A stretch of 64,000 nucleotides of DNA from Thioalkalivibrio thiocyanodenitrificans ARhD 1 (GTDB taxonomy: Bacteria > Pseudomonadota > Gammaproteobacteria > Ectothiorhodospirales > Ectothiorhodospiraceae). The number at the start of each line of letters is the position of its first letter. Positions within the stretch are counted from its first letter, which is position 1. Positions 1 through 64,000 of the stretch are shown here, piece after piece. The stretch spans positions 1,542,052 to 1,606,051 of the forward strand of contig NZ_KB900536.1 of NCBI RefSeq assembly GCF_000378965.1. The letters run 5' to 3'. Below the pieces are notes generated by a model. The model saw nothing but the letters and a program-made list of their open reading frames with translations, did not search any database and was not told where the DNA came from. A program made the position numbers and the translations under genes.

Positions 1-1
1 T

Positions 2-445
2 CACCGCGCCGGGGATTTACCGGTGCTGAGCACCTCCCACGCCTATGACGGCACCCGCAATCCCCAGGCGGACCAGGACCTGGACGGCGTGGTACTGGCG
101 GACATCCCCTGGGTGCTGGACGTGGAAGTGGGGGACGCGCCGGGCCGGGAAGCCCTGTCACCCGTCCTCTCCCCCGCCAGCCGGCAGCTGCCGCGCCTGG
201 TGGCGATGGGCCATGACGCCCTGCGCCTGGTGCCGCTGCTCAACCATCTGCACGAGCGTCCGGGAGAACGGTTCGCCGGGCTGACCGGCAGCCTCCACCT
301 GGACGAGTCGGGCCGGATCCACCGGCAACTCCACTGGGCCCGGTTCCAGCGCGGCGAGCTGCGCCCGCTCATGGCCGTGGCACCGCCTGACAGGCCCGTA
401 CCGGACGCCGTGCCGGCCGTACTGAGAGAGCCGCCCTCGCCTTGA
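2..445 (+). CDS. lpoA: Penicillin-binding protein activator LpoA, C-terminal part
   Basis: Only the last 147 codons lie in the window; the frame is open at the left edge. The visible part matches the C-terminal periplasmic-binding-protein-like lobe of LpoA, with the family-typical strings STSHAYDG and LADIPWVLD followed by alternating helices and strands. In the family LpoA is an outer-membrane lipoprotein that activates the bifunctional peptidoglycan synthase PBP1A. Its lipobox and N-terminal TPR-like domain would be upstream. The stop overlaps the TTG start of yraN by four bases, so the two are translationally coupled, as in other gammaproteobacteria. The identification rests on C-terminal motifs and on the yraN neighbour. 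Confidence 0.85.
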   Translation, partial: HRAGDLPVLSTSHAYDGTRNPQADQDLDGVVLADIPWVLDVEVGDAPGREALSPVLSPASRQLPRLVAMGHDALRLVPLLNHLHERPGERFAGLTGSLHLDESGRIHRQLHWARFQRGELRPLMAVAPPDRPVPDAVPAVLREPPSP

Positions 446-798
446 AGACGCAACGCCAGGGACGGCGCGCGGAACAGGAGGCCCTCGCCTTCCTGCAGGC
501 GCGCGGCCTTCACCTCATCGAGTCCAACTACCGGTGCCGTGCCGGCGAGATCGACCTGGTCATGGCGGACGGCGAGACCCTTGTCTTCGTGGAAGTGCGC
601 ATGCGTATCAACAGGCGGTTCGGCGGCGCGGCTGCCAGCGTGACCCCGGCCAAGCAGCGGCGCCTGTGCGCCGCCGCGCGCCATTACCTCCTGATCCGCG
701 GCGAACCGGAAGGACCCATGCGCTTCGACGTGGTGGCCCTCGAAGGCGGCTCGACCCCGCACTGGATTCCCAACGCCTTCGATGCGCCGGTGGATTGA
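442..798 (+). CDS. yraN: UPF0102 family protein YraN
   Basis: This 118-residue protein has the UPF0102 hallmarks: an N-terminal RRAEQEALAFL helix, then NYRCRAGEIDLVM and TLVFVEVRMR. These form the acidic core of a Holliday-junction-resolvase-like (restriction-endonuclease-like) fold. The usual EVK of the motif reads EVR here. The exact biochemical role of the family is unsettled; a nuclease or DNA-processing role is inferred from the fold. The start is a TTG whose last two bases are shared with the lpoA stop. An imperfect GC-rich stem-loop without a T-tract follows about 65 bases after the stop and may end the transcript. Confidence 0.88.
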   Translation: MKTQRQGRRAEQEALAFLQARGLHLIESNYRCRAGEIDLVMADGETLVFVEVRMRINRRFGGAAASVTPAKQRRLCAAARHYLLIRGEPEGPMRFDVVALEGGSTPHWIPNAFDAPVD

Positions 799-938
799 CT
801 GCCGCAACTGCCGCCTGTCCGGCCGCTCACGGTCTGTCCCGACGGCCCGTCGACTTGCCGGGGCCCGGTCCCCTGCGCCCACGCGGGAACCGGGAGGGCG
901 GAGAGACGCCGGCGCCCGTCCCGTGGCAAACTGAATCC

Positions 939-2327
939 ATGAACGACGACACGCCCCTGATCGCCGCGCTGCGCCAGTGCATACCCGCCGAAGCCCTGCT
1001 CACGGAGCCCGGCGACTGCTGGCCCTACGGCTACGACAACTCCCGCCGGCAGGCCCTGCCCGAGGCGGTGGTGTTCCCCACCGATGCGGAGCAGGTGCGC
1101 CGGGTGGTGCGACTGTGCAACGAGTACGCCACCCCGGTGGTGGCCCGTGGCCGGGGCACGGGCACCACCGGCGCCACCGTTCCGGTCAGTGGCGGCGTGG
1201 TCCTCTCCTTCGAACGCATGGGCCGGATCCTGGAGGTGGACCCCGACAACCGGTTGATGGTGGTACAGCCCGGTGTCACCAACCAGGCGGTGCAGGACGC
1301 GGCCCGCGAACACGGTTTCTTCTGGCCGCCGGACCCCACCAGCGCAGCCGTCTGCACGGTGGGCGGAAACCTAGCCTACAACTCCGCGGGACCACGGGCG
1401 GTGAAGTACGGAACACCCCGCGAGAACACCCTGGGCCTGTGCGCCATCACCGGCGATGGACGCCCGTTGCGCACCGGCGTGTTCACGACCAAGGGGGTGG
1501 TGGGCTATGACCTGACACGCCTGATCATCGGTTCCGAGGGGACGCTGGCCATCATCACGGAAGCGACCCTCAAGCTGACTCCCCTGCCCGAGTCCACACT
1601 CACCCTGCAGGCGGTCTATGCCGACATGCGTGATGCCGCCCGGGCAGTGGCGGCGCTGATGGCCCAGCCGGTGATTCCGTGCGCCCTGGAATTCATGGAC
1701 CGGAGCGCCATCGAGATGATTCGCTCGTACGCACAGGTGGATCTGCCCCGTGGCGCCGGGGCCCTGCTGATGATCGAGGTGGACGGTCCGGCGGACTGCG
1801 TGGAGGCGGCGGGCGATGCAGTGGCGCAGGCGGCCTCGGTGGACGGCGTGCTGTCGGTGACGGTGGCAAAAAGCGAGGAAGAGGTCAGGGCCCTGTGGGC
1901 CACGCGCAAGGCGCTGTCACCCGCACTGCGCAACGTGGCGCCCAAGAAGATCAACGAGGACGTGGTGGTGCCCGTCTCCTGCATACCGGAACTCATCGAC
2001 GGGCTGCAGGCGCTGGGTGAACGTCACGGCATCACCATCGTCAACTTCGGCCACGCGGGCAACGGCAACATCCATGTGAACCTGCTGGTGGACCCGGACG
2101 ACCCGGCACAGATGCAGGCGAGCGACCGATGCCTGGACGAGGTGTTCTCCCTGGTGCTGAACCTGCGCGGTAGCCTGTCCGGGGAGCACGGCATCGGCCT
2201 GGTGAAGCGCGAGTTTGTTGCTCGGGAGATCGAGCCGGACACCCTGGATCTGATGCGCCGCATCAAGTCCCAGTTCGACCCGGCCGGCATTTTGAACCCG
2301 GGCAAGGGCTTCCCGGATCCGGCCTGA
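939..2327 (+). CDS. FAD-linked D-2-hydroxyacid dehydrogenase (GlcD / D-lactate dehydrogenase type)
   Basis: This is a 462-residue flavoprotein of the PCMH/VAO family. The N-terminal FAD-binding part carries PVVARGRGTGTTGATVP (near residues 70-86), and the C-terminal FAD_oxidase_C part carries FGHAGNGNIHVN and LSGEHGIGLVKREF. These are the substrate and metal-site histidine motifs of glycolate oxidase subunit D and of respiratory D-lactate dehydrogenases. It probably oxidises a D-2-hydroxy acid such as glycolate or D-lactate and passes electrons to the quinone pool. No glcE or glcF lies beside it, so a stand-alone lactate-type enzyme is favoured. The start is the ATG giving MNDDTPLIAAL; the frame stays open upstream but that part has no family similarity. 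Confidence 0.85.
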   Translation: MNDDTPLIAALRQCIPAEALLTEPGDCWPYGYDNSRRQALPEAVVFPTDAEQVRRVVRLCNEYATPVVARGRGTGTTGATVPVSGGVVLSFERMGRILEVDPDNRLMVVQPGVTNQAVQDAAREHGFFWPPDPTSAAVCTVGGNLAYNSAGPRAVKYGTPRENTLGLCAITGDGRPLRTGVFTTKGVVGYDLTRLIIGSEGTLAIITEATLKLTPLPESTLTLQAVYADMRDAARAVAALMAQPVIPCALEFMDRSAIEMIRSYAQVDLPRGAGALLMIEVDGPADCVEAAGDAVAQAASVDGVLSVTVAKSEEEVRALWATRKALSPALRNVAPKKINEDVVVPVSCIPELIDGLQALGERHGITIVNFGHAGNGNIHVNLLVDPDDPAQMQASDRCLDEVFSLVLNLRGSLSGEHGIGLVKREFVAREIEPDTLDLMRRIKSQFDPAGILNPGKGFPDPA

Positions 2328-2352
2328 GATTCCTTCCGGCAAACGGCGGGAG

Positions 2353-2754
2353 CTATTTCACCACGCGCAGGTGGCTTCCCTTGCCGTCACCCCCACCCCC
2401 GGAACCGGGGCCGTCACCCGAGGGCCCGTTGCCGCCCTCGTCGGTAAACATCATGCCCTGGCCGTTCTCGCGGGTATAGATGGCCATCACCCGGTGCACG
2501 GGGATCTGCACGCTCATCGGCCTCCCGCCGAAGCGGGCGCTGAAGGTGACCTCCTCGTTGCCCAGCGTCAGTCCCTGAACGGCCATGGGCGCAATATTCA
2601 TGACGATACGACCGCCTTCCACGTAATCGGAGGGGACCATGACGTCATCATTGCTGGCGTCCACCAGCAGGTGAGGCGTGAGACCATTGTCCACAATCCA
2701 TTGGTAGATCGCGCGAACAAGGTACGGCCGGCTGGAGGTCATGGGCTCGGTCAT
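2353..2754 (-). CDS. sspB: ClpXP protease specificity-enhancing factor SspB
   Basis: This 133-residue protein has the SspB substrate-binding domain (SRPYLVRAIYQWIVDNGLTPHL; IVMNIAP; FSARFGG). It is followed by a flexible Gly/Ser/Asp-rich linker and ends in LRVVK. That terminal peptide is the XB motif by which SspB docks on the ClpX N-domain. SspB delivers ssrA-tagged proteins and the anti-sigma factor fragment RseA to ClpXP. It lies 14 bases downstream of sspA on the same strand, the usual arrangement. The linker is long and almost pure glycine, which fits a tether. Confidence 0.95.
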   Translation of the reverse strand: MTEPMTSSRPYLVRAIYQWIVDNGLTPHLLVDASNDDVMVPSDYVEGGRIVMNIAPMAVQGLTLGNEEVTFSARFGGRPMSVQIPVHRVMAIYTRENGQGMMFTDEGGNGPSGDGPGSGGGGDGKGSHLRVVK

Positions 2755-2768
2755 CGGGAGCCTCCCGG

Positions 2769-3395
2769 TCAGGAACGCAGTTCCCGTTCAGCCTCGGTCA
2801 GGCTGTGCATGAACGAGGGCCGGGCGAAGAGGCGCTTGGCATAGGACGCGATGGGCTTGGGAACGCTGCCGGATGGGATGCCGTAGGCGGGCAGTCGCCA
2901 GAGTATGGGCAGGATGGCACAGTCCACCAGACTGAACTCGTCGCTCAGGAAATAGGGCTTGATCGCAAACACGTCCGCCGTGGATACCAGACTCTCCAGC
3001 AGGATCTTGCGGCTCTTGGCGGACAGCTTGCGGCCGTTGGCCTCGGCCTCCTCCGCCAGCGTGTACCAGTCCCGCTCGATGCGGTACAGGGCGAGCCGGG
3101 CCGCCGCCCGGGACACCGGGTCCACCGGCATCAACGGCGGATGCGGGAAGCGCTCGTCCAGATATTCGGTGATCACCTGCGGCCCGTACAGGGCCAGGTC
3201 CCGATCCACCAGGGTGGGCACGGAATTGTAAGGGTTGAGATCGGACAGGTCTTCCGGCTTGTCATCCGGGTCGATATTGATCACATCGACGGTGATGTCC
3301 TTTTCGGCCAGGACGATGCGTACTCGGTGGCTTTGCACACAGAGGGGTGCGGAAAAGAGCGTCATTACGGACCTTCTTGCGGCGATCAACGCCAT
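2769..3395 (-). CDS. sspA: Stringent starvation protein A (GST fold, RNA polymerase-associated)
   Basis: The 208-residue product has a thioredoxin-like N-terminal half (SVMTLFSAPLCVQSHRVRIVL; NPYNSVPTLVDRDLALYGPQVI) and an all-alpha glutathione-transferase C-terminal half. SspA binds RNA polymerase-sigma70 and affects stationary-phase and stress transcription; it lacks GST activity. The chosen ATG has a GGGAG Shine-Dalgarno about nine bases upstream. The open frame further upstream has no GST similarity and overlaps the promoter region. It heads a transcript with sspB, downstream of petABC as in Pseudomonas. Confidence 0.95.
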   Translation of the reverse strand: MALIAARRSVMTLFSAPLCVQSHRVRIVLAEKDITVDVINIDPDDKPEDLSDLNPYNSVPTLVDRDLALYGPQVITEYLDERFPHPPLMPVDPVSRAAARLALYRIERDWYTLAEEAEANGRKLSAKSRKILLESLVSTADVFAIKPYFLSDEFSLVDCAILPILWRLPAYGIPSGSVPKPIASYAKRLFARPSFMHSLTEAERELRS

Positions 3396-3488
3396 GTTGA
3401 TTTCTCCCTGGGACGGTCCGGATCTCCGCTGGCGAGAATCCGCGAGTATTGGGGGTCGTGCCGGCGCAAACCCCGAATCCGGCAGGCC

Positions 3489-3494
3489 ATTATA
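3489..3494 (-). promoter_or_regulatory. Candidate sigma-70 -10 box upstream of sspA
   Basis: A perfect TATAAT on the minus strand, preceded by another T, lies about 94 bases upstream of the sspA start. I see no convincing -35 hexamer at 16-18 bases. This suggests sspAB has its own promoter rather than relying only on read-through from petABC. Confidence 0.45.
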
Positions 3495-3649
3495 ACGCGG
3501 CGCGGCGCTGATGGGGGCGTCCCTGCCCTTCACCCGACCAGACGCCGGGAATGCACCCCCAATCGGGAGCGCGTCCCGGGCGTGGGTAACGAGGCGAAAA
3601 GGCCATGCTGCATGACGACCCGCGGCCGCGACGCGAACCGTCACCCGCG

Positions 3650-4399
3650 CTAGTGGATGTCCTTCCAGTATTCCTTCTTCAGCAGATAGGCGAGCACGGT
3701 GAACAGCCCCAGGAACAGCATCACCCAGATGCCCAGCATCTTGCGCTCGTGCTGGATCGGCTCACCCATGTAGGACAGGAAGGTGACGATATCGCGCACC
3801 ACGGCGTCATATTCGGCGCGGCTCAGACTACCCGATTCCGCCAGTTCCAGGCGCGTCACCTCGTTGCCCCTGGCGTCGGTCTCGGTGACCTTCTCCTGCC
3901 AGCCCTGCAGATCCCACAGCACGTGGGGCATACCCACGTTGGAGAATACCGTGTTGTTGACGCCGAACGGGCGATCCTTGTCCAGGTAGAAACTGCGCAG
4001 GAATGTGTAGAGCCAGTCCTCGCCGCGGGCCCGCGCCACCAGGGTCAGGTCCGGAGGCACCACATGGAAGGCTTCCTCCGCATCCGCTTCCGGGAAGGCG
4101 TTCTTCATCAGATCGCCCACACGGGTGGGATCGCCCTGCTCGTCACGGGTGAAGATCAGGTTGTCGCGAACCTGGTCCTCGGTCAGACCGAGGTCCTGAC
4201 CGACGCGGGCGTAACGGCTGTACTGGGCCTGATGACAGCCCAGGCAGTAGTTGACGAAGTACTTGGCGCCTCTTTGCAGGGAAGCCTGGTTGGTCACGTC
4301 GATGTCGGCCTTGTCCACCTTCACGGAAGGCCCCGCGGCAAGGGATGCCGCGGGCACGGCCAGGCCCAGGAGAATCAGTATCAGGATCAGTTTCTTCAT
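3650..4399 (-). CDS. petC: Ubiquinol-cytochrome c reductase, cytochrome c1
   Basis: This 249-residue subunit has an N-terminal Sec signal (MKKLILILILLGLAVPAASLA) and the covalent haem motif CLGCH at residues 52-56. It ends in a C-terminal membrane anchor (MLGIWVMLFLGLFTVLAYLL) followed by KKEYWKDIH, the usual cytochrome c1 tail. It passes electrons from the Rieske centre to soluble cytochrome c on the periplasmic side of the bc1 complex. Its ATG shares one base with the petB stop (TGATG), so translation is coupled. The frame is open upstream, but that part lies over petB and is spurious. Confidence 0.96.
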   Translation of the reverse strand: MKKLILILILLGLAVPAASLAAGPSVKVDKADIDVTNQASLQRGAKYFVNYCLGCHQAQYSRYARVGQDLGLTEDQVRDNLIFTRDEQGDPTRVGDLMKNAFPEADAEEAFHVVPPDLTLVARARGEDWLYTFLRSFYLDKDRPFGVNNTVFSNVGMPHVLWDLQGWQEKVTETDARGNEVTRLELAESGSLSRAEYDAVVRDIVTFLSYMGEPIQHERKMLGIWVMLFLGLFTVLAYLLKKEYWKDIH

Positions 4400-5793
4400 C
4401 ACGCGGTCACCCTTTCCGGAACGGGCTTGTCCTGGCCTGTGCCGCGCATGAACGCGGGCAGCAGCAGGGTAATGGCCAGGTAGATGGTGGGAATCAGCCA
4501 CACGCTCCAGACCAGCAGCGCGGTCTCGCTGTCCACGCGGGTCAGGTCGTAGACCGTGTACAGGCCCACCAGCACCAGGAAGGTCACCACGCTCATGACC
4601 ATCGACCTTGCCCGGCTGTGGAACCAGAGCACGACGAAGAACACGAAGTACACGACGGTGGCGCGCAAGCCCAGTTCCACCAGCAGCGGGTCGGGCGGAT
4701 TGGTGCCGAGCCAGGTCATCAGCATGAAGATCAGGCCGAAGAAGATCAGGTTGAACTTGTGCACCGGGCTGCGATAGCGGATCGACTTGACCGGGTTGCG
4801 GTCGATCCACGGCAGGAACAGCAGCACGAACACCGCGCCAAACATGGTCAACACACCCAGGAACGGATCCGGGATCACGCGCAGGGTGGTATAGAAGGCA
4901 CCGTAATACCAGACCGGCGGAATGAAGTCCGGCGTGACCAGGGGATCGGCCATCACGAAGTTGTCCGCCTTCAGGAAATAGCCCCCGAACTCCGGCGCGA
5001 AGAACATCACGGCAAAGAACAGGATCAGGAACACGCCTACGCCGACGATATCCTTGACGGTGTAGTAGGGATGGAACGGGATGCCGTCGAGAGGCTTGCC
5101 ATCGGGTCCCTTGAGCTTCTTGATCTCCACGCCGTCCGGGTTATTGGAGCCCACCTCGTGCAGCGCGATGATGTGCACGAACACCAGCATCACCAGCACC
5201 AGCGGCAGCGCCACCACGTGCAGGGCGAAGAACCGGTTGAGCGTGGCATCGGAGATCAGAAAGTCGCCGCGAATCCAGGTCACCAGATCCGGTCCGATGA
5301 AGGGGATGGTGGAGAACAGGTTCACGATCACCTGGGCGCCCCAGTAGGACATCTGCCCCCAGGGCAGGAGGTAGCCCATGAAGGCCTCCGCCATGAGCAC
5401 CAGGAAGATCAGCCAGCCGAAGACCCACAGCAGTTCACGCGGCTGCTTGTAGGAACCGTAGAGCAGGGCGCGGAACATATGCAGATACACCACGATGAAG
5501 AACGCGGAGGCGCCGGTGGAATGCATGTAGCGGATGAACCAGCCCCACTGCACATCGCGCATGATGTACTCGACGGAGGCGAAGGCATACGCCGCATCCG
5601 GCTTGTAGAACATGGTGAGGAAGATGCCGGTGACCAGCTGGATCACCAGGACCACGATGGCCAGCGACCCGAGAAAGTACCAGAAATTGAAGTTCTTGGG
5701 GGCGTAGTATTCGGCCAGATGCTCGTTCCACCACTTGGTCATGGGGAAGCGCGCATCGATCCAGCCCGCCAGGGCGGTCAGTGACTTGCTCAT
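4399..5793 (-). CDS. petB: Ubiquinol-cytochrome c reductase, cytochrome b
   Basis: This 464-residue polytopic membrane protein is the catalytic core of the bc1 complex, with two b-haems and the Qo and Qi quinone sites. Typical stretches include HSTGASAFFIVVYLHMFRALLYGSYK, GWLIFLVLMAEAFMGYLLPWGQMSYWGA and the Qo segment IPPVWYYGAFYTTLRVIPDPF. The usual PEWY of the Qo motif is PVWY, a variant known from beta- and gammaproteobacteria. It is somewhat longer than many bacterial homologues because of extra hydrophobic helices after residue about 390. One-base stop/start overlaps with petA and petC show a tight operon. Confidence 0.96.
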   Translation of the reverse strand: MSKSLTALAGWIDARFPMTKWWNEHLAEYYAPKNFNFWYFLGSLAIVVLVIQLVTGIFLTMFYKPDAAYAFASVEYIMRDVQWGWFIRYMHSTGASAFFIVVYLHMFRALLYGSYKQPRELLWVFGWLIFLVLMAEAFMGYLLPWGQMSYWGAQVIVNLFSTIPFIGPDLVTWIRGDFLISDATLNRFFALHVVALPLVLVMLVFVHIIALHEVGSNNPDGVEIKKLKGPDGKPLDGIPFHPYYTVKDIVGVGVFLILFFAVMFFAPEFGGYFLKADNFVMADPLVTPDFIPPVWYYGAFYTTLRVIPDPFLGVLTMFGAVFVLLFLPWIDRNPVKSIRYRSPVHKFNLIFFGLIFMLMTWLGTNPPDPLLVELGLRATVVYFVFFVVLWFHSRARSMVMSVVTFLVLVGLYTVYDLTRVDSETALLVWSVWLIPTIYLAITLLLPAFMRGTGQDKPVPERVTA

Positions 5794-6389
5794 CAGGCTG
5801 CTCCTTCGTCTTCACCCACCAGCAGCAGGGTGTCGGACAGGTAGAAGTGCGGCGGTATCACCAGGTTCGTGGGGGCCGGGAGATTGCGGTATACGCGCCC
5901 GGCCAGGTCGAACCGCGAACCATGACAGCCGCAGAAGAAGCCACCCCGCCATTCGGGCCCAAGATCATCCGGCGCCACTTCGGGCCGGTACGCGGGCGAA
6001 CAGCCCAGATGCGTGCAGACCCCGACGACCACCAGGTACTCGGGCTTGATGGAGCGATGGATGTTCTGGGCGTAAGGCGGCTGCTGACTCTCCACCTCGG
6101 AGTCCGGGTCACGCAGACGCGGCGTCAGCTCAGCCAGGGAGTCGAGCATCTCCTCGGTGCGCCGCACGACCCATACCGGTTGACCGCGCCATTCCACGCG
6201 AATCAGCTGCCCCGGCTCGATCTGGGATATATCCACTTCCACCGGTGCGCCTGCCGCCTGGGCCCGTGCACTGGGCTGCCAGGACGCCAGGAAGGGTATC
6301 GCCGCCGCCACGACACCCGCGCCTCCGACCACCGTAGTGGCCGCAACCAGGAAGCGGCGCCGGCCCTGGTTAACGCCTTCGTTAGCCAT
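5793..6389 (-). CDS. petA: Ubiquinol-cytochrome c reductase, Rieske iron-sulfur subunit
   Basis: This is a 198-residue Rieske protein. The N-terminus NQGRRRFLVAATTVVGGAG is a Tat-type signal anchor of the kind Rieske proteins use. The [2Fe-2S] ligands are in CTHLGC and CGCHGS, with the conserved FYLSDT near the end. It takes electrons from ubiquinol at the Qo site of cytochrome b and swings to cytochrome c1. The ATG has a GGGAG Shine-Dalgarno eight bases upstream. It is the first gene of petABC. Confidence 0.95.
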   Translation of the reverse strand: MANEGVNQGRRRFLVAATTVVGGAGVVAAAIPFLASWQPSARAQAAGAPVEVDISQIEPGQLIRVEWRGQPVWVVRRTEEMLDSLAELTPRLRDPDSEVESQQPPYAQNIHRSIKPEYLVVVGVCTHLGCSPAYRPEVAPDDLGPEWRGGFFCGCHGSRFDLAGRVYRNLPAPTNLVIPPHFYLSDTLLLVGEDEGAA

Positions 6390-6555
6390 TACAAGTCTCC
6401 CACTGAGAGTGCAATCATCATTCTTTATGCTGCCGCCCGAACTGGTGCCGGGCTTGTATCCACGGGGTGCGCTCCCGGACATACGGCAGCGCACCCCGTC
6501 CTTTGGCGGGCGAGTCAAGACGCGATAGGATTCCCGAACTGCGTGTTCAGGTCAA

Positions 6556-6580
6556 GCGCGCGCATGCGCGCGCGTGCGCA
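6556..6580. other. Strictly alternating purine-pyrimidine tract (Z-DNA candidate)
   Basis: A 25-base run of strict G/A-C/T alternation, mostly CG dinucleotides, contains the 14-base palindrome GCGCGCATGCGCGC. It lies between the petA promoter region and the end of nif3. Such tracts readily adopt left-handed DNA under negative supercoiling. The palindrome could also form a short hairpin ending nif3 transcription, but no T-tract follows. Confidence 0.5.
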
Positions 6581-6590
6581 AGCAGCGGAT

Positions 6591-7343
6591 TTATACCGGG
6601 TTTTCTATATCGATAAACTCATGCTGAAGATTGAATACGTCGGCCAGTCGGCTCCCGAGCGCGCGGGCGCCATCCCGCTCCGTGGCATGATGGCCCGCGG
6701 CGAAGTAGTGGATGCCGGCCTCACGGGCCACATGCACCGTCTGCTCGGAGATTTCACCGCTGATGTAGGCATCCAGCCCAAGGGCCGCCGCCTGTTCAAT
6801 AAACCCCTGGGCCGCGCCGGTGCACCAGCCGATCCGCCGGATCTTCACGGGGCCGCCCTGCACCCACTGGGGCCTGCGCCCGAGCGCCGTCTCCAGGCGA
6901 TCACACAACGCGGCGCCGTCCAGCGTCTCCGGCGGGCTTCCCACCAGACCCATGCCATCCTCGCGCAGATGCCCCTCTACCTGAAAACCCAGACGCGCGG
7001 CAAGTCTCGCATTGTTGCCCAGTTCCGGATGGGCATCCAGGGGCAGGTGGTAGGCCAGCAGACTGACATCATGGGTGAGCAGCAGACGCAGGCGCTCACG
7101 CTTCAGGCCCGTCACCCGGGCGTCCTCGCCCTTCCAGAAATAGCCATGATGCACCAGCAGCGCATCGGCTCCCTGCGCCACTGCCGCCTCGATGAAGGCA
7201 CGGCTTGCCGTCACGCCGCTCGCCAGGCGGCGCACCGGACGCCCGCCCTCCACCTGCAGGCCGTTGGGGCAGTAATCGCTGAATCGACCGACGTCGAGCA
7301 GTTCGTCCGCGTGGCGGGCAAGCGCATGGATACTGGTCTCCAC
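6591..7343 (-). CDS. Nif3-like dinuclear metal-centre protein (YbgI family)
   Basis: This 250-residue member of the NIF3 family forms hexameric toroids with a two-metal site. Metal-binding histidine motifs are visible near the N-terminus (DALLVHHGYFWKGED) and near the C-terminus (HYFAAGHHATERDG). A GTP cyclohydrolase I type 2 label is often attached to the family, but the true substrate is unknown. The start is a GTG with a perfect AAGGAGG Shine-Dalgarno eight bases upstream, which decides the start. It is divergent from algW, the same pair found in Pseudomonas. Confidence 0.9.
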   Translation of the reverse strand: METSIHALARHADELLDVGRFSDYCPNGLQVEGGRPVRRLASGVTASRAFIEAAVAQGADALLVHHGYFWKGEDARVTGLKRERLRLLLTHDVSLLAYHLPLDAHPELGNNARLAARLGFQVEGHLREDGMGLVGSPPETLDGAALCDRLETALGRRPQWVQGGPVKIRRIGWCTGAAQGFIEQAAALGLDAYISGEISEQTVHVAREAGIHYFAAGHHATERDGARALGSRLADVFNLQHEFIDIENPV

Positions 7344-7350
7344 GGGTATA

Positions 7351-7357
7351 CCTCCTT
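7351..7357 (-). promoter_or_regulatory. Strong Shine-Dalgarno of nif3
   Basis: A perfect AAGGAGG on the minus strand ends seven bases before the GTG of the Nif3-like gene. It supports GTG as the start and suggests efficient initiation despite the weak codon. Confidence 0.7.
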
Positions 7358-7386
7358 AAAACGCGCCACCATCGGGACACGGCTCA

Positions 7387-7395
7387 TGCTATTGT
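7387..7395 (+). promoter_or_regulatory. Extended -10-like element abutting the algW start
   Basis: The string TGCTATTGT fits an extended -10 (TGn plus TATTGT). It ends six bases before the algW ATG, so transcription would begin at or next to the start codon. No Shine-Dalgarno is visible before this ATG. A leaderless or near-leaderless transcript is therefore possible. Confidence 0.35.
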
Positions 7396-7401
7396 AAATC
7401 C

Positions 7402-8553
<1,152 letters not shown>

Positions 8554-8558
8554 AGGCT

Positions 8559-8623
8559 GTCAGTAGTCCGTTGTCAGTGGTCCGTTGTTCTGTGCCTTTC
8601 ACAACTGACAACGGACTACTGAC
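8559..8623. repeat. Inverted heptamer array at the algW/hisC junction
   Basis: Two perfect 20-base arms face each other across a 25-base loop. Each arm reads outwards-in as heptamers beginning GTCAGTA, GTCCGTT, GTCAGT. The left side continues with further GT-initial heptamers. The right arm overlaps the last codon and stop of hisC. Transcribed from either side it would give a strong hairpin, so it may act as a bidirectional terminator between these convergent genes. Confidence 0.85.
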
Positions 8624-9707
8624 CAACAACCCTTCCGAGCGCAGCGAGGAAGCGCTCATTCTCCTCCGGCCGGCCCACGGTGACGCGCAGGCAGTCGGTC
8701 AGTGCGCCGCCCTGGCCGGACAGGTTCTTGATCAGCACGCCCGCCTCCTTAAGCCCCTGAAACACCGCATCCCCCCGCCCCGCCGGTACCCGGAACAGGA
8801 TGAAGTTGGCCTCGCTGGGATAGGGCGTGACGCCGGGCAGACCGGCCAGCGCCCGGGCAAGGGTTTCACGGTCGCGACGGATGGCGGCGGCCTGCTCGTC
8901 CAGCACGTGGTGATGGGCGAGCGCGAAGTCGGCACTGGCCTGTGTGAGCACGTTGATGTTGTAGGGCAGGCGCACCTTGTCAAATTCCGACAGCCAGGCC
9001 GCGGGCCCGCACAGGTACCCGAGTCGAAGCCCGGCCAGGCCCTGCTTTGAGACCGTGCGCATCACCACCAGATTGGGATAACGGCCAAGGTCGGACAGGA
9101 AGCTGTCATCGGCGAACGGCGCGTAGGCCTCGTCCAGCACCACCAGCCCGGGCGCCGCCCGGATGACGGCCTCCACGTCCGGGCGGGAGAAACGGTTGCC
9201 CGTGGGATTGTTCGGATAGGCCAGGAACACCACGGCCGGGCGGTGCGCCTTCATGGCGGCCAGGAAGGCGGGCGTGTCCAGGGCAAAATCCTCGCCGAGA
9301 GGCACACCCACGTAGTTCATATCCGCATAGCCGGTAATCATGCGGTACATGACGAAGCTCGGCTCGACGGACATGACCACGCGTCCCGGCTCGGCGAGCG
9401 CCATGATGATCACCTGGATCAATTCGTCGGAACCGTTGCCCAGGATCACCGACTGCTCCGCCGGGATACCGGCCACCCGGCGCAGGGTGTCGATCAGCTG
9501 CGGGGAACGCGGATCCGGGTAACGATTGAGCGCCACCCCGCGCAGCACTTCCAGCCAGGCGTCCACCAGTTCCCGCGGCCAGTGGTAGGGATTCTCCATG
9601 GCGTCCAGCTTCACAAGTCCGGTGGCATCCGGTACATGGTACGCGGCCAACGCGCGGATGCCCGGCCGGATCCACTGGCCGACCAGTTCGTTGGCGGCAT
9701 CGCTCAT
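8616..9707 (-). CDS. hisC: Histidinol-phosphate aminotransferase
   Basis: This 363-residue fold-type I PLP aminotransferase converts imidazole-acetol phosphate to histidinol phosphate. Motifs are AMENPYHWP at the N-terminus, ILGNGSDELIQ, YPNNPTGN, VLDEAYAPF with the PLP-contact Asp, and VSKQGLAGLRLGY with the Schiff-base Lys. It is nine bases downstream of hisD on the same strand. Its final residues and TAG lie inside an inverted heptamer repeat, so the array has probably replaced the original 3' end. Confidence 0.95.
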   Translation of the reverse strand: MSDAANELVGQWIRPGIRALAAYHVPDATGLVKLDAMENPYHWPRELVDAWLEVLRGVALNRYPDPRSPQLIDTLRRVAGIPAEQSVILGNGSDELIQVIIMALAEPGRVVMSVEPSFVMYRMITGYADMNYVGVPLGEDFALDTPAFLAAMKAHRPAVVFLAYPNNPTGNRFSRPDVEAVIRAAPGLVVLDEAYAPFADDSFLSDLGRYPNLVVMRTVSKQGLAGLRLGYLCGPAAWLSEFDKVRLPYNINVLTQASADFALAHHHVLDEQAAAIRRDRETLARALAGLPGVTPYPSEANFILFRVPAGRGDAVFQGLKEAGVLIKNLSGQGGALTDCLRVTVGRPEENERFLAALGRVVGQ

Positions 9708-9716
9708 GTCCGGGCC

Positions 9717-11030
9717 TTACCTGATACGGTATTCCGCGGAGCGTGCATGGGCCACCAGGCCCTCGCCCCGGGCCAGCGACGAAGCAATGCGGCCCAGGGT
9801 GGACGCGCCCTCGGCGGAACAGTGGATCAGGCTCGAGCGCTTCTGAAAATCATACACCCCCAGCGGCGAGGAGAAGCGTGCCGTGCGCGACGTGGGCAGC
9901 ACGTGGTTCGGTCCGGCACAGTAATCCCCCAGGGCCTCGGCGGTGTGGCGGCCCATGAAGATGGCACCGGCGTGACGAATCCGCGCGGCGAGCACCTCCG
10001 GCTGCGCCACGGACAGCTCCAGGTGCTCGGGGGCGACGTGGTTGGCCACCTCCACCGCCTCGTCAAGGTCCCTCACGTGCACCAGCGCCCCGCGGCCCTC
10101 GAGGGATGTGCGGATGATCTCCGCGCGGGGCATCTCCGCCATGAGCCGGTCCATGCTTTCCGCCACCCTGTCAAGAAACGCCTCGTCCGGTGAGACCAGG
10201 ATCGACTGCGCGTCCTCGTCATGCTCGGCCTGGGAGAACAGATCCACGGCGATCCAGTCGGGATCGGTCTCGCCGTCACAGATCACCAGGATCTCCGAGG
10301 GCCCGGCGATCATGTCGATCCCCACGGTGCCGTAGACCATGCGCTTGGCCGTGGCCACGTAGATGTTGCCCGGACCCACGATCTTGTCCACGGCGGGGAT
10401 GGTCGCGGTACCGTAGGCCAGTGCCGCCACGGCCTGGGCGCCGCCCACCGCAAACACCCGGTCCACGCCGGCCACGGCAGCGGCGGCCAGCACCAGCTCG
10501 TTGACCTCGCCGCCCGGCGTGGGCACCACCATGATCAATTCCTTCACGCCGGCCACCTTGGCGGGGATGGCATTCATCAGCACGGACGAGGGATAGGCGG
10601 CCTTGCCGCCGGGCACATACAGGCCCGCCCGGTCGAGCGGCGTCACCTGCTGGCCGAGCACGGTGCCATCGTCCTCCGTGTACTGCCAGGACTCCATTTT
10701 CTGGCGTTCGGCATAGCGACGAATCCGTATGGCGGCCGATTCCAGGACCTCGCGCTGGCCGGCCGGGATGGCGTCCAGGGCCTGCCGGAGCCGCGCGACG
10801 GGAATCTCCAGGTCGGCGGCGCTCGCCACCTCCCGGCGATCGAAGCGACGGGTGTACTCCATCAGGGCCGCATCCCCGTCGCGGCGCACAGCGGCCAGGA
10901 TGTCGCGTACCGTGTTGAACACGGCCTCGTCGGACACACCCTCCCAGGCCAGCAGCGCGTCCAGACGCTGGCGGAAGTCGGGGTCTCGGGTACTCAGTCG
11001 GTTGATGGCAGGCATGGCGGTTCTGTTCAA
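9717..11030 (-). CDS. hisD: Histidinol dehydrogenase
   Basis: This 437-residue zinc and NAD-dependent enzyme catalyses the last two steps of histidine synthesis (histidinol to histidine). Recognisable signatures are [55 protein letters not shown] and APEHLEL with catalytic Glu/His. Length fits the family (about 430). It is followed by hisC, but upstream it is separated from hisG by aroG and a 218-base gap holding a repeat element. It may therefore need its own promoter. Confidence 0.96.
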
Positions 11031-11054
11031 ATGTGGGAGGAAAAGCTCGTTATG

Positions 11055-11232
11055 CCACAGAGGGCACAGAGGTCACAGAGGAAAAACTCTCAGATCCACG
11101 TACCATGGCGTTTTTGCGCCTTGGCGAAAGCAAGGTCTTTGCCGTGACAGAGACAGGTTCATCCGCCGCAATGCCGCCGAGCCAAGGACCCCGTTCGATT
11201 CCTTTCCTCTGTGACCTCTGTGACCTCTGTGG
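11055..11232. repeat. Inverted 9-mer array between aroG and hisD
   Basis: Left arm: three direct 9-base units ending CACAGAGG. Right arm: three reverse-complement units CCTCTGTGA/G. They flank a core of about 124 bases containing GGCG-rich near-repeats around TTTTTGCGCC. The layout equals that of the heptamer elements but with period nine. The 218-base gap around it holds no gene that I can support. Confidence 0.8.
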
Positions 11233-11248
11233 CGCTCTTGAACCAGGT

Positions 11249-12307
11249 TCAGACCGCCTCACGGCGTGCGCGCACGGCGGTGGCCAGTTCGTTGAGCACC
11301 TTCTCCGTGTCATCCCAGCCCATGCACGCGTCGGTGATGCTCTGGCCGTAGGTGAGATCCCGGTCGTCGGAGACATCCTGACGCCCGCCCACCAGATGGC
11401 TTTCCAGCATGGTGCCGATGATGCGCCGGTCGCCGGCGGCAAGCTGCTCGCCCAGCGACCGGGCCACGTCCACCTGCCGGCTGGGTTCCTTGCGGCTGTT
11501 GGCATGACTGCAATCCACCATCAGGCTCGGCGGCAGCCCGGCCGCTTTGAGCTGCACGGCCGCGCGCTCGATGCTGGGGGCGTCGTAGTTGGGTTCCTTG
11601 CCGCCGCGCAGGATGATGTGGCAGTCGGTGTTGCCGGCGGTGGAAAAAATGGCCGAATGACCGGCCTTGGTCACCGACAGGAAATGGTGCGGGCGGGAAG
11701 CGGAGCGAATGGCGTCCACGGCCACCTGCAGGCTGCCGTCGGTGCTGTTTTTGAAACCCACCGGGCAGGACAGGCCCGAGGCCAGTTCCCGATGCACCTG
11801 GCTCTCGGTGGTGCGCGCGCCGATGGCACCCCAGGCGACCAGGTCCGCCACGTACTGAGGGCTGATGAGGTCCAGGTACTCGGTGGCTGCCGGCATGCCC
11901 ATCTTGGCAAGATCGAGCAGCAGCCCGCGCGCCAGGCGCAGGCCCTTGTTGATCTGGAAGCTGCCGTCCAGGTTGGGGTCATTGATGAGCCCCTTCCATC
12001 CCACGGTGGTGCGCGGCTTTTCGAAGTACACCCGCATGACGATGTGCAGGTCGTCGGCCAGTGCGTCGCGCATGCGCTTCAGCCGCCCCGCATACTCCAT
12101 GGCCGCATCCACGTCATGGATCGAACAGGGACCGGCGATCACCAGCACCCGATCGTCCTTGCCGGCGAGGATGTTGTGGGTGGTCAGGCGGGCGTCATGC
12201 ACGGTGGCCGCGGCCTCGTCGGTGATAGGCAGCTCTTCGTGCACAAGCACGGGGGGCGACACCTCGCGGATCTCCAGGATTCGCAGGTCATCGGTCTGGT
12301 AGCGCAT
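11249..12307 (-). CDS. 3-deoxy-7-phosphoheptulonate (DAHP) synthase, AroG/F/H type
   Basis: The 352-residue product condenses phosphoenolpyruvate and erythrose 4-phosphate in the first step of aromatic biosynthesis. It aligns from its first residues (MRYQTDDLRILEI) with type I alpha DAHP synthases, with VIAGPCSIHD, RVYFEKPRTTVGWKG, GAIGARTTESQVHRELASG and CSHANSRKEPSRQ. The sixth codon downstream of a possible earlier ATG is chosen because AAGAAG precedes it and E. coli AroG starts there. It interrupts the usual hisG-hisD succession. Which feedback type it is cannot be told. Confidence 0.93.
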   Translation of the reverse strand: MRYQTDDLRILEIREVSPPVLVHEELPITDEAAATVHDARLTTHNILAGKDDRVLVIAGPCSIHDVDAAMEYAGRLKRMRDALADDLHIVMRVYFEKPRTTVGWKGLINDPNLDGSFQINKGLRLARGLLLDLAKMGMPAATEYLDLISPQYVADLVAWGAIGARTTESQVHRELASGLSCPVGFKNSTDGSLQVAVDAIRSASRPHHFLSVTKAGHSAIFSTAGNTDCHIILRGGKEPNYDAPSIERAAVQLKAAGLPPSLMVDCSHANSRKEPSRQVDVARSLGEQLAAGDRRIIGTMLESHLVGGRQDVSDDRDLTYGQSITDACMGWDDTEKVLNELATAVRARREAV

Positions 12308-12325
12308 AGTCGGTTCTTCTTGCAT

Positions 12326-12976
12326 TCAGGGGTTGGGGGTCGCCCGTTCCACCGCCTCGCCGAGAAGCCGGATCAGGTCCTTGACCCGTGCCGATTTCAT
12401 CTTCATCGAGGCCTTGTTCACCACCAACCGGGCGCTGATGTCGGCGATGTGTTCCAGCGGCACCAGGCCGTTGGCACGCAGGGTATTGCCGGTATCCACC
12501 AGGTCCACGATGCAGTCGGAAAGACCCACGATGGGGGCAAGCTCCATGGAACCGTAGAGCTTGATGATCTCCACCTGCCGCCCCTGCGCGGCATAATGGT
12601 GTCTGGTGGTATTAACAAACTTGGTGGCAACGCGCAAGCGGCCGGCCGTTTCTGTGGCGCCCGGGCGCCCCGCCACCATGAGTCTGCAGCGGGCAATGCG
12701 CAGATCCAGGGGCTCATAGATACCTTCACCGCCGTGTTCCATCAGCACGTCCTTGCCGGAGACCCCCAGGTCCGCCGCACCGTACTGCACGTAAGTGGGA
12801 ACGTCGGCGGCACGAATGACCACCAGCTTCACCTCCGGCAGGTTGGTGTCCAGGATCAGCTTGCGGCTGGTTTCCGGATCATCCACGGGGGTGATCCCGG
12901 CCGCGGCCAGAAGCGGCAGCGTGTCCTTGTAGATCCGCCCCTTGGACAGGGCAATGGTGAGGGATGCGTTGCTCAT
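12326..12976 (-). CDS. hisG: ATP phosphoribosyltransferase, short form
   Basis: This 216-residue catalytic subunit starts histidine synthesis (ATP plus PRPP). Motifs include [30 protein letters not shown] and the PRPP loop region [21 protein letters not shown]. The length is that of the short HisG family, which lacks the C-terminal regulatory domain and needs the HisZ partner. No hisZ is in the window. It sits 15 bases downstream of murA, as in Pseudomonas. Confidence 0.95.
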
Positions 12977-12991
12977 GACGTGTCGATCCCC

Positions 12992-14653
<1,662 letters not shown>

Positions 14654-14657
<4 letters not shown>

Positions 14658-15319
14658 GATCCCACTGCCCCTTCCACCAGGTCCCTGTCCCGCCGTTCCA
14701 GGCGCTGGATGAGGCTCTCCAGCCCTTCCGCCTCGGTTCGCGCACCCTCGATCTCCGCACCGAAGCTGGTGCGGAAATTGGTCACCAGGCTCCAGCTCTC
14801 CACCGTCAGGTTGAACGCCTTCCACTGGCCGTCCACGATGCGCAGGTCATAGACCACGGGAATGTTGGGCCGGCCCTGCCCGACCACGATCTCGGTGGCC
14901 ACGGTGGCCCGGTTGCCATCAGTGCGGCTGCGCCGCTCATTGACCGTGATGCGCTTGTCGGCGTGTTCCGCCAGTTGGCCCGCATAGGCACGCACCATGG
15001 TGTCGCGAAAGGCTTCCACGAAGCGTTCCCGCTGCTCGGGGCTGGCCGTGCGCCAATGCCGGCCGAGGATGAGGCGGGACATGCCCTCGAAATCCACCAG
15101 GGGCAGGATCTCCTCCTCCACGAGCTCATAGACGAAATTGGAGTCGTTGCTGAGCCGTTCCTCGTTATCGCGCAGCAGCTGCATCACCCGGTCGGCGGAT
15201 TCGCGCACCTGCTCCACCGGATCGCCGGGACCTGCCAATGCCGCGGGGGCCAGGAACAGTGCGCAGGACAGCGCAAGCATCATGGGCCAAAGCCGGTTGA
15301 AGCGGATGCCGGTCGTCAT
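14654..15319 (-). CDS. mlaC: Periplasmic phospholipid-binding protein MlaC
   Basis: The 221-residue product begins with a Sec signal peptide ending near ALAGPGDP, followed by an MlaC/Ttg2D domain (DFEGMSRLILGRHWRTASPEQRERFVEAF; VVYDLRIVDGQWKAFNL). MlaC shuttles phospholipids across the periplasm between the outer-membrane MlaA complex and inner-membrane MlaD. The C-terminus is an unusually charged helix (RTEAEGLESLIQRLERRDRDL). It overlaps mlaB by four bases. Confidence 0.94.
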
Positions 15320-15356
15320 GGTTCAGGGTCCCTGTCTGCTTCCGGTTTGCGTCACG

Positions 15357-15815
15357 TCACTGGGTGGTGAGGTTGGTCATGATACGGCCGAGCACCTGTT
15401 CCAGCACCAGGGCGGACTGGGTGAAATATATCTCGCTCCCCTGGGTGAGGACATCATCCTCACCGCCCGGCTCCAGGGCGATGTACTGCTCGCCCAGCAG
15501 GCCCGCGGTATAGATGCTGGCCTGGGTGTCGGCGGACAGGTAGTCGTGCTGGGCGCTGATGGTCATATCCACACGAGCCTGGTATCGCTCCGGATCATAG
15601 CGGATGGCGCTCACCCGTCCCACCCGCACCCCGGAGACCGTCACCGGCGCGCGCACCTTCAGGCCCCCGATGTTGCTGAAATAGGCGCTGACCGTGTAGC
15701 CGTCGCTGTCGCGGTATTCCGCCAGGTTGCTCACCTGCATGGCCAGCATGAACAGGGCCGCCAGGCCCAGGGCAACCAGAATGCCCACGGAGATCTCGAT
15801 GGTGCGCGTCGTCAT
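15357..15815 (-). CDS. mlaD: Mla transporter substrate-binding protein MlaD
   Basis: This 152-residue protein has one N-terminal membrane helix (VGILVALGLAALFMLAMQV) and an MCE domain (YTVSAYFSNIGGLKVRAPVTVSGVRVGRV). A short hydrophobic pore helix follows (SALVLEQVLGRIM). MlaD forms a periplasmic hexamer on MlaE and passes lipids to or from MlaC. Gene order and spacing fit mlaFEDCB. Confidence 0.94.
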   Translation of the reverse strand: MTTRTIEISVGILVALGLAALFMLAMQVSNLAEYRDSDGYTVSAYFSNIGGLKVRAPVTVSGVRVGRVSAIRYDPERYQARVDMTISAQHDYLSADTQASIYTAGLLGEQYIALEPGGEDDVLTQGSEIYFTQSALVLEQVLGRIMTNLTTQ

Positions 15816-15835
15816 GGCCCGTCCGCCTCTTTGTC

Positions 15836-16627
15836 TCAGATGTCACCGAACATCAGGCCGGTGAGAATGAAGTCCAGCGCCAGCACGGCAAGCGCGGTGT
15901 GCACCACCGTGCGGGTGGTGGCACGGCTCACCCCCTCGGAGGTGGGCACGGTGTCATAGCCCTCGAACACGGCAATCCAGGCCGCCACGAAGCCGAACAC
16001 CAGACTCTTGATGATGCCGTTCATGACGTCCTCATGGAAATCCACGTTCGCCTGCATCTGGGACCAGAACGACCCGGAGTCCACGCCCAGAAGGCCCACA
16101 CCGATGAAATAGCCGCCCATGATGGCCACTGCGCTGAAGATGGCCGCCAGCAGCGGCAGGGAGATGAACGCCGCCACGAAGCGCGGCACAATCACCCGCT
16201 TGAACGGGTCAACCGCCATCATCTCCATGCCGGAGAGCTGTTCCGTGGTCTTCATCAGGCCGATCTCGGCGCTGAGCGCCGAGCCGGCACGTCCGGCGAA
16301 CAGCAACGCGGTGACCACCGGACCCAGTTCCCGCACCAGCGACAGGGCCACCGCCGAACCCAGCACCTCCTCGGCGCCGAAACGCACCAGGGTGATGTAG
16401 AGCTGATAGCCCAGCACCATGCCCACGAACAGGCCCGACACCGCGATGATCAGCAGCGACAGCACGCCCACCGAGTAGAGCTCCCGGATCACCAGCCGCG
16501 GGCGGGTGAACACCACGTGCAGGGACATCAGGACGTTCAGCAGAAACAGGTGGCCGCGTCCAAGGCGCTCGAACACGCCAAGCGCCCACCGGCCCAGCCC
16601 TGCCAGGGAGCCAAGCACCTCAGTCAC
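15836..16627 (-). CDS. mlaE: Mla transporter permease MlaE
   Basis: This 263-residue inner-membrane permease of the MlaE/YrbE family has about five to six hydrophobic segments and the conserved stretch GSALSAEIGLMKTTEQLSGMEMMAVDPFKRVIVPR, which contacts the ATPase. It moves phospholipids between the inner membrane and MlaD. The GTG start overlaps the mlaF stop by eight bases. Confidence 0.94.
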   Translation of the reverse strand: MTEVLGSLAGLGRWALGVFERLGRGHLFLLNVLMSLHVVFTRPRLVIRELYSVGVLSLLIIAVSGLFVGMVLGYQLYITLVRFGAEEVLGSAVALSLVRELGPVVTALLFAGRAGSALSAEIGLMKTTEQLSGMEMMAVDPFKRVIVPRFVAAFISLPLLAAIFSAVAIMGGYFIGVGLLGVDSGSFWSQMQANVDFHEDVMNGIIKSLVFGFVAAWIAVFEGYDTVPTSEGVSRATTRTVVHTALAVLALDFILTGLMFGDI

Positions 16628-17420
16628 CCTCCTTCGGAGCGGCCCTCATCAGGTCTGTGAGGTAGTCCGGTGCCGGGTAATGGAAGGGCACCGGCCCGTC
16701 CGGCAGGCCCTTCATGAACTGTCGCGCCCATTCGGAGTCCGTGTGCTCCATCTCCGCCGGCGAGCCGGAGTCCACGACCTGACCATCGGAAATCAGGTAC
16801 ATACGGTCGGCGATGGACGCCGCCTCCTGCACGTCGTGGGAGACCAGGATGCTGGTCAGACCCAGAATATCGTTGAGACGCTTGATCAGCGTGACGATGA
16901 CCCCCAGGGTGATCGGGTCGAGCCCCGTAAACGGCTCATCGTACATGATCATCATGGGATCCAGGGCGATGGCCCGGGCCAGCGCCACCCGGCGCGCCAT
17001 GCCCCCGGACAGTTCGCTGGGCATCAGGTGGCGTGCGCCGCGAAGCCCCACCGACTCCAGCTTCATGAGCACCAGGGTATGCAGCACGCCCTCCGGCAGG
17101 CGGGCATTTTCCCGAAGGGGGAATGCCACATTTTCGAACACGTTCAGGTCCGTGAGCAGCGCGCCACTCTGAAACAGCATGCCCATGCGCCGGCGCATGC
17201 GATAAAGCTCCGCGCGGCTCTGGCGGTGCACGTCCACCCCGTCCACCAGGATCTGTCCCCGGTCGGGACGCAACTGGCCGCCGATGAGCTTGAGGAGCGT
17301 GGTCTTGCCCGTGCCGCTGGGCCCCATCACCGCTGTGACGCTGCCCCTGGGGATGGACACGTTCAGACCCCGGAAGATGGGCCTGCCGCCCCGGGAGAAA
17401 TGCAGGTCCCGGATCTCCAC
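16620..17420 (-). CDS. mlaF: Mla transporter ATP-binding protein MlaF
   Basis: The 266-residue ABC ATPase has Walker A MGPSGTGKTTLL, the signature LSGGMARRVALARA, Walker B MIMYDEPFTGLDP and a switch His in SHDVQ. It powers lipid movement through MlaE. The annotated GTG has no Shine-Dalgarno. Homology seems to extend a few residues upstream, where the only start-like codon is an ATC behind AGGGA (about position 17468), so the true N-terminus is uncertain. It is the first gene of the mla operon. Confidence 0.93.
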   Translation of the reverse strand: MEIRDLHFSRGGRPIFRGLNVSIPRGSVTAVMGPSGTGKTTLLKLIGGQLRPDRGQILVDGVDVHRQSRAELYRMRRRMGMLFQSGALLTDLNVFENVAFPLRENARLPEGVLHTLVLMKLESVGLRGARHLMPSELSGGMARRVALARAIALDPMMIMYDEPFTGLDPITLGVIVTLIKRLNDILGLTSILVSHDVQEAASIADRMYLISDGQVVDSGSPAEMEHTDSEWARQFMKGLPDGPVPFHYPAPDYLTDLMRAAPKEGD

Positions 17421-17571
17421 CAGGGTGTCGCGCCGGGACGGAGCCTGATTTTGGGCCTGGGGATCGATGACCGGTTCCCTGTGTCAATGGTCGAAAGGCT
17501 TTATCCGCGAAACGTGACCGGCCTGGCTTCGCGGGCGATTGCGGGCAGTCTCGGGGCGACCGGCAATGGAG

Positions 17572-18189
17572 TCAAGCCACCCCCAGCAACTGACCCACCA
17601 CCCGGGCATCATCGAAGGTGGATACAGGGGCGCGCATGAACAGCACGGCCCAGGGCGCGTCCTGGCAATTCATGAATGCCTCCATGGTCTCCCGCAGCGC
17701 ACGGGGGGACGGAGGTGCATCGAAGCTGACCAACCCCACAGGCCCGCAGGGGCAGGCGCTGTCCGGGCCGGTCCACAGGCGCCCGGGCCCTGCCTCGCCC
17801 GACGATGAGAACACCGGCATATCGCCCAGCCTGTCGCCCACGGCCTGCCGGGCCCCGACAGCGGGCCCGTCCAGCACGACGCCGCCGAGCCGATCCCCCA
17901 GCGCGCTGCACAGGGCCTCGAGTGCGTTCAGCCGGGTCTCGTCGGGCGCCTCTTCCAGCAACAGGTAGAACCAGAACTGGGACGGCAGTTCGCCCGCCCA
18001 TGCCGCCCCGTCATCCGGCGTCGCGTCACGCCAGTCGGCCTCGGGCACCAGCACCGTGTCGAAATGACTCGCATAACAGGGCAGGCGCCACGACAGGGGC
18101 ACGTCGTCCGGATACAGGCCCCGGACCACCTGCGGCTCGTTCCAGCCGACGGCGCCGAAGGTGAGGGTACGGATGGGTCTTTCGGACAT
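17572..18189 (-). CDS. Uncharacterised protein, weakly DUF72-like N-terminus
   Basis: I do not recognise this 205-residue soluble protein with confidence. The beginning (FGAVGWNEPQVVRGLYPDDVP, then YASHFDTVLVPEADW) recalls the DUF72 barrel pattern of a Gly-Trp segment, a YP and a HF-TVE-like strand. The protein is shorter than DUF72 proteins and lacks their later Tyr-rich motifs. It has no signal peptide or membrane helix. It is divergent from the LLM oxidoreductase and lies upstream of mlaF, where Pseudomonas has kdsD directly; it is part of an inserted block. Confidence 0.6.
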   Translation of the reverse strand: MSERPIRTLTFGAVGWNEPQVVRGLYPDDVPLSWRLPCYASHFDTVLVPEADWRDATPDDGAAWAGELPSQFWFYLLLEEAPDETRLNALEALCSALGDRLGGVVLDGPAVGARQAVGDRLGDMPVFSSSGEAGPGRLWTGPDSACPCGPVGLVSFDAPPSPRALRETMEAFMNCQDAPWAVLFMRAPVSTFDDARVVGQLLGVA

Positions 18190-18301
18190 TGGATCCTCAT
18201 TGTACCTGCGGAAAGATCGATCGAAGTCTATAGCGTGTGACGCTCGGCGAATCTCGATCGCAAGCGGTCTTGATCTTCCCCCGTATGGCTCGCTCGCCCC
18301 A

Positions 18302-18335
18302 AAGCTTGCAGGCCACCCGCCCAGGCTGCAAGCTT
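18302..18335 (+). promoter_or_regulatory. Stem-loop just upstream of the LLM oxidoreductase start
   Basis: A perfect 10-base inverted repeat (AAGCTTGCAG and its complement) with a 14-base spacer ends eight bases before the ATG. No Shine-Dalgarno is visible between it and the start. It could be an operator palindrome or an mRNA structure controlling initiation. Confidence 0.4.
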
Positions 18336-18343
18336 CCACCGCC

Positions 18344-19444
18344 ATGCAATGCGATCTCTTCCATGAACTTTCGGTGCCCCCATTCGGGGGCCGCACCGAG
18401 GCCCGGGTGTATGCCGACACCCTCGAGGAACTGTCCCTGGCCGACACTCTGGGGTTCACCACCGCCTGGGTGGTGGAACACCATTTCATGCGCGAATACT
18501 CCCACAGCAGCGCACCGGAGATGTTCCTGGCAGCCGCCGGCCAGTGCACCCGGCGCCTGCGCCTCGGACATGCCGTCGTCCCCCTCCCCTACCACCACCC
18601 GGTCCGGGTGGCGGAACGGTTGGCCACCCTGGATATTCTCACCAGGGGGCGCGCCGAGTTCGGGTTCGGACGGGGGTTTTCGCCCGCCGAGTACGCCACC
18701 TTCGGCGTAGACATGGCGGACAGCCGCAGCCTCACCGAGGAAGCACTGGCGGTGCTGCGCCTCAGTTTTAATCCGGAGCGGGTCAGCTTCCGGGGCCGTC
18801 ACTTTCACTTCGATGAGCTCGACGTCGTGCCCCGTGTGGTGCAAAGGCCCCACCCGCCTCTGTGGACCGCCGCGGTCAGCCCCGAATCATTTGAAATGGC
18901 CGCCCGCCTGGGCGTCGGCACCCTGGTCGGTCCCTTCAAACCCTGGTTCATGGTGCGCGAGGACATCCGTCGCTATCGCGAGTCCTGGCGGGACCACCAC
19001 GGCAACGGACCGCCCGGACCCGGGCTCAACAACCGAGTGGCCATGACCGTGGGTATCCTGTGCCTGGAAGACGGCGCCCGGGCGCGCAGGGAAGCCAGGC
19101 AACCCTTTGAATGGTTCTACCGGCAGCTTCTGGGGCAGACCCGCCCGGTCCTGGAAAGGCTCTATGACACCTACGAGTATTACCGGCGCATGGGCCGGTT
19201 TCGCGGCTTCATGGATCACGCCATCAACCTGAAACTCCTCGACACCCTCGGCATGGCGGTGGTGGGTGACCCCGAACATTGTGCACAACGCCTGCTGTCG
19301 CTCCGGGAAGCGGGCGTGGATCATGTGCTGTGTGCCTTCGGCGCCGGTGCCATGGACACGCGCATCGTGCGGGAATCCATGGTGCTGTTCGCCCGCGAGG
19401 TACTGCCCCGGGTCACGGCACCCCTGGACCCGGACGCGTCATGA
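18344..19444 (+). CDS. LLM-class flavin-dependent oxidoreductase
   Basis: This 366-residue TIM-barrel protein belongs to the bacterial luciferase-like family, which uses FMN or F420. Typical motifs are TAWVVEHHFMREYSHSSAPEMFLAAAG, LRLGHAVVPLPYHHPVRVAERLATLDILTRGRAEFGFGRGF and the C-terminal VVGDPEHCAQRLLSLREAGVDHVLC. The substrate cannot be told. The chosen ATG starts at the first beta strand; an earlier in-frame ATG adds 61 unlike residues. It overlaps the next gene by four bases (ATGA), suggesting a joint pathway. Confidence 0.88.
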   Translation: MQCDLFHELSVPPFGGRTEARVYADTLEELSLADTLGFTTAWVVEHHFMREYSHSSAPEMFLAAAGQCTRRLRLGHAVVPLPYHHPVRVAERLATLDILTRGRAEFGFGRGFSPAEYATFGVDMADSRSLTEEALAVLRLSFNPERVSFRGRHFHFDELDVVPRVVQRPHPPLWTAAVSPESFEMAARLGVGTLVGPFKPWFMVREDIRRYRESWRDHHGNGPPGPGLNNRVAMTVGILCLEDGARARREARQPFEWFYRQLLGQTRPVLERLYDTYEYYRRMGRFRGFMDHAINLKLLDTLGMAVVGDPEHCAQRLLSLREAGVDHVLCAFGAGAMDTRIVRESMVLFAREVLPRVTAPLDPDAS

Positions 19445-20418
19445 AGGTGGTGATCACGGGCGCCGCCGGGCGTCTCGCCCGGGTGCTCATCCCCCGACTG
19501 CTGGCGGACCCGCGCATCACGGCGATCCACGGGGTGGATCTGAAACCCCTGCCCTTCGCCGCAGATCCGCGCCTGATCCCGGTACAGGCGGACATCCGCG
19601 ATGCCGCCTGCGCGGAGCAGTTTGAACTGGCCGACGTGCTGATCCATATGGCCTTCGTACTCATGGGCGGCGGGCTGGGCCGTGCCCGTCATGACCGCGA
19701 GACCGTGCGAGCCATCAACGTGGCGGGGAGCCGGCACGTGATAGGCACGGCGATCGAGACATGTGTGGAGCGGGTGGTGTTTCTCTCCAGTGCCGCCGTC
19801 TACGGCGCCTGGCCCGATCTGCCGAACCCCGTTTCCGAGGACACCCCGCTTCGACCCCTGCCCGGCTTCGCCTACGGGGAGGACAAGGCCGCCGTGGAGG
19901 CATGGCTGGATTCACTGGAGACGCGCCATCCGCACCTGCACCTGATCCGGCTCCGCCCCCACGCGATCCTCGGCCCCCATGCCCATCCCCTGCTCAATCG
20001 ACTGCTGCACCAGCCCTTCGTGCCGGCCCTGGTCAGGCCGCTGCCGCTGACCCAGTGCGTCGGCGAGGACGACGTGGCCCGGGCTATCCACCTGAGCCTG
20101 CGCAGCGCAGCGCGCGGCGCCTTCAACCTGGCCGCCGACCCGCCCATGAGCCTCAAGGCCATGATCCGGGAAAACCGCCGCTTCACCATCCCGGTGCCGC
20201 TGCCCCTGCTCTCCGCCGTCCACCGCATGGCCTGGTGGGCCACCCCGGCGGCGGGTGAACCCGGCTGGATCGACGGACTGCGCCACAGCCTCGTACTGGA
20301 CACACAACGAGCCCGGGACGAACTGGGGTGGACGGCGCGGCGTGACACACGACAATGTTTGAAGTGGGAATTGGGAAGTGGGAATGGGTTAAGGGGTGAG
20401 AGCCATTCATCCTGGTAG
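19441..20418 (+). CDS. NAD(P)-dependent epimerase/dehydratase family protein
   Basis: This 325-residue extended short-chain dehydrogenase has the Rossmann motif GAAGRLARVLIPRL near residue 7. The Ser is in VVFLSSAAVYG, but the usual YxxxK reads YGEDK. The substrate is unknown. Translation is coupled to the LLM oxidoreductase. The last residues (from about LKWELGSGNG) are encoded by a heptamer array, so the original 3' end has been replaced or extended by the repeat. Confidence 0.85.
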   Translation: MKVVITGAAGRLARVLIPRLLADPRITAIHGVDLKPLPFAADPRLIPVQADIRDAACAEQFELADVLIHMAFVLMGGGLGRARHDRETVRAINVAGSRHVIGTAIETCVERVVFLSSAAVYGAWPDLPNPVSEDTPLRPLPGFAYGEDKAAVEAWLDSLETRHPHLHLIRLRPHAILGPHAHPLLNRLLHQPFVPALVRPLPLTQCVGEDDVARAIHLSLRSAARGAFNLAADPPMSLKAMIRENRRFTIPVPLPLLSAVHRMAWWATPAAGEPGWIDGLRHSLVLDTQRARDELGWTARRDTRQCLKWELGSGNGLRGESHSSW

Positions 20419-20494
20419 TTGAGAAATGGGCGTAGAATCCCCCACACTTGCGACCCAGCGACCTCCCACCTCCCAATTCTCACTTCCCACTTCT
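20364..20494. repeat. Inverted heptamer array (GTGGGAA type)
   Basis: The left arm has GTGGGAA, TTGGGAA, GTGGGAA. The right arm read in reverse complement has GTGGGAA, GTGAGAA, TTGGGAG, GTGGGAG. The left arm lies inside the 3' end of the epimerase gene. The right arm ends directly at the GTG chosen as antiporter start. The core of about 75 bases is unique. Confidence 0.85.
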
Positions 20495-21466
20495 GTGCTT
20501 ACATCCCTTGCCGCCGTCATTTTCGGGTTTGCCGTGCTCATCTGGAGCGCGGACCGTTTCATCTACGGGGCGGCAGCACTGGCCCGCAACCTGGGGGTGT
20601 CACCCCTGCTGATCGGCCTGACGGTGGTGGGTTTCGGCACCTCGGCACCGGAACTGCTGGTCTCCGCCTTCGCCGCCGCGCAAGGCAATCCGGGGCTCGC
20701 CGTGGGCAACGCGCTTGGCTCCAACATCGCCAACATCGCACTGATCCTCGGGATCACCGCGCTGGTCTCGCCCCTGGTGGTGGGTTCGCGCATCCTGCGC
20801 CGCGAGATGCCCCTGCTGCTCGGCGTGATGGCGTTCGCGGGCCTGCTGCTGTTCCGGGACGGGTACCTGGGCCGGCTGGACGGCGTACTCCTGCTGGCCG
20901 GACTGGCGGGGGTACTGGCCTGGGTGATTCACGACGGGCTGCGCGGACGCAGCGACACCACGGACCCGATCCACGCCGAATTCGACAAGGAGATCCCGAG
21001 GGAGGTGCCGACGCCGCGGGCGCTTATCTGGCTGGCACTGGGCCTGCTGCTGCTTCTGATCAGCGCCCGGGTGCTGGTCTGGGGGGCGGTCAACGTGGCC
21101 GAGACCCTCGGTGTGAGCGACCTCATCATCGGGCTCACGATCATCGCCATCGGCACCAGTCTGCCGGAACTGGCGGCATCGGTGATGGCCGTCCGCCACG
21201 GAGAACCCGACATCGCAATCGGCAACGTGATCGGCTCTAACATCTTCAATCTCCTGGCGGTTCTGGCCTTCCCGGGCCTGCTTCACCCGGCAGCGGTGCC
21301 CGGGGAGGTGCTCACCCGCGATTTCCCGGTGATGGCCGGCCTCACTGTGCTGTTGCTGCTCATGGCCTTCCGCATCAGGCGCCCGGGGCGCATCGGACGC
21401 CCCGGCGGCCTTCTGCTGCTGGCGACGTTTGTGGGCTATCTGGTGTGGTTGGGATACAGTATGTAG
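20495..21466 (+). CDS. Calcium/sodium antiporter (CaCA family, YrbG-like)
   Basis: The 323-residue inner-membrane exchanger has about ten helices and the two inverted alpha-repeats VGFGTSAPELLVS and IAIGTSLPELAAS, each followed by a G-N-x-G-S-N-I motif. It exchanges Ca2+ for Na+ or K+. In E. coli yrbG also precedes kdsD. The GTG start gives the length of YrbG (325), but no Shine-Dalgarno precedes it because the heptamer array abuts it. An ATG at 20426 would add 23 residues encoded largely by the array. Confidence 0.88.
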   Translation: MLTSLAAVIFGFAVLIWSADRFIYGAAALARNLGVSPLLIGLTVVGFGTSAPELLVSAFAAAQGNPGLAVGNALGSNIANIALILGITALVSPLVVGSRILRREMPLLLGVMAFAGLLLFRDGYLGRLDGVLLLAGLAGVLAWVIHDGLRGRSDTTDPIHAEFDKEIPREVPTPRALIWLALGLLLLLISARVLVWGAVNVAETLGVSDLIIGLTIIAIGTSLPELAASVMAVRHGEPDIAIGNVIGSNIFNLLAVLAFPGLLHPAAVPGEVLTRDFPVMAGLTVLLLLMAFRIRRPGRIGRPGGLLLLATFVGYLVWLGYSM

Positions 21467-21468
21467 GC

Positions 21469-21590
21469 AGTGGCGAGTGGCAAGTCTCAAGTGGCAAGGT
21501 TCCCTCCCCAACCCCTCTCCCTCAGGGGAAGGGTCGGGGTGAAGGTGCTTTTCCTTGTCACTTGAGACTTGCCACTTGTTACTTGCCACA
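21469..21590. repeat. Inverted heptamer array (GTGGCAA type) with nested C/G-rich hairpin
   Basis: The left arm holds four heptamers (AGTGGCG, AGTGGCA, AGTCTCA, AGTGGCA). The right arm, in reverse complement, reads GTGGCAA, GTAACAA, GTGGCAA, GTCTCAA, GTGACAA. The core contains CCCCTCTCCCTCAGGGG-like pairing with GGGG partners, like a dispersed C-rich palindrome seen in many proteobacteria. It fills the gap between the antiporter and kdsD. Confidence 0.85.
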
Positions 21591-21609
21591 ACCGGACTCG
21601 ACATCTTCC

Positions 21610-22587
21610 ATGAAATTGCATCCCGACCAGACCCGTGAACTTGCTCTTGCGGTGCTCGATACCGAGGCCCGGTCCATCCTGGACCTGAAGGCCAGGATCG
21701 ATGACCGGTTCATCCGTGCCTGCGAGTATCTGCTGGCCTGCACCGGGCGAATCGTGGTGACGGGCATGGGCAAGTCCGGTCACATCGGCAGCAAGATCGC
21801 CGCGACGCTGGCCAGCACCGGCTCGCCCGCATTTTTCGTGCACCCGGGCGAGGCCAGCCACGGGGACCTCGGCATGATTACCTCGGGCGACGCGGTGCTT
21901 GCCCTGTCCAACTCCGGCGAGACGGATGAACTGCTCACCATCCTGCCCATTATCCGGCGCCTCGGCGTACCCCTGATCGCCATGACCGGGAACACGGAAT
22001 CGAGTCTCGCCCGGGAAGCGACGGTACACCTGGACATCAGCGTGGCCAGGGAGGCCTGCCCCCTTGGGCTCGCCCCCACCTCCAGCACCACCGCAACCCT
22101 GGCGCTGGGTGATGCGCTTGCGGTCGCGCTCCTGGAGGCACGGGGATTCACGGCTGACGATTTCGCCCGCTCCCATCCGGGCGGGCGGCTGGGCCGTCGC
22201 CTGCTGCTCCACGTGGCCGACATCATGCACACGGGAGACCGCATACCCCGCGTGCATGCCGAGGCTCCGTTGCGCGAGGCGCTGCTGGAGATCACCCGCC
22301 AGGGGCTGGGCATGACCGTGGTGGTGGATCGCAATGAGCATGTGATCGGCGTCTATACCGACGGGGACCTGCGCCGCACCCTGGACCGGGGCATCGATCT
22401 GTTCGCCACATCCATCGGCGACGTGATGACCCGCACCTTCAAGCGGGCGAACCCCGGCATGCTCGCGGTGGAAGCCCTGAAAATCATGGAAGACCACAAG
22501 ATCAGCGCCCTGCCGGTGACTGACGAGAACGACACCCTGGTGGGCGCATTGAACATGCATGACCTGCTGAGGGCGGGCGTTGTATGA
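21610..22587 (+). CDS. kdsD: D-arabinose 5-phosphate isomerase
   Basis: The 325-residue product has an N-terminal SIS domain (GMGKSGHIGSKIAATLASTGSPAFFVHPGEASHGDLGM; LSNSGETDEL) and two C-terminal CBS domains (from about residue 205). It interconverts ribulose 5-phosphate and arabinose 5-phosphate, the first step to KDO. The ATG giving MKLHPDQTREL begins the family similarity; upstream sequence is repeat. Both flanks carry arrays of the same heptamers. Confidence 0.95.
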   Translation: MKLHPDQTRELALAVLDTEARSILDLKARIDDRFIRACEYLLACTGRIVVTGMGKSGHIGSKIAATLASTGSPAFFVHPGEASHGDLGMITSGDAVLALSNSGETDELLTILPIIRRLGVPLIAMTGNTESSLAREATVHLDISVAREACPLGLAPTSSTTATLALGDALAVALLEARGFTADDFARSHPGGRLGRRLLLHVADIMHTGDRIPRVHAEAPLREALLEITRQGLGMTVVVDRNEHVIGVYTDGDLRRTLDRGIDLFATSIGDVMTRTFKRANPGMLAVEALKIMEDHKISALPVTDENDTLVGALNMHDLLRAGVV

Positions 22588-22692
22588 GTGGCAAGTCTCA
22601 AGTGGCAAGTGGCAAGTGGCAAGGGCCCCATCCCACAGGCGGAAGTTTGGGGTAAGCGTGTTCCTCCTTGCCATTTGAGACCTGCCATTGCC
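22588..22692. repeat. Inverted heptamer array (GTGGCAA type) downstream of kdsD
   Basis: The left arm starts at the base after the kdsD stop: GTGGCAA, GTCTCAA, then three GTGGCAA. The right arm carries the complements of AATGGCA, GGTCTCA, AATGGCA. The core is about 44 bases and G/C rich. It shares both unit sequences with the element upstream of kdsD. Confidence 0.85.
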
Positions 22693-22722
22693 TTTCAACC
22701 GCTTTCATCAGCCTGATTTCCA

Positions 22723-23250
22723 ATGACCGAAGATCCCACCCAACTCGCCAAGGATATCCGCCTCGTCCTGTTCGACGTCGACGGCGTGCTCACCGACGGC
22801 AGCCTGTTTCTTGGCGACGGGGGCGAGCAGTACAAGGCATTCAACTCCAGGGACGGGCATGGCATGCGCATGCTGGTGGACAGCGGGGTGAAGGTGGGCA
22901 TTCTCACCGGGCGCACCTCGGACGTGGTGACCCACCGCATGCGCGATCTGGGCATCGACCTGGTGGTGCAGGGGCGGCGCGACAAGCTCGACGCCCTGGG
23001 CGGCCTGCTGCAGCAGGCGGGGGCGAGCGAGGAGACCACCGCCTTCGTGGGTGACGACATCGTCGACCTGCCGGTCATGCGCCGGGTGCGGCTGGCCATC
23101 GCCGTGGCCGATGCCCACCCCCTGGTACGACAGCATGCCCAGTGGGTGACGGCCCTGCCCGGCGGGAGAGGGGCGGCCCGGGAGGTGTGCGAGTTCATCA
23201 TGCAGGCCCAGGGCAGCCTGGAGCGCATGCTGGCGCCCTACCTGAAATGA
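22723..23250 (+). CDS. kdsC: 3-deoxy-D-manno-octulosonate 8-phosphate phosphatase
   Basis: This 175-residue HAD phosphatase (C0 subclass, no cap) has the nucleophile motif LFDVDGVLTDG, ILTGRTSDVV with Thr, and FVGDDIVDLPVM. It removes phosphate from KDO-8-P to give KDO for lipid A inner core. Length fits KdsC, and the stop overlaps the lptC start (ATGA). Confidence 0.95.
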   Translation: MTEDPTQLAKDIRLVLFDVDGVLTDGSLFLGDGGEQYKAFNSRDGHGMRMLVDSGVKVGILTGRTSDVVTHRMRDLGIDLVVQGRRDKLDALGGLLQQAGASEETTAFVGDDIVDLPVMRRVRLAIAVADAHPLVRQHAQWVTALPGGRGAAREVCEFIMQAQGSLERMLAPYLK

Positions 23251-23807
23251 GCCTGCAGCGCATCACACTGGTGCTGGTGATCACCACCGTCGCGGCCGTC
23301 GGGTTCTGGCTGGGCCGGGATGCCGAGGAACGACTCGAGCTGTTCCTGGCACCATCCGCGCATACGCCGGAACTGTTCATGGAGCATTTCACCACCCTGG
23401 TCACGGGTTCCGACGGAGCACCGCGCTACCGGCTCTCCGGCGAGCGCATGGAGCAGTATCAGCTCGACGGCAGCAGCCTGGTGGACACGCCGGTGATGGT
23501 GATACACCGAGAGGACGGGGCGGACTGGACCGTGAGTTCGGAACAGGGATGGATCTCCCCCCGGGGCGACGAGGTTCACCTGCTGGGGACGGTGCACATG
23601 ACACGGCCCGCCATGGAACAGGATCCCGCCCTGGACATCCACACCCGGGATGTCACGGTCTGGCCGGGCCCCCGGCGCGCGGATACCGAGGCCCACGTGG
23701 CAATCCGAAGCGCGCTCTACCGGGTGGACGGCACGGGCATGCGCGCCGACCTGGAAACCAGTGAACTGGAGTTGCTCCATGAGGCCGATGGCACGTACTT
23801 CCCTTGA
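23247..23807 (+). CDS. lptC: LPS export protein LptC
   Basis: This 186-residue protein has a single N-terminal membrane helix (ITLVLVITTVAAVGFWLG) and a periplasmic beta-jellyroll (YRLSGERMEQYQLDGSSLVDTPVMVIHRED; WTVSSEQGWIS). LptC joins the LptB2FG pump to the LptA bridge. Its 3' end overlaps lptA by 20 bases. Sequence conservation in the family is low, so gene order supports the call. Confidence 0.92.
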   Translation: MSLQRITLVLVITTVAAVGFWLGRDAEERLELFLAPSAHTPELFMEHFTTLVTGSDGAPRYRLSGERMEQYQLDGSSLVDTPVMVIHREDGADWTVSSEQGWISPRGDEVHLLGTVHMTRPAMEQDPALDIHTRDVTVWPGPRRADTEAHVAIRSALYRVDGTGMRADLETSELELLHEADGTYFP

Positions 23808-24306
23808 CAGACTCCGTTCACCACGCTGGCCGGTCCTGTGCCTGGCCGTGATTCTGGCCGCCACGTTCATCCAGGCCGCGGCCGGCTCGGAACGCGACCT
23901 CCCTGTCCGAATCCAGTCCGACACCGCCAGGCTGGATGATCAGCGCGGCGTGAGTGTCTACCGGGGTAACGTGGTGGTCACCCAGGGCGAGCTGGTCATC
24001 CGCTCCGACGTCCTCACCGTGTACACCCCGGGGCGCGCGCTCACACGCATGGAAGCCGAGGGCGATCTCGTCACCCTGCGAACCCTCACCGAAGACGGCC
24101 GCGAGGTCCATGCCGAATCCCGGCACATGGATTACCTGGCCGAGGATCGTCAGGTGGTCCTGACAGGGCAGGCGCGCATCTGGCAGGCGGAAGACGAATT
24201 CAGGGGCGATCGCATCGTTTACGATCTTGACCGGGAGACCCTGGATGCCGCCGCGGGTGACGCAGGCCGGGTGGAGGTCATCATCACTCCACGGGAAGCT
24301 CAATGA
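23788..24306 (+). CDS. lptA: LPS transport periplasmic protein LptA
   Basis: The 172-residue protein has a signal peptide ([17 protein letters not shown]) and an OstA-type jellyroll ([35 protein letters not shown]). It forms the periplasmic bridge for LPS. The start was taken at the ATG giving [10 protein letters not shown], inside the end of lptC; the frame is open further upstream but has no signal. The stop overlaps lptB (ATGA). Confidence 0.93.
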
Positions 24307-25028
24307 GCCAGTTGGCGGCCTGGGACCTGGTCAAGCGTTACCGCCGGCGCACCCCGGTCGCCGGCGTATCGCTGCACGTGGACAGCGGTGAAGTGGTCGG
24401 ACTGCTTGGGCCGAATGGTGCCGGCAAGACCACCTGCTTTTACATGATCGTCGGGCTGGTGCCCAGCGATGCCGGCCGGATTGTGCTCAACGACCGGGAT
24501 CTCACCCCTTTCCCCATGCATGCGCGTGCGCGAATGGGCATCGGCTACCTGCCCCAGGAAGCCTCCGTGTTCCGCAAGCTCTCCGCCGCCGACAACATCC
24601 TCGCGGTGCTCGAGACACGGCGTGACCTGGACGCCGAGCAGCGCGGCGAACACCTGGAAGCACTGCTGGAGGAACTCCAGATCGCCCACATCCGGGAGAG
24701 TCTCGGCGTCAGTCTCTCCGGCGGCGAACGGCGCCGGGTGGAGATCGCCCGGGCACTCGCCACGGAACCGGCATTCATCCTGCTGGACGAGCCCTTCGCC
24801 GGCGTGGACCCGCTGTCGGTCGTGGAGATTCAGCGCATCATCACCCATCTCAAGGACCGGGGCATTGGCGTTCTCATCACCGATCACAATGTACGTGAAA
24901 TCCTGGGCATCTGTGACCGGGCCTACATCATGAACGAAGGAAGGATCTTCGCCGAGGGGCCGCCCGAGGCCCTGCTCGCCAACGAGCAGGTGCGGAAAAC
25001 CTACCTGGGAGAACATTTCAGACTGTGA
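24303..25028 (+). CDS. lptB: LPS export ABC transporter ATPase LptB
   Basis: The 241-residue ATPase has Walker [15 protein letters not shown], the signature [15 protein letters not shown], Walker [14 protein letters not shown] and switch His in [10 protein letters not shown]. It powers LPS extraction by LptFG. It is the last gene of kdsC-lptCAB; rpoN follows after a 182-base leader with its own promoter-like box. Confidence 0.96.
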
Positions 25029-25090
25029 AACTCGGTTTATTTCCGGGTATGAGGATGCGAAGTACATGCCAATTTCTGCCTGCGCTACCC

Positions 25091-25096
25091 TATAAT
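25091..25096 (+). promoter_or_regulatory. Candidate sigma-70 -10 box for rpoN
   Basis: A perfect TATAAT lies 115 bases before the rpoN start. The -35 region is poor. The long leader contains no gene that I can support. Confidence 0.5.
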
Positions 25097-25210
25097 GGGC
25101 TCATGAACGCATGCATGCCGCTGACAACCAGCAAACGACCGCGCACCGGAGCCCGTCCGGAGCAACACACCCTGCCCACATGCGCCCGGGCAGATACTGC
25201 CTGACAAGCG

Positions 25211-26707
25211 ATGCTCAAACCTTCCGTCCAGCTGCGTCTAGGCCAGAGCCTGACCATGACGCCCCAGCTGCAACAGGCTATTCGCCTGCTGCAGCTCTCC
25301 ACGCTGGAACTCCAGGCCCAGATCCAGGAAACCCTGGAGACCAACCCCATGCTGGAAAGCGTGGAGGGCGAAGCCGAAAGCACCGAGCCCGACCACACCT
25401 CCGGTGCATCGGACAGCGCCCCCAATGGCGAGGCGGCGCCGGAGTTGGAAGGCCTCCCCGGCCCTGATGAGCGTGGTGCCGGCGAGGACATCCCCGAAGA
25501 CCTGCCGGTGGACAGCAACTGGGAGGACATCTACGACGTCGCGCCCCTCGGCGCGTCCGGTAATCGGCCCGAGTACGAGGGTCGCGACCTGTTCGAGAAC
25601 CAGAGCGGCGCGGGCGAGTCGCTTCGCGAGCACCTCATGTGGCAGCTCAACCTGATGCACATGAGCGAGGAGGACCGCGCCATCGCCATGGCACTGGTGG
25701 ATGCGATCAGCGAAGACGGCTACCTGACCGAGCCCATGGAGTCCATCCAGGCGAGCCTGTCCGGCGACATGGAGATGGATCTGCCCGTGGAGGAGATCGA
25801 GGCGGTCCTGCACCTGGTGCAGCAACTGGATCCGGTGGGCAGCGGCGCGCGTGACCTGTCGGAGTGCCTGCTGATCCAGCTCCGGCAACTGCCCGCGGAC
25901 ACCCGCTGGCTCAACGAGGCGAAGCTGCTGGTTCGCGACCACCTGGAAAGTCTGGGTTCCCGGGATTACCGTCAGCTCACCCGGGCCCTGCACGTCGGCG
26001 AGCACGAACTGCAACAGATCATCAGCCTGATCCGGGGCCTCAACCCCCGGCCCGGCACACTGATCAGCAACGACACACCCCAGTACGTGATCCCCGACGT
26101 GTTCGTGCGCAGGCACGAAGGGCGATGGCAGGTGGAGCTCAATCCGGATATCGCCCCACGTCTGAGGGTCAACCCGCTGTACGCAAGTTTCGTGCGCCGC
26201 GCGGATTCCAGCCAGGACAACGTCTACATGCGCAACCATCTCCAGGAGGCGCGCTGGTTCATCAAGAGCCTCCAGAGCCGCAACGAGACGCTGCTGCGGG
26301 TAGCCAGCGCCATCGTCGAACAGCAGCGCGGCTTCCTCGAGCATGGCGAGGAGGCCATGAAGCCGCTGGTGCTTCGCGATATCGCCGAACAGCTGGACAT
26401 GCACGAATCCACCATCTCCCGGGTCACCACGCAGAAGTACATGCACACCCCCCGGGGAATCTTCGAGTTCAAGTACTTCTTCTCCAGCCATGTGGGTACC
26501 GCGGACGGCGGTGAATGCTCCGCGACCGCGATCCGCGCCATGATCCGGAAGCTGATCTCCGAGGAGCCTTGCGGCAAACCCATGAGCGACAGCAAGATTG
26601 CCGCAATACTGGTGGAACGCGGCATTCACGTGGCCCGCCGGACAGTTGCCAAGTACCGGGAAGGCATGGCCATCCCGCCGTCCAACGAGCGCAAGCGCCT
26701 CGTTTGA
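25211..26707 (+). CDS. rpoN: RNA polymerase sigma-54 factor
   Basis: This 498-residue factor has region I ([37 protein letters not shown]), an acidic region II (about residues 50-115), the core-binding domain and the C-terminal HTH ([22 protein letters not shown]). The RpoN box [10 protein letters not shown] is at about residues 475-484. Sigma-54 recognises -24/-12 promoters and needs AAA+ activators. It leads the nitrogen-PTS gene group. Confidence 0.97.
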
Positions 26708-26752
26708 CCCAAATCCACCCTCTCTACATAGAAACTATCCAAGGAGCCCCCT

Positions 26753-27076
26753 ATGCAGATCGACCTGACCGGACATCATGTAGACCTTACCCAGGCACTG
26801 CGCGATTATGTTCACGAGAAATTCGAGCGCCTGGAGCGTCACTTCGACAATGTCATCGATGTGCACGTGATCCTCACGGTGGAGAAGCTTCAGCACAAGG
26901 CCGAGGCCACCATGCTGGTAACCGGAAACAACCTGTTTGCCGACGCCACGCATCAGGACATGTACGCAGCCATCGACGCACTCGTGGACAAGCTGGATCG
27001 CCAGGTGGTCAAGCACAAGGAGAAACTGAAGGATCATCACCGCGCGGAAGGATCACACCGCAACCACGGGGAATAA
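26753..27076 (+). CDS. hpf: Short ribosome hibernation promoting factor
   Basis: This 107-residue HPF/RaiA protein has the beta-alpha-beta-beta-beta-alpha core (QIDLTGHHVDLTQALRDYVHEKFERLERHFDNVIDVHVIL) and a basic, His-rich C-terminal tail. It dimerises 70S ribosomes in stationary phase. Lacking the long-HPF C-terminal domain, it is the short enterobacterial type. A GGAG Shine-Dalgarno precedes the ATG, and its place after rpoN is conserved. Confidence 0.94.
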   Translation: MQIDLTGHHVDLTQALRDYVHEKFERLERHFDNVIDVHVILTVEKLQHKAEATMLVTGNNLFADATHQDMYAAIDALVDKLDRQVVKHKEKLKDHHRAEGSHRNHGE

Positions 27077-27085
27077 GGTCCATCC

Positions 27086-27556
27086 ATGAACATCAGTGAT
27101 CTGTTGGCCCCCGACCGGGTCGTATGCAGCAACGAGGTCAGCAGCAAGAAGCGGGCGATCGAGATGCTGAGTGAACTGCTGGCATCCAGCAGTCCGGAAC
27201 TCGCCGTCGGGGAGATTTTCGACAGCCTCCTGTCCCGTGAACGTCTCGGCAGCACCGGACTCGGCCGCGGCGTGGCGATCCCCCACGGCCGCGTCTCGGG
27301 CATCGACAACGCGGTCGCCGCCATGCTCAAACTTGACCGGGGCGTGGACTACGACGCCCCGGACAAGGAGCCGGTGGACATTCTGTTCGCCCTGCTGGTG
27401 CCCCGGGAGTCCACCGATGAGCATCTGCAGATCCTTGCCACGCTGGCACACATGTTCGCCGACTCGACGACCCTCGCCCACCTGCGCGACGCCGAGGACA
27501 GCGATGCCCTGCTCTCCCAGGTGAGTCGCTGGAAGGGCGGCGGGGAAAGCGAATAG
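27086..27556 (+). CDS. ptsN: PTS nitrogen regulatory IIA protein
   Basis: This 156-residue EIIA-Ntr has its phospho-acceptor His67 in RGVAIPHGRV, followed by the domain's ALLVPRESTDEHLQILATLA. It is the end acceptor of the PtsP-NPr chain and regulates potassium and nitrogen functions by protein contact. It is nine bases after hpf and two bases before hprK. Confidence 0.95.
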   Translation: MNISDLLAPDRVVCSNEVSSKKRAIEMLSELLASSSPELAVGEIFDSLLSRERLGSTGLGRGVAIPHGRVSGIDNAVAAMLKLDRGVDYDAPDKEPVDILFALLVPRESTDEHLQILATLAHMFADSTTLAHLRDAEDSDALLSQVSRWKGGGESE

Positions 27557-27558
27557 CC

Positions 27559-28506
27559 ATGAGCGAGTCGCTCACCGTTCGTTCCCTGGTGGACGCCATG
27601 GACGAACGACTGGGCCTGCAATGGGTTGCCGGTCTGAAGGGCAGCGAACGCAGGCTGGCACGGCACACCCAGATGGAGGGGCCGATCTCGCTGGTGGGCC
27701 ATCTCAACCTGATCCATCCCAATCAGGTCCAGGTCCTGGGCAAGGACGAGGTGGCCTACCTGTCGGGCCTTCGCAGGAACTCACAACGCGATGTGCTCGA
27801 ACAGCTCACCAGTGGTCAGTCCGTGCTGCTGATCATCGCCGACGGGCAGGAGCCCCCGGCAGCCCTTCGGGAACAGGCCGAGGACTGCAACCTTCCTTTG
27901 TTATGCACACCGCTTCCCAGCTATGAACTCATCAATATCCTGCGTTACTTCTTCAGCAACAAGCTGGCGGAAACCATCACGCTGCACGGTGTGTTCATGG
28001 AGGTCATGGGCATCGGCGCGCTCATTACCGGCAACAGCAGCGTCGGCAAGAGCGAACTGGCCCTGGAGCTCATCAGTCGCGGACACCGGCTGATCGCCGA
28101 CGATGCCCCGGAATTTGCGCGCATCACCCCGGACACCCTGCGCGGAACCTGTCCGCCGGTGCTCCAGGATTTCCTTGAGGTGCGTGGCCTCGGGGTCCTC
28201 AACATCCGTTCCATGTATGGCGACAGCGCCATCAAGGACAGCAAATATCTGCGCCTGATCGTTCGGTTGTTCGACCTGGGCCACCCGGAAGAACCGGAAG
28301 GTGACCGCCTGCACGGGGGCCGGCAGACACGGGTCATCCTCGGTCTGGAGATACCGGTAATCAATCTGCCGGTCGCACCGGGCCGCAACCTGGCCGTGAT
28401 GGTGGAGGCCGCCGTTAGAAATCACCTGCTGCGCCTGAAGGGCTATTATGCAGGTGAGGATCTGGCCGCCCGTCAGCGTCGCGCCATGCAGGAGGATGGC
28501 TCGTGA
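27559..28506 (+). CDS. hprK: HPr kinase/phosphorylase
   Basis: The 315-residue protein has the N-terminal DRTGG-like half and a P-loop kinase half. Walker A is GNSSVGKS at 158-165, with the Asp pair in LIADDAPEF and the signature EVRGLGVLNIRSMYG. It phosphorylates and dephosphorylates Ser46 of HPr; that serine is present in the NPr-like protein 1.3 kb downstream. Pseudomonas and E. coli lack it, whereas several other proteobacteria carry it here. GTGA overlap with rapZ. Confidence 0.95.
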   Translation: MSESLTVRSLVDAMDERLGLQWVAGLKGSERRLARHTQMEGPISLVGHLNLIHPNQVQVLGKDEVAYLSGLRRNSQRDVLEQLTSGQSVLLIIADGQEPPAALREQAEDCNLPLLCTPLPSYELINILRYFFSNKLAETITLHGVFMEVMGIGALITGNSSVGKSELALELISRGHRLIADDAPEFARITPDTLRGTCPPVLQDFLEVRGLGVLNIRSMYGDSAIKDSKYLRLIVRLFDLGHPEEPEGDRLHGGRQTRVILGLEIPVINLPVAPGRNLAVMVEAAVRNHLLRLKGYYAGEDLAARQRRAMQEDGS

Positions 28507-29363
28507 AACTGATCATCGTCAGCGGACTGTCCGGCTCCGGCAAGACCGTGGCCCTGCATGCCCTGGAGGATGCCGGCTATTATTGCGTGGACAACCTCCA
28601 CCTGGGCCTGCTCACCGCCTTCGTACGCCAGCTCATGACGCCGAAGCTGCAGCTCTACGAAACCGCCGCGGTGGGCATTGACGCGCGCAGCGGCATCGAG
28701 GAACTGGACCACTTTGGAGAGATCATCGACGAGATCCGCAACCTGGGTGTTGATCTGCAGATCATCTTCCTGCGGGCGGATGAAGAGATCCTGCTGCGCC
28801 GCTTCAGCGAGACCCGCCGCAAGCACCCCCTGGCCCGGCGCGGCATGCCCCTGATGGAGGCCATCAATCTGGAGCGCAGTCTGCTGTCCCGGATCGCGGT
28901 GCGCGCTGACCTGATCGTGGACACCACGCGCACGAATGTGCACCAGCTCACCCATCTTGTCCGCGACCGGGTCGAGCAGGCGGGAGATCAGGCGCTTTCC
29001 CTACTGTTCCAGTCTTTCGGGTTCAAACATGGCGCGCCGGTGGACTCGGATTTCGTCTTCGATGTACGCTGTCTGCCCAATCCCTACTGGGAACCCATGC
29101 TGCGCCGCCTCACAGGACTGGACGCCGACGTGGCATCCTTCCTGGGGCAATACCAGGTGGTCGACAGGATGTTTGACAGCCTACGGGATTTTCTCGAACA
29201 GTGGATACCCTGCTTCGAGTCGGAGCATCGCAGCTATATGACCGTCTCCCTGGGATGTACCGGCGGACAGCATCGCTCGGTCTACCTGGCCGAGCGCCTG
29301 GCCCGGCACTTCAGGGAAAGTCGCGGCACCGACGTCAGCACGCGTCACCGCGAACTGAGTTGA
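28503..29363 (+). CDS. rapZ: RNase adapter protein RapZ
   Basis: This 286-residue protein has the N-terminal P-loop GLSGSGKT (residues 7-14), a second nucleotide motif VDTTRTNVHQL, and the C-terminal domain ending in YMTVSLGCTGGQHRSVYLAERL. In enterobacteria RapZ guides RNase E to the small RNA GlmZ and senses glucosamine 6-phosphate. Here its target is unknown. GTG start shared with the hprK stop. Confidence 0.95.
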   Translation: MKLIIVSGLSGSGKTVALHALEDAGYYCVDNLHLGLLTAFVRQLMTPKLQLYETAAVGIDARSGIEELDHFGEIIDEIRNLGVDLQIIFLRADEEILLRRFSETRRKHPLARRGMPLMEAINLERSLLSRIAVRADLIVDTTRTNVHQLTHLVRDRVEQAGDQALSLLFQSFGFKHGAPVDSDFVFDVRCLPNPYWEPMLRRLTGLDADVASFLGQYQVVDRMFDSLRDFLEQWIPCFESEHRSYMTVSLGCTGGQHRSVYLAERLARHFRESRGTDVSTRHRELS

Positions 29364-29389
29364 ACCCGAGCAGAAACGGGACCCCCATC

Positions 29390-29785
29390 ATGGCAGTCGG
29401 CCTGTTGATCATCACGCACAACCATATCGGTGAGGACCTGCTCAGCACGGCCAGATCCATGCTCGGTCAGCTGCCGCTGGATACCGCCTGGCTGGCGGTG
29501 TCCCAGGCAGGTGATCCCGACGAACTGCTGACCCAGGCCCTGGTGCAACACCGTCGGCTCAATGCGGGTGACGGGGTGCTGGTACTGACGGACATGTACG
29601 GCTCCACACCGAGCAACATCGCCACCCGGCTGCTGCAACAGCCCAAGACCCAGGTAATCGCGGGGATCAACCTGCCCATGCTGGTGAGGGTGCTCAACTA
29701 CCCGCAACTGCGCCTGCACGAACTGGTGAACAAGGCGATCAGCGGAGGCCACGACGGTATCGTGCTGTGCGAGACCGAGTGCTGA
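29390..29785 (+). CDS. PTS mannose-family EIIA protein
   Basis: The 131-residue protein is a stand-alone EIIA-Man domain with the phospho-acceptor His10 (LLIITHNHIGEDLL) and VLVLTDMYGSTPSNIA. No EIIB, C or D genes follow, so it is presumably regulatory, as in other proteobacteria with incomplete PTS. Its stop shares one base with the start of the HPr-like gene. Confidence 0.9.
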   Translation: MAVGLLIITHNHIGEDLLSTARSMLGQLPLDTAWLAVSQAGDPDELLTQALVQHRRLNAGDGVLVLTDMYGSTPSNIATRLLQQPKTQVIAGINLPMLVRVLNYPQLRLHELVNKAISGGHDGIVLCETEC

Positions 29786-30054
29786 TGATCGAACGCGAAC
29801 TGACCATTATCAACCGCCTGGGCATGCATGCCCGGGCCGCCGCCAAATTCGTCAGCCTGGCCAGCCAGTTTCAGAGCGAGATCGAACTGGAGCGGGGCGG
29901 CCGGAGAGTCAACGGCAAGAGCATCATGGGCGTCATGATGCTGGCCGCGAGCCGCGGCTCCACCATTCGGCTGCTGGCCCGGGGTGACGACGAACAGTCC
30001 GCCATTGAGGCGCTGACAGAACTCGTCGAAACCCGGTTCGGAGAAGCGGAGTAA
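29785..30054 (+). CDS. HPr-like phosphocarrier protein (NPr)
   Basis: The 89-residue carrier has His15 in RLGMHARAAAKF (the enzyme I phosphorylation site) and Ser46 in NGKSIMGVMMLA (the HPr kinase site). Both control sites are therefore intact. No enzyme I gene follows; the next gene is on the other strand. TGATG overlap with the EIIA gene. Confidence 0.93.
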   Translation: MIERELTIINRLGMHARAAAKFVSLASQFQSEIELERGGRRVNGKSIMGVMMLAASRGSTIRLLARGDDEQSAIEALTELVETRFGEAE

Positions 30055-30055
30055 C

Positions 30056-30075
30056 GACCGCCCGGCCGGCCGGTC
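30056..30075. terminator. GC-rich hairpin between the convergent NPr and GGDEF genes
   Basis: GACCG and CGGTC flank the self-complementary CCCGGCCGGC between two converging stop codons. It lacks a T-tract, so it is only a candidate bidirectional terminator. Confidence 0.35.
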
Positions 30076-31207
30076 ACATCCGGAACCGGTCGTATATCTG
30101 CCCCGGTTCCCTCACCCCGTACCCGGCATGGGTGGTCAGCGACTGCCCGATGACGACCCGGTTGCGGCCCTCCTGCTTGGCGCGCAGAAGTGCCTGGTCA
30201 GCGGCATCGACCAGGGCGCGGCCGGCCGAGGCTGGATCAACGGCAACTCCATGGACCACCGCGCACTGAGCCGCACCCAGAGACACCGTCACCGACAGAT
30301 CCAGGTCCTCCTCGACCACCACCGGATGGCCCGCCACGGCGGCCCGGATGCGCTCGGCCACCTCGAGAACCGCGCCAAACTCCAGGCGGGTGAGCAGCAC
30401 CACGAACTCCTCGCCCCCGTAGCGGGCCAGCATGTCGAACGGCCGCACATGGCGCGCGATACGCTGGGCCACATCCCGGATCACCCGGTCGCCCACGGAA
30501 TGGCCGTGTGCGTCATTGACCGTCTTGAAGTGGTCGATGTCCACGAAAAGGCACGCCAGCACCCCGCCCTCTCTCTGGGCCCGGGCACACTCCAGGGGCA
30601 GTTGCTCGTCAAAGTAGCGGCGATTGCGCAGGCCGGTAAGGGAATCGGTCAGCCCCAGTTCCCGCAGCCTGCGCAGGTTCAGGGCGTTTTCAATGCATAC
30701 CGCGGTCACCGCCGCCAGCTCTTCCAGGAAGTAGGTATCCAGGCCCGCCAGATAACGCTGCGGATCCCGGCTGCCCAGGACCAGCGCGCCCAGGGGTTGC
30801 TCGCCGCGGCGCAGCGGAATAATGGCGAGGCTTGCCAGGTCGTGACGCCCGCCGCAGCGCTGCGCGTGCAGGCGGGGGTCGTAAGGCCCCACATAACTGC
30901 GCAGCGGCAGGCTGCCCGCGGGGTTCAGTTCCACCTGCCCCGGTTTTACCGGGATATTGGCCTCGGCGATGGCCAGCGCCACCTCGCCCGTAATGTCTTC
31001 CAGCAGGATACCCACGTGGTCCAGACGGGAGATCCTGGGCAGGTCCCGGGACAGCAGGCCGATGATCTCCGCCAGGCCCGCGGCGCCCATCAGCTTGAGC
31101 GCCAGGGATTGCACCCGGTTGAGCTTGCTTTCATTCTCCCGGACGCGGCGCAGCAGGTCATCCAGTTGACTGCGCAGCCGCCGGTTTTCCTTCGCCAGTT
31201 GATCCAT
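30074..31207 (-). CDS. Diguanylate cyclase with N-terminal DUF484/GAF-like domain
   Basis: This 377-residue cytoplasmic protein has a coiled-coil start (MDQLAKENRRLRSQLDDLLRRV), a DUF484/GAF-like sensor (about 50-190) and a GGDEF domain. The active site is GGEEF, preceded by RPFD five residues upstream, an intact inhibitory I-site. It should make cyclic di-GMP under product control. The ATG is chosen for its GGGGAG Shine-Dalgarno; a GTG 54 bases upstream is possible. Confidence 0.9.
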   Translation of the reverse strand: MDQLAKENRRLRSQLDDLLRRVRENESKLNRVQSLALKLMGAAGLAEIIGLLSRDLPRISRLDHVGILLEDITGEVALAIAEANIPVKPGQVELNPAGSLPLRSYVGPYDPRLHAQRCGGRHDLASLAIIPLRRGEQPLGALVLGSRDPQRYLAGLDTYFLEELAAVTAVCIENALNLRRLRELGLTDSLTGLRNRRYFDEQLPLECARAQREGGVLACLFVDIDHFKTVNDAHGHSVGDRVIRDVAQRIARHVRPFDMLARYGGEEFVVLLTRLEFGAVLEVAERIRAAVAGHPVVVEEDLDLSVTVSLGAAQCAVVHGVAVDPASAGRALVDAADQALLRAKQEGRNRVVIGQSLTTHAGYGVREPGQIYDRFRM

Positions 31208-31461
31208 CACTGCCGCTCCCCGCATCGGGCTCAAGGCCCGTTTCCCCCATGCCTCGGACACCGGTTCAGGGCATCCGGATCATGTGCACAAACCGCCCGC
31301 CGTCCCCCGTCCGGAGCCGTGCAGACGGCGCAATCATGCCCGTTCTGCATCCCGGGCACCCATACACCGGCCTCAATGACAGCCGATCCGGGCCGCCGGT
31401 GCAAGTGCAGCGTCCCCCGGACCGGCCCTCTGCGGGCCGCCGAGACCCGTATACTGCACCG

Positions 31462-32013
31462 ATGCAGGCATCCAGCGAATCCGGATTTCCGGCCCCACTC
31501 TGGGATTACGCCTGTGCGCTTTATGCCCGGCCCGGCGTCCAGGCGCTTTGTCTGGACTGGCAGCTTCGCCATGCCGCGGACATTCCCCTGGTGCTGGCCC
31601 TGTGCTGGCAGGCAGCGCGGGCCCGTACGCTCCCGGATGCCGGCGGTCTGGATCGATTGTGCCGGGCGCTGGCGCCCTGGCGCGCATCCACCGTGCTGCG
31701 TCTGCGCACCCTGCGCAAGCGGCTGAAACCCTTGAGCCCGCCGGCCAGCCGCAGCGCCCGACTGCGTGCTGCGGTAGCCCGGGCGGAGTTGTGCGCCGAG
31801 CGCGTCCAGCTCGAGTATCTGGCCCTCGCCCTGCCGGCAAGGCGAGGCACCGGCGATCCCGCCAGCGCCATGCGCCGTGGCGTGGAAACCTACCTTGAAC
31901 TGCTGGGTGTCAGTGCGCGGGAACGCGCACGGGAGACGGACAGACTGGCGGACGTGATGATTCGCAATTCAGGATTCAGGATCCAGGGAGGCGGTGGATC
32001 CCCCGGACCCTGA
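31462..32013 (+). CDS. TIGR02444 (DUF2390) family protein
   Basis: The 183-residue protein matches the family pattern: FPAPLWDYACALYARPGVQALCLDWQ, then VLALCWQAARA and a long arginine-rich helical stretch with SARLRAAVARAELCAERVQLEYLA. The function of the family is unknown. Its last residues (from about NSGFRIQ) are encoded by a short heptamer array, as in two other genes here. It converges on pepN. Confidence 0.75.
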   Translation: MQASSESGFPAPLWDYACALYARPGVQALCLDWQLRHAADIPLVLALCWQAARARTLPDAGGLDRLCRALAPWRASTVLRLRTLRKRLKPLSPPASRSARLRAAVARAELCAERVQLEYLALALPARRGTGDPASAMRRGVETYLELLGVSARERARETDRLADVMIRNSGFRIQGGGGSPGP

Positions 32014-32016
32014 AAC
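31961..32016. repeat. Weak inverted heptamer array (TTCAGGA type)
   Basis: Left arm: TTCGCAA, TTCAGGA, TTCAGGA, TCCAGGG inside the 3' end of the TIGR02444 gene. The right arm is short (complement of TTTCAGGGTCC). It is the most degenerate element of the series and sits between convergent genes. Confidence 0.5.
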
Positions 32017-32039
32017 CCGCAACCAATTGCGCAGAGTTC

Positions 32040-34676
32040 TCACTCCAGGCTGCGGCTGGTGATCTCGTAGACATCCCGGGACAGACCGGACGTCTCCACG
32101 ATTCGCTCCAGCGCCGCGCGCATGGCCGCCTGACGGGGCTTGTCGAAGCGTTTCCAGCGGCTCAGGGCCTTGACCAGACGCGCCGCCACCTGCGGGTTCA
32201 GCGGATCCAGGGACAGCACCTGTTCGGCCAGAAAATCGTAACCGGATCCGTCCGCCGCGTGGAAATGCACCGGGTTGGCGGTCACGAAGGCACCGATCAG
32301 TGCACGCACCCGGTTGGGGTTGCGCATATTGAAGCCCGGATGCGCCATCAACCCGCGTACCCGTTGGAGCGCGCCCGGAACGCTGGAAGCGGCCTGCAGA
32401 CTGAACCATTTGTCCAGCACCAGGGGTTCGTCCTTCCAGCGCGCCTCGAAGGCCGCCAGCGCCGCGTCCCGCTCATCGCAGGCACAGTCCATCAGCGCCC
32501 GCAGGGCGCCCATGGTCTCGGACATGTTGCGGGCATCCCGAAACTGCCGATGGGCCAGTGACCGGCCCTCGACCGGGTTCGCCGCCACCAGATAGGCCAG
32601 CGCCAGATTGGCCAGACGACGCCTGCCCATGGCGTCGGCCTCCAGGCTGTGCGCATCGGTCGCGCTGTGGCGTTCATAGGTCTCTCGCCACCGGACCGCC
32701 AGCTGCTCACCCATGGCCCGGCGGGCGAACTGCCGGGCGGTATGGATGGCATCCACGTCCGCCACCCTCATGTGGTCCGCCAGGTAGCTTTCGCCGGGCA
32801 GGGTCAGGGCTTCCGCCACCAGGGCCGGGTCCACCGCGGTGTGGGTCAGCACCTGACCCACGGACTCGACGAACCGTGGCTCCATCACCAACGGCCTGCC
32901 GGCCTGGTGGTCCTCCACCAGTCTGAGCAACACGCGCACCGCATACTGCTGGCCCGCCTCCCAGCGGTTGAACCCGTCAGTATCCCCCGCCATCAGGAAG
33001 GCCAGTTCCTCGTCCGTGTACGGATAGCGCAGGGTCACGGGCGCGGAGAAATCCCGCAGCAACGAAGGCACCGGGGGCTCGTGCACCTCCTCGAACACGA
33101 ACACGTGGTCCGGGGCGGTGAGCTCCAGCACCCGCTCCCCGCCCCCGGCGGCTGCCTCGCCCTCTAGTCTCAGCGGGATCTCCCGCCCCGCACGGTCAAG
33201 CAGCGCCACGGCCAGCGGAATGTGCAGCGGCAGCTTCTCCGCCTGTCCCGGCGTGGGCGGGCAGGACTGGCGCACGGTCAGGCGGAAGCGGCGCGCCCCG
33301 GCATCGTACGCTCCAGTGACGTTCAGCACCGGGGTGCCCGCCTGGTCGTACCAGCGGCGAAACCGGGATAGGTCCCGTGCGGCCGCATCCTCCATGGCAC
33401 GCAGAAAATCATCCGTGGTCACGGCCTGACCGTCGTGACGATCGAAGTAGAGGTCCAGGCCGCGGCGAAAGAGATCCCGGCCCAGCAGCGTCTGAATCAT
33501 GCGCACCACTTCGGCGCCCTTCTCGTACACCGTCATGGTGTAGAAGTTGTTGATCTCCATGTAGGACTGCGGCCGCACCGGGTGGGCCATGGGCCCCGTA
33601 TCCTCCGGGAACTGCAGGCTGCGCAGGCGCTGCACGTCATCGATGCGCTTGACCGTGCGAAGGCTCTGATCCGCGGTGAACTCCTGGTCCCGGAATACCG
33701 TCAGGCCCTCCTTGAGCGAAAGCTGGAACCAATCCCGGCAGGTGACCCGATTGCCCGACCAGTTGTGGAAGTACTCATGGGCAATGACACTCTCGATGGC
33801 CACGAAGTCCTCGTCGGTGGCGGTGTCCGGGCGGGCCAGCACATACTTGGAATTGAAGATATTGAGGCCCTTGTTCTCCATCGCCCCCATGTTGAAGTCG
33901 TCCACCGCCACGATCATGTAAGTATCCAGATCGTACTCGCGGCCGAACGTGTCCTCGTCCCAGCGCATGGCCTTGATCAGCGAGCGCATCGCGTGATCGC
34001 ACTTGTCCAGGTTGTGGTGCTGCACAAAAATGCGAAGCGCCACCTCGCGGCCGGAGCACGTCACGAAATGCCCCTCCTGACAGGCCAGGTCGCCGGCCAC
34101 CAGGGCGAACAGATAGCTGGGTTTCGGGAAGGGATCGTGCCAGACGGCATAGTGACGCCCTTCCGGCAGGTCGCCGCTGTCCACGAGATTACCGTTTGAC
34201 AACAGCACCGGGCAGGTGGCCTTGTCCGCCTCCATGCGCACGCGGTACTCGGCCATCACATCCGGGCGGTCCGGGAACCAGGTAATGCGGCGAAAACCCT
34301 CCGCCTCGCACTGGGTGCAGAAATTGCCGCCGGAGACATACAAACCCTCCAGCGCAGTGTTCCGGTCGGGATGGATCTCGGTCTCCACCGTCAACTCACA
34401 ACGATCGGGCAGGTCCTGCACCCAGAGCTGCTCGCCCTCCTGGCGCCAGGCCCCCGCCGGCAACGGCCTGCCGTCCACGCTCAGCGCCACCAGCGTCAGA
34501 TCCTGGCCATGCAGCATCAGGGGCTGATCCCCGGCACCCGTGCGCGCCAGTGACATGCGCGAACGCACACGGGTGCGGGCCGGATCGAGCTGAAAATCCA
34601 GTTCCACCCGGGACACCCGCCAGGCGGGGGGGACGTAATCCTTGAGGAAAACCATACGTGGCGTGGTGTCTTTCAT
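32040..34676 (-). CDS. pepN: Aminopeptidase N (M1 family)
   Basis: The 878-residue zinc aminopeptidase has the substrate motif GAMEN (in NMGAMENKGLN) and the zinc site HEYFHNW with the distal Glu in LKEGLTVFRDQEF. The C-terminal alpha-helical domain completes the family length (E. coli PepN 870). It removes N-terminal residues from peptides in the cytosol. The ATG giving MKDTTPRMVFLKDYVPP starts the family similarity. Confidence 0.96.
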   Translation of the reverse strand: MKDTTPRMVFLKDYVPPAWRVSRVELDFQLDPARTRVRSRMSLARTGAGDQPLMLHGQDLTLVALSVDGRPLPAGAWRQEGEQLWVQDLPDRCELTVETEIHPDRNTALEGLYVSGGNFCTQCEAEGFRRITWFPDRPDVMAEYRVRMEADKATCPVLLSNGNLVDSGDLPEGRHYAVWHDPFPKPSYLFALVAGDLACQEGHFVTCSGREVALRIFVQHHNLDKCDHAMRSLIKAMRWDEDTFGREYDLDTYMIVAVDDFNMGAMENKGLNIFNSKYVLARPDTATDEDFVAIESVIAHEYFHNWSGNRVTCRDWFQLSLKEGLTVFRDQEFTADQSLRTVKRIDDVQRLRSLQFPEDTGPMAHPVRPQSYMEINNFYTMTVYEKGAEVVRMIQTLLGRDLFRRGLDLYFDRHDGQAVTTDDFLRAMEDAAARDLSRFRRWYDQAGTPVLNVTGAYDAGARRFRLTVRQSCPPTPGQAEKLPLHIPLAVALLDRAGREIPLRLEGEAAAGGGERVLELTAPDHVFVFEEVHEPPVPSLLRDFSAPVTLRYPYTDEELAFLMAGDTDGFNRWEAGQQYAVRVLLRLVEDHQAGRPLVMEPRFVESVGQVLTHTAVDPALVAEALTLPGESYLADHMRVADVDAIHTARQFARRAMGEQLAVRWRETYERHSATDAHSLEADAMGRRRLANLALAYLVAANPVEGRSLAHRQFRDARNMSETMGALRALMDCACDERDAALAAFEARWKDEPLVLDKWFSLQAASSVPGALQRVRGLMAHPGFNMRNPNRVRALIGAFVTANPVHFHAADGSGYDFLAEQVLSLDPLNPQVAARLVKALSRWKRFDKPRQAAMRAALERIVETSGLSRDVYEITSRSLE

Positions 34677-34909
34677 GCGGCTGATCCGGGGAACTGCGTA
34701 CAATCGATCTTCAGGCGAGGCATGCTTTCGACTATAGCTCCACCGGGCCGGTGGTTGCCATAACCCATAAGATGGATAAGGTGCTATCTCCGGGTCACGC
34801 CCCGGACTTTCAATACAGGAGACATCCGGCCGGCATCCCGGTTCCCGCATTGAAAACACGCGCCGAATCACCATACTCAGATGAGGCACCTCAACGACGG
34901 GAGCCAGTC

Positions 34910-35131
34910 ATGTTCGTCAAAGACAGCAACAACGGCCACCTGGTGGAAGTCATGGACAGTGCCGCGCTCATGGACCCTGCCCGGCCGCAATTCGAGGGTC
35001 GCTACAACTGGGGCGAGGACCTGCCCGAGCCCGAGCAGTTCCGCAAGTCCGACGTGGTCTTCCCCTCCGGAGAACCCCTGCCCCGCTGCTGGCTGGATGT
35101 GCACTACCGGGACGATGAACTGCGCCGCTGA
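34910..35131 (+). CDS. Small conserved-looking protein of unknown function
   Basis: This 73-residue acidic soluble protein begins MFVKDSNNGHLVEVMDSAAL and ends FPSGEPLPRCWLDVHYR. I recall similar short proteins in other gammaproteobacteria but no function. A GGGAG Shine-Dalgarno stands ahead of the ATG, which I prefer to an upstream in-frame ATG. It is divergent from pepN and upstream of bolA. The 233 bases before it hold the divergent promoters; no clear box was found. Confidence 0.65.
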   Translation: MFVKDSNNGHLVEVMDSAALMDPARPQFEGRYNWGEDLPEPEQFRKSDVVFPSGEPLPRCWLDVHYRDDELRR

Positions 35132-35295
35132 CAAACCCCGCGGCCCGTGTGCTTGAAGCCGCGGGCAGGCGCGGGTGATCATTGCCCTTTGGAGACCGGG
35201 CATACGATTCGCCATGAAGGATTCCCGGAGTATCCTTGCGCAGGGGCTTTCGCGGCCCTTGCGGTGAAACCATCCCATTCGGACAGACGGAACAC

Positions 35296-35616
35296 ATGAG
35301 CATCCAGACAGACATCGAGCACAAGCTGCGCGAGGCCTTCAACCCGGTCCACCTGGCAGTGGAGAACGAAAGCGGCAACCACAACGTGCCGCCGGGTTCG
35401 GAGTCCCATTTCAAGGTCACCATCGCCAGCCGGGCCTTCGAGGGCGAGCGCCTGGTCGGGCGGCACCGCAAGGTCAATGAAGTCCTGGCCGAGGAACTTG
35501 CCGGGCGCATCCATGCCCTCGCCCTGCACACACTGACCCCGGACGAATGGCTCGAGCGGGCGGGCAAGGTGCCGAAATCGCCCCCCTGCATGGGCGGCTC
35601 CAAGGCCGGCGGATAA
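35296..35616 (+). CDS. bolA: BolA family protein
   Basis: The 106-residue protein has the BolA core: ESHFKVTIASRAFEGERLVGRHRKVNEVLAEEL, with the invariant His used for [2Fe-2S] binding with monothiol glutaredoxins. The tail PKSPPCMGGS is typical of true BolA. It influences stress morphology and iron-sulfur handling. The related ibaG gene is absent from its usual place near murA. Confidence 0.92.
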   Translation: MSIQTDIEHKLREAFNPVHLAVENESGNHNVPPGSESHFKVTIASRAFEGERLVGRHRKVNEVLAEELAGRIHALALHTLTPDEWLERAGKVPKSPPCMGGSKAGG

Positions 35617-35623
35617 ACCCGCC

Positions 35624-35809
35624 ATGGGTGAGGTGCTTGGCTTCAAGCGGCCCAGGCCTTCCGAAAAGCACCGGGGCAAGACCCTGTGCCGCTCCAACTT
35701 TCACAAGTGGGAAGTGGTCAAGGACAAGCAGTTCGACGTCCGGCAGGGGCGGCTGGTCACGGTGCTGCGTTGCGCCCGTTGCGGCGAGATGAAGGTCGAG
35801 GCGACCTGA
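35624..35809 (+). CDS. Small protein with CxxC motif downstream of bolA
   Basis: The 61-residue basic protein begins MGEVLGFKRPRPSEKHRGKTLC and ends with RCARCGEMK. With an earlier Cys in GKTLCRSNFHKW, it may hold a small zinc site. It follows bolA by seven bases and is probably cotranscribed. Function unknown. Confidence 0.65.
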   Translation: MGEVLGFKRPRPSEKHRGKTLCRSNFHKWEVVKDKQFDVRQGRLVTVLRCARCGEMKVEAT

Positions 35810-35938
35810 GCGGCATCATGTCGCGCACGCGCTTGCCTGTACGCCGCCAAAGGGCGTCCCGACAGACAAGGTCCGGGCAACCCGGCTTCGGTCACGACCG
35901 GCACCCGGGCGTGACGGGGCAAACCACGGGGGGAGACG

Positions 35939-36712
35939 GTGCGGGAAATCGGCTTGCTGGGTCTGCGTCTCACGCCGATGACCGGGGAGCGCCTGCTCGA
36001 ACGCATTGCGGAATCCGTCGGCCTGCGTCGAAAGACGCTGATCATGCATCACAACCTGCACAGCGTGTACCTGCATGGCAGGGACGCGCGGCTGCGCCGA
36101 TGCCATCGGCGGTCCGACATCACCTACATCGACGGCATGCCACTGGTCGGCCTGGCCAGGTTGTACGGGCATCGCGCCACCCGGGCCGAACGCAGCACCG
36201 CGCTCGACTGGGCACCGCAGCTGTTCCGCATGGCGGCCGAACGGCAATGGCGCATCGCCTTCCTGGGCGGCACGCCGGAGACCGGGGAACAGGCGGCCGC
36301 CCTGTTACGGCGCCGATTTCCCGGCCTGCACCTGACCACGCGGCCAGGGTATTTCGACATGCGGCACAACGGGCCGGAGAACCGCGCCGTGGTCGAACAC
36401 ATCAACCGGGAATCCCCCGATATCCTGCTGGTGGGCATGGGCATGCCCCGGCAGGAGTACTGGGCCGGCGACAACCTGGACGCCCTCGACGCCAGGGTCG
36501 TGATCACGGTGGGGGCACTCATGGACTACTACGCAGGCACGATCCCGACGCCCCCGAGATGGCTTGGCCGGATCGGGCTCGAATGGCTCTACCGGCTGGC
36601 ATGCGAGCCCCGCCGGCTGGCCTTTCGCTACCTGATCGAACCCTGGTTCGTGCTGGCCGCCCTGATGAGGGATCTCATCCGGCGCCCGCGCAAGGGCGAC
36701 GGAGATTCGTGA
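35939..36712 (+). CDS. WecG/TagA/CpsF family glycosyltransferase
   Basis: The 257-residue GT26 enzyme has the family motifs TYIDGMPLVGLARLYG, IAFLGGTPETGEQAAALL, PDILLVGMGMPRQEYW and GALMDYYAGTIPTPPRWLGRIGLEWLYRLACEPRRL. Such enzymes add ManNAcA-type sugars to lipid-linked intermediates in surface polysaccharide synthesis. It has a GTG start. No other polysaccharide polymerase or flippase lies next to it; the neighbours are the PqqD/nucleotidyltransferase genes. Confidence 0.92.
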   Translation: MREIGLLGLRLTPMTGERLLERIAESVGLRRKTLIMHHNLHSVYLHGRDARLRRCHRRSDITYIDGMPLVGLARLYGHRATRAERSTALDWAPQLFRMAAERQWRIAFLGGTPETGEQAAALLRRRFPGLHLTTRPGYFDMRHNGPENRAVVEHINRESPDILLVGMGMPRQEYWAGDNLDALDARVVITVGALMDYYAGTIPTPPRWLGRIGLEWLYRLACEPRRLAFRYLIEPWFVLAALMRDLIRRPRKGDGDS

Positions 36713-36853
36713 AGCGTCCAGCGGTGATTGGGATACCGGCGCGGTGACTTCGCGCAGCCGTGGGCATACACGGGGCGGCATCGGGGCGGCGATCCCTTGC
36801 CCACCGCGCCATCGCGGGCCACGATAGGGATCGCATGGGATATGATGGACCGC

Positions 36854-36997
36854 ATGAACCGATCCGACACCGAATATGCGATCTCAACCCACTGGGATGA
36901 TGCGGTGAGCCGGTGCGCCGCATCACTGAAAACCCCATCGCGCGACGGCGGGTTCGACTCGGCAACCAGCCCCGCCCCTGCGGGAGCGGCCCCATGA
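36854..36997 (+). CDS. Possible 47-residue small protein coupled to the PqqD-like gene
   Basis: A short frame (MNRSDTEYAISTHWDDAVSR then an Ala/Pro/Ser-rich end) stops inside the start of the PqqD-like gene with an ATGA overlap. That arrangement is typical of coupled genes. No good Shine-Dalgarno is visible and no family is recognised. It could be a leader peptide, a substrate of the neighbouring chaperone, or a chance frame. Confidence 0.3.
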   Translation: MNRSDTEYAISTHWDDAVSRCAASLKTPSRDGGFDSATSPAPAGAAP

Positions 36998-37278
36998 GCA
37001 CGGTGACCGGCCGTCCGGTGCGCTGCGCCGGCATCGAGGTGCACGACGTCGAGGACGGCGCCGTGATCTACCACCCCGGCACGGACGACGTGCATTTCCT
37101 CAACGACACCGCGCGCTGCGTGATGATGCTGTGCGACGGGCAACACGACGTCGCGGAAATGGACGAGGCGCTGGCGCGCATGTGCAATGCCCGCGCCGTA
37201 CCCGGCCTGACCGCCCCCATCCTGGAGCAGTTCGCCGCCGCGGGGCTGATCGAAGACGCCTCCGCGCGGACGCCGTGA
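36994..37278 (+). CDS. HPr-rel-A system PqqD family peptide chaperone
   Basis: The 94-residue protein is a PqqD-like winged-helix domain (VEDGAVIYHPGTDDVHFLNDTARCVMMLCDGQHDVAEMDEAL). This fold is used as a peptide recognition element in many ribosomal-peptide pathways. Together with an HprK-related kinase A and an NTP_transf_5 protein it forms the HPr-rel-A set named in protein family databases. The kinase is about 10 kb away on the other strand here. ATGA and GTGA overlaps join it to both neighbours. Confidence 0.85.
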   Translation: MSTVTGRPVRCAGIEVHDVEDGAVIYHPGTDDVHFLNDTARCVMMLCDGQHDVAEMDEALARMCNARAVPGLTAPILEQFAAAGLIEDASARTP

Positions 37279-38441
37279 ACACCCGGGGGCCGGATCCCGA
37301 ACTCGGACTGCTGCTCGCACTGGGGCGTTCGCGTCTCGCGGCGGACCGGGCAGTCGCCCTGGAGGCACGGCTGGCGCGGCCCTTCGACGCGCCCCGTCTG
37401 CATCGCCTGGCTGCCGAACACGGGCTGATGCCGCTGCTGTATCGCCATCTGGTCATGGAGCGGCCGGACGCCCTGCCCGCCGAAAGCGCCGCCGCCGTTG
37501 CGCACGAGTTCAGACAGCATGCCATCAGCCGCTGGCCCATGGCGCGGCGCCTGCGCGAACTCCTGCAGGTGCTGCGTGACGCCGGGGTGACGGCGATGCC
37601 CTACAAGGGGCCGGCGCTTGCGACGCAGCTGTTCGGCAACTACGCCATGCGCCAGTACGGCGATCTGGACATCCTGGTGCGGCCCTCGCAGGTCAGCGCG
37701 GCGGTGGAACGGCTGCAGGCCCACGGGCTGTCCGCCCCCCACGGCGTGCCCGCGGACTGGGACGGGTTCGTCCGGCGCACCCGCCACGACTACGCCATGC
37801 GCGACCGGCGCACCGGCACCCTGGTGGAGCTGCACTGGGGCCTGACCTACCGCTATCAGGGCTTCGGCGTCGATCCGGAGTGGCTGCTGAACGATCCGGT
37901 GGAGGTGGATTATCTCGGGGTACGCATCGCCTGCATGAATCCCTCCGCCCAGTTGCTGGCGCTGGCCGTGCATGGCGTCAAGCACCAGTGGGAGCGGCTG
38001 GGCTGGCTGGTGGACGTGGCGGAACTGATGTCCGGTCACGACCCGGACTGGGACTGGATCGACGCCCGGGCGCGGGCCATCGGCTTCACGCGTGCCTGGC
38101 GGTCCTCGCTGTTGCTGTGCGACACCATGCTCGGCCTGCCCGACACCGTGCCGATGTCCCAGGCACGGCGGGACCGCCCGGCCGCGCGCCTGGCCCGGCG
38201 CCTGGCCCGGGAGATCTCCCGTGACGATCCACGGCCCATCGGTTTTGTCACCCGGCTGCGCTTCGACCTGCTGGCCCGACCCGGGGCGGCGGCCAAGCTC
38301 GTCTACCTGTCCCGCCTGCTGACACTGCCCTCCGAGGCCGATCTCGCCGGGCGCAGGGTATCAACCGCCTGGGCGGCCACGTACGCCGTCACGCGCCCGC
38401 TGCGCCTGCTGCGCAAGATGCGGCGCCAGGGCCGTCGCTGA
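37275..38441 (+). CDS. NTP_transf_5 nucleotidyltransferase family protein
   Basis: The 388-residue protein has the family's MPYKGPALATQLFGNYAMRQYGDLDILVRPSQV, with the DxD metal motif, then LVELHWGL and VHGVKHQWERLGWLVDVAEL. Members occur beside HprK-like kinases and PqqD proteins, also in some lasso-peptide clusters with tailoring kinases. The reaction here is unknown; transfer of a nucleotide or phosphate to a modified peptide is a guess. GTG start, coupled to the PqqD-like gene. Confidence 0.88.
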   Translation: MNTRGPDPELGLLLALGRSRLAADRAVALEARLARPFDAPRLHRLAAEHGLMPLLYRHLVMERPDALPAESAAAVAHEFRQHAISRWPMARRLRELLQVLRDAGVTAMPYKGPALATQLFGNYAMRQYGDLDILVRPSQVSAAVERLQAHGLSAPHGVPADWDGFVRRTRHDYAMRDRRTGTLVELHWGLTYRYQGFGVDPEWLLNDPVEVDYLGVRIACMNPSAQLLALAVHGVKHQWERLGWLVDVAELMSGHDPDWDWIDARARAIGFTRAWRSSLLLCDTMLGLPDTVPMSQARRDRPAARLARRLAREISRDDPRPIGFVTRLRFDLLARPGAAAKLVYLSRLLTLPSEADLAGRRVSTAWAATYAVTRPLRLLRKMRRQGRR

Positions 38442-38445
38442 GGCC

Positions 38446-38940
38446 TCAGCGAACCGGCAGCGCGGACAGGTCGATGCGGTCGCCGGCCTGCACGCCGCGC
38501 ACCTCGAACCAGCCCCGGTTCATCTCCAGCGCGTACATGGCGGGCCCCCGGGATGCGTGGCGCTGCTCGGAGAGTGGTTCCATGCGGGCGATGTTGAGTA
38601 TCGTCCCGTCCGCGTCCATGAAGGCCACGGAGAGCGGGATACGGGTGTCTTTCATCCACATGACGATGCGCCGAGGCTGCCGGTACACGAACAGCATGCC
38701 GTGGTGCTCCGGCAGGTATGCGCGGTGCATCAGCCCGCGCCCCCGTGCCGAGCCGGTGGCGATCTCCACCGTGATGCGCTCTCCGCCCACCTGCAGTTCC
38801 ACCGTGGGCAGGGGCAGATAACGGTTGACAGCCTCCCAGACACGCACCGGCGTCTGCCACAGGGCCACGGAGGCGGCCAGTGTCAGCACGGCGGCCGCCA
38901 GGACAAGGGCGCAACCGGTCAGCAGGCCACGGCGTGTCAT
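38446..38940 (-). CDS. DUF192 family protein
   Basis: The 164-residue protein has an N-terminal hydrophobic anchor or signal (LLTGCALVLAAAVLTLAASVALW) and a DUF192 domain (GLMHRAYLPEHHGMLFVYRQPRRIVMWMKDTRIPLSVAFMD). Function unknown; the domain is a small beta barrel found in exported proteins. It converges with the nucleotidyltransferase gene five bases away. A start 17 codons upstream would run into the next gene. Confidence 0.85.
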   Translation of the reverse strand: MTRRGLLTGCALVLAAAVLTLAASVALWQTPVRVWEAVNRYLPLPTVELQVGGERITVEIATGSARGRGLMHRAYLPEHHGMLFVYRQPRRIVMWMKDTRIPLSVAFMDADGTILNIARMEPLSEQRHASRGPAMYALEMNRGWFEVRGVQAGDRIDLSALPVR

Positions 38941-38951
38941 GGGCGCCCGGC

Positions 38952-40733
38952 TCACGGCCGTGGCGACGCGGACGCGCACCGGTCCCGCCACGCACGGCGA
39001 AGCGCATCCTCCAGTTGTGCCACGAACAATGCGCCGTTGCCTGCCGGGGACGCCAGCAGGCGGTCACGCAGATCGCTGCGGATCCGGGCGAGCGCCGGCA
39101 GGTCCCGGGCATGGGCCACGGCCCTGCGCACGTAGTCGTCCTCGTCTACGGCGATCCACTCCCCGAGCCCCACCGCCCGGAGAAAGCTGGCCCCGTAGCG
39201 GCCGATCATCCCCTCGCGCCCCTTCAGGGTCAGCACCGGCACACCCATCCACAGTGTCTGGCAGGTGACCGTGCCGCCGTTGTGGGGGAACGGATCCAGG
39301 GCGATGTCCATGCTGCTCATCGCCCGGCAGTAGGTCTCGCGGGGCGCGCCACCCTCCAGCAGCAGCCGCGACGGATCGACGCCGGCCTGCGCGAAGGCCG
39401 CGCTCACCCGCCGGTGCACCGGGGGCAGATCCAGTTCCGGGGTCTTGAGCATCAGGCGGGCATCCGGCACGGCCCGCAGGATGCGCGCCCAGCAGTCGAC
39501 CACCACCGGGTTGACCTTGTCCAGCCGGTTGAAGCAGCCGAAGGTGACCTGCCCGTGCTCGAGCGCGGGCGGCGCGCCCACCGGCAGGGGGGGCATCAGG
39601 GGATCGAAGCACAGGTGGCTGTCCGGCAGTCTCAGAGGCCGTTCCACGTAGAGCGGCGCCTCGTCCTCCGGTATCAGGATGTCGTTGGCGATGATGCCGT
39701 CCATGGACGGCAGGCCGGTGGTGTTCATGAAACCCATCCAGGTGATCTGCAGCGCGGCGGGTCTGCGCGCGAACAGGCCCAGGCGGTGATGATCGGTGTG
39801 GCCCGAAAGGTCCACCAGGATATCGATCCCCGATTGCCGCACCAGCGCGGCGGCGGCCTCGTCGGACATCTCCCGGATGACGTGCCACGCGTCGGCCCGT
39901 CCCCTGAAGCGCTCCGTCACCCGGTCCGATGCGGGCGATGTATCGAAGCAGTGCACCTCGAAGGCGGCCCGGTCGTGATGGATGAGCAGGGGCTCGATGA
40001 AATGGGCCAGCGCATGCTCGCGGAAATCCCCGGAGACATAGCCGATGCGAACACGGCGCGCGGGGTCCGGATCACAGGGAGGCGCCGTGGGCAGTATCCC
40101 GGGCGGCGTCAGTTGCCTGCCGCAACGCCGCGCCAGGGCGAGGATCTCCGACTGACGGGCGTCCCGGGCGAAGTGCAGGCGATACAGCACCATGCTTAGC
40201 ACCTGTGACGTGGCGTCCGGCCGGGCGGCGGCCCGGCGGAACAGGTCCATCGCCTCGTCCACATGCCACAGCTTGATGAGCACCGCCCCCAGGTTGTGCA
40301 GTTGACCCGGATCCCCGGGGGACAGGGCCAGCGCCCGGCGGCAGCAATCGAGGGCCTGCTCGTGACGCCCGGCATCGAAATGCAGCGTGGCGAGATCCGC
40401 CCAGGCACCCACCAGCGTGTCGTCCAGTTCCACGGCGCGGCCGTAGGCGACCGCAGCGGCGTCCTCGTCGTCCAGGGCCAGGCAGACGCCGGCACGGGTC
40501 ATGTGCAGCATGGCCCAATCGGGCGCCTGCGCCAGGGCCTGTTCCAGGAGCCGGCGCGCTTCACCGAGCTGCCCCCGGGCGACGCGGATCGTGGCGAGAT
40601 TGTGCAGGGCGCGGGCATTGCCGGGCTCGTCGTCCAGCACCCGCCGGTAGATGCGCTCCGCCTGCGCCAGGTCCCCGGCGCGATGGATGCGCACCGCCTC
40701 GTCCAGGGCCGCGTCAGCCGCCGTCCCGGTCAT
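38952..40733 (-). CDS. TPR and OGT/SPINDLY-type glycosyltransferase (GT41)
   Basis: The 593-residue protein has about five TPR units (1-190) and a GT41 catalytic region: RIGYVSGDFREHALAHFIEPLL, DILVDLSGHTDHHRLGLFARRPAALQITWMGF, VTFGCFNRLDKVNPVV, then LDPFPHNGGTVTCQTLWMGVPVLTLKG. Enzymes of this type attach sugars to Ser/Thr of proteins. The Ser/Thr-rich proteins encoded upstream are possible targets. It overlaps the DUF6165 gene by 20 bases. Confidence 0.92.
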   Translation of the reverse strand: MTGTAADAALDEAVRIHRAGDLAQAERIYRRVLDDEPGNARALHNLATIRVARGQLGEARRLLEQALAQAPDWAMLHMTRAGVCLALDDEDAAAVAYGRAVELDDTLVGAWADLATLHFDAGRHEQALDCCRRALALSPGDPGQLHNLGAVLIKLWHVDEAMDLFRRAAARPDATSQVLSMVLYRLHFARDARQSEILALARRCGRQLTPPGILPTAPPCDPDPARRVRIGYVSGDFREHALAHFIEPLLIHHDRAAFEVHCFDTSPASDRVTERFRGRADAWHVIREMSDEAAAALVRQSGIDILVDLSGHTDHHRLGLFARRPAALQITWMGFMNTTGLPSMDGIIANDILIPEDEAPLYVERPLRLPDSHLCFDPLMPPLPVGAPPALEHGQVTFGCFNRLDKVNPVVVDCWARILRAVPDARLMLKTPELDLPPVHRRVSAAFAQAGVDPSRLLLEGGAPRETYCRAMSSMDIALDPFPHNGGTVTCQTLWMGVPVLTLKGREGMIGRYGASFLRAVGLGEWIAVDEDDYVRRAVAHARDLPALARIRSDLRDRLLASPAGNGALFVAQLEDALRRAWRDRCASASPRP

Positions 40734-41121
40734 CGTCGTAGGACTTTTCCTCGAACAGGGCGCTGCCCGCCAGCTCGTTGATGCGCCGCTTGCACAGGAA
40801 ACGCCGGTCGTTCAACTGATACACGGAGCGGGCCAGGGCAATGAATGCATCGCCGAAGTCCCGTGTGCGCTCGCAGGCGCGGATGGCATCCTCCACCTCC
40901 CAGAGCTGCTCGTTGATGGCACGCAGATCCCCCTGCACCGCCAGTGCCTCGGGCGACAGGCCGCCCGCGCGCGCGAGCACGGCGCGCAGGCGCTGCAGCT
41001 CGTCGCGCACATGCGCCAGCTTCTGCGGATCGGCGATGCGCTCGGCCTTGATCTCCAGGATGGTGATCTTGTCCACCAGCTCTCCCCAGGAGACCGGGAC
41101 CTCGGGGGTTGCCGCGCTCAT
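40714..41121 (-). CDS. DUF6165 family protein
   Basis: The 135-residue cytosolic protein is mainly helical: EVPVSWGELVDKITILEIKAERIADPQKLAHVRDELQ, then FIALARSVYQLNDRRFLCKRRINEL. Such proteins often lie between TPR and glycosyltransferase genes; their role is unknown. ATGA overlap with the large TPR gene and a 20-base overlap with the GT41 gene suggest a joint complex or pathway. Confidence 0.8.
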   Translation of the reverse strand: MSAATPEVPVSWGELVDKITILEIKAERIADPQKLAHVRDELQRLRAVLARAGGLSPEALAVQGDLRAINEQLWEVEDAIRACERTRDFGDAFIALARSVYQLNDRRFLCKRRINELAGSALFEEKSYDDDRDGG

Positions 41122-44100
41122 GCCGGCTCCCCGCGCGGAAACGGGGGGACATCGTCCTGGCCCACGGGCCAGATGGCAGGCGCGTCACCGCGCAGCACCG
41201 CCTCCAGGCGCGCCTGCACATCGGCCACCACCGGGTCCCAGTCGTTGGGCCGCGCCTGGCGAAACAGGCGGAGACTGGGATACCAGGGCGTATCGGCGCG
41301 CCCCGTCAGCCAGCGCCAGTCGGCCGGCCTGGACAACAGCACCCAGGCCGGCCGCCCCAGGGCGCCCGCAAGATGGGCAACGGCGGTGTCGATGGTGATG
41401 ACCAGGTCCAGCGACATCATCACCGCGGCCGTATCCACGAATGCGTCGCCGGCGCTGTCGAAATCCTCGCCCAGGGACTCGACCGGGCAGCCTGCCGGCA
41501 GGGCATCCAGCTGCTCCAGGCCATGGTGCTTCTGCAGGCTGATCAGCCGCACCCCGGGAAGTCCGGCCAGGGGGGCCAGCCGCTCCAGGGGGATCCACCG
41601 CCGGGTATTGCCGTGGTTGGGGTCCGTGTGCCAGACGATGCCGATGCGGAAACCGCCGCTGCCGATGCGATCGCCCCAGCGGCGCACCCGCCCGGCGTCG
41701 GCATGGATGTAAGGCACATCCGCGGGAATGGATTCGATCCCGGTAGCGTAGTAGCCGGGCAGACTGAGCAGGGAGACCTGGTAATCCGCCGGCGGGACCG
41801 CGTCCCGATACCCGAACACGCGCACGTTGTCGCCGAGCCACCAGGCCGTCCAGGTGATCGGATCCTGAAGCTGAAACAGGACCTCCCGGCATTCCCCGGC
41901 CAGCCGGCGGACATAACGCATGAAGTGCAGCGTATCGCCCAGCCCCTGTTCAGCGCGCACCAGGACTGCGGCATCGCCCAGGTCGGGCGGGACGCCCGCC
42001 TGGGTACGCGCATCCGGCAGCGAGCGCGGGCCGCGCAGTGCGCCCTCACGGCGGTCGTAGGCGGGCCAACCGCCTTCATAACGCCCCTGGCGCAACAGGA
42101 CCATGCCCAGGTTCATGTGGATCTGCCCGTTGTCGGGCGCCAGATCGGCGCTGCGCGTGAGGCTGTCGACGGCCTCCTGTTCTTCCCCCAGTTCCTGCAA
42201 GGCGAAACCCAGGTTCGTCTGCAGGGAAAGGGCGTCGGACGAGTGCGCCAGCCCGCGCCGGAAGCTGTCGACCGCTTCCCGGTAGCGCCCCGCGCCGGAA
42301 TGCACCAGGCCATCGACCTCGTGACGGCGCGCCGTGTCGGGCTCGAGTTCCGCCAGGCGGCCGGCCGCCTGCATGGCCTCATCGTGGCGCTCGGCCCGGG
42401 CGCATGCCAGGGCCAATGCGGCCCGGGCGGACGCGCAATCCGGCGACGCCTCCACCCACAGCCGGGCCGCGCACACCGCGTCTTCCGTTCGTTTCAGGGC
42501 ATCGAGCACGGCCAGCAGCAGGTGGTTGGCCGCGTCGTCGTCCGGCAGCATTCCGGTCAGGCGTTCGGCCACTTCCAGGGCATCGGCATGGCGCCGCTGT
42601 TCCATCAGCACGCCCGCGAGGTTCCGCCACACCGCCGCGTCCGCCGGATTGCGCCGGGCCAGCGCCCGCAACAGCCCCTCGGCTTCCGCATAACGCTTCA
42701 GTCGGGCGAGCAGGATCGCCAGGTTGACCTGCGCGGATGCGCTGTCCGGTGCGCGCTTGAGGGCCTCCCGAAACGCCGCCTCGGCCTCGACCCCGTCACC
42801 GCGCTCGCTGAGCAGGATACCCAGTTGTTCGTGCGGGGCGGCTTCCCCGGGGCTTCGCCGGATGGCCTCGCGCAATGCGCCCTCGGCCAGGGCGGACTTC
42901 CCCTGCTGCCGCGCAAGGATGCCCAGACGCAGGTGGGCCAGGCCGAAATCGGGATGCTCGGTGACCGCCGCCTCCAGCACGGGCAGGGCCTCGTCGGCGC
43001 GCCCCAGCTGCGCCAGGGCCCGGGCGCGGGTGAGCGCGGCTTCCCGGGGCGGTGATTCCAGGGCGTCCAGCGCCGTGAGCGCCTTCTCCGCGTGGCCGGT
43101 CTCCAGCATCGCCTCGGCAAGTTCCGCCTGCCACGCATCGCACGGGGACAGGGACAGGGCCCGATCCAGACAGCGCCATGCCAGCGAGGGTTCGCCCGCC
43201 GTGCGCAATGCCGCGCCCAGCAGCCGCCAGGCCGTGGCCGCGTCGACGCCCGGCCCCGCACCGGGGATCAACGGCAGCGCCGCCGCCGTCTCGCCCCGGC
43301 GCAGCCGCGCCATGGCGAGACGCAGGCGGAAGGTGCGATGCGTGGCGCCCTGCTCCTGCGCGAAGGCCTCGCACAGGGCGTCGGCTTCGTCGAAACGGCG
43401 CAGGGACTCCAGCAGATCGAGCTGTTGCAGGGCCCAGTCGGGATTGGCGGGGTCGAGCCGTCGGAGTTCCTCCAGCCGCCCCAGCGCCTGCGCGTGCTCG
43501 CCCCGTGCCTCGTGCAGGCGCGCGCGCAGCGCCATCGCCGGAGCCAGCCGCGGCTTGCGCGCGAGGGCGTGCTCGACATCCGCCAGCGCGCCCTCGGGTT
43601 CGCCGTCGATCAGGCGCAGCAGCGCGCGGTTGGCGCGCGCCTCGGCCAGCTCGGGATGCGCGTCGATGACGCGGTCCAGCGCGCGCCGGGCGCCCCGGAC
43701 GAGTCCGCAGCGATGCCGGATCAGGGCCTGCATGACCTGTCCTTCCGGGGCATCGGGGGCCAGCCGCAGCGCCTCCTCGCAAGCGGCGGCCGCCTCGTCG
43801 AGGCGGCCCTCGCGCAGCAGCCCGTGGGCCCGGTAGCGCCATGCCGCCGCCAGGTCGGGTCGCAGCGCGCGCGCCCGGTCACAGTCGGCAATCCCTTGCT
43901 CGCGCTGCCCCTGCACGATCAGCGCCAGCCCGTGGCCCGCCCGGGCATCGGCATGGTCGCCGTCCATGGACAGGGCATAGGCGTAGGCCGCCTGCGCCCC
44001 CCGCCAGTCTCCGGACTCGCGCAGGCACTCGCCGAGCAGATAGGTAGCATCGGGATCCCCGGGACGTGCGGCGCTCAGCTCGCGCAGGCGCGCCGCCGCC

Positions 44101-44288
44101 TCTTCCGGAAGGCCGCCATGACGGTCGAGAAGCGCGGTCACCAGGTCTTCGAGGGCGGCGGGCGCGTCCGGTCCCGCCCCGGAAACCGCTGCGAGGAGGC
44201 GGCACTCTATGCGCCCGAGGCCGGGCAGCAGGGGGCCGAGCCGTTGCAGCGGGTCGGGCGGGGGCGGCGCGCTCGGATGGACACTCAC
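41118..44288 (-). CDS. Large TPR protein with C-terminal GT9-like glycosyltransferase domain
   Basis: The 1056-residue cytoplasmic protein has some twenty TPR units over residues 30-730 (repeats such as HADARAGHGLALI and APHEQLGILLSERG). The C-terminal part is heptosyltransferase-like (AVLVRAEQGLGDTLHFMRYV; RIGIVWHTDPNHGNTRRWIPLE; VDTAAVMMSLDLVITIDTAVAHLAGALGRPAWVLLS). It may act on proteins or on a glycan. It has a GTG start without a good Shine-Dalgarno, behind a conserved hairpin. A decayed copy of its 5' end lies 1.28 kb upstream. Confidence 0.9.
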   Translation of the reverse strand: MSVHPSAPPPPDPLQRLGPLLPGLGRIECRLLAAVSGAGPDAPAALEDLVTALLDRHGGLPEEAAARLRELSAARPGDPDATYLLGECLRESGDWRGAQAAYAYALSMDGDHADARAGHGLALIVQGQREQGIADCDRARALRPDLAAAWRYRAHGLLREGRLDEAAAACEEALRLAPDAPEGQVMQALIRHRCGLVRGARRALDRVIDAHPELAEARANRALLRLIDGEPEGALADVEHALARKPRLAPAMALRARLHEARGEHAQALGRLEELRRLDPANPDWALQQLDLLESLRRFDEADALCEAFAQEQGATHRTFRLRLAMARLRRGETAAALPLIPGAGPGVDAATAWRLLGAALRTAGEPSLAWRCLDRALSLSPCDAWQAELAEAMLETGHAEKALTALDALESPPREAALTRARALAQLGRADEALPVLEAAVTEHPDFGLAHLRLGILARQQGKSALAEGALREAIRRSPGEAAPHEQLGILLSERGDGVEAEAAFREALKRAPDSASAQVNLAILLARLKRYAEAEGLLRALARRNPADAAVWRNLAGVLMEQRRHADALEVAERLTGMLPDDDAANHLLLAVLDALKRTEDAVCAARLWVEASPDCASARAALALACARAERHDEAMQAAGRLAELEPDTARRHEVDGLVHSGAGRYREAVDSFRRGLAHSSDALSLQTNLGFALQELGEEQEAVDSLTRSADLAPDNGQIHMNLGMVLLRQGRYEGGWPAYDRREGALRGPRSLPDARTQAGVPPDLGDAAVLVRAEQGLGDTLHFMRYVRRLAGECREVLFQLQDPITWTAWWLGDNVRVFGYRDAVPPADYQVSLLSLPGYYATGIESIPADVPYIHADAGRVRRWGDRIGSGGFRIGIVWHTDPNHGNTRRWIPLERLAPLAGLPGVRLISLQKHHGLEQLDALPAGCPVESLGEDFDSAGDAFVDTAAVMMSLDLVITIDTAVAHLAGALGRPAWVLLSRPADWRWLTGRADTPWYPSLRLFRQARPNDWDPVVADVQARLEAVLRGDAPAIWPVGQDDVPPFPRGEPA

Positions 44289-44321
44289 TGGGATTGGGTG
44301 TGGACGATCAGGGGCATGTGT

Positions 44322-44358
44322 TCACCCATGCGCCGGCAAATGCCCGGCGCATGGGTGA
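44322..44358 (-). promoter_or_regulatory. Perfect 15-bp stem-loop between beta-protein 2 and the TPR gene
   Basis: TCACCCATGCGCCGG pairs fully with its complement across a 7-base loop. No T-run follows on the minus strand, so it is more likely an attenuator, RNA-processing or 3'-end-protecting structure than a full terminator. The duplicate copy keeps the stem with a compensatory A-T to T-A change. Confidence 0.75.
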
Positions 44359-44371
44359 TGTCGGGGTGCGA

Positions 44372-44875
44372 TCAGATCGGGGTGCAGGCGGGCAGGCCGC
44401 GTACCCAGGTGAAGCTGTCGGAGCCGAAATACGAATGGATTTGATGGCCTCCCGAATAGAGCACCAATCCGTCCAGGTACTGATAGCCAGACAAGGTATC
44501 GGGATTCAAGGAGAAATATCCGGAAAACCCACCCGACGTGGCCGACAGGGCCGTGGCCCCCGTGAACGTCTGGCTGGACCCATCAGAAAAGGTCGCTCTC
44601 GTAACACCTGGCTCGTCGATCGACAGCTGCCCGGTCGGCATGAAGGAGACATAAGACGACACCCCGTCGTAACTGCCCCCGGCCACGGTCATCGTGAAAT
44701 CGGGCACCGTCCCCACCGAGGTGCCGCCGACATACCGGGCACCCTCCCGCAGCCACATCACCCCCGAGAAGGTATCGCTGCCGTCGACATGGTTGAAGTC
44801 GGTGCAGAACCCGTTCCAGCGGTACTCAAGGCTCTGAGTGCCCGTCGTTCCCAGGAAGGCATAGAATGTCGGCAT
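44372..44875 (-). CDS. Beta-rich Ser/Thr/Gly-rich protein, copy 2 (unknown family)
   Basis: I do not recognise this 167-residue protein. It begins MPTFYAFLG, has the segment YRWNGFCTDFNHVDGSDTFSG and ends SFTWVRGLPACTPI. Two Cys, in FCTDF and in LPACTP, are shared with copy 1 and could form a disulfide. There is no signal peptide or membrane helix. A predicted all-beta character is inferred from alternating hydrophobic and Thr/Ser/Gly residues. GGGGGAAC serves as Shine-Dalgarno. It pairs with the Tat-leader peptide gene 107 bases upstream. Confidence 0.75.
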   Translation of the reverse strand: MPTFYAFLGTTGTQSLEYRWNGFCTDFNHVDGSDTFSGVMWLREGARYVGGTSVGTVPDFTMTVAGGSYDGVSSYVSFMPTGQLSIDEPGVTRATFSDGSSQTFTGATALSATSGGFSGYFSLNPDTLSGYQYLDGLVLYSGGHQIHSYFGSDSFTWVRGLPACTPI

Positions 44876-44982
44876 CGTTCCCCCTTGATCTCAAAGATCC
44901 GGTCTGCCGGCACCCGGCTGACCCGCGTGGTTGCGTTCGTGCGATTCAGACACCGACCGCACGCTCACGGCCGGTGATCCGA

Positions 44983-45201
44983 TCAGCCAATGTTGTTGTC
45001 CGAGCTCCCGCCGAACCCGTCCAGAATCCCGCCGTTGACGGTCTGCGCCTTGGCGGCACTCAGCAGGATCCCCTGGCGCGACAGGGTCTCCATGGCAGGC
45101 ACGGCCAGCACCGCGCCGCCCGCCGCCTTCATGAACCGGCGCCGCTGCGGATCCGCGGCCCGGGACGATCCCCGTGGATTGTCCTGGTTGTCGTGTTCCA
45201 T
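44983..45201 (-). CDS. Twin-arginine-leader small peptide, copy 2
   Basis: This 72-residue protein has PQRRRFMKAAGGAVLAVPAM (18-37), a twin-arginine-like n-region and hydrophobic stretch, then AAKAQT (49-54), which looks like a signal-peptidase site. Only about 20 residues would remain, ending GFGGSSDNNIG. Residues 15-59 equal copy 1 except at residue 48, while both ends differ. A GGGGGAACG Shine-Dalgarno is present. It may be a modified, exported peptide; the HprK-related kinase, PqqD-like protein and glycosyltransferases nearby are candidate modifiers. Confidence 0.75.
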   Translation of the reverse strand: MEHDNQDNPRGSSRAADPQRRRFMKAAGGAVLAVPAMETLSRQGILLSAAKAQTVNGGILDGFGGSSDNNIG

Positions 45202-45302
45202 CGTTCCCCCTGATGTTGTGGCAGGTGGTCGGCGCCCGCGCGGCGCGCGGACCCTATCTTCGGGTGCTTTTCTGTGAAACCTATCCCAGTTCTCACGATG
45301 GG

Positions 45303-45570
45303 TCAACCGGATTCGAGGGTTTCCTCCAGCGGCCCCGCCCGCAGGGCGAAACGGGGCTTCGGGGGCCAGAACGCAACGCCTCCTCACAACCGGCGACCGC
45401 CATGGCGCCAGAGGAGCGCGGCCACCACCTGTTCGAGGGACGCGGGCGCGTCCGGGCCACCCCGCAAACGGACGCGATGAGGCGGCGTTCGATGGGCCCC
45501 AGGCGCGGCAGCAGGAGGCCGACCCGTTGCAGCGGATCAGGCGGGGCGGCGCGCTCGGATGGGCACTCAC
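45303..45570 (-). pseudogene. Duplication scar: remnants of the TPR gene 5' end and the HprK-related kinase 3' end
   Basis: Positions 45379-45570 align with the start of the TPR gene from its GTG (MSAHPSAPP against MSVHPSAPP). They carry at least two one-base deletions and an in-frame stop. Positions 45303-45365 encode RFALRAGPLEETL and a stop, matching CFALRVGPLEDTL at the end of the HprK-related kinase. The order fits the junction of a tandem duplication whose inner kinase and TPR copies were lost. This explains the gene-poor 450 bases here. Confidence 0.85.
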
Positions 45571-45604
45571 TGGGGTTGGGTGTGAACGATCGGTTGCATG
45601 CGGT

Positions 45605-45640
45605 TCACCCTTGCGCCGGAAAATGCCCGGCGCAAGGGTG
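45605..45640 (-). promoter_or_regulatory. Perfect 15-bp stem-loop downstream of beta-protein 1
   Basis: TCACCCTTGCGCCGG pairs fully across a 6-base loop. It is the duplicate of the hairpin after beta-protein 2. Base 7 of the stem is T rather than A, and its partner has changed to match, so pairing is preserved. Confidence 0.75.
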
Positions 45641-45654
45641 ATGTCATGGTGCGA

Positions 45655-46134
45655 CTAGAATGGGGTGCAGGCGGGTAGATTGCGTACCCAGGTGAAGCTG
45701 CTGCTTGCATCAGCGCCTTGCGATCCCTCTGGCGAGGCATACAGCACATCTCCCCAGGCGACGACGTAACCGCTGGTCATGGTATCGGCATTCATGAATG
45801 TTCCACTGAATGTCGCACTCGTCACGGTAAGGGACGTGGCGCCCGTGAAGGTGCCTCGCGTGACGTCCGGTTCGGTAATCGTCATGCCCCCGACTGCGTC
45901 AAACGTGGCAAAGGAGGCACCCTCGTCATAGCTGCCCATGGTAAGGGTCAGCGGAAAATCCGGCAATGCGGTGTCCGACGTACCGTTGACCAACCGTACG
46001 CCGTCCCTCAACCACATCGTGCCCGAAAACGTATCCTGGCCCTCCACGTGGTTGAAGTCTGTGCAGAATCCGTCCCAGCGATAAACGATGTCAAACGGCG
46101 ATGAATTTCCAAGGTAAAAGCTGAATGTTGGCAT
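45655..46134 (-). CDS. Beta-rich Ser/Thr/Gly-rich protein, copy 1 (unknown family)
   Basis: This 159-residue paralogue of the downstream protein begins MPTFSFYLG, has YRWDGFCTDFNHVEGQDTFSG and MWLRDGVRLVNGTS, and ends SFTWVRNLPACTPF. Ends and the two Cys are kept; the middle has diverged strongly and the length differs by eight residues. Roughly a quarter of residues are Ser or Thr, which would suit O-glycosylation by the GT41 enzyme of the operon (inference). The ATG follows GGGGGAACA; an earlier in-frame start overlaps the intergenic region. Confidence 0.75.
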   Translation of the reverse strand: MPTFSFYLGNSSPFDIVYRWDGFCTDFNHVEGQDTFSGTMWLRDGVRLVNGTSDTALPDFPLTLTMGSYDEGASFATFDAVGGMTITEPDVTRGTFTGATSLTVTSATFSGTFMNADTMTSGYVVAWGDVLYASPEGSQGADASSSFTWVRNLPACTPF

Positions 46135-46222
46135 TGTTCCCCCCTGACCCCGTACAGGCCGGTCGCCGGGCACCGTCCCGGAACCACCGATGCGCTGTCA
46201 TTGTTCATGCGGCGCTGAACGA

Positions 46223-46441
46223 TCAGACCTCTGTCTCTGTCGTACTCCCGCCGATCCCGTCCATGATCCCGCCGTTGACGGTCTGGGCCTTGGCGGCACG
46301 CAGCAGGATCCCCTGGCGAGACAGGGTCTCCATGGCAGGCACGGCCAGCACCGCGCCGCCCGCTGCCTTCATGAACCGGCGCCGCTGCGGATCCGCGGCT
46401 TTCGCCGGTTCCCGCGGGCTGTCTTCGTTGTCGTATTCCAT
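46223..46441 (-). CDS. Twin-arginine-leader small peptide, copy 1
   Basis: The 72-residue protein has the same leader as copy 2 (QRRRFMKAAGGAVLAVP at 19-35, AAKAQ at 49-53). Its acidic N-terminus (MEYDNEDSP) and tail (GIGGSTTETEV) differ. The tail carries Ser66, Thr67, Thr68 and Thr70, possible kinase targets. AGGGGGC precedes the ATG. It lies 123 bases after the HprK-related kinase gene on the same strand. Confidence 0.75.
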   Translation of the reverse strand: MEYDNEDSPREPAKAADPQRRRFMKAAGGAVLAVPAMETLSRQGILLRAAKAQTVNGGIMDGIGGSTTETEV

Positions 46442-46564
46442 GGAGCCCCCTGTTACGGATGTCGCAATATCGTCATCATCACGGCGCCGCATGCTGGACC
46501 CGGGCGGGCGAGCGCGGCCCGCTGAATCCTCACACCAGAAAACTAGACCACCCTGTGTGACGGG

Positions 46565-47428
46565 TCAAACGGAATCGAGCCCCGAGAGGGTGCGCCGCAC
46601 GAGGTCCAGGGTGTCCTCCAGCGGCCCCACCCGCAGGGCGAAACACGGCGTACCGCGCACCAGGGCACAGACATCCCGGGCCTGCCGCCCGATGTCGGGG
46701 GCCTGGTCCAGGGTCTGGCACATGAGGCGCTTGACCATCTCGATCTGCGCGATCGACTCGATGCGCGGGGGCCCGTCGAATCCGGGCTCCAGATGCAGGA
46801 TGGCCGCCGGGCGGGCCCGCACGCTGCGCCAGGCATGGCCCAGGTCCTCGGGATCCACGGGGTAGTACTTCACGCCGTTCCAGTGCTGCAGCAGCGGCTT
46901 GCGCCGGCATACGGCCGCCACCTCGGGCAGATGCGCCAGGGTGCCGGGCTTCACGTGCAGGGGGCGCGGGAAGGTGATCGCGAGGCCGTCGCGGGTCAGG
47001 ACATACTCGTCGCAGTGGAAATCCGCTCCGGCCAGCAGCAGCCGGGCGAGCAGTGTCGTCTTGCCCGCCCCGCGGTCGCCGGTGAACAAGGCCAGCCGTC
47101 CATCCAGCGTCGCCGCGCCACAGTGCAGCGTGGTGTCCCCGGCATGCAGGTCGCGGGCGTAGCGGGTGAGCACGATGTGGATATGGGCCAGGGCCACGTC
47201 GGTGCAGCACAGCCGCCTGGGCCTGCCCTCGCCCATGTCGACCTGCAGCCCGTTGCCCGCCGGGACCACGCGGACATTCACGGTCCGCTCGACCGGCAGG
47301 TCGTCCCCGGCCCTGACCACCACATGCTGCAGGGGCTCCAGCAGGGCGGGCGGGTCGGCGTCGAGCCGGACGGCCAGGCCCAGGAGCCTGAAGTGATCCG
47401 TCAGCGGTGGCGGTTCATGGGTGGACAT
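46565..47428 (-). CDS. HprK-related kinase A
   Basis: The 287-residue protein resembles the C-terminal half of HPr kinase. Walker A is GDRGAGKTT (about 117-125), the Asp motif FHCDEYV stands in place of ADDA, and HVKPG and CFALRVGPLEDTL follow. The HPr-kinase family signature around EVRG is not kept. HprK-like kinases of paeninodin-type lasso clusters phosphorylate a C-terminal Ser of the precursor peptide; by analogy this enzyme may act on the Tat-leader peptides just downstream. It heads the minus-strand operon. Confidence 0.85.
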   Translation of the reverse strand: MSTHEPPPLTDHFRLLGLAVRLDADPPALLEPLQHVVVRAGDDLPVERTVNVRVVPAGNGLQVDMGEGRPRRLCCTDVALAHIHIVLTRYARDLHAGDTTLHCGAATLDGRLALFTGDRGAGKTTLLARLLLAGADFHCDEYVLTRDGLAITFPRPLHVKPGTLAHLPEVAAVCRRKPLLQHWNGVKYYPVDPEDLGHAWRSVRARPAAILHLEPGFDGPPRIESIAQIEMVKRLMCQTLDQAPDIGRQARDVCALVRGTPCFALRVGPLEDTLDLVRRTLSGLDSV

Positions 47429-47535
47429 GTTGCAAGCTTAAATGAATCCGTCCGGAAACCGGGCATTTTGGTTGCCCCCCGCAATCCATGTAAGCTTGGC
47501 GCTACCCACGGGGGGGACCCGTGCGAGGGGGCGTC

Positions 47536-48657
47536 ATGCACATTCTGATCACCGGCTGCGGCGGCTTTATCGGCAGCCATCTGCTGGAGCGGCTGCTGCA
47601 ACGGGCCGATGTCACCGTATCGGGCTGGGATCACCAGCAGACCAAGATCGAACACCTCCTGGCCCACGAGCGGCTGAACCTGCGCGGCGCGGACCTGTAT
47701 GCCTGCGGCAACGAGGCGCGCCTGCGCGAGGACGTGGCCGCCGCCGATGCGGTGATCAACCTGGCGGCCATCTGCAATCCGTCCCAGTACAACACCCGCC
47801 CCCTGGGCGTGATTCGCTCGAACTTCACCGACATGCTGCGCCTCGCCGACCTGTGCGCCGAACACGGCAAGTGGCTGATTCACGTGTCCACCAGCGAGGT
47901 ATACGGGCGCACGCTGGCGAGCTACACCGGCGACGCGGCCTACGAAGACCCGGCGCTATATGAGCTTCGCGAGGACAGCACGCCGTTCACGCTTGGACCG
48001 GTGCAGAATCAGCGCTGGACCTACGCCTGCGCCAAGCAGCTGATGGAACGCTATGTGTATGCACATCATTACGAGCACGGCATGCCCTTCAGCATCATCC
48101 GCCCGCTGAATTTTTTCGGCCCGCGCATGGATTTCATCCCCGGTTTCGAGGGAGAGGGCATTCCACGGGTGCTGGCCTGTTTTCTGTCGGCGCTGCTGCG
48201 AAACGAGCCGCTGCAACTGGTCGACGGCGGACACGCCCGGCGCGTCATCACCGGCATCGACGATGCCGTCGACGCCTTCATGCTGCTGCTCGACAGGCCG
48301 GAGGCCGGGCAGGGACAGGTCTTCAATATCGGCAACCCCGCCAACGAGACCACCATCCGCGACCTGGCCGACACCATGCGCCGGCTGTTCGCCGAAGCGG
48401 TCGGCGATCCCGCCTACCGCGACCACCCCATGCGCACAGTGCCCGGGGAGACGTTCTACGGACCCGGTTACGAGGACAGCGACCGACGCCTGCCGAACAT
48501 CGACAAGGCAAGAGACCTGCTCGGCTGGGAACCCGTAGTGCCGCTCGAGTCGGTACTCCGGGAGACCATCGCCTACTACGTGGAGAAATACTGGCACGTC
48601 GCGCCCGGAAAGCCACGCACCTCAACCACCCCGTCGTCCGCGACAGGCACCGCCTGA
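47536..48657 (+). CDS. NAD-dependent UDP-sugar epimerase/decarboxylase (UDP-xylose synthase / ArnA C-domain type)
   Basis: The 373-residue extended SDR has GCGGFIGSHLLERLL, the Thr/Ser in VSTSEVYGRTLASY, and YACAKQLMERYVYAHHYEHGMPFSIIRPLNFFGPRMDFIPG. This last stretch is the signature shared by ArnA dehydrogenase and bacterial UDP-4-keto-pentose/UDP-xylose synthases. It probably makes UDP-xylose or UDP-4-keto-arabinose from UDP-glucuronate. It is divergent from the kinase gene and may supply sugar donor to the nearby glycosyltransferases (inference). Confidence 0.88.
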   Translation: MHILITGCGGFIGSHLLERLLQRADVTVSGWDHQQTKIEHLLAHERLNLRGADLYACGNEARLREDVAAADAVINLAAICNPSQYNTRPLGVIRSNFTDMLRLADLCAEHGKWLIHVSTSEVYGRTLASYTGDAAYEDPALYELREDSTPFTLGPVQNQRWTYACAKQLMERYVYAHHYEHGMPFSIIRPLNFFGPRMDFIPGFEGEGIPRVLACFLSALLRNEPLQLVDGGHARRVITGIDDAVDAFMLLLDRPEAGQGQVFNIGNPANETTIRDLADTMRRLFAEAVGDPAYRDHPMRTVPGETFYGPGYEDSDRRLPNIDKARDLLGWEPVVPLESVLRETIAYYVEKYWHVAPGKPRTSTTPSSATGTA

Positions 48658-48742
48658 GCCACCCGCACCCGACCGGACGGGCTCACCGCCGCACCGGCCG
48701 GGCGAGGCATCTCGAGGTCGGTACGGGAAGACCCGATTTCAG

Positions 48743-48846
48743 GTTCAAGGTTCAAAGTTCAAAGTTCAAGGTTCAAAGTTCAGTGAACGAACCGGGTGGC
48801 AGCCCCCTTATTTTGAACTTTGAACCTTGAACTTTGAACCTTGAAT
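48743..48846. repeat. Inverted heptamer array (GTTCAAA type) after the epimerase gene
   Basis: The left arm has six heptamers, GTTCAAG/GTTCAAA alternating, and ends with GTTCAGT. The right arm holds the complements of ATTCAAG, GTTCAAA, GTTCAAG, GTTCAAA, GTTCAAA. The core is about 27 bases. The right arm ends at the stop of the sucrose-phosphate synthase gene. It lies between convergent genes and would form a long hairpin. Confidence 0.9.
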
Positions 48847-51017
48847 CATCCTTCGTCGGGCACGATGCATCTGCTGAAGAAATCAAAGTGATCCAGCCCT
48901 TCGCCGATGCCGGCCGCGTGACCGGCCTCGGCGAAATAGATGCGCTCGAAGCCCCTGAGCCGGCGCAGTTCGGGATGGTGATTGCCCACCACCACGCCCA
49001 GCGTGCTGCCGCGCAGCATGTCCTCGTCGTTGCCGGAGTCGCCGGCCACCAGGGTGCGCTCCAGGGGAATGCCCCACTTGTCGGCCAGGTAACGCACGGC
49101 GAAGCCCTTGGAGGCGCGCACCGGCAGCAGGTCGAGAAACCGGTCGTGGGAGTAGATGATGTTGGCGTGCAGGTCCTGCTGGTGCAGCAGGCGTTCGATA
49201 TCGTGTATGGAGGGCGCCTTCTCCGGATCCACGAAGAAGCTCAGCTTGTGGGGACGCTGATCGACTTCCGGCTGAAGATCGATGCCCGGCAGATCCAGGA
49301 GCTGCTCCATGAGCCCGTCCCGGTCCCAGCGATGATCGATGTGCCGTGACCAGCCCTGGTCCGGAGTGATCTCCGGGCCGTAGTGGATCTCGGAACCCAC
49401 CGAGGTGATGAACAGGTCCGGCGTTGGGACGCCCCAGTCCTTGAGCACCTGCTGGGCGGATTCCAGCCGCCGGCCGGTGGCGACACCGAAGGCCACGCCC
49501 GGACCCTCGTCCTTGAGCCGCTGCACCAGGGCACGCAGGCTGTTGCGATCCCCCAGCAGGGTGTTGTCGATGTCCGAGATGATGGCCCGGTCCGCCTTGG
49601 CCAGCTTGCCGGAGAGACGCTGCTGGCCCCGGCGCACGCGGCTCGCCTCCTTGCGCAGGGCCTTCACCTTGCGGACATACTTCTGTGCATGCCCCTCCCA
49701 GGCATAGTGCGCACGCACGCCCTTCAGCCCGCTGTCGGAGTACTTCTTCCAGCGCTCCCGGTCGCTGATGATCTTCCAGATGGCATCGCCCATGGCCTTC
49801 TCGTCCAGGGGATCCACCAGCACGCCGTTGTTGCAGTGGCGCACGATATCCGAGGGGCCGCCGTCATTGGTGGCGACGATGGGGGCGCCGCACGCGGCCG
49901 CCTCGATCAGCGTCAGGCCGAAGGGCTCTGTCAGCGCCGGGTTGACGAACACGCCGCGGGTACGGGTCACCATGCGGTAGAAATCCGGCACATCGTCCGA
50001 GGCGTGATGTTTCGGGTAGGCCGCCTGCCCGTAGAGGTCGTACTCGTCGATGCGCAGCAGCACTTCGGTGAGGACCTCCCGGGATCCCTTGTCCAGATCC
50101 CGGATAGCATCGCGGTTGCCGGCGACAATGACCAGGTTGGCGTGCTCGCGCAGCACCTTGTGCCCGGCGAAGGCCTTGATCAGGGTGGGGATGTTCTTGC
50201 GCTCATCCGGCCGTGACAGGGCCAGCACCATGGGGCGGTCGGGCTTGTTGAGGAAACGCGCCAGTTCTTGCCAGACCGGCGGCCGGGGGGCACGGGGCCT
50301 GGGCGGCGAGAAGCGCCCGAGATCCGTGCCCGGCGGCACCACCACCATGTGCTCCGGACGGTAGTGGTCATAGAGTGCGTACTGCTCGTCCACCTCCTGC
50401 CGGGTGCTGGCCACCACCATGTAGGCATTGGCCAGGGTCTCCTCCTCGGCATCGATGCGCCGCGTCATGTTGTAGCGGGATTCGATGTCCTCGGGCTTGA
50501 GGCCCTTCTCCAGCAGGCGTTCGCGCTTGACACGGCCCAACGAGTGCCCCGTGTGCACCAGGGGCACCCCCAGCAGGTTGGCCAGCCGGGTGCCCACGAA
50601 ACCCGCGTCGGCGTAGTGGCTGTGGACCACGTCGGGCCTGAGGCCCACCTTGCGTATATGCCCCAGGGCGTTGTCGGCGAAGCAATCCAGATAGGGCCAG
50701 AGGGTTTCCTTGCGCAGGTAACGGCGGGGACCCGTGGGCAGCCGGATGATCCAGGCGTTGTCCCCCAGGGGCTCCTCGGGCACGGCGTAGTCGTCGGAGA
50801 CTTTGTTGTCGATCACCTGCCGGGTCAGGAGGTCCACCCGGCCCACCTCCGGGTTCGCCGCCAGTGCCCGGGCCAGTTCCACCACGTACTTGGTCTGACC
50901 GCCGGTATCCGCATCCCGGCCCAGTTCCAGGTTCTGTCCCCGGATCAGGCCGTGAATGCTGATCAGCACGATGTACAGCCCCTCGCCACGACGGGCCTTG
51001 CTTTGCGTCTTTTTCAC
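48846..51017 (-). CDS. Sucrose-phosphate synthase with C-terminal HAD (sucrose-phosphatase-like) domain
   Basis: The 723-residue protein has an N-terminal GT4 domain (LISIHGLIRGQNLELGRDADTGGQTKYVVELARAL; ALTEPFGLTLIEAAACGAPIVATNDGGPSDIV). A HAD domain starts near residue 480 (IISDIDNTLLGD; TLVAGDSGNDEDML). It makes sucrose 6-phosphate from UDP-glucose and fructose 6-phosphate, and the intact HAD motifs may also dephosphorylate it. Sucrose is a compatible solute in salt-tolerant bacteria. It is divergent from msrB. Confidence 0.93.
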   Translation of the reverse strand: MKKTQSKARRGEGLYIVLISIHGLIRGQNLELGRDADTGGQTKYVVELARALAANPEVGRVDLLTRQVIDNKVSDDYAVPEEPLGDNAWIIRLPTGPRRYLRKETLWPYLDCFADNALGHIRKVGLRPDVVHSHYADAGFVGTRLANLLGVPLVHTGHSLGRVKRERLLEKGLKPEDIESRYNMTRRIDAEEETLANAYMVVASTRQEVDEQYALYDHYRPEHMVVVPPGTDLGRFSPPRPRAPRPPVWQELARFLNKPDRPMVLALSRPDERKNIPTLIKAFAGHKVLREHANLVIVAGNRDAIRDLDKGSREVLTEVLLRIDEYDLYGQAAYPKHHASDDVPDFYRMVTRTRGVFVNPALTEPFGLTLIEAAACGAPIVATNDGGPSDIVRHCNNGVLVDPLDEKAMGDAIWKIISDRERWKKYSDSGLKGVRAHYAWEGHAQKYVRKVKALRKEASRVRRGQQRLSGKLAKADRAIISDIDNTLLGDRNSLRALVQRLKDEGPGVAFGVATGRRLESAQQVLKDWGVPTPDLFITSVGSEIHYGPEITPDQGWSRHIDHRWDRDGLMEQLLDLPGIDLQPEVDQRPHKLSFFVDPEKAPSIHDIERLLHQQDLHANIIYSHDRFLDLLPVRASKGFAVRYLADKWGIPLERTLVAGDSGNDEDMLRGSTLGVVVGNHHPELRRLRGFERIYFAEAGHAAGIGEGLDHFDFFSRCIVPDEG

Positions 51018-51212
51018 GCCGATTTCCCTGTCGTTCCTGCGTGGGTGATCGGTTCGTCCTCATGGTAACGGATCGGGAGACGGAGGGCACTTTGCGAAGA
51101 ATGAACGCGCGGTCGTCACCTCGGTATCATCCCGCCGGGAGAGGTCGATGAGGGGCTATACTCGTCCTTCATCCTTAATCCGTCCGGATACGGGGCGGCG
51201 GAGACGCGGTAT

Positions 51213-51629
51213 ATGAGCGATCCACAGAACGAGCGACCGGGCTACAGCGACGAGGAATGGCGCGAGCGGCTGACCCCCGAAACCTACCACGTGACGCGCC
51301 GGGCGGGCACCGAGCCGCCGTTCAGCGGCCGATACCACGATCACCATGAACAGGGCATGTACCATTGCGTGTGCTGCGATGCGCCGCTGTTCAGTTCCTC
51401 CCAGAAGTTCGACTCGGGCACCGGCTGGCCCAGTTACTGGCAGCCGGTCACGCCGACGGCCGTCCGCGTGGGCCGGGACCTGAGTCACGGGATGGTCCGG
51501 GACGAAGTGCGCTGCGCGCGGTGCGACGCCCATCTCGGTCACGTGTTCAACGACGGCCCGCCGCCCACGGGGCTGCGCTACTGCATCAACTCCGCATCCC
51601 TGAATTTCCATCCGGCTTCGGAAGACTGA
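51213..51629 (+). CDS. msrB: Peptide methionine (R)-S-oxide reductase
   Basis: The 138-residue enzyme has zinc ligands Cys52/Cys55 and Cys101/Cys104 and catalytic Cys124 in RYCINSASL. Other motifs are [10 protein letters not shown] and [10 protein letters not shown]. It repairs methionine R-sulfoxides. A TATACT lies about 50 bases upstream as a possible -10. The full set of residues is present. Confidence 0.95.
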
Positions 51630-51644
51630 CAGGCCGGGTCGGAG

Positions 51645-51766
51645 ATTCAAGGTTCAAAGTTCAAAGTTCAAGGTTCAAGGGTTGAAACAGCGTGGCCACT
51701 TGTGACGCTCTTTGAACTTTGAACTTTGAACTTTGAACTTTGAACTTTGAACTTTGAACCTTGAAC
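51645..51766. repeat. Inverted heptamer array (GTTCAAA type) after msrB
   Basis: The left arm has five heptamers (ATTCAAG, GTTCAAA twice, GTTCAAG twice). The right arm has seven TTTGAAC in a row followed by CTTGAAC. It uses the same units as the element 2.8 kb upstream, so the sucrose synthase and msrB genes lie between two like arrays. The unequal arm lengths suggest slippage. Confidence 0.9.
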
Positions 51767-51772
51767 TCCAAC

Positions 51773-54700
51773 TCAGATCCTTGCCTCCCCGTGCTGCGCC
51801 TCCAGATCCCTGATGCGCCGGGCGGTCTCGCCGGGCGAGCCGCTGTAACGGGCCAGAGTCTGATAGGCCACCGGCACGACGAACAGCGTGAAGAACGTGG
51901 CGAACAGCACCCCGGAAAACACCACGGTGCCGATGACGAAACGGCTCTCCGCACCGGGGCCGCTGGCCAGGATCAGGGGCAGCGTGCCCATGACCGTGGT
52001 CAAGGCGGTCATCAGCACCGGACGCAGCCGCAGGCGGGCGGCATCGGTCAGCGCCCGGTGGAAGCCCAGGCCCGCGTCGCGCAGCTGGTTGGCGAACTCC
52101 ACGATGAGGATGCCGTTCTTGGCGGCCAGTCCGATGAGCATGACGATGCCGATCTGGCTGTAGATGTTGAGCGTCTGGCCGGTCACGTACAGACCGAACA
52201 GCGCGCCGGCCACCGCCAGGGGTACTGTGAGCATGATCACCAGCGGATGGATGAAGCTCTCGAACTGGGCGGCCAGGACGAGGAAGACCACCAGCAGCGC
52301 CAGGGCGAAGACGAAGATCACGGCCCCGCCCGCCTTGCGGAATTCCAGGGACTCGCCCTTGTAGTCGATGCGCGCCGTCTCCGGCAGCAGTTCGGCGGCG
52401 ACGCCATCCAGGTATTCCAGGGCCTCGCCCAGGGTGTAGTTGTCCGCCAGTCCCGCCGTGATGGTGATCGAGCGCATGCGATTGTAGCGATTGAGACTTG
52501 CCGCGTCCGCCTGTTCCACGAAGCTGACCAGGTTGGACAGGGGAATCAGTTCGCCGCTTCGCTGGGAACGCACGTAGATGTTGGTGATGTCGTTGGGCGT
52601 GCGCCGCTGGGCGCGCTCGCCCTCGAGGATCACGTCGTACTCCTCGCCCCGGTCGATATAGGTGGTGACCCGGCGCGAGCCCAGGATGGTTTCGAGCGTG
52701 CGCCCGATGCTCTCCACCGAAACGCCCAGATCCGCCGCGCGGTCCTTGTCGATGGTCACCATGAGCTGCGGCTTGGTCTCGTGGTAGTCCGAATCCAGAT
52801 TCCGCAGCCCCGGGTTCTCCGCGGCGCGCGCCATGATCAAGTCACGCCACTCGGCCAGTTCGTCATAACTGGGGCCTCCGAGCACGAACTGCACCGGCTG
52901 ACCCACCCGGCGTCCGCCCAGTCCCTGACGCATCACCGTCACCGCGCGCACGTCGGGAATGTCGTCCAGCGCCGGCTGGAGCGCCGACATGATCTCGCTG
53001 CCCGAGCGCTGGCGTTCGTTCCAGTGCTGCAACACCACGATGGCGATGCCGTTGTTGACCACCTCACTGTTGCCGAAGCTTCGCGGCGTGCGCGCCAGCA
53101 CCCGGATGGCCTCGCCGGACTCCAGCAGGGGCAGCAGTCGCGCCTCCACTTCGCGCATGTGTCCGGTCATGGTCTCGTAGCTGGTGCCCTCCGGCGCCGT
53201 GGCGAACACGAAGAAAGCGCCACGGTCCTCCCGGGGCGCGTATTCATTGGGGATCACCTGGATCAGCACGGCAATGACGGTGAACAGCCCCACCAGCACC
53301 AGGCCCGTCACCAGGGGCACCTTGAGCGCCGCCTCCAGGATGCGGGAATAGAGGCGGCCCAGGCGGTCGAAGCCGACCGACATCACGTGGCTCAGACCGG
53401 AGTCCTGATTATCACGACGGATCAGACGCGCGCACATCACCGGCGACAGTGTGAGCGCGACGATGCTCGAAAAGGCCACTGCCGCGGCCATGGCAAGGGC
53501 GAACTCGGTGAACAGTCTCCCGATGTTGCCCTGCAGAAAGGCGAGAGGCACGAACACCGCGATCAGCACCAGCGTGGTGGCCACCACGGCGAAACCCACC
53601 TGGCGTGCGCCCCGATAGGCGGCGAGCAGGGGCGGCTCACCCAGTTCGATGCGCCGGTGGATGTTCTCCAGCACCACGATGGCATCGTCCACCACCAGAC
53701 CGATGGCGAGGATCAGCGCCAGCAGCGTGAGCAGGTTCACGGAGAAACCGAGGGCGTACAGGGCGATGAACGCTGCCGTGAGCGAAACCGGCACCGTCAC
53801 CGCCGGGATGAGCATGGCGCGCACGTTGCCCAGAAACAGGTAGATGACCAGGATCACCACGCCCATGGCGATGAACAGGGTGATGAATACCTCCTGGATC
53901 GCGCCCTCGATAAACACCGACGTGTCGTAGCTCATGTTGAGCGTGACGCCGTCGGGCAGCGTCGGCCGCAGCCGCTCGGCCTGCTCCTTCACCGCCCGGG
54001 CGGTCTCCAGCGTGTTGGCCGTGGACTGCTGGATGATCCCGAGCCCGACCATGGACTGCCCGTTTCCGCGCAGTTCCGTACGCTCGTCAGCCGGTCCGAC
54101 CTCCACCCGGGCCACCTCGCCCAGGCGCATCAGGTGCCCGTCGTCGCCTTGGCGCACCACCAGGCGGGCGAACTCCTCCGGTGTGCCGTAGGCGCGGGCG
54201 ACACGCACGTTGAACTCCCGGTCCACCGATTCCACGCGCCCGGCGGGCAGTTCCACGTTCTCCCGGCGCAGGGCCTGCTCCACGTCCTCCACGGTGAGCG
54301 TCCGGGCCGCCAGCGCCTCCCGGTCCAGCCAGATGCGCATGGAATAGGTGAGCGCACCGCCCACGCGCACCAGGGCCACACCCTCCACCACCGACAGACT
54401 GTCCACCAGGTAACGCTCGGCGTAGTCGGTGAGTTCCATGCGGTTGAGGCGGGTACTGGAGAGGTTCAGCCACATGATGGGGTCCGCGTTGGTGTCCGCC
54501 TTGAACACCATGGGCGGATCGGCCTCGTCCGGCAGCTGACGCACCACGCGGGCGACCGCCTCGCGCACGTCGTTGGCGGCGGCGTCCACATCCCGGTTCA
54601 CGTTGAACTCCACGGTGATCCGGGACCGCCCGTCGGTGCTGTCGGACTGGATCCAGTCGATGCCCTCGATACCGCTCACCCGGTCCTCGATCAGCTGGGT

Positions 54701-54889
54701 GATCCTGGATTCGATGATGGCGGCATTGGCCCCCGGGTAGTCCGTGAGGATGGTGACCACCGGCGGGTTGATGTCCGGATATTCCCGGAGCGGGAGACGA
54801 TCAAACGAGATGATGCCGAAGGCGACGAGCAGCAGGCTGAGAACACTGGCAAAGACCGGCCGGCGATTGGCCAGATCCGAAATGATCAT
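51773..54889 (-). CDS. RND-family (HAE1) efflux transporter permease
   Basis: The 1038-residue inner-membrane pump has twelve helices in two repeats with large periplasmic loops. The proton-relay Asp pair is in GLVVDDAIVVLENIHRR (fourth helix), and the start MIISDLANRRPVFASVLSLLLVAFG is typical. It exports hydrophobic or amphipathic compounds with a periplasmic adaptor. No outer-membrane channel gene is nearby. Coupled by ATGA to the adaptor gene. Confidence 0.95.
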   Translation of the reverse strand: MIISDLANRRPVFASVLSLLLVAFGIISFDRLPLREYPDINPPVVTILTDYPGANAAIIESRITQLIEDRVSGIEGIDWIQSDSTDGRSRITVEFNVNRDVDAAANDVREAVARVVRQLPDEADPPMVFKADTNADPIMWLNLSSTRLNRMELTDYAERYLVDSLSVVEGVALVRVGGALTYSMRIWLDREALAARTLTVEDVEQALRRENVELPAGRVESVDREFNVRVARAYGTPEEFARLVVRQGDDGHLMRLGEVARVEVGPADERTELRGNGQSMVGLGIIQQSTANTLETARAVKEQAERLRPTLPDGVTLNMSYDTSVFIEGAIQEVFITLFIAMGVVILVIYLFLGNVRAMLIPAVTVPVSLTAAFIALYALGFSVNLLTLLALILAIGLVVDDAIVVLENIHRRIELGEPPLLAAYRGARQVGFAVVATTLVLIAVFVPLAFLQGNIGRLFTEFALAMAAAVAFSSIVALTLSPVMCARLIRRDNQDSGLSHVMSVGFDRLGRLYSRILEAALKVPLVTGLVLVGLFTVIAVLIQVIPNEYAPREDRGAFFVFATAPEGTSYETMTGHMREVEARLLPLLESGEAIRVLARTPRSFGNSEVVNNGIAIVVLQHWNERQRSGSEIMSALQPALDDIPDVRAVTVMRQGLGGRRVGQPVQFVLGGPSYDELAEWRDLIMARAAENPGLRNLDSDYHETKPQLMVTIDKDRAADLGVSVESIGRTLETILGSRRVTTYIDRGEEYDVILEGERAQRRTPNDITNIYVRSQRSGELIPLSNLVSFVEQADAASLNRYNRMRSITITAGLADNYTLGEALEYLDGVAAELLPETARIDYKGESLEFRKAGGAVIFVFALALLVVFLVLAAQFESFIHPLVIMLTVPLAVAGALFGLYVTGQTLNIYSQIGIVMLIGLAAKNGILIVEFANQLRDAGLGFHRALTDAARLRLRPVLMTALTTVMGTLPLILASGPGAESRFVIGTVVFSGVLFATFFTLFVVPVAYQTLARYSGSPGETARRIRDLEAQHGEARI

Positions 54890-55968
54890 GACGCGGTGTC
54901 CCCCGACCCGGACGCATCACGGGTGCGCACCTCCACCCGGGCGCCCGCGCCGATGCGGTGGGAGCCCTCCACCACCACCCGCATGCCTTCCTCCAGACCG
55001 TCCAGCACCTCCACCCGGCCCGGAGCACGGCGCCCCGTGACAATACGCAGGCGTTCGACCCGGTCATCCTCGCCGACGACAAAGACATATTGCTCGTCAC
55101 GCAGGGGGACCAGCGCCGATTCGGGCACGGACAGGGATTCCGCCGGATCCTTCATCAGGCGCACGGTCATAAGCATGCCGGGGCGCAGCAAGCCGTCCGG
55201 GTTGGGAATCTCTGCACGCACGGTGCCGGCCCGCGTGCCCGGATCGACGCGCGTGTCGATGGAGGTCACCTTGCCGGAGAACGCCTCACGCGGGTACGCG
55301 GCGCTGCGGGCCACGATCTCCTGCCCGGCGGTGATGCCCGGCAGAAAGGTCTCGGGCACGGTGAAGTCCAGCTTCACCACGCTGACATCGTCCAGGGTGG
55401 TAATCAGCGTGCCCGGGCTGACCAGCGCACCGACGCTGACGCGACGCAGACCCAGCATGCCGCTGAACGGCGCGCGCACCTCCCGGTCATCGAGCCGGGC
55501 GCGCGCGGCCTCAAGCCGGGCCTCGGCCTCGCTGACCCGGGATTCCTGTTCATCCAGGCGCTGGCGCGGCAGGTTGCGTTCCGCCACCAGGCCGCGGATG
55601 CGCTCCAGTTCACGGCGCTGCTCGGTCAGGCGCACCTCCGCCTCACGCAGCTCCGCCTGCTCCTCCGCGGTATCCAACCGCACCAGCAGGTCGCCTCGGC
55701 GCACCTGCTGGCCGTCGGTGAACCCAAGGGACGCCACGCGTCCGGTCACCTTGGCGGCCAGGTCCACGGATTCGTTGGCGCGTACGGTGCCCAGGGACTC
55801 CAGGGTGGTCACGAACGAATCCCGGCCCACCGGCACGACCACCACCGGCGTGATCCCGCCGCCGTTGGACGCGCCGGGCGCGTCCCCCCGGGGTTCGAAC
55901 TGATAGACAAAGGCGACCGCCCCGCCAATCGCCAGGATCAGCACCAGTGGCGCCAGAATCTTCTTCAC
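54886..55968 (-). CDS. RND efflux periplasmic adaptor (membrane-fusion protein)
   Basis: The 360-residue protein has an N-terminal membrane anchor (ILAPLVLILAIGGAVAFVYQF), a lipoyl half (VDLAAKVTGRVASLGFTDGQQVRRGDLLVRLD), a coiled-coil hairpin (about 105-150) and the barrel and membrane-proximal domains. It links the RND pump to an outer-membrane channel encoded elsewhere. It is the first gene of the pair. Confidence 0.94.
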   Translation of the reverse strand: MKKILAPLVLILAIGGAVAFVYQFEPRGDAPGASNGGGITPVVVVPVGRDSFVTTLESLGTVRANESVDLAAKVTGRVASLGFTDGQQVRRGDLLVRLDTAEEQAELREAEVRLTEQRRELERIRGLVAERNLPRQRLDEQESRVSEAEARLEAARARLDDREVRAPFSGMLGLRRVSVGALVSPGTLITTLDDVSVVKLDFTVPETFLPGITAGQEIVARSAAYPREAFSGKVTSIDTRVDPGTRAGTVRAEIPNPDGLLRPGMLMTVRLMKDPAESLSVPESALVPLRDEQYVFVVGEDDRVERLRIVTGRRAPGRVEVLDGLEEGMRVVVEGSHRIGAGARVEVRTRDASGSGDTAS

Positions 55969-56048
55969 GCTGTGGACCCTCTGTCAGTCAACCGGGAAAA
56001 GTCAGCACATTACACCACCAGGACCCGGTCGGACCACGCCCTCCCCGT

Positions 56049-57020
56049 TCAACCCCGTCCATGGGGCGCGCCGAAGTCCAGGACCGGGCCCCGGGGGATG
56101 ATGCCGGAGGGATTGATCTGCCTGTGGCTGCCGTAGTAGTGAGTCTTGATCTGCTCCAGGTTGACCGTCCCGGCGATGCCTTCCACCTGGTAGAGCTCCC
56201 GGGTAAAGGCCCAGAGGTTCGGGTAATCGATGAGTCGCCGCCGGTTGCACTTGAAGTGGCTGTAGTAGACGGCATCGAACCGGACGAGCGTGGTGAACAG
56301 GCGCCAGTCGGCCTCGGTCAACCGGCCACCTACCAGGTAGCGCTGCCCCGCCAGACGGCCCTCCAGCCAGTCCATGGTGTCGAACAGGGCATCGAACGCC
56401 CGGTCGTAGGCTTCCTGGGATGCCGCAAACCCCGCCCGGTACACGCCGTTGTTGAGGGTGTCGTAGACACGTTCGTTGACCGCGTCGATCTCGGGGCGCA
56501 GCGCTTGCGGATAATAGTCCGCATCGCGATCCGTGAAGGCATCGAAGGCACTGTTGAACATGCGGATGATCTCGGCGGATTCGTTGTTCACGATGGTATC
56601 GTGCTGCTTGTCCCACAACACCGGCACCGTAACGATCCCGGTGTAGTCCGGATCGGCCCGGGTGTAGAGTTCGTGCAGGTAACGGGCGCCGTGGAGATGA
56701 TCCGGCGTAGAGCCGGGATGGGCCTCGAAGCTCCAGCCCGGGTCGTGCATGAAGGGGTTGACCACCGATACGCTGATGAGCTTTTCGAGGCCCTTGAGCT
56801 GGCGGAAGATCAGGGTGCGATGCGCCCAGGGGCAGGCCCAGGACACATACAGGTGATAGCGGTCCGGCTCGGCGGGAAAACCGCCCTCGCCGCTCGGGCC
56901 CGGTGAACCGTCGGGGGTGATCCAGTGGCGGAACTGGGAATCCTTGCGCACAAACTCGCCGTTTTCCGTCTCGGCCTCCAGCCAGTCCTCGCGCAGTGCT
57001 CCATTGACCATCAGACTCAT
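56049..57020 (-). CDS. Glutathionyl-hydroquinone reductase (Xi-class GST)
   Basis: The 323-residue enzyme has the active-site Cys in WACPWAHR and the family's NPFMHDPGWSFE and VPVLWDKQHDTIVNNESAEIIRMFN. It removes glutathione from glutathionyl-hydroquinones. The ATG giving MSLMVNGALRED is chosen; upstream sequence overlaps the doxX 3' end. It is next to doxX and opposite a LysR regulator, an arrangement seen with quinone-stress genes. Confidence 0.92.
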   Translation of the reverse strand: MSLMVNGALREDWLEAETENGEFVRKDSQFRHWITPDGSPGPSGEGGFPAEPDRYHLYVSWACPWAHRTLIFRQLKGLEKLISVSVVNPFMHDPGWSFEAHPGSTPDHLHGARYLHELYTRADPDYTGIVTVPVLWDKQHDTIVNNESAEIIRMFNSAFDAFTDRDADYYPQALRPEIDAVNERVYDTLNNGVYRAGFAASQEAYDRAFDALFDTMDWLEGRLAGQRYLVGGRLTEADWRLFTTLVRFDAVYYSHFKCNRRRLIDYPNLWAFTRELYQVEGIAGTVNLEQIKTHYYGSHRQINPSGIIPRGPVLDFGAPHGRG

Positions 57021-57159
57021 GAGAATCGACTCCGGTTGCCGTGCCGCGCCCGATGAAAGCGGAATGGGTCGGGCATCCGGCGCATCGTAGGTGTGACATG
57101 TGTCCGGCAGCGGGAGTTCATCCAGGTGCCGGCACACACGAAGGGTTGAAGGGCGGGGG

Positions 57160-57546
57160 TCATCCGCGCCGCGCATCCAGGCTCCAGGCACCGGCGCCCC
57201 GTGCGCCCACATACAGCAGCCCGCCGGTGATGGCCAGGTTCTTCATGAACAGGATCTGCTGCATGGAATCGCCGAAATCGAGATGGAAGATCAGGGTGGC
57301 GAGCAGCGTGAAGGCCGCCAGCAGCAGGGCCGCCCAGCGGGTCCACAGGCCCGCGATCAGCGCCAGGGCACCGCCCACTTCCAGCAGTATCACCAGGGGA
57401 AGCAGCAGGCCCGGCACACCGAACGCCGCCATGTACGCCTGGGCACCCTGGAAACCGCCGATCTTGTCCAGGCCTGCCAGCAGGAACATCACCGCCAGCA
57501 GCACGCGTCCCGCCAGCATTGCAATGGGTTGAATCGTGTTCATCAT
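57160..57546 (-). CDS. DoxX family membrane protein
   Basis: The 128-residue protein has four hydrophobic helices (AGRVLLAVMFLLAGLDKIGG; LLLPLVILLEVGGALALIAGL; AALLLAAFTLLATLIF; ILFMKNLAITGGLLYVG). DoxX proteins occur in redox and thiol-stress operons; biochemical function is unsettled. It shares the intergenic region with the divergent LysR gene and is probably cotranscribed with the reductase gene downstream. Confidence 0.9.
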   Translation of the reverse strand: MMNTIQPIAMLAGRVLLAVMFLLAGLDKIGGFQGAQAYMAAFGVPGLLLPLVILLEVGGALALIAGLWTRWAALLLAAFTLLATLIFHLDFGDSMQQILFMKNLAITGGLLYVGARGAGAWSLDARRG

Positions 57547-57618
57547 CGAGTTCCTTCCAGGTTGTCATCAGAATGAGCCCCCAGTATCAATAAATACGAC
57601 AGATAAAAAAGCGCAAAT

Positions 57619-57639
57619 ATTGGGCTATATTGATCCAAT
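57619..57639. promoter_or_regulatory. LysR-type binding box between doxX and the regulator gene
   Basis: ATTGG and CCAAT flank exactly eleven AT-rich bases, giving the T-N11-A palindrome that LysR regulators bind. It lies 32 bases before the regulator start and 73 bases from the doxX start, so it could control both genes. Confidence 0.65.
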
Positions 57640-57670
57640 GAATAGATATGTTAATGACCGGTAAAACGCC

Positions 57671-58579
57671 ATGAAAGGGCCCCGAATCTCACTGGAACAA
57701 TGGCGGGTGCTGCAGGCGGTGGTGGAACAGGGCGGATTCGCCCAGGCCGCCCGCCATCTGCACCGAAGCCAGTCCTCGGTGAGCTACACGGTCGCCCGCC
57801 TGCAGGAGCAGGCCGGTATCGCGCTGATGCGCATCGAGGGCCGCAAGGCGGTGCTCACGGAAGCCGGTGAGGTACTGCTGCGCCGCGCCGGGGTGCTGCT
57901 CCGGGACGCCCGGGTCCTGGAGGCACTGGCCGGGAACCTCGCGCAGGGCTGGGAGCCGGAGGTTCGCCTGGTGGTGGACGCGGCCTTCCCGGCGGATCTG
58001 CTCATGGCGGCGCTCGGGCATTTCGTGCCGGTGAGCCGCGGGACCCGGGTGCAGTTGGAGGAGGTGGTGTTGTCCGGCGCCGAGGACCGCCTGATGGGCG
58101 GCGAGGCGGACCTCGTCATCGGCATCCGGGTGCCGGCCAGCCACCTGGGGACCCACCTGGTGGACATCGGCTTCCGTGCCGTGGCACACCCGGACCACCC
58201 CCTGCACCGGCTCGACCGCCCCGTCACCGGCAACGATCTGAAGGGCCATCTGCAGGTGGTGATTCGTGATTCGGGCACCGGGAATCGCACCGACATCGGC
58301 TGGCTCGCGGCGGAACACCGCTGGACGGTGACCCACTTTGACACCGCACTGGCGGCCCTCGAGGCGGGACTCGGCTTCGGGTGGCTGCCGGAACATCGCC
58401 TGGCCGACGCGCTGGAGAGGGGCACGCTTGCGGCGCTGCCACTGGTGGCCGGCGGGCAGTACAGCGTGCCCCTGTACCTGATGTTCGGGGATGAGGACAA
58501 CGCCGGGCCCGCGACGCGCGCGCTGGCCCGGGTCCTCACCGACGCCTGCCGGACCGCGCACCCGCCCTGCGGCGCATGA
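57671..58579 (+). CDS. LysR-family transcriptional regulator
   Basis: The 302-residue regulator has an N-terminal winged helix-turn-helix (GGFAQAARHLHRSQSSVSYTVARLQEQAG) and a LysR substrate-binding domain. It is divergent from doxX-reductase, with a perfect T-N11-A palindrome between them. It probably activates those genes on sensing a quinone or related electrophile (inference from the targets). Confidence 0.93.
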   Translation: MKGPRISLEQWRVLQAVVEQGGFAQAARHLHRSQSSVSYTVARLQEQAGIALMRIEGRKAVLTEAGEVLLRRAGVLLRDARVLEALAGNLAQGWEPEVRLVVDAAFPADLLMAALGHFVPVSRGTRVQLEEVVLSGAEDRLMGGEADLVIGIRVPASHLGTHLVDIGFRAVAHPDHPLHRLDRPVTGNDLKGHLQVVIRDSGTGNRTDIGWLAAEHRWTVTHFDTALAALEAGLGFGWLPEHRLADALERGTLAALPLVAGGQYSVPLYLMFGDEDNAGPATRALARVLTDACRTAHPPCGA

Positions 58580-58870
58580 TCGTGCAGCCGACCACGTCCA
58601 CCACCCGCTCGACAAACGGGGGTGCCTCCGCGGTCCTTTCGGCTGATAATGTGGCGGGACAGGAATCTTTTGCGCCGGGGTGCCCGAGAGAACGCCCATG
58701 CATATACGAGGAGAGGATTCGATGATTCGGATGTCGTGGCGCACCCGCGGCTCCGCCACGACGACCGGCAGCGCCGGACGGATGCACACGGGCATCGGGC
58801 GGCGGATGCCCCGTATGCCGGCGTGTCGCCTGCACGACACCGTGCCCGCACCCCGGGAGCCCATGCAGCA

Positions 58871-61477
58871 GTGAACCACGACAGCCAGCAGGATGCGGGC
58901 AAGACGGATACAGGCGCATTTGAAGCCGATCCAGCCACCGGGGATCGGGCTTCCGCCGTCGCGCGGCGTCCCATTCTGCCCGGATGGCTGCGGGGTCAGA
59001 CGGGCCAGCGCCGCGCCATCGTCATCGTGTTCGTGCTGGTGCTGCTGGGCCTGTCCTATGCCCAGTGGCCCCGTGGCCCGGACCTGCTTGCCTATGACCT
59101 GGCCGCGCGCCTCATTCCCGCCGAAGCGGGCCTTGCCGGCGTGGCACTCGTGGATACGGGCCCCGGCCCCGTTGACTATGATGTCCTCGCCCGTGCCGTG
59201 GACATCCTGGCCGCCCAGGGCGTGAACCGGCTCGGCATCTACCTGCCCCTGCATCAGCGTCAGTCCCCGCCAGACATGCAGTCCCTGATCCTGGAGTCCG
59301 ACCGGGGCGCGCTCGGCGCGCCCGCCCCGGCATGGCTGGCACGCCTGGACCGGGATGCCCGCCTTGCCGACGCCCTGCGCCGCCACGGGGGGGCCGTACT
59401 GGCCGCCTTTCCGGACGTCACCCGTGACACGGCCCGTGGTGGGACGCTGAGCCGGATCAATGCGGCACCCATACCCTGGTATGCCCGGCCGTGGCTTGCC
59501 GTGTTCATGCGAACACCCGGTCCGGCCCGCCTGGAGACGCCCTTGCAGACCCCCCTGCCGGATCTCGCCAGCGTCGCGCGTGACGTCGGTGCCGCGCTGC
59601 CTGTCACCGCGCCCACCGGGGTCAGGCTCGCCGTCAACGAACCCGGCGGGCCCTGGGCCGGGTTTCTGCTGCCCCTGTTGAACCACGGAGACGCCGCGAC
59701 CGCGCAGATCAGGCTCGAACCCGGCCGCGGGGTGCGCCTGGGCAATGAACTGCGCCCCCTCGGACCGGACCTGTCGGCCCATCCGATCCCCCCCCGCCAG
59801 GATCCCCGCGGGAACGGTCTGCTGGTGCACGACCTGGATACGCTGCTGGCCGGCAACGCCAGCCTGGAAGGACGCACCGTCATCCTCGGGCGCGCTGACA
59901 ACCGGGCCCCATCGGTGAATCTGGGCGCGGGCGTGACACTGCCGGACGCCGTCTGGCAGACCTATGCCCTGGGCAGCCTGATGGACGAACGCGCCATATG
60001 GGTGCCCGCCTGGTTCCACGGCATCGAGCGGGTGCTGCTGGTACTGGTGGGGCTCTACCTGTTGGCCCTGCCCCTGCAACTGACCAGCCGCACCGCGGGC
60101 CTCCTGCTGTCACTCCTGATCGTGGTGGTGGTGTTCAACGCCGGCATCCTGATGCTGCTGGTGCACCACATGTGGTTACCGGTTACCCTGCCGGTCCTCG
60201 CCCTGCTGGCGGGTCACGGACTGTTATGGGCCTGGCTGCGCCACACGGACATCCTGTCCCGGGACCGCCGCGATGCCTCGGAGGCCCATTATCAGCTGGG
60301 CAGCCTGTTGCGATCCCAGGGACAGCTTGAGCCGGCCTTTGATCACCTGCGCCGCGTGCGCAATGTGGACGAGCCCCTTTGCCAGCAGCTGTACCAGCTT
60401 GGCCATGACCTGGTGCGCCGCCGCCAGTATGCCCGGGCCATGGCCGTGTACACGCATCTGGACACCGTCTCCCCCCGTTACCGGGACGTGCCGGTACGCA
60501 TCCTGCGTTTGCGCGGCGTGTCCAAACCGGCCCGCAAGCGCCTGGGACAGGATCTCACCAGGATGGAGAACACCCTGATTGTCGATGGCGACACCCTGGA
60601 GAAACCCACCCTCGGACGCTACCAGATCGAGCGCCAGCTGGGGCGTGGCTCCATGGGCATCGTCTACCTGGGCGTGGATCCCAAGATCAGCCGCAAGGTG
60701 GCGATCAAGACCCTGGCCCTGAATCAGGAGTTCGAGACGGAACTGCTCGAGCAGGTGAAGATGCGCTTCTTCCGGGAGGCGGAGGCCTCCGGCCGCCTCA
60801 ACCACCGCAACATCGTCACCATCTACGACGTGGGCGAGGAACACGACCTGGCCTTCATCGCCATGGACTACCTGGAGGGCACGGCCCTGGACGCCTACAC
60901 ACGGGCCGACAACCTGCTGCCCGTGGGCGAGGTCCTGGAGGTATGTGCCCAGGTGGCGGACGGGCTCGCATATGCCCATGGCCAGCAGGTGATCCATCGG
61001 GACGTCAAGCCCGCCAACGTCATCTATGACCGCGACAAGGGTTCGGTCACCATCACCGACTTCGGCATTGCCTGCCTGACGGACAACAACCGCACGCGCA
61101 CCGGCACCATCCTCGGTACGCCCGCCTTCATGTCGCCGGAGCAGGTCGCCGGCAAGCCCGTGGACGGCCGCTCGGACCTGTTCTCCCTGGGCGTAACCCT
61201 CTACCAGCTGCTGTGCGGCCGGCTGCCCTTCAACGCCGAAACCATGGCGAGCCTGGTCTACCAGATCACGCAGACCCGCCACCAGTCCATCTCGGAGATA
61301 CGCCCCGAACTGGGCCCCCTGGTGGCCCTGATCCTCAACCGCGCCCTTGAAAAGGATCCCGCACGGCGATACCAGGACGGCGCCGACCTGGCGAAGGCCT
61401 TGCGCGAATGCGCCGTGGCGCTGAAGCGCGGCCCGAAGCCCGGGCAATACAGCAGCCGGCACGCCATGACGCCCTGA
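58871..61477 (+). CDS. CHASE2-domain sensor serine/threonine protein kinase
   Basis: The 868-residue membrane kinase has one N-terminal helix (AIVIVFVLVLLGLSYA), a periplasmic CHASE2 sensor (about 65-360), three more helices (about 380-455) and a TPR-like linker. The C-terminal kinase is of PknB type: GRGSMGIVYLG, VAIKTL, HRDVKPANV, DFGIA and TPAFMSPEQV, all catalytic residues present. The start is uncertain: this GTG was chosen because upstream codons are unlike any domain, but an ATG at 58622 is in frame. The 291 bases before it show no other gene. Confidence 0.88.
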   Translation: MNHDSQQDAGKTDTGAFEADPATGDRASAVARRPILPGWLRGQTGQRRAIVIVFVLVLLGLSYAQWPRGPDLLAYDLAARLIPAEAGLAGVALVDTGPGPVDYDVLARAVDILAAQGVNRLGIYLPLHQRQSPPDMQSLILESDRGALGAPAPAWLARLDRDARLADALRRHGGAVLAAFPDVTRDTARGGTLSRINAAPIPWYARPWLAVFMRTPGPARLETPLQTPLPDLASVARDVGAALPVTAPTGVRLAVNEPGGPWAGFLLPLLNHGDAATAQIRLEPGRGVRLGNELRPLGPDLSAHPIPPRQDPRGNGLLVHDLDTLLAGNASLEGRTVILGRADNRAPSVNLGAGVTLPDAVWQTYALGSLMDERAIWVPAWFHGIERVLLVLVGLYLLALPLQLTSRTAGLLLSLLIVVVVFNAGILMLLVHHMWLPVTLPVLALLAGHGLLWAWLRHTDILSRDRRDASEAHYQLGSLLRSQGQLEPAFDHLRRVRNVDEPLCQQLYQLGHDLVRRRQYARAMAVYTHLDTVSPRYRDVPVRILRLRGVSKPARKRLGQDLTRMENTLIVDGDTLEKPTLGRYQIERQLGRGSMGIVYLGVDPKISRKVAIKTLALNQEFETELLEQVKMRFFREAEASGRLNHRNIVTIYDVGEEHDLAFIAMDYLEGTALDAYTRADNLLPVGEVLEVCAQVADGLAYAHGQQVIHRDVKPANVIYDRDKGSVTITDFGIACLTDNNRTRTGTILGTPAFMSPEQVAGKPVDGRSDLFSLGVTLYQLLCGRLPFNAETMASLVYQITQTRHQSISEIRPELGPLVALILNRALEKDPARRYQDGADLAKALRECAVALKRGPKPGQYSSRHAMTP

Positions 61478-61535
61478 GGGCCGGGTGCGGATCGGCTGCT
61501 TGATCGCCCGGAGGGAGGCCGACACAATAACCCGG

Positions 61536-61655
61536 ATGACGGATTCGCAGAGATCACCCGACCAGCGGTGCCCGCAGGAATCGAATGAGCGGGCACCGCC
61601 GGGCGTACAGGCAAATGCGCCGTCTGCGGACACGCGCGCGGAGACAGGACCGTGA
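61536..61655 (+). CDS. Possible 39-residue peptide coupled to the methyltransferase
   Basis: A short frame (MTDSQRSPDQRCPQESNERA onwards, Pro/Ala-rich) ends with a GTGA overlap on the methyltransferase start. No family is recognised. It may be a translational-coupling leader or chance. Confidence 0.2.
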   Translation: MTDSQRSPDQRCPQESNERAPPGVQANAPSADTRAETGP

Positions 61656-63175
61656 CGAACCCGGTCGCTGAGAGCTACGACCAGATCCCCTACGAGAGCC
61701 ACCCCGTCGCCGACACCCATCCGGACCGGATCGCGGCCATCGCGGGCCTGTTCGGCCTGCAGGCCCCCGACCCGGCCCGCGCCCGGGTCTTGGAACTGGG
61801 TTGCGCGGCCGGGGGGAACCTCATCCCCATGGCCTGGCATCTGCCCGACGGGCAATACCATGGCGTCGAGCTCTCCGGCGCCCAGGCCGATCACGGTCGG
61901 CGCATGGTGGGTCACCTGGGGCTGTCCAACGTGGACATTCTCCACGCCGACATCATGGATGTGCCCCTTGCCGGCGAGCCCTTCGACTACATCCTCGTGC
62001 ACGGCGTGTTCTCCTGGGTGCCGGATGCGGTCCAGACACGCATCCTGGAGATCTGTGCCGGGCGGCTGGCCCCGGACGGGATGGCCTACATCAGCTACAA
62101 CACGCAGCCCGGCTGGGGCCTTCGCGGCATGGTGCGCCAGATGCTCCTGCACCACACCCGCGGGATCGAAAGCCCCGTCGGCCGGCTCGCCGCCACGCGC
62201 GAACTGCTGGACTTCCTGGCCACGCCCGTGGAACACCCGCTACCGGGCCACGAGTGGCTGCGACAGGAGATCGGCTACCTGCGAAAGGCCCGGGACAGCT
62301 ACCTCTACCACGAGTACCTGGAAGACTCGAACAGCCCCATGCTGTTCTCCGCGTTCATGGAAAAGGCGCACGGCGCGGGGCTTCAGTACCTGGGGGATTC
62401 GCAGTTGCACACCATGTTCCCCAGCACTCTCGGAGACGCGGTAGCGGAACGCTTCGAGGCCATGGACGATCTCGAACAGGAGGAACAGTACCTGGACTTC
62501 CTGCGCCTGCGCCCGTTCCGGCAAAGCCTGCTGTGCCGCGGGGGCGCGAACATCCGCCGGGAGATCGACCTGGGCTGGCTGGCCGGCCGGCGCTTCCACA
62601 GCGCCCTTCAGGCCGAACGTGGATCCGGGAACGATCATCGGTGGCGCAGCCCCGGCGGAATCTCCTTTCAGGTCCGGCACCCGCGGACACATCGCCTGTT
62701 GGGCGCCCTGTCCGCCGCCTACCCCCGCGCGCTCACCCTGGAGGAGTGCCTGGGCTCGGCCTCCCACGACGGCCCCCTGCTGAACGAACTGTTCAACCTG
62801 TTCGTCTCGGGCGCCGTGCAGGTGACACGCCTGGAGAATCCGCCGGTCCCAACATCGAGACCCGTGCGCCCCCGGGTATCCGGCCTCGCCCGCATGCAGG
62901 CCGAAATGGGGGAAGGCCACCTGGCCACGTTCCGTCACGAAAGCCTGGGCCTGGACCCGGTGTCCACGAAGCTGGTCACCCTGCTGGATGGCAGCCGCGA
63001 TGTCGCGGCCCTGGTGGACGATCTGGCGCGGACCGCGGAAACGGACCCGGTCCTGGGGGCGGCCGTCGGTCTCGGGGAGGCGGAGATGCAGGACCTGCAA
63101 AAGCAGGTCAGAACCAACGTGGAACGCCTGCTGCAGCTGTTCGGCCGTCACGGGCTTCTCACGGGCGCCGACTGA
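61652..63175 (+). CDS. Class I methyltransferase with methyltransferase-regulatory domain
   Basis: The 507-residue protein has a SAM-binding domain with YDQIPYESHPVADTHPDRIAAI and motif I VLELGCAAGGNLIPMA, then YHGVELSGAQ and YILVHGVFSWVP. It continues into the regulatory domain (LYHEYLEDSNSPMLFSAFMEKAHGAGLQYLGD) and a C-terminal helical part. Such proteins are often near TPR or kinase genes and their substrate is unknown. GTG start. Confidence 0.88.
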   Translation: MTNPVAESYDQIPYESHPVADTHPDRIAAIAGLFGLQAPDPARARVLELGCAAGGNLIPMAWHLPDGQYHGVELSGAQADHGRRMVGHLGLSNVDILHADIMDVPLAGEPFDYILVHGVFSWVPDAVQTRILEICAGRLAPDGMAYISYNTQPGWGLRGMVRQMLLHHTRGIESPVGRLAATRELLDFLATPVEHPLPGHEWLRQEIGYLRKARDSYLYHEYLEDSNSPMLFSAFMEKAHGAGLQYLGDSQLHTMFPSTLGDAVAERFEAMDDLEQEEQYLDFLRLRPFRQSLLCRGGANIRREIDLGWLAGRRFHSALQAERGSGNDHRWRSPGGISFQVRHPRTHRLLGALSAAYPRALTLEECLGSASHDGPLLNELFNLFVSGAVQVTRLENPPVPTSRPVRPRVSGLARMQAEMGEGHLATFRHESLGLDPVSTKLVTLLDGSRDVAALVDDLARTAETDPVLGAAVGLGEAEMQDLQKQVRTNVERLLQLFGRHGLLTGAD

Positions 63176-63199
63176 CGCACCGGTCGACGGATTGCCCGT

Positions 63200-63213
63200 G
63201 GACCCTCGGGTCC
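63200..63213. terminator. Small palindrome between the methyltransferase and gshA
   Basis: GGACCC and GGGTCC face each other between two converging genes. The stem is short and there is no T-tract, so it is a weak candidate bidirectional terminator. Confidence 0.35.
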
Positions 63214-63217
63214 GTGC

Positions 63218-64000
63218 CTACACCGCCTGGGAGAAGTAGCGGCGCAGGTACTCCTCGAAGCTGACGTCATCGGAGGCCTCGATCTCGCGCTGGCGGTCCA
63301 GAGACGCGCGCGCTTCGGCCTCGAACACCGACTCGCGGTCGGGCGCAAGAGTGAGGCCCCGGAAGTGGGCGTGGTGCTGGCGGGACAGGCGCCGGGCGAA
63401 TTCGTAGAAACCCTCACGCCGTTCGCCCATCTCGGCGAGCATGCGGGCCGACGGGGTCAACGCCGGATCGGCAACCTTCGCCCGCTGTCGTTCCAGCGCA
63501 GCGCTGTACGGCCGCCCCGGGTCATCCCCGTCCAGGGCGGCGCACAAGGGCGCCATGGCCGTCAGGATCTCGTCGGCCCATTCGCGCAACGGCACCTGAT
63601 CACCATTGCGCAGCAGCTTCAACGCCGGATCGCGGCCGCGGTGGGCGGCCGCGCTCTGATTGTGGTCGATCTGCAGGCGTTCCACCTCCCCGATCACCGG
63701 GCTGTCCCTGAGCAGGCAGGCGAACATGAACGCTTCCAGAAACCGCAGCTGCGTCTCGCACACGCCCAGTGGTTCGAAGGCATTCACATCCAGTGAGCGC
63801 AGCTCCACATAGCGCACGCCCCGTCGGCGCAGTGCCAGTACCGGCTTCTCGTTGCCCTCCATGACGGGCTTGGGGCGCACGGAGCTGTAATACTCGTTCT
63901 CGATCTGCAGGATGTTGGCGTTGAGCTGGCGATACTCGCCGTCAACCACCACACCGAGCGCCTCGTACACCGGCGACGGTGTGGTGATGGCGCACTCCAG
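63218..64000 (-). CDS. gshA: Glutamate-cysteine ligase, C-terminal part
   Basis: The frame runs off the right edge; 260 residues are visible. RGVRYVELRSLDVNAFEPLGVCETQLRFLEAFMFACLL is the hallmark of the proteobacterial GshA family, with PKPVMEGNEKPVLAL just before. It joins glutamate and cysteine in the first step of glutathione synthesis. That fits the glutathione-dependent reductase 6 kb upstream. The end SFEEYLRRYFSQAV is complete. Confidence 0.92.
   Translation of the reverse strand: MECAITTPSPVYEALGVVVDGEYRQLNANILQIENEYYSSVRPKPVMEGNEKPVLALRRRGVRYVELRSLDVNAFEPLGVCETQLRFLEAFMFACLLRDSPVIGEVERLQIDHNQSAAAHRGRDPALKLLRNGDQVPLREWADEILTAMAPLCAALDGDDPGRPYSAALERQRAKVADPALTPSARMLAEMGERREGFYEFARRLSRQHHAHFRGLTLAPDRESVFEAEARASLDRQREIEASDDVSFEEYLRRYFSQAV

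Follow-up and report, generated by a model that had tools for sequence, protein, structure and literature searches.

A cassette of Tat-leader mini-peptides with HprK-like kinase, PqqD-like and NTP_transf_5 genes in Thioalkalivibrio thiocyanodenitrificans

The 64,000-nucleotide stretch of DNA that we analysed (hereafter, the window) contains a cassette, spanning positions 36994–47428, whose predicted products include two very short export-tagged peptides, a kinase, an adaptor that binds peptides and a transferase for sugars or nucleotides. We directly observed the gene order and its recurrence in other genomes, the leader-like sequence of the peptides, the family assignments of the proteins, and a link between Tat-leader open reading frames (ORFs) and HPr-rel-A loci. 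By analogy with known pathways, we favour, with modest confidence, the reading that the cassette is a Tat-leader relative of phosphopeptide RiPPs of the LPP (linear polyphosphorylated peptides) and paeninodin types, in which the PqqD-like protein, the kinase and the NTP transferase would modify a Tat-leader precursor that is then exported.

Genes of the cassette

The ORF coordinates and leader features confirmed the original prediction of two 72-residue peptides with Tat-like leaders after the kinase gene on the same strand. The genes for peptide B (46223–46441, minus strand) and peptide A (44983–45201, minus strand) both lie 3′ of the HprK-like kinase gene, and each is followed by its own leaderless partner gene (25% Ser/Thr). 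The two peptides are 78% identical. On reading, both have an RRRFMK motif, which fits the twin-arginine consensus RRxFLK, then a hydrophobic stretch, a predicted AKA-Q site and 20 further residues; the predicted part after AKA is QTVNGGIMDGIGGSTTETEV in peptide B and QTVNGGILDGFGGSSDNNIG in peptide A, ending in GGSTTETEV and GGSSDNNIG, respectively, as first reported. Matches to PF10518 reached 17.6 bits (B) and 17.7 bits (A) against a cut-off of 22.7, and the genome encodes TatC (235.4 bits, cut-off 132.7). The peptides look like real genes because a second genus has a homologue (67% over 36 residues with peptide B, 47% over 59 with peptide A) and because codons 1–65 of the two copies give a dN of 0.077 against a dS of 0.216. 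A promoter scan found none; by eye, TTGACC-N17-TAGGTT and TTGACC-N17-TAGTTT lie 5′ of the two peptides, an unproved promoter-like resemblance.

The kinase (287 aa; 46565–47428, minus strand) has a Walker A motif (GDRGAGKT), His102 and Asp140-Glu141. Its earlier designation as an HprK-related kinase A holds loosely, in that the protein is HprK-like, but not as strict HPr-rel-A membership: it scored 28.3 bits against TIGR04352 (HPr-rel-A; cut-off 200), and a phylogenetic tree, to be read with caution owing to long branches, grouped it with the kinases of genomes G011 and G369 (support 100/92), outside the clade of 80 HPr-rel-A rows (98/98). By score and tree, the window kinase is assigned to a separate branch and not to HPr-rel-A proper. 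A PDB sequence search with the kinase returned weak obscurin matches alone, and its structure model (pLDDT 41.2) was too poor for a structure search.

The PqqD-like (RRE-type) protein (94 aa; 36994–37278, plus strand) and the NTP_transf_5 protein (37275–38441, plus strand) are encoded by overlapping genes, the start of the second overlapping the stop of the first (GTGA). Both had been described as HPr-rel-A set members 10 kb away. They are indeed nearby, at an actual distance of 8–9 kb from the kinase, and the NTP_transf_5 assignment stood (PF14907, 170.1 bits, cut-off 31.2); the PqqD-like protein fell below the TIGR04353 cut-off (27.3 bits, cut-off 35). The cassette is also bigger than originally described, as three further genes recur alongside. 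These encode a TPR protein with a C-terminal glycosyltransferase-9-like region (TPR-GT9; 1056 aa; 41118–44288, minus strand; TPR over the cut-off, PF01075 at 20.9 bits, slightly below the cut-off of 22), a DUF6165 protein (135 aa; 40714–41121, minus strand; PF19662, 38.1 bits, cut-off 27) and a TPR plus GT41 (O-GlcNAc-transferase-like) protein (TPR-GT41; 593 aa; 38952–40733, minus strand; PF13844, 162 bits, cut-off 25). A DUF192 gene (38446–38991, minus strand; PF02643, 100.3 bits) adjoins NTP_transf_5, as it does in genomes G043 and G369. Pfam and NCBIfam scans of the genes at 36994–47428 revealed neither an SpI-like signal peptidase nor an MsbA-like exporter, and no flagellin gene is among the cassette genes.

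Partner B (159 aa; 45655–46134, minus strand) and partner A (167 aa; 44372–44875, minus strand) are Ser/Thr-rich as predicted (24.5% and 24.6% Ser+Thr, respectively), with no Pfam or NCBIfam match and, by reading, no leader; partner B contains CTDF and a C-terminal Cys. The partners are 55% identical as proteins, and the tandem copies are 60% identical there in DNA. A tandem repeat of about 1.28 kb duplicated peptide and partner as one, with one end inside the 3′ end of the kinase gene and the other inside the 5′ end of the TPR-GT9 gene. Remnants of this duplication (45313–45600, minus strand; repeat families D4–D6 and D8) comprise a kinase 3′-end piece (45313–45357) and a TPR-GT9 5′-end piece (45397–45600). 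A strong RNA hairpin directly follows partner B (45605–45641, minus strand; −32.9 kcal/mol, z −9.5), and another follows partner A (44322–44358, minus strand; −33.3 kcal/mol, z −6.9), with one U-A/A-U compensatory change relative to copy B. Because the hairpins 3′ of the partners have no U-run, we do not call them terminators.

Recurrence of the cassette and the place of the partner

Using tblastn, we found seven clear homologues in G011, which belongs to another genus: PqqD (45% identical to the window protein), NTP_transf_5 (46%), the kinase (55%), the Tat peptide, TPR-GT9 (43%), DUF6165 (59%) and TPR-GT41 (46%). As in the window, the G011 kinase and PqqD scored low against TIGR04352 (38.4 bits) and TIGR04353 (24.4 bits, cut-off 35), respectively; the DUF192 gene was not found on the G011 contig. 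A third lineage, G369 from another family, has the kinase, PqqD, NTP_transf_5 and a 62-residue Tat-like peptide. In the congener G043, PqqD, NTP_transf_5, DUF192, TPR-GT41, DUF6165 and the end of TPR-GT9 share one contig and the start of the kinase lies on another; we did not find the Tat peptide in G043, whose contigs break within the kinase and within TPR-GT9. The original prediction could be refuted by a lack of co-occurrence between peptide and kinase, and it was not: in the window, G011 and G369, the three loci of window-type kinases whose flanks could be read, a Tat-like mini-peptide adjoins the kinase, together with PqqD and NTP_transf_5, and Tat-leader ORFs are strongly enriched beside true HPr-rel-A kinases. 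The second kinase set of the source genome has no Tat ORF.

By sequence, the peptide family yielded nothing convincing outside the window and G011, in searches whose pattern-based scan may miss relatives. One scan used two short peptide patterns; by eye, the neighbourhood of the second pattern-based match, L043, had no such kinase. Matches in nine other genomes of the family (E 0.0018–0.0088) and eight other genomes of the class (E 3.4e-5 to 9.8e-4) were taken collectively, not inspected singly, as generic Tat signals. A peptide search in plasmids gave no match. A leader profile built from HPr-rel-A-type proteins placed the window peptides at ranks 2–3 of 8 in their own genome, at a non-significant E of 0.12.

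The precursors end in V (peptide B), G (peptide A) and P (G011 peptide), with no C-terminal Ser. The tail in G011 is QSAGGGQGGGIGP (13 residues, 7 of them glycine) and that in G369 is QSAPTPGPAPGP. Since these tails differ, the proposal that the C-terminal GGSS/GGST tail is phosphorylated is unsupported, the tail not being conserved. By contrast, the residue after AxA-Q, a sequence frequent in signal peptides, is T, T, S and S in four peptides, and thus Ser or Thr in 4/4. A lasso peptide pathway or an ordinary HPr-rel-A locus would share the HprK kinase, PqqD and NTP_transf_5 with the window. We consider this reading very improbable and for the most part refuted: the kinase and PqqD score below the HPr-rel-A cut-offs, the tree places the kinase outside that clade, the precursors do not end in Ser, and of the three PF00733 (asparagine-synthase-type cyclase) matches genome-wide none is within the window, in agreement with the original view that this is not a lasso pathway.

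The partner might itself be the modified product. The mini-peptide would then be a Tat carrier that binds the leaderless partner in the cytoplasm and takes it through Tat by the hitchhiker route, its 20-residue tail serving only for docking, and the kinase and glycosyltransferases would act on the Ser/Thr-rich partner. In favour of this, each peptide gene is directly followed by its partner gene and the two were duplicated together; the partners lack a leader, and all three partner versions contain two Cys. Between the tandem copies, leader codons 20–53 differ at 4/102 nucleotides and the last seven codons at 13/21; the peptide end and the partner thus diverge far more than the leader, as expected for a matching tail and partner. 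TPR-glycosyltransferase enzymes can also glycosylate exported proteins in the cytoplasm, as described for FlmG (PMC7591256). However, in G369 the 322 nucleotides from the peptide to the contig end hold an opposite-strand ORF, and no partner directly follows. The G011 counterpart occupies the same place but is weakly similar: with a two-partner profile it ranked first among 17,181 ORFs of other loci at E 0.31 (11.7 bits; the best of 500 shuffles reached 6.9), and with default filters no ORF of other loci fell below E 1. A partner profile run on 369 class genomes, 53 of which carry TIGR04352-type kinases, found its own genome, one weak match (E 0.007) and nothing convincing elsewhere. The short, glycine-rich G011 tail and the unusable partner structure model (pLDDT 39.5, too poor for a structure search) also count against a partner product, which we regard as unlikely. 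Partner searches in plasmids and the PDB gave no match, and the partner as a detached (split) Tat mature domain was ruled out (hhalign 0.1%).

Tat-leader ORFs beside HPr-rel-A kinases

We surveyed 80 sampled kinases above the TIGR04352 cut-off. A same-strand Tat-leader ORF lay 0.5–2 kb upstream in 69/80, compared with 1/80 in the mirror interval downstream. By sample, the upstream ORF was present in 37/40 class and 32/40 phylum loci (same-strand downstream mirror, 0/40 and 1/40); the phylum rows are not independent, since four are of the same class as the window and a small number of families supply many of the rest. The pattern detected no Tat ORF at 11/80 loci above the cut-off and 8/12 class loci below it; among the former, L094, with a Tat protein seen by eye, and L102, cut by a contig end, were not counted as matches. 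A further peptide, at L062 outside the 80, was found by eye after the pattern missed it. The class sample comprised 52 loci from 54 matches, without G362 and G147. The phylum had 50 rows above the cut-off: 40 were used, three overlapped with the class set and seven were omitted (G567, G583, G544, G559, G548, G575 and G494); a further 15 phylum rows fell below the cut-off and were excluded. Overall, TIGR04352-type kinases occurred in 53/369 class genomes and 63/299 phylum genomes (above cut-off in 40 and 50), the two samples overlapping.

The 74 Tat-leader proteins (42 from the class work, namely 37 above the cut-off, L062 and four below, plus 32 from the phylum) have similar leaders and mature parts of about 6 to 230 residues, in sequence a pattern of conserved leader and variable core. 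Pfam and NCBIfam scans covered 45 rows outside the phylum set (37 above the cut-off, five others and three of the window family); none of the 37 proteins of above-cut-off loci matched an NCBIfam family, and Pfam gave a generic Tat signal at most. HPr-rel-A enzymes are named in NCBIfam, and we know of no substrate for them; a search of a literature collection for the enzyme names found no paper. The survey points to the Tat-leader ORF as a candidate substrate of HPr-rel-A-type enzymes.

Peptide and enzyme genes could also simply share an envelope or polysaccharide locus without their products acting on each other, with the kinase, PqqD and NTP_transf_5 acting on something else. Genes named by eye as asparagine-synthase-like and GT4-like lie near 26/80 and 20/80 HPr-rel-A loci, respectively, and DUF6165 sits amid genes read by eye as glycosyltransferases in four further genomes of this family, with no such kinase seen there. 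The conserved place and strand of the Tat ORF (69/80 against 1/80) are not as expected of independent neighbours, and we think this reading rather improbable.

For the window, this wide Tat link is an analogy, since neither its kinase nor its PqqD reaches the HPr-rel-A cut-off and the kinase falls outside that clade; direct support within the kinase's own branch comprises only three loci. The three enzyme kinds are alike in both systems (TIGR04352 kinase, TIGR04353 PqqD and NTP_transf_5 in HPr-rel-A), whereas the window Tat gene is downstream of the kinase and not upstream of PqqD, its mature part is shorter than most, and the further genes differ.

Related systems and a proposed pathway

LPP clusters of Bacillota encode a discrete RRE, an HprK-like kinase, an NTP transferase and a signal-peptidase-like protease (PMC13381572). 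The window is similar in having a discrete RRE (by PqqD family), an HprK-like kinase (by a sub-cut-off match) and an NTP transferase in one cluster without a cyclase, as well as one to three short precursors with a conserved N-terminal and a variable C-terminal part, in polysaccharide-type surroundings. LPP phosphorylation occurs at Ser3 of a core starting AQS (PMC13381572), directly after the leader, comparable to the Ser/Thr after AxA-Q in window-type peptides. The window departs from LPP in its Tat-type leader and in additional genes for the partner protein, for DUF6165 and for TPR glycosyltransferases; its cassette encodes neither a dedicated protease of the signal-peptidase-like type nor an MsbA-like exporter, and a relative is named as Chromatiales, not Bacillota. 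By reading, the LPP leader motif YxxPxVLxHQxIxFETxxS is absent from peptides A and B and the G011 peptide, and the [Y/W]xxP RRE motif from the window leaders.

The paeninodin and pseudomycoidin lasso pathways (PMC9266682) likewise pair an HprK-like kinase with a precursor peptide; the window differs in its Tat-type leader and lack of a cyclase and C-terminal Ser. In pseudomycoidin, PsmN is needed for hexoses on phosphorylated Ser (PMC9266682). The DUF2063/DUF2282 RiPPs (PMC12710340) have a Sec-type signal peptide within a precursor read by an RRE-type protein; the window has Tat, not Sec, and different enzymes. The 593-aa window protein resembles, by description, the layout and size of FlmG, a 596-residue TPR plus GT-B cytoplasmic flagellin O-glycosyltransferase of Caulobacter (PMC7591256), with no flagellin gene in the cassette.

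In the phosphopeptide pathway that we favour, the PqqD-like protein would act as a RiPP recognition element and, in the cytoplasm, hold the 72-residue precursor by its leader. The kinase would attach one phosphate or several to a Ser/Thr in the mature part, most probably the residue directly after AxA-Q (Thr54 in the window peptides), and NTP_transf_5 may add a sugar or nucleotide onto that phosphate, as proposed for PsmN in pseudomycoidin. Export by Tat and cleavage of the leader by signal peptidase I would take over the roles that a dedicated exporter and a leader peptidase have in LPP and lasso systems. The partner, which has no leader, would be a larger product of the peptide–partner unit; it may be O-glycosylated by TPR-GT41 or TPR-GT9 and may cross the membrane complexed with the Tat peptide. 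The Thr after AxA-Q counts against this pathway, as S3T abolished LPP phosphorylation; so does the finding that deletion of lppN changed nothing there (PMC13381572).

A broader proposal, which is possible but doubtful, is that proteobacterial HprK-kinase/PqqD/NTP_transf_5 cassettes form a large undescribed class making phosphorylated, sugar- or nucleotide-capped, Tat-exported products, in which the Tat signal doubles as the RiPP leader and general export replaces a dedicated exporter and peptidase. The window would be a split form, its mini-peptide carrying the modification and towing a separate glycosylated partner through Tat. Should the Tat-leader link prove right, phosphopeptide RiPP-like products would have Tat as an export route, and a pathway would be gained for proteins matching nothing in Pfam or NCBIfam beyond a generic Tat signal (45 scanned). 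The Tat-leader link offers a concrete candidate substrate for a widespread kinase cassette (53/369 class and 63/299 phylum genomes).

Organization and tandem duplication of the cassette

To the minus strand of the window belong, in order, the HprK-like kinase (46565-47428), Tat peptide B (46223-46441), partner B (45655-46134), Tat peptide A (44983-45201), partner A (44372-44875), TPR-GT9 (41118-44288), DUF6165 (40714-41121), TPR-GT41 (38952-40733) and, last, DUF192 (38446-38991). PqqD (36994-37278) and NTP_transf_5 (37275-38441) lie on the plus strand, convergent to these genes. By reading, we found similar GGGG-rich stretches directly 5' of the ATG in all four small genes. Each 72-residue peptide has a charged start of 18-19 residues, followed by QRRRFMKAAGGAVLAVPAMETLSRQGILL and AKA|Q, past which 20 residues remain. 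The scores of the two peptides against the Pfam Tat model PF10518 (17.6 and 17.7 bits) were under the cut-off of 22.7 bits, and their Tat assignment is therefore based on motif and layout. TatC is encoded in the genome.

Peptide and partner had been copied as one unit in a tandem repeat of about 1.28 kb, with leftover pieces of the kinase end and the TPR-GT9 start between the copies. In 40-nt steps along the repeat, identity between copies was 92-100% for the leader, 72-92% for the hairpin together with the flanking sequence past it, mostly 41-81% for the partner and 40-54% for the stretch 5' of the peptide. Differences between the copies amounted to 4 of 102 nt across leader codons 20-53 (dS 0.11) and to 13 of 21 nt across the final seven peptide codons; the partners showed a dN of 0.44 and a dS of 1.23. 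The hairpin 3' of each partner (-33 kcal/mol) carried one compensatory pair change between copies A and B. The near-identical leader, set against the diverged tail and partner, indicates that leader and cargo had separate histories, the leader having been homogenised or constrained and the tail and partner diversified or replaced.

Elsewhere in the window, a classical set of rpoN, ptsN, true HprK (334.6 bits to TIGR00679), RapZ and HPr (25211-30054) is located about 17 kb from the HprK-like kinase. A DoxX protein (57160-57546) matched the HvfX RiPP maturation family weakly (36.9 bits, cut-off 80), and the C-terminal part of a 951-aa protein (58622-61477) is a Ser/Thr protein kinase domain (PF00069, 176 bits); CHASE2 and TPR models also matched this protein, weakly. 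The same genome also contains a second HprK-like kinase/PqqD/NTP_transf_5 set (locus L020, G000 C1:1900000-1918000; features at 4229-4423 (-), 4622-4948 (-), 7393-8954 (+) and 10860-12209 (+)). Two small peptides near this set have KLDTxRLLGFRLxGA and ITVKLGSKIG in common, by reading, and its PqqD fitted lasso-type models best, under their cut-offs.

Recurrence of the cassette and candidate modification site

At near-seed scores, the peptide was present in 2 of 47 family genomes and, among 369 class genomes, in its own genome only. When 84,980 species were scanned by pattern, one true relative emerged, contig JAQVJI010000085.1 of a 'Chromatiales bacterium' assembly from another genus (G011). 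This contig carries NTP_transf_5, PqqD, kinase, a GT2-like gene (opposite strand), Tat peptide, a partner-like ORF, TPR-GT9, DUF6165 and TPR-GT41, with seven clear homologues by tblastn (43-67% identity). The partner-like ORF agrees with the window partners in place, size (155 aa), MP start, CTDF and two Cys, contains 26.5% Ser+Thr and is 23% identical to them in a MAFFT alignment; its partner-profile score was weak (E 0.31), ranking first of 17,181 ORFs and beating all 500 shuffles. In a congener (G043), one contig holds PqqD, NTP_transf_5, DUF192, TPR-GT41, DUF6165 and the C-terminal 164 residues of TPR-GT9 (90-96% identity), and another holds an epimerase and the N-terminal 80 residues of the kinase. 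These contigs break within TPR-GT9 and within the kinase, leaving the peptide region unassembled, and our peptide search found none in this assembly lacking that region. The other three same-genus genomes had no kinase match. In a genome from another family (G369), PqqD, the kinase and a Tat-like peptide of 62 aa are consecutive, NTP_transf_5 and DUF192 are divergent, and no partner lies directly 3' of the peptide. Thus, all three window-type kinase loci whose flanks could be read (window, G011 and G369) have a Tat-like mini-peptide.

The original prediction had placed phosphorylation at the C-terminal GGSS/GGST tail. This site was not supported, as the C-terminal Ser is absent from the G011 and G369 peptides. 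The predicted cleavage site reads A-Q-[ST] in all four peptides (AKAQT, AKAQT, ARAQS and AHAQS), and the Ser/Thr after AxA-Q (Thr54 in peptide B) may be a modification site, as a lead only, because AxA-Q is common in signal peptides. The candidate Ser/Thr is in a like place to that of linear polyphosphorylated peptides of Bacillota, whose core starts AQSNWK and is phosphorylated at Ser3, although an S3T variant was without phosphorylation (PMC13381572). RiPP recognition elements (RREs) are paired with precursors bearing Sec-type signal peptides (DUF2063/DUF2282; PMC12710340), so a signal peptide within a RiPP precursor is already known from that source. In the open-licence literature, preprints excluded, we found no RiPP precursor with a Tat signal and no relevant paper on HPr-rel-A, TIGR04352, TIGR04353, HprK-related kinase A or PF14907; on HprK-related kinase with PqqD and nucleotidyltransferase; on lasso peptides with HprK, nucleotidyltransferase and phosphorylation; or on twin-arginine/Tat signals combined with PqqD and RiPP, with HprK and a precursor peptide, or with RiPP, a kinase and a recognition element.

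Tat-leader ORFs at HPr-rel-A loci

HPr-rel-A is an NCBIfam system with a TIGR04352 kinase, a TIGR04353 PqqD and NTP_transf_5. We rejected the window as a member on kinase score (28.3 bits, cut-off 200), PqqD score (27.3 bits, cut-off 35) and tree position: the window, G011 and G369 kinases group together (100/92) and fall outside the 80-row clade (98/98), in a tree that carries a long-branch warning. The window and G011 kinases have a D-E pair after the P-loop. Of the 80 over-cut-off kinases, 52 matched the P-loop pattern and 28 did not; 44 of these 52 showed the D-E pair, and the remaining 8 lacked it.

With E values up to 1e-15 allowed, 53 of the 369 class genomes had a TIGR04352 kinase (40 of them with a match over the cut-off), as did 63 of the 299 phylum genomes (50 of them over it). 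We read 52 class loci (40 over and 12 below the cut-off) and 40 phylum loci (over cut-off), with HPr-rel-A loci drawn from L022, L063, L069-L110 and L120-L159. Tat-leader ORFs were concentrated immediately upstream of the kinase and codirectional with it, with 41 in the 1.5-kb bin versus 0-7 elsewhere in the class set and 33 versus 0-5 in the phylum set. Such an ORF lay 0.5-2 kb upstream in 37/40 class, 32/40 phylum and 4/12 below-cut-off loci, compared with 0/40, 1/40 and 0/12 in the same-strand mirror interval downstream, respectively. On the opposite strand, the corresponding counts were 3/40, 6/40 and 0/12 upstream and 5/40, 2/40 and 0/12 downstream; on the same strand 3.5-5 kb away, they were 2/40 and 3/40 (class) and 2/40 and 1/40 (phylum).

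In the loci whose gene order was read, it was usually Tat protein, PqqD, kinase and NTP_transf_5. None of 45 such proteins or peptides scanned matched NCBIfam, and PF10518 was the sole match for 4 of the 45. The Tat proteins divide into three or more sequence clusters (of 18, 12 and 5 loci), one with a CT-S-SG--SGN-S...PGYW pattern. Among 74 Tat proteins, mature parts ranged from about 6 to 230 residues, and a loose leader motif, [PA]-x-x-x-[TSMA]-[LVIMAYF], was found in 62.

Near below-cut-off HprK kinases, we also observed a small Tat-like protein containing KWTRPVVDSVVLPAHAET and an extended run of Thr (L067 3866-4153, opposite strand), which a second copy seems to adjoin, and, beside another such kinase, two similar Tat-leader mini-proteins with RRDFLRKTxYxAPAILTL (L117 11137-11885, minus strand).

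By pattern, 69 of 80 true HPr-rel-A loci have a Tat-leader ORF of no named family 0.5-2 kb upstream of the kinase, and its presence in most sampled loci is the larger result of this analysis. The window cassette itself recurs but is rare, and represents a novel variant of HprK/RRE/NTP-transferase cassettes, one with a Tat leader.
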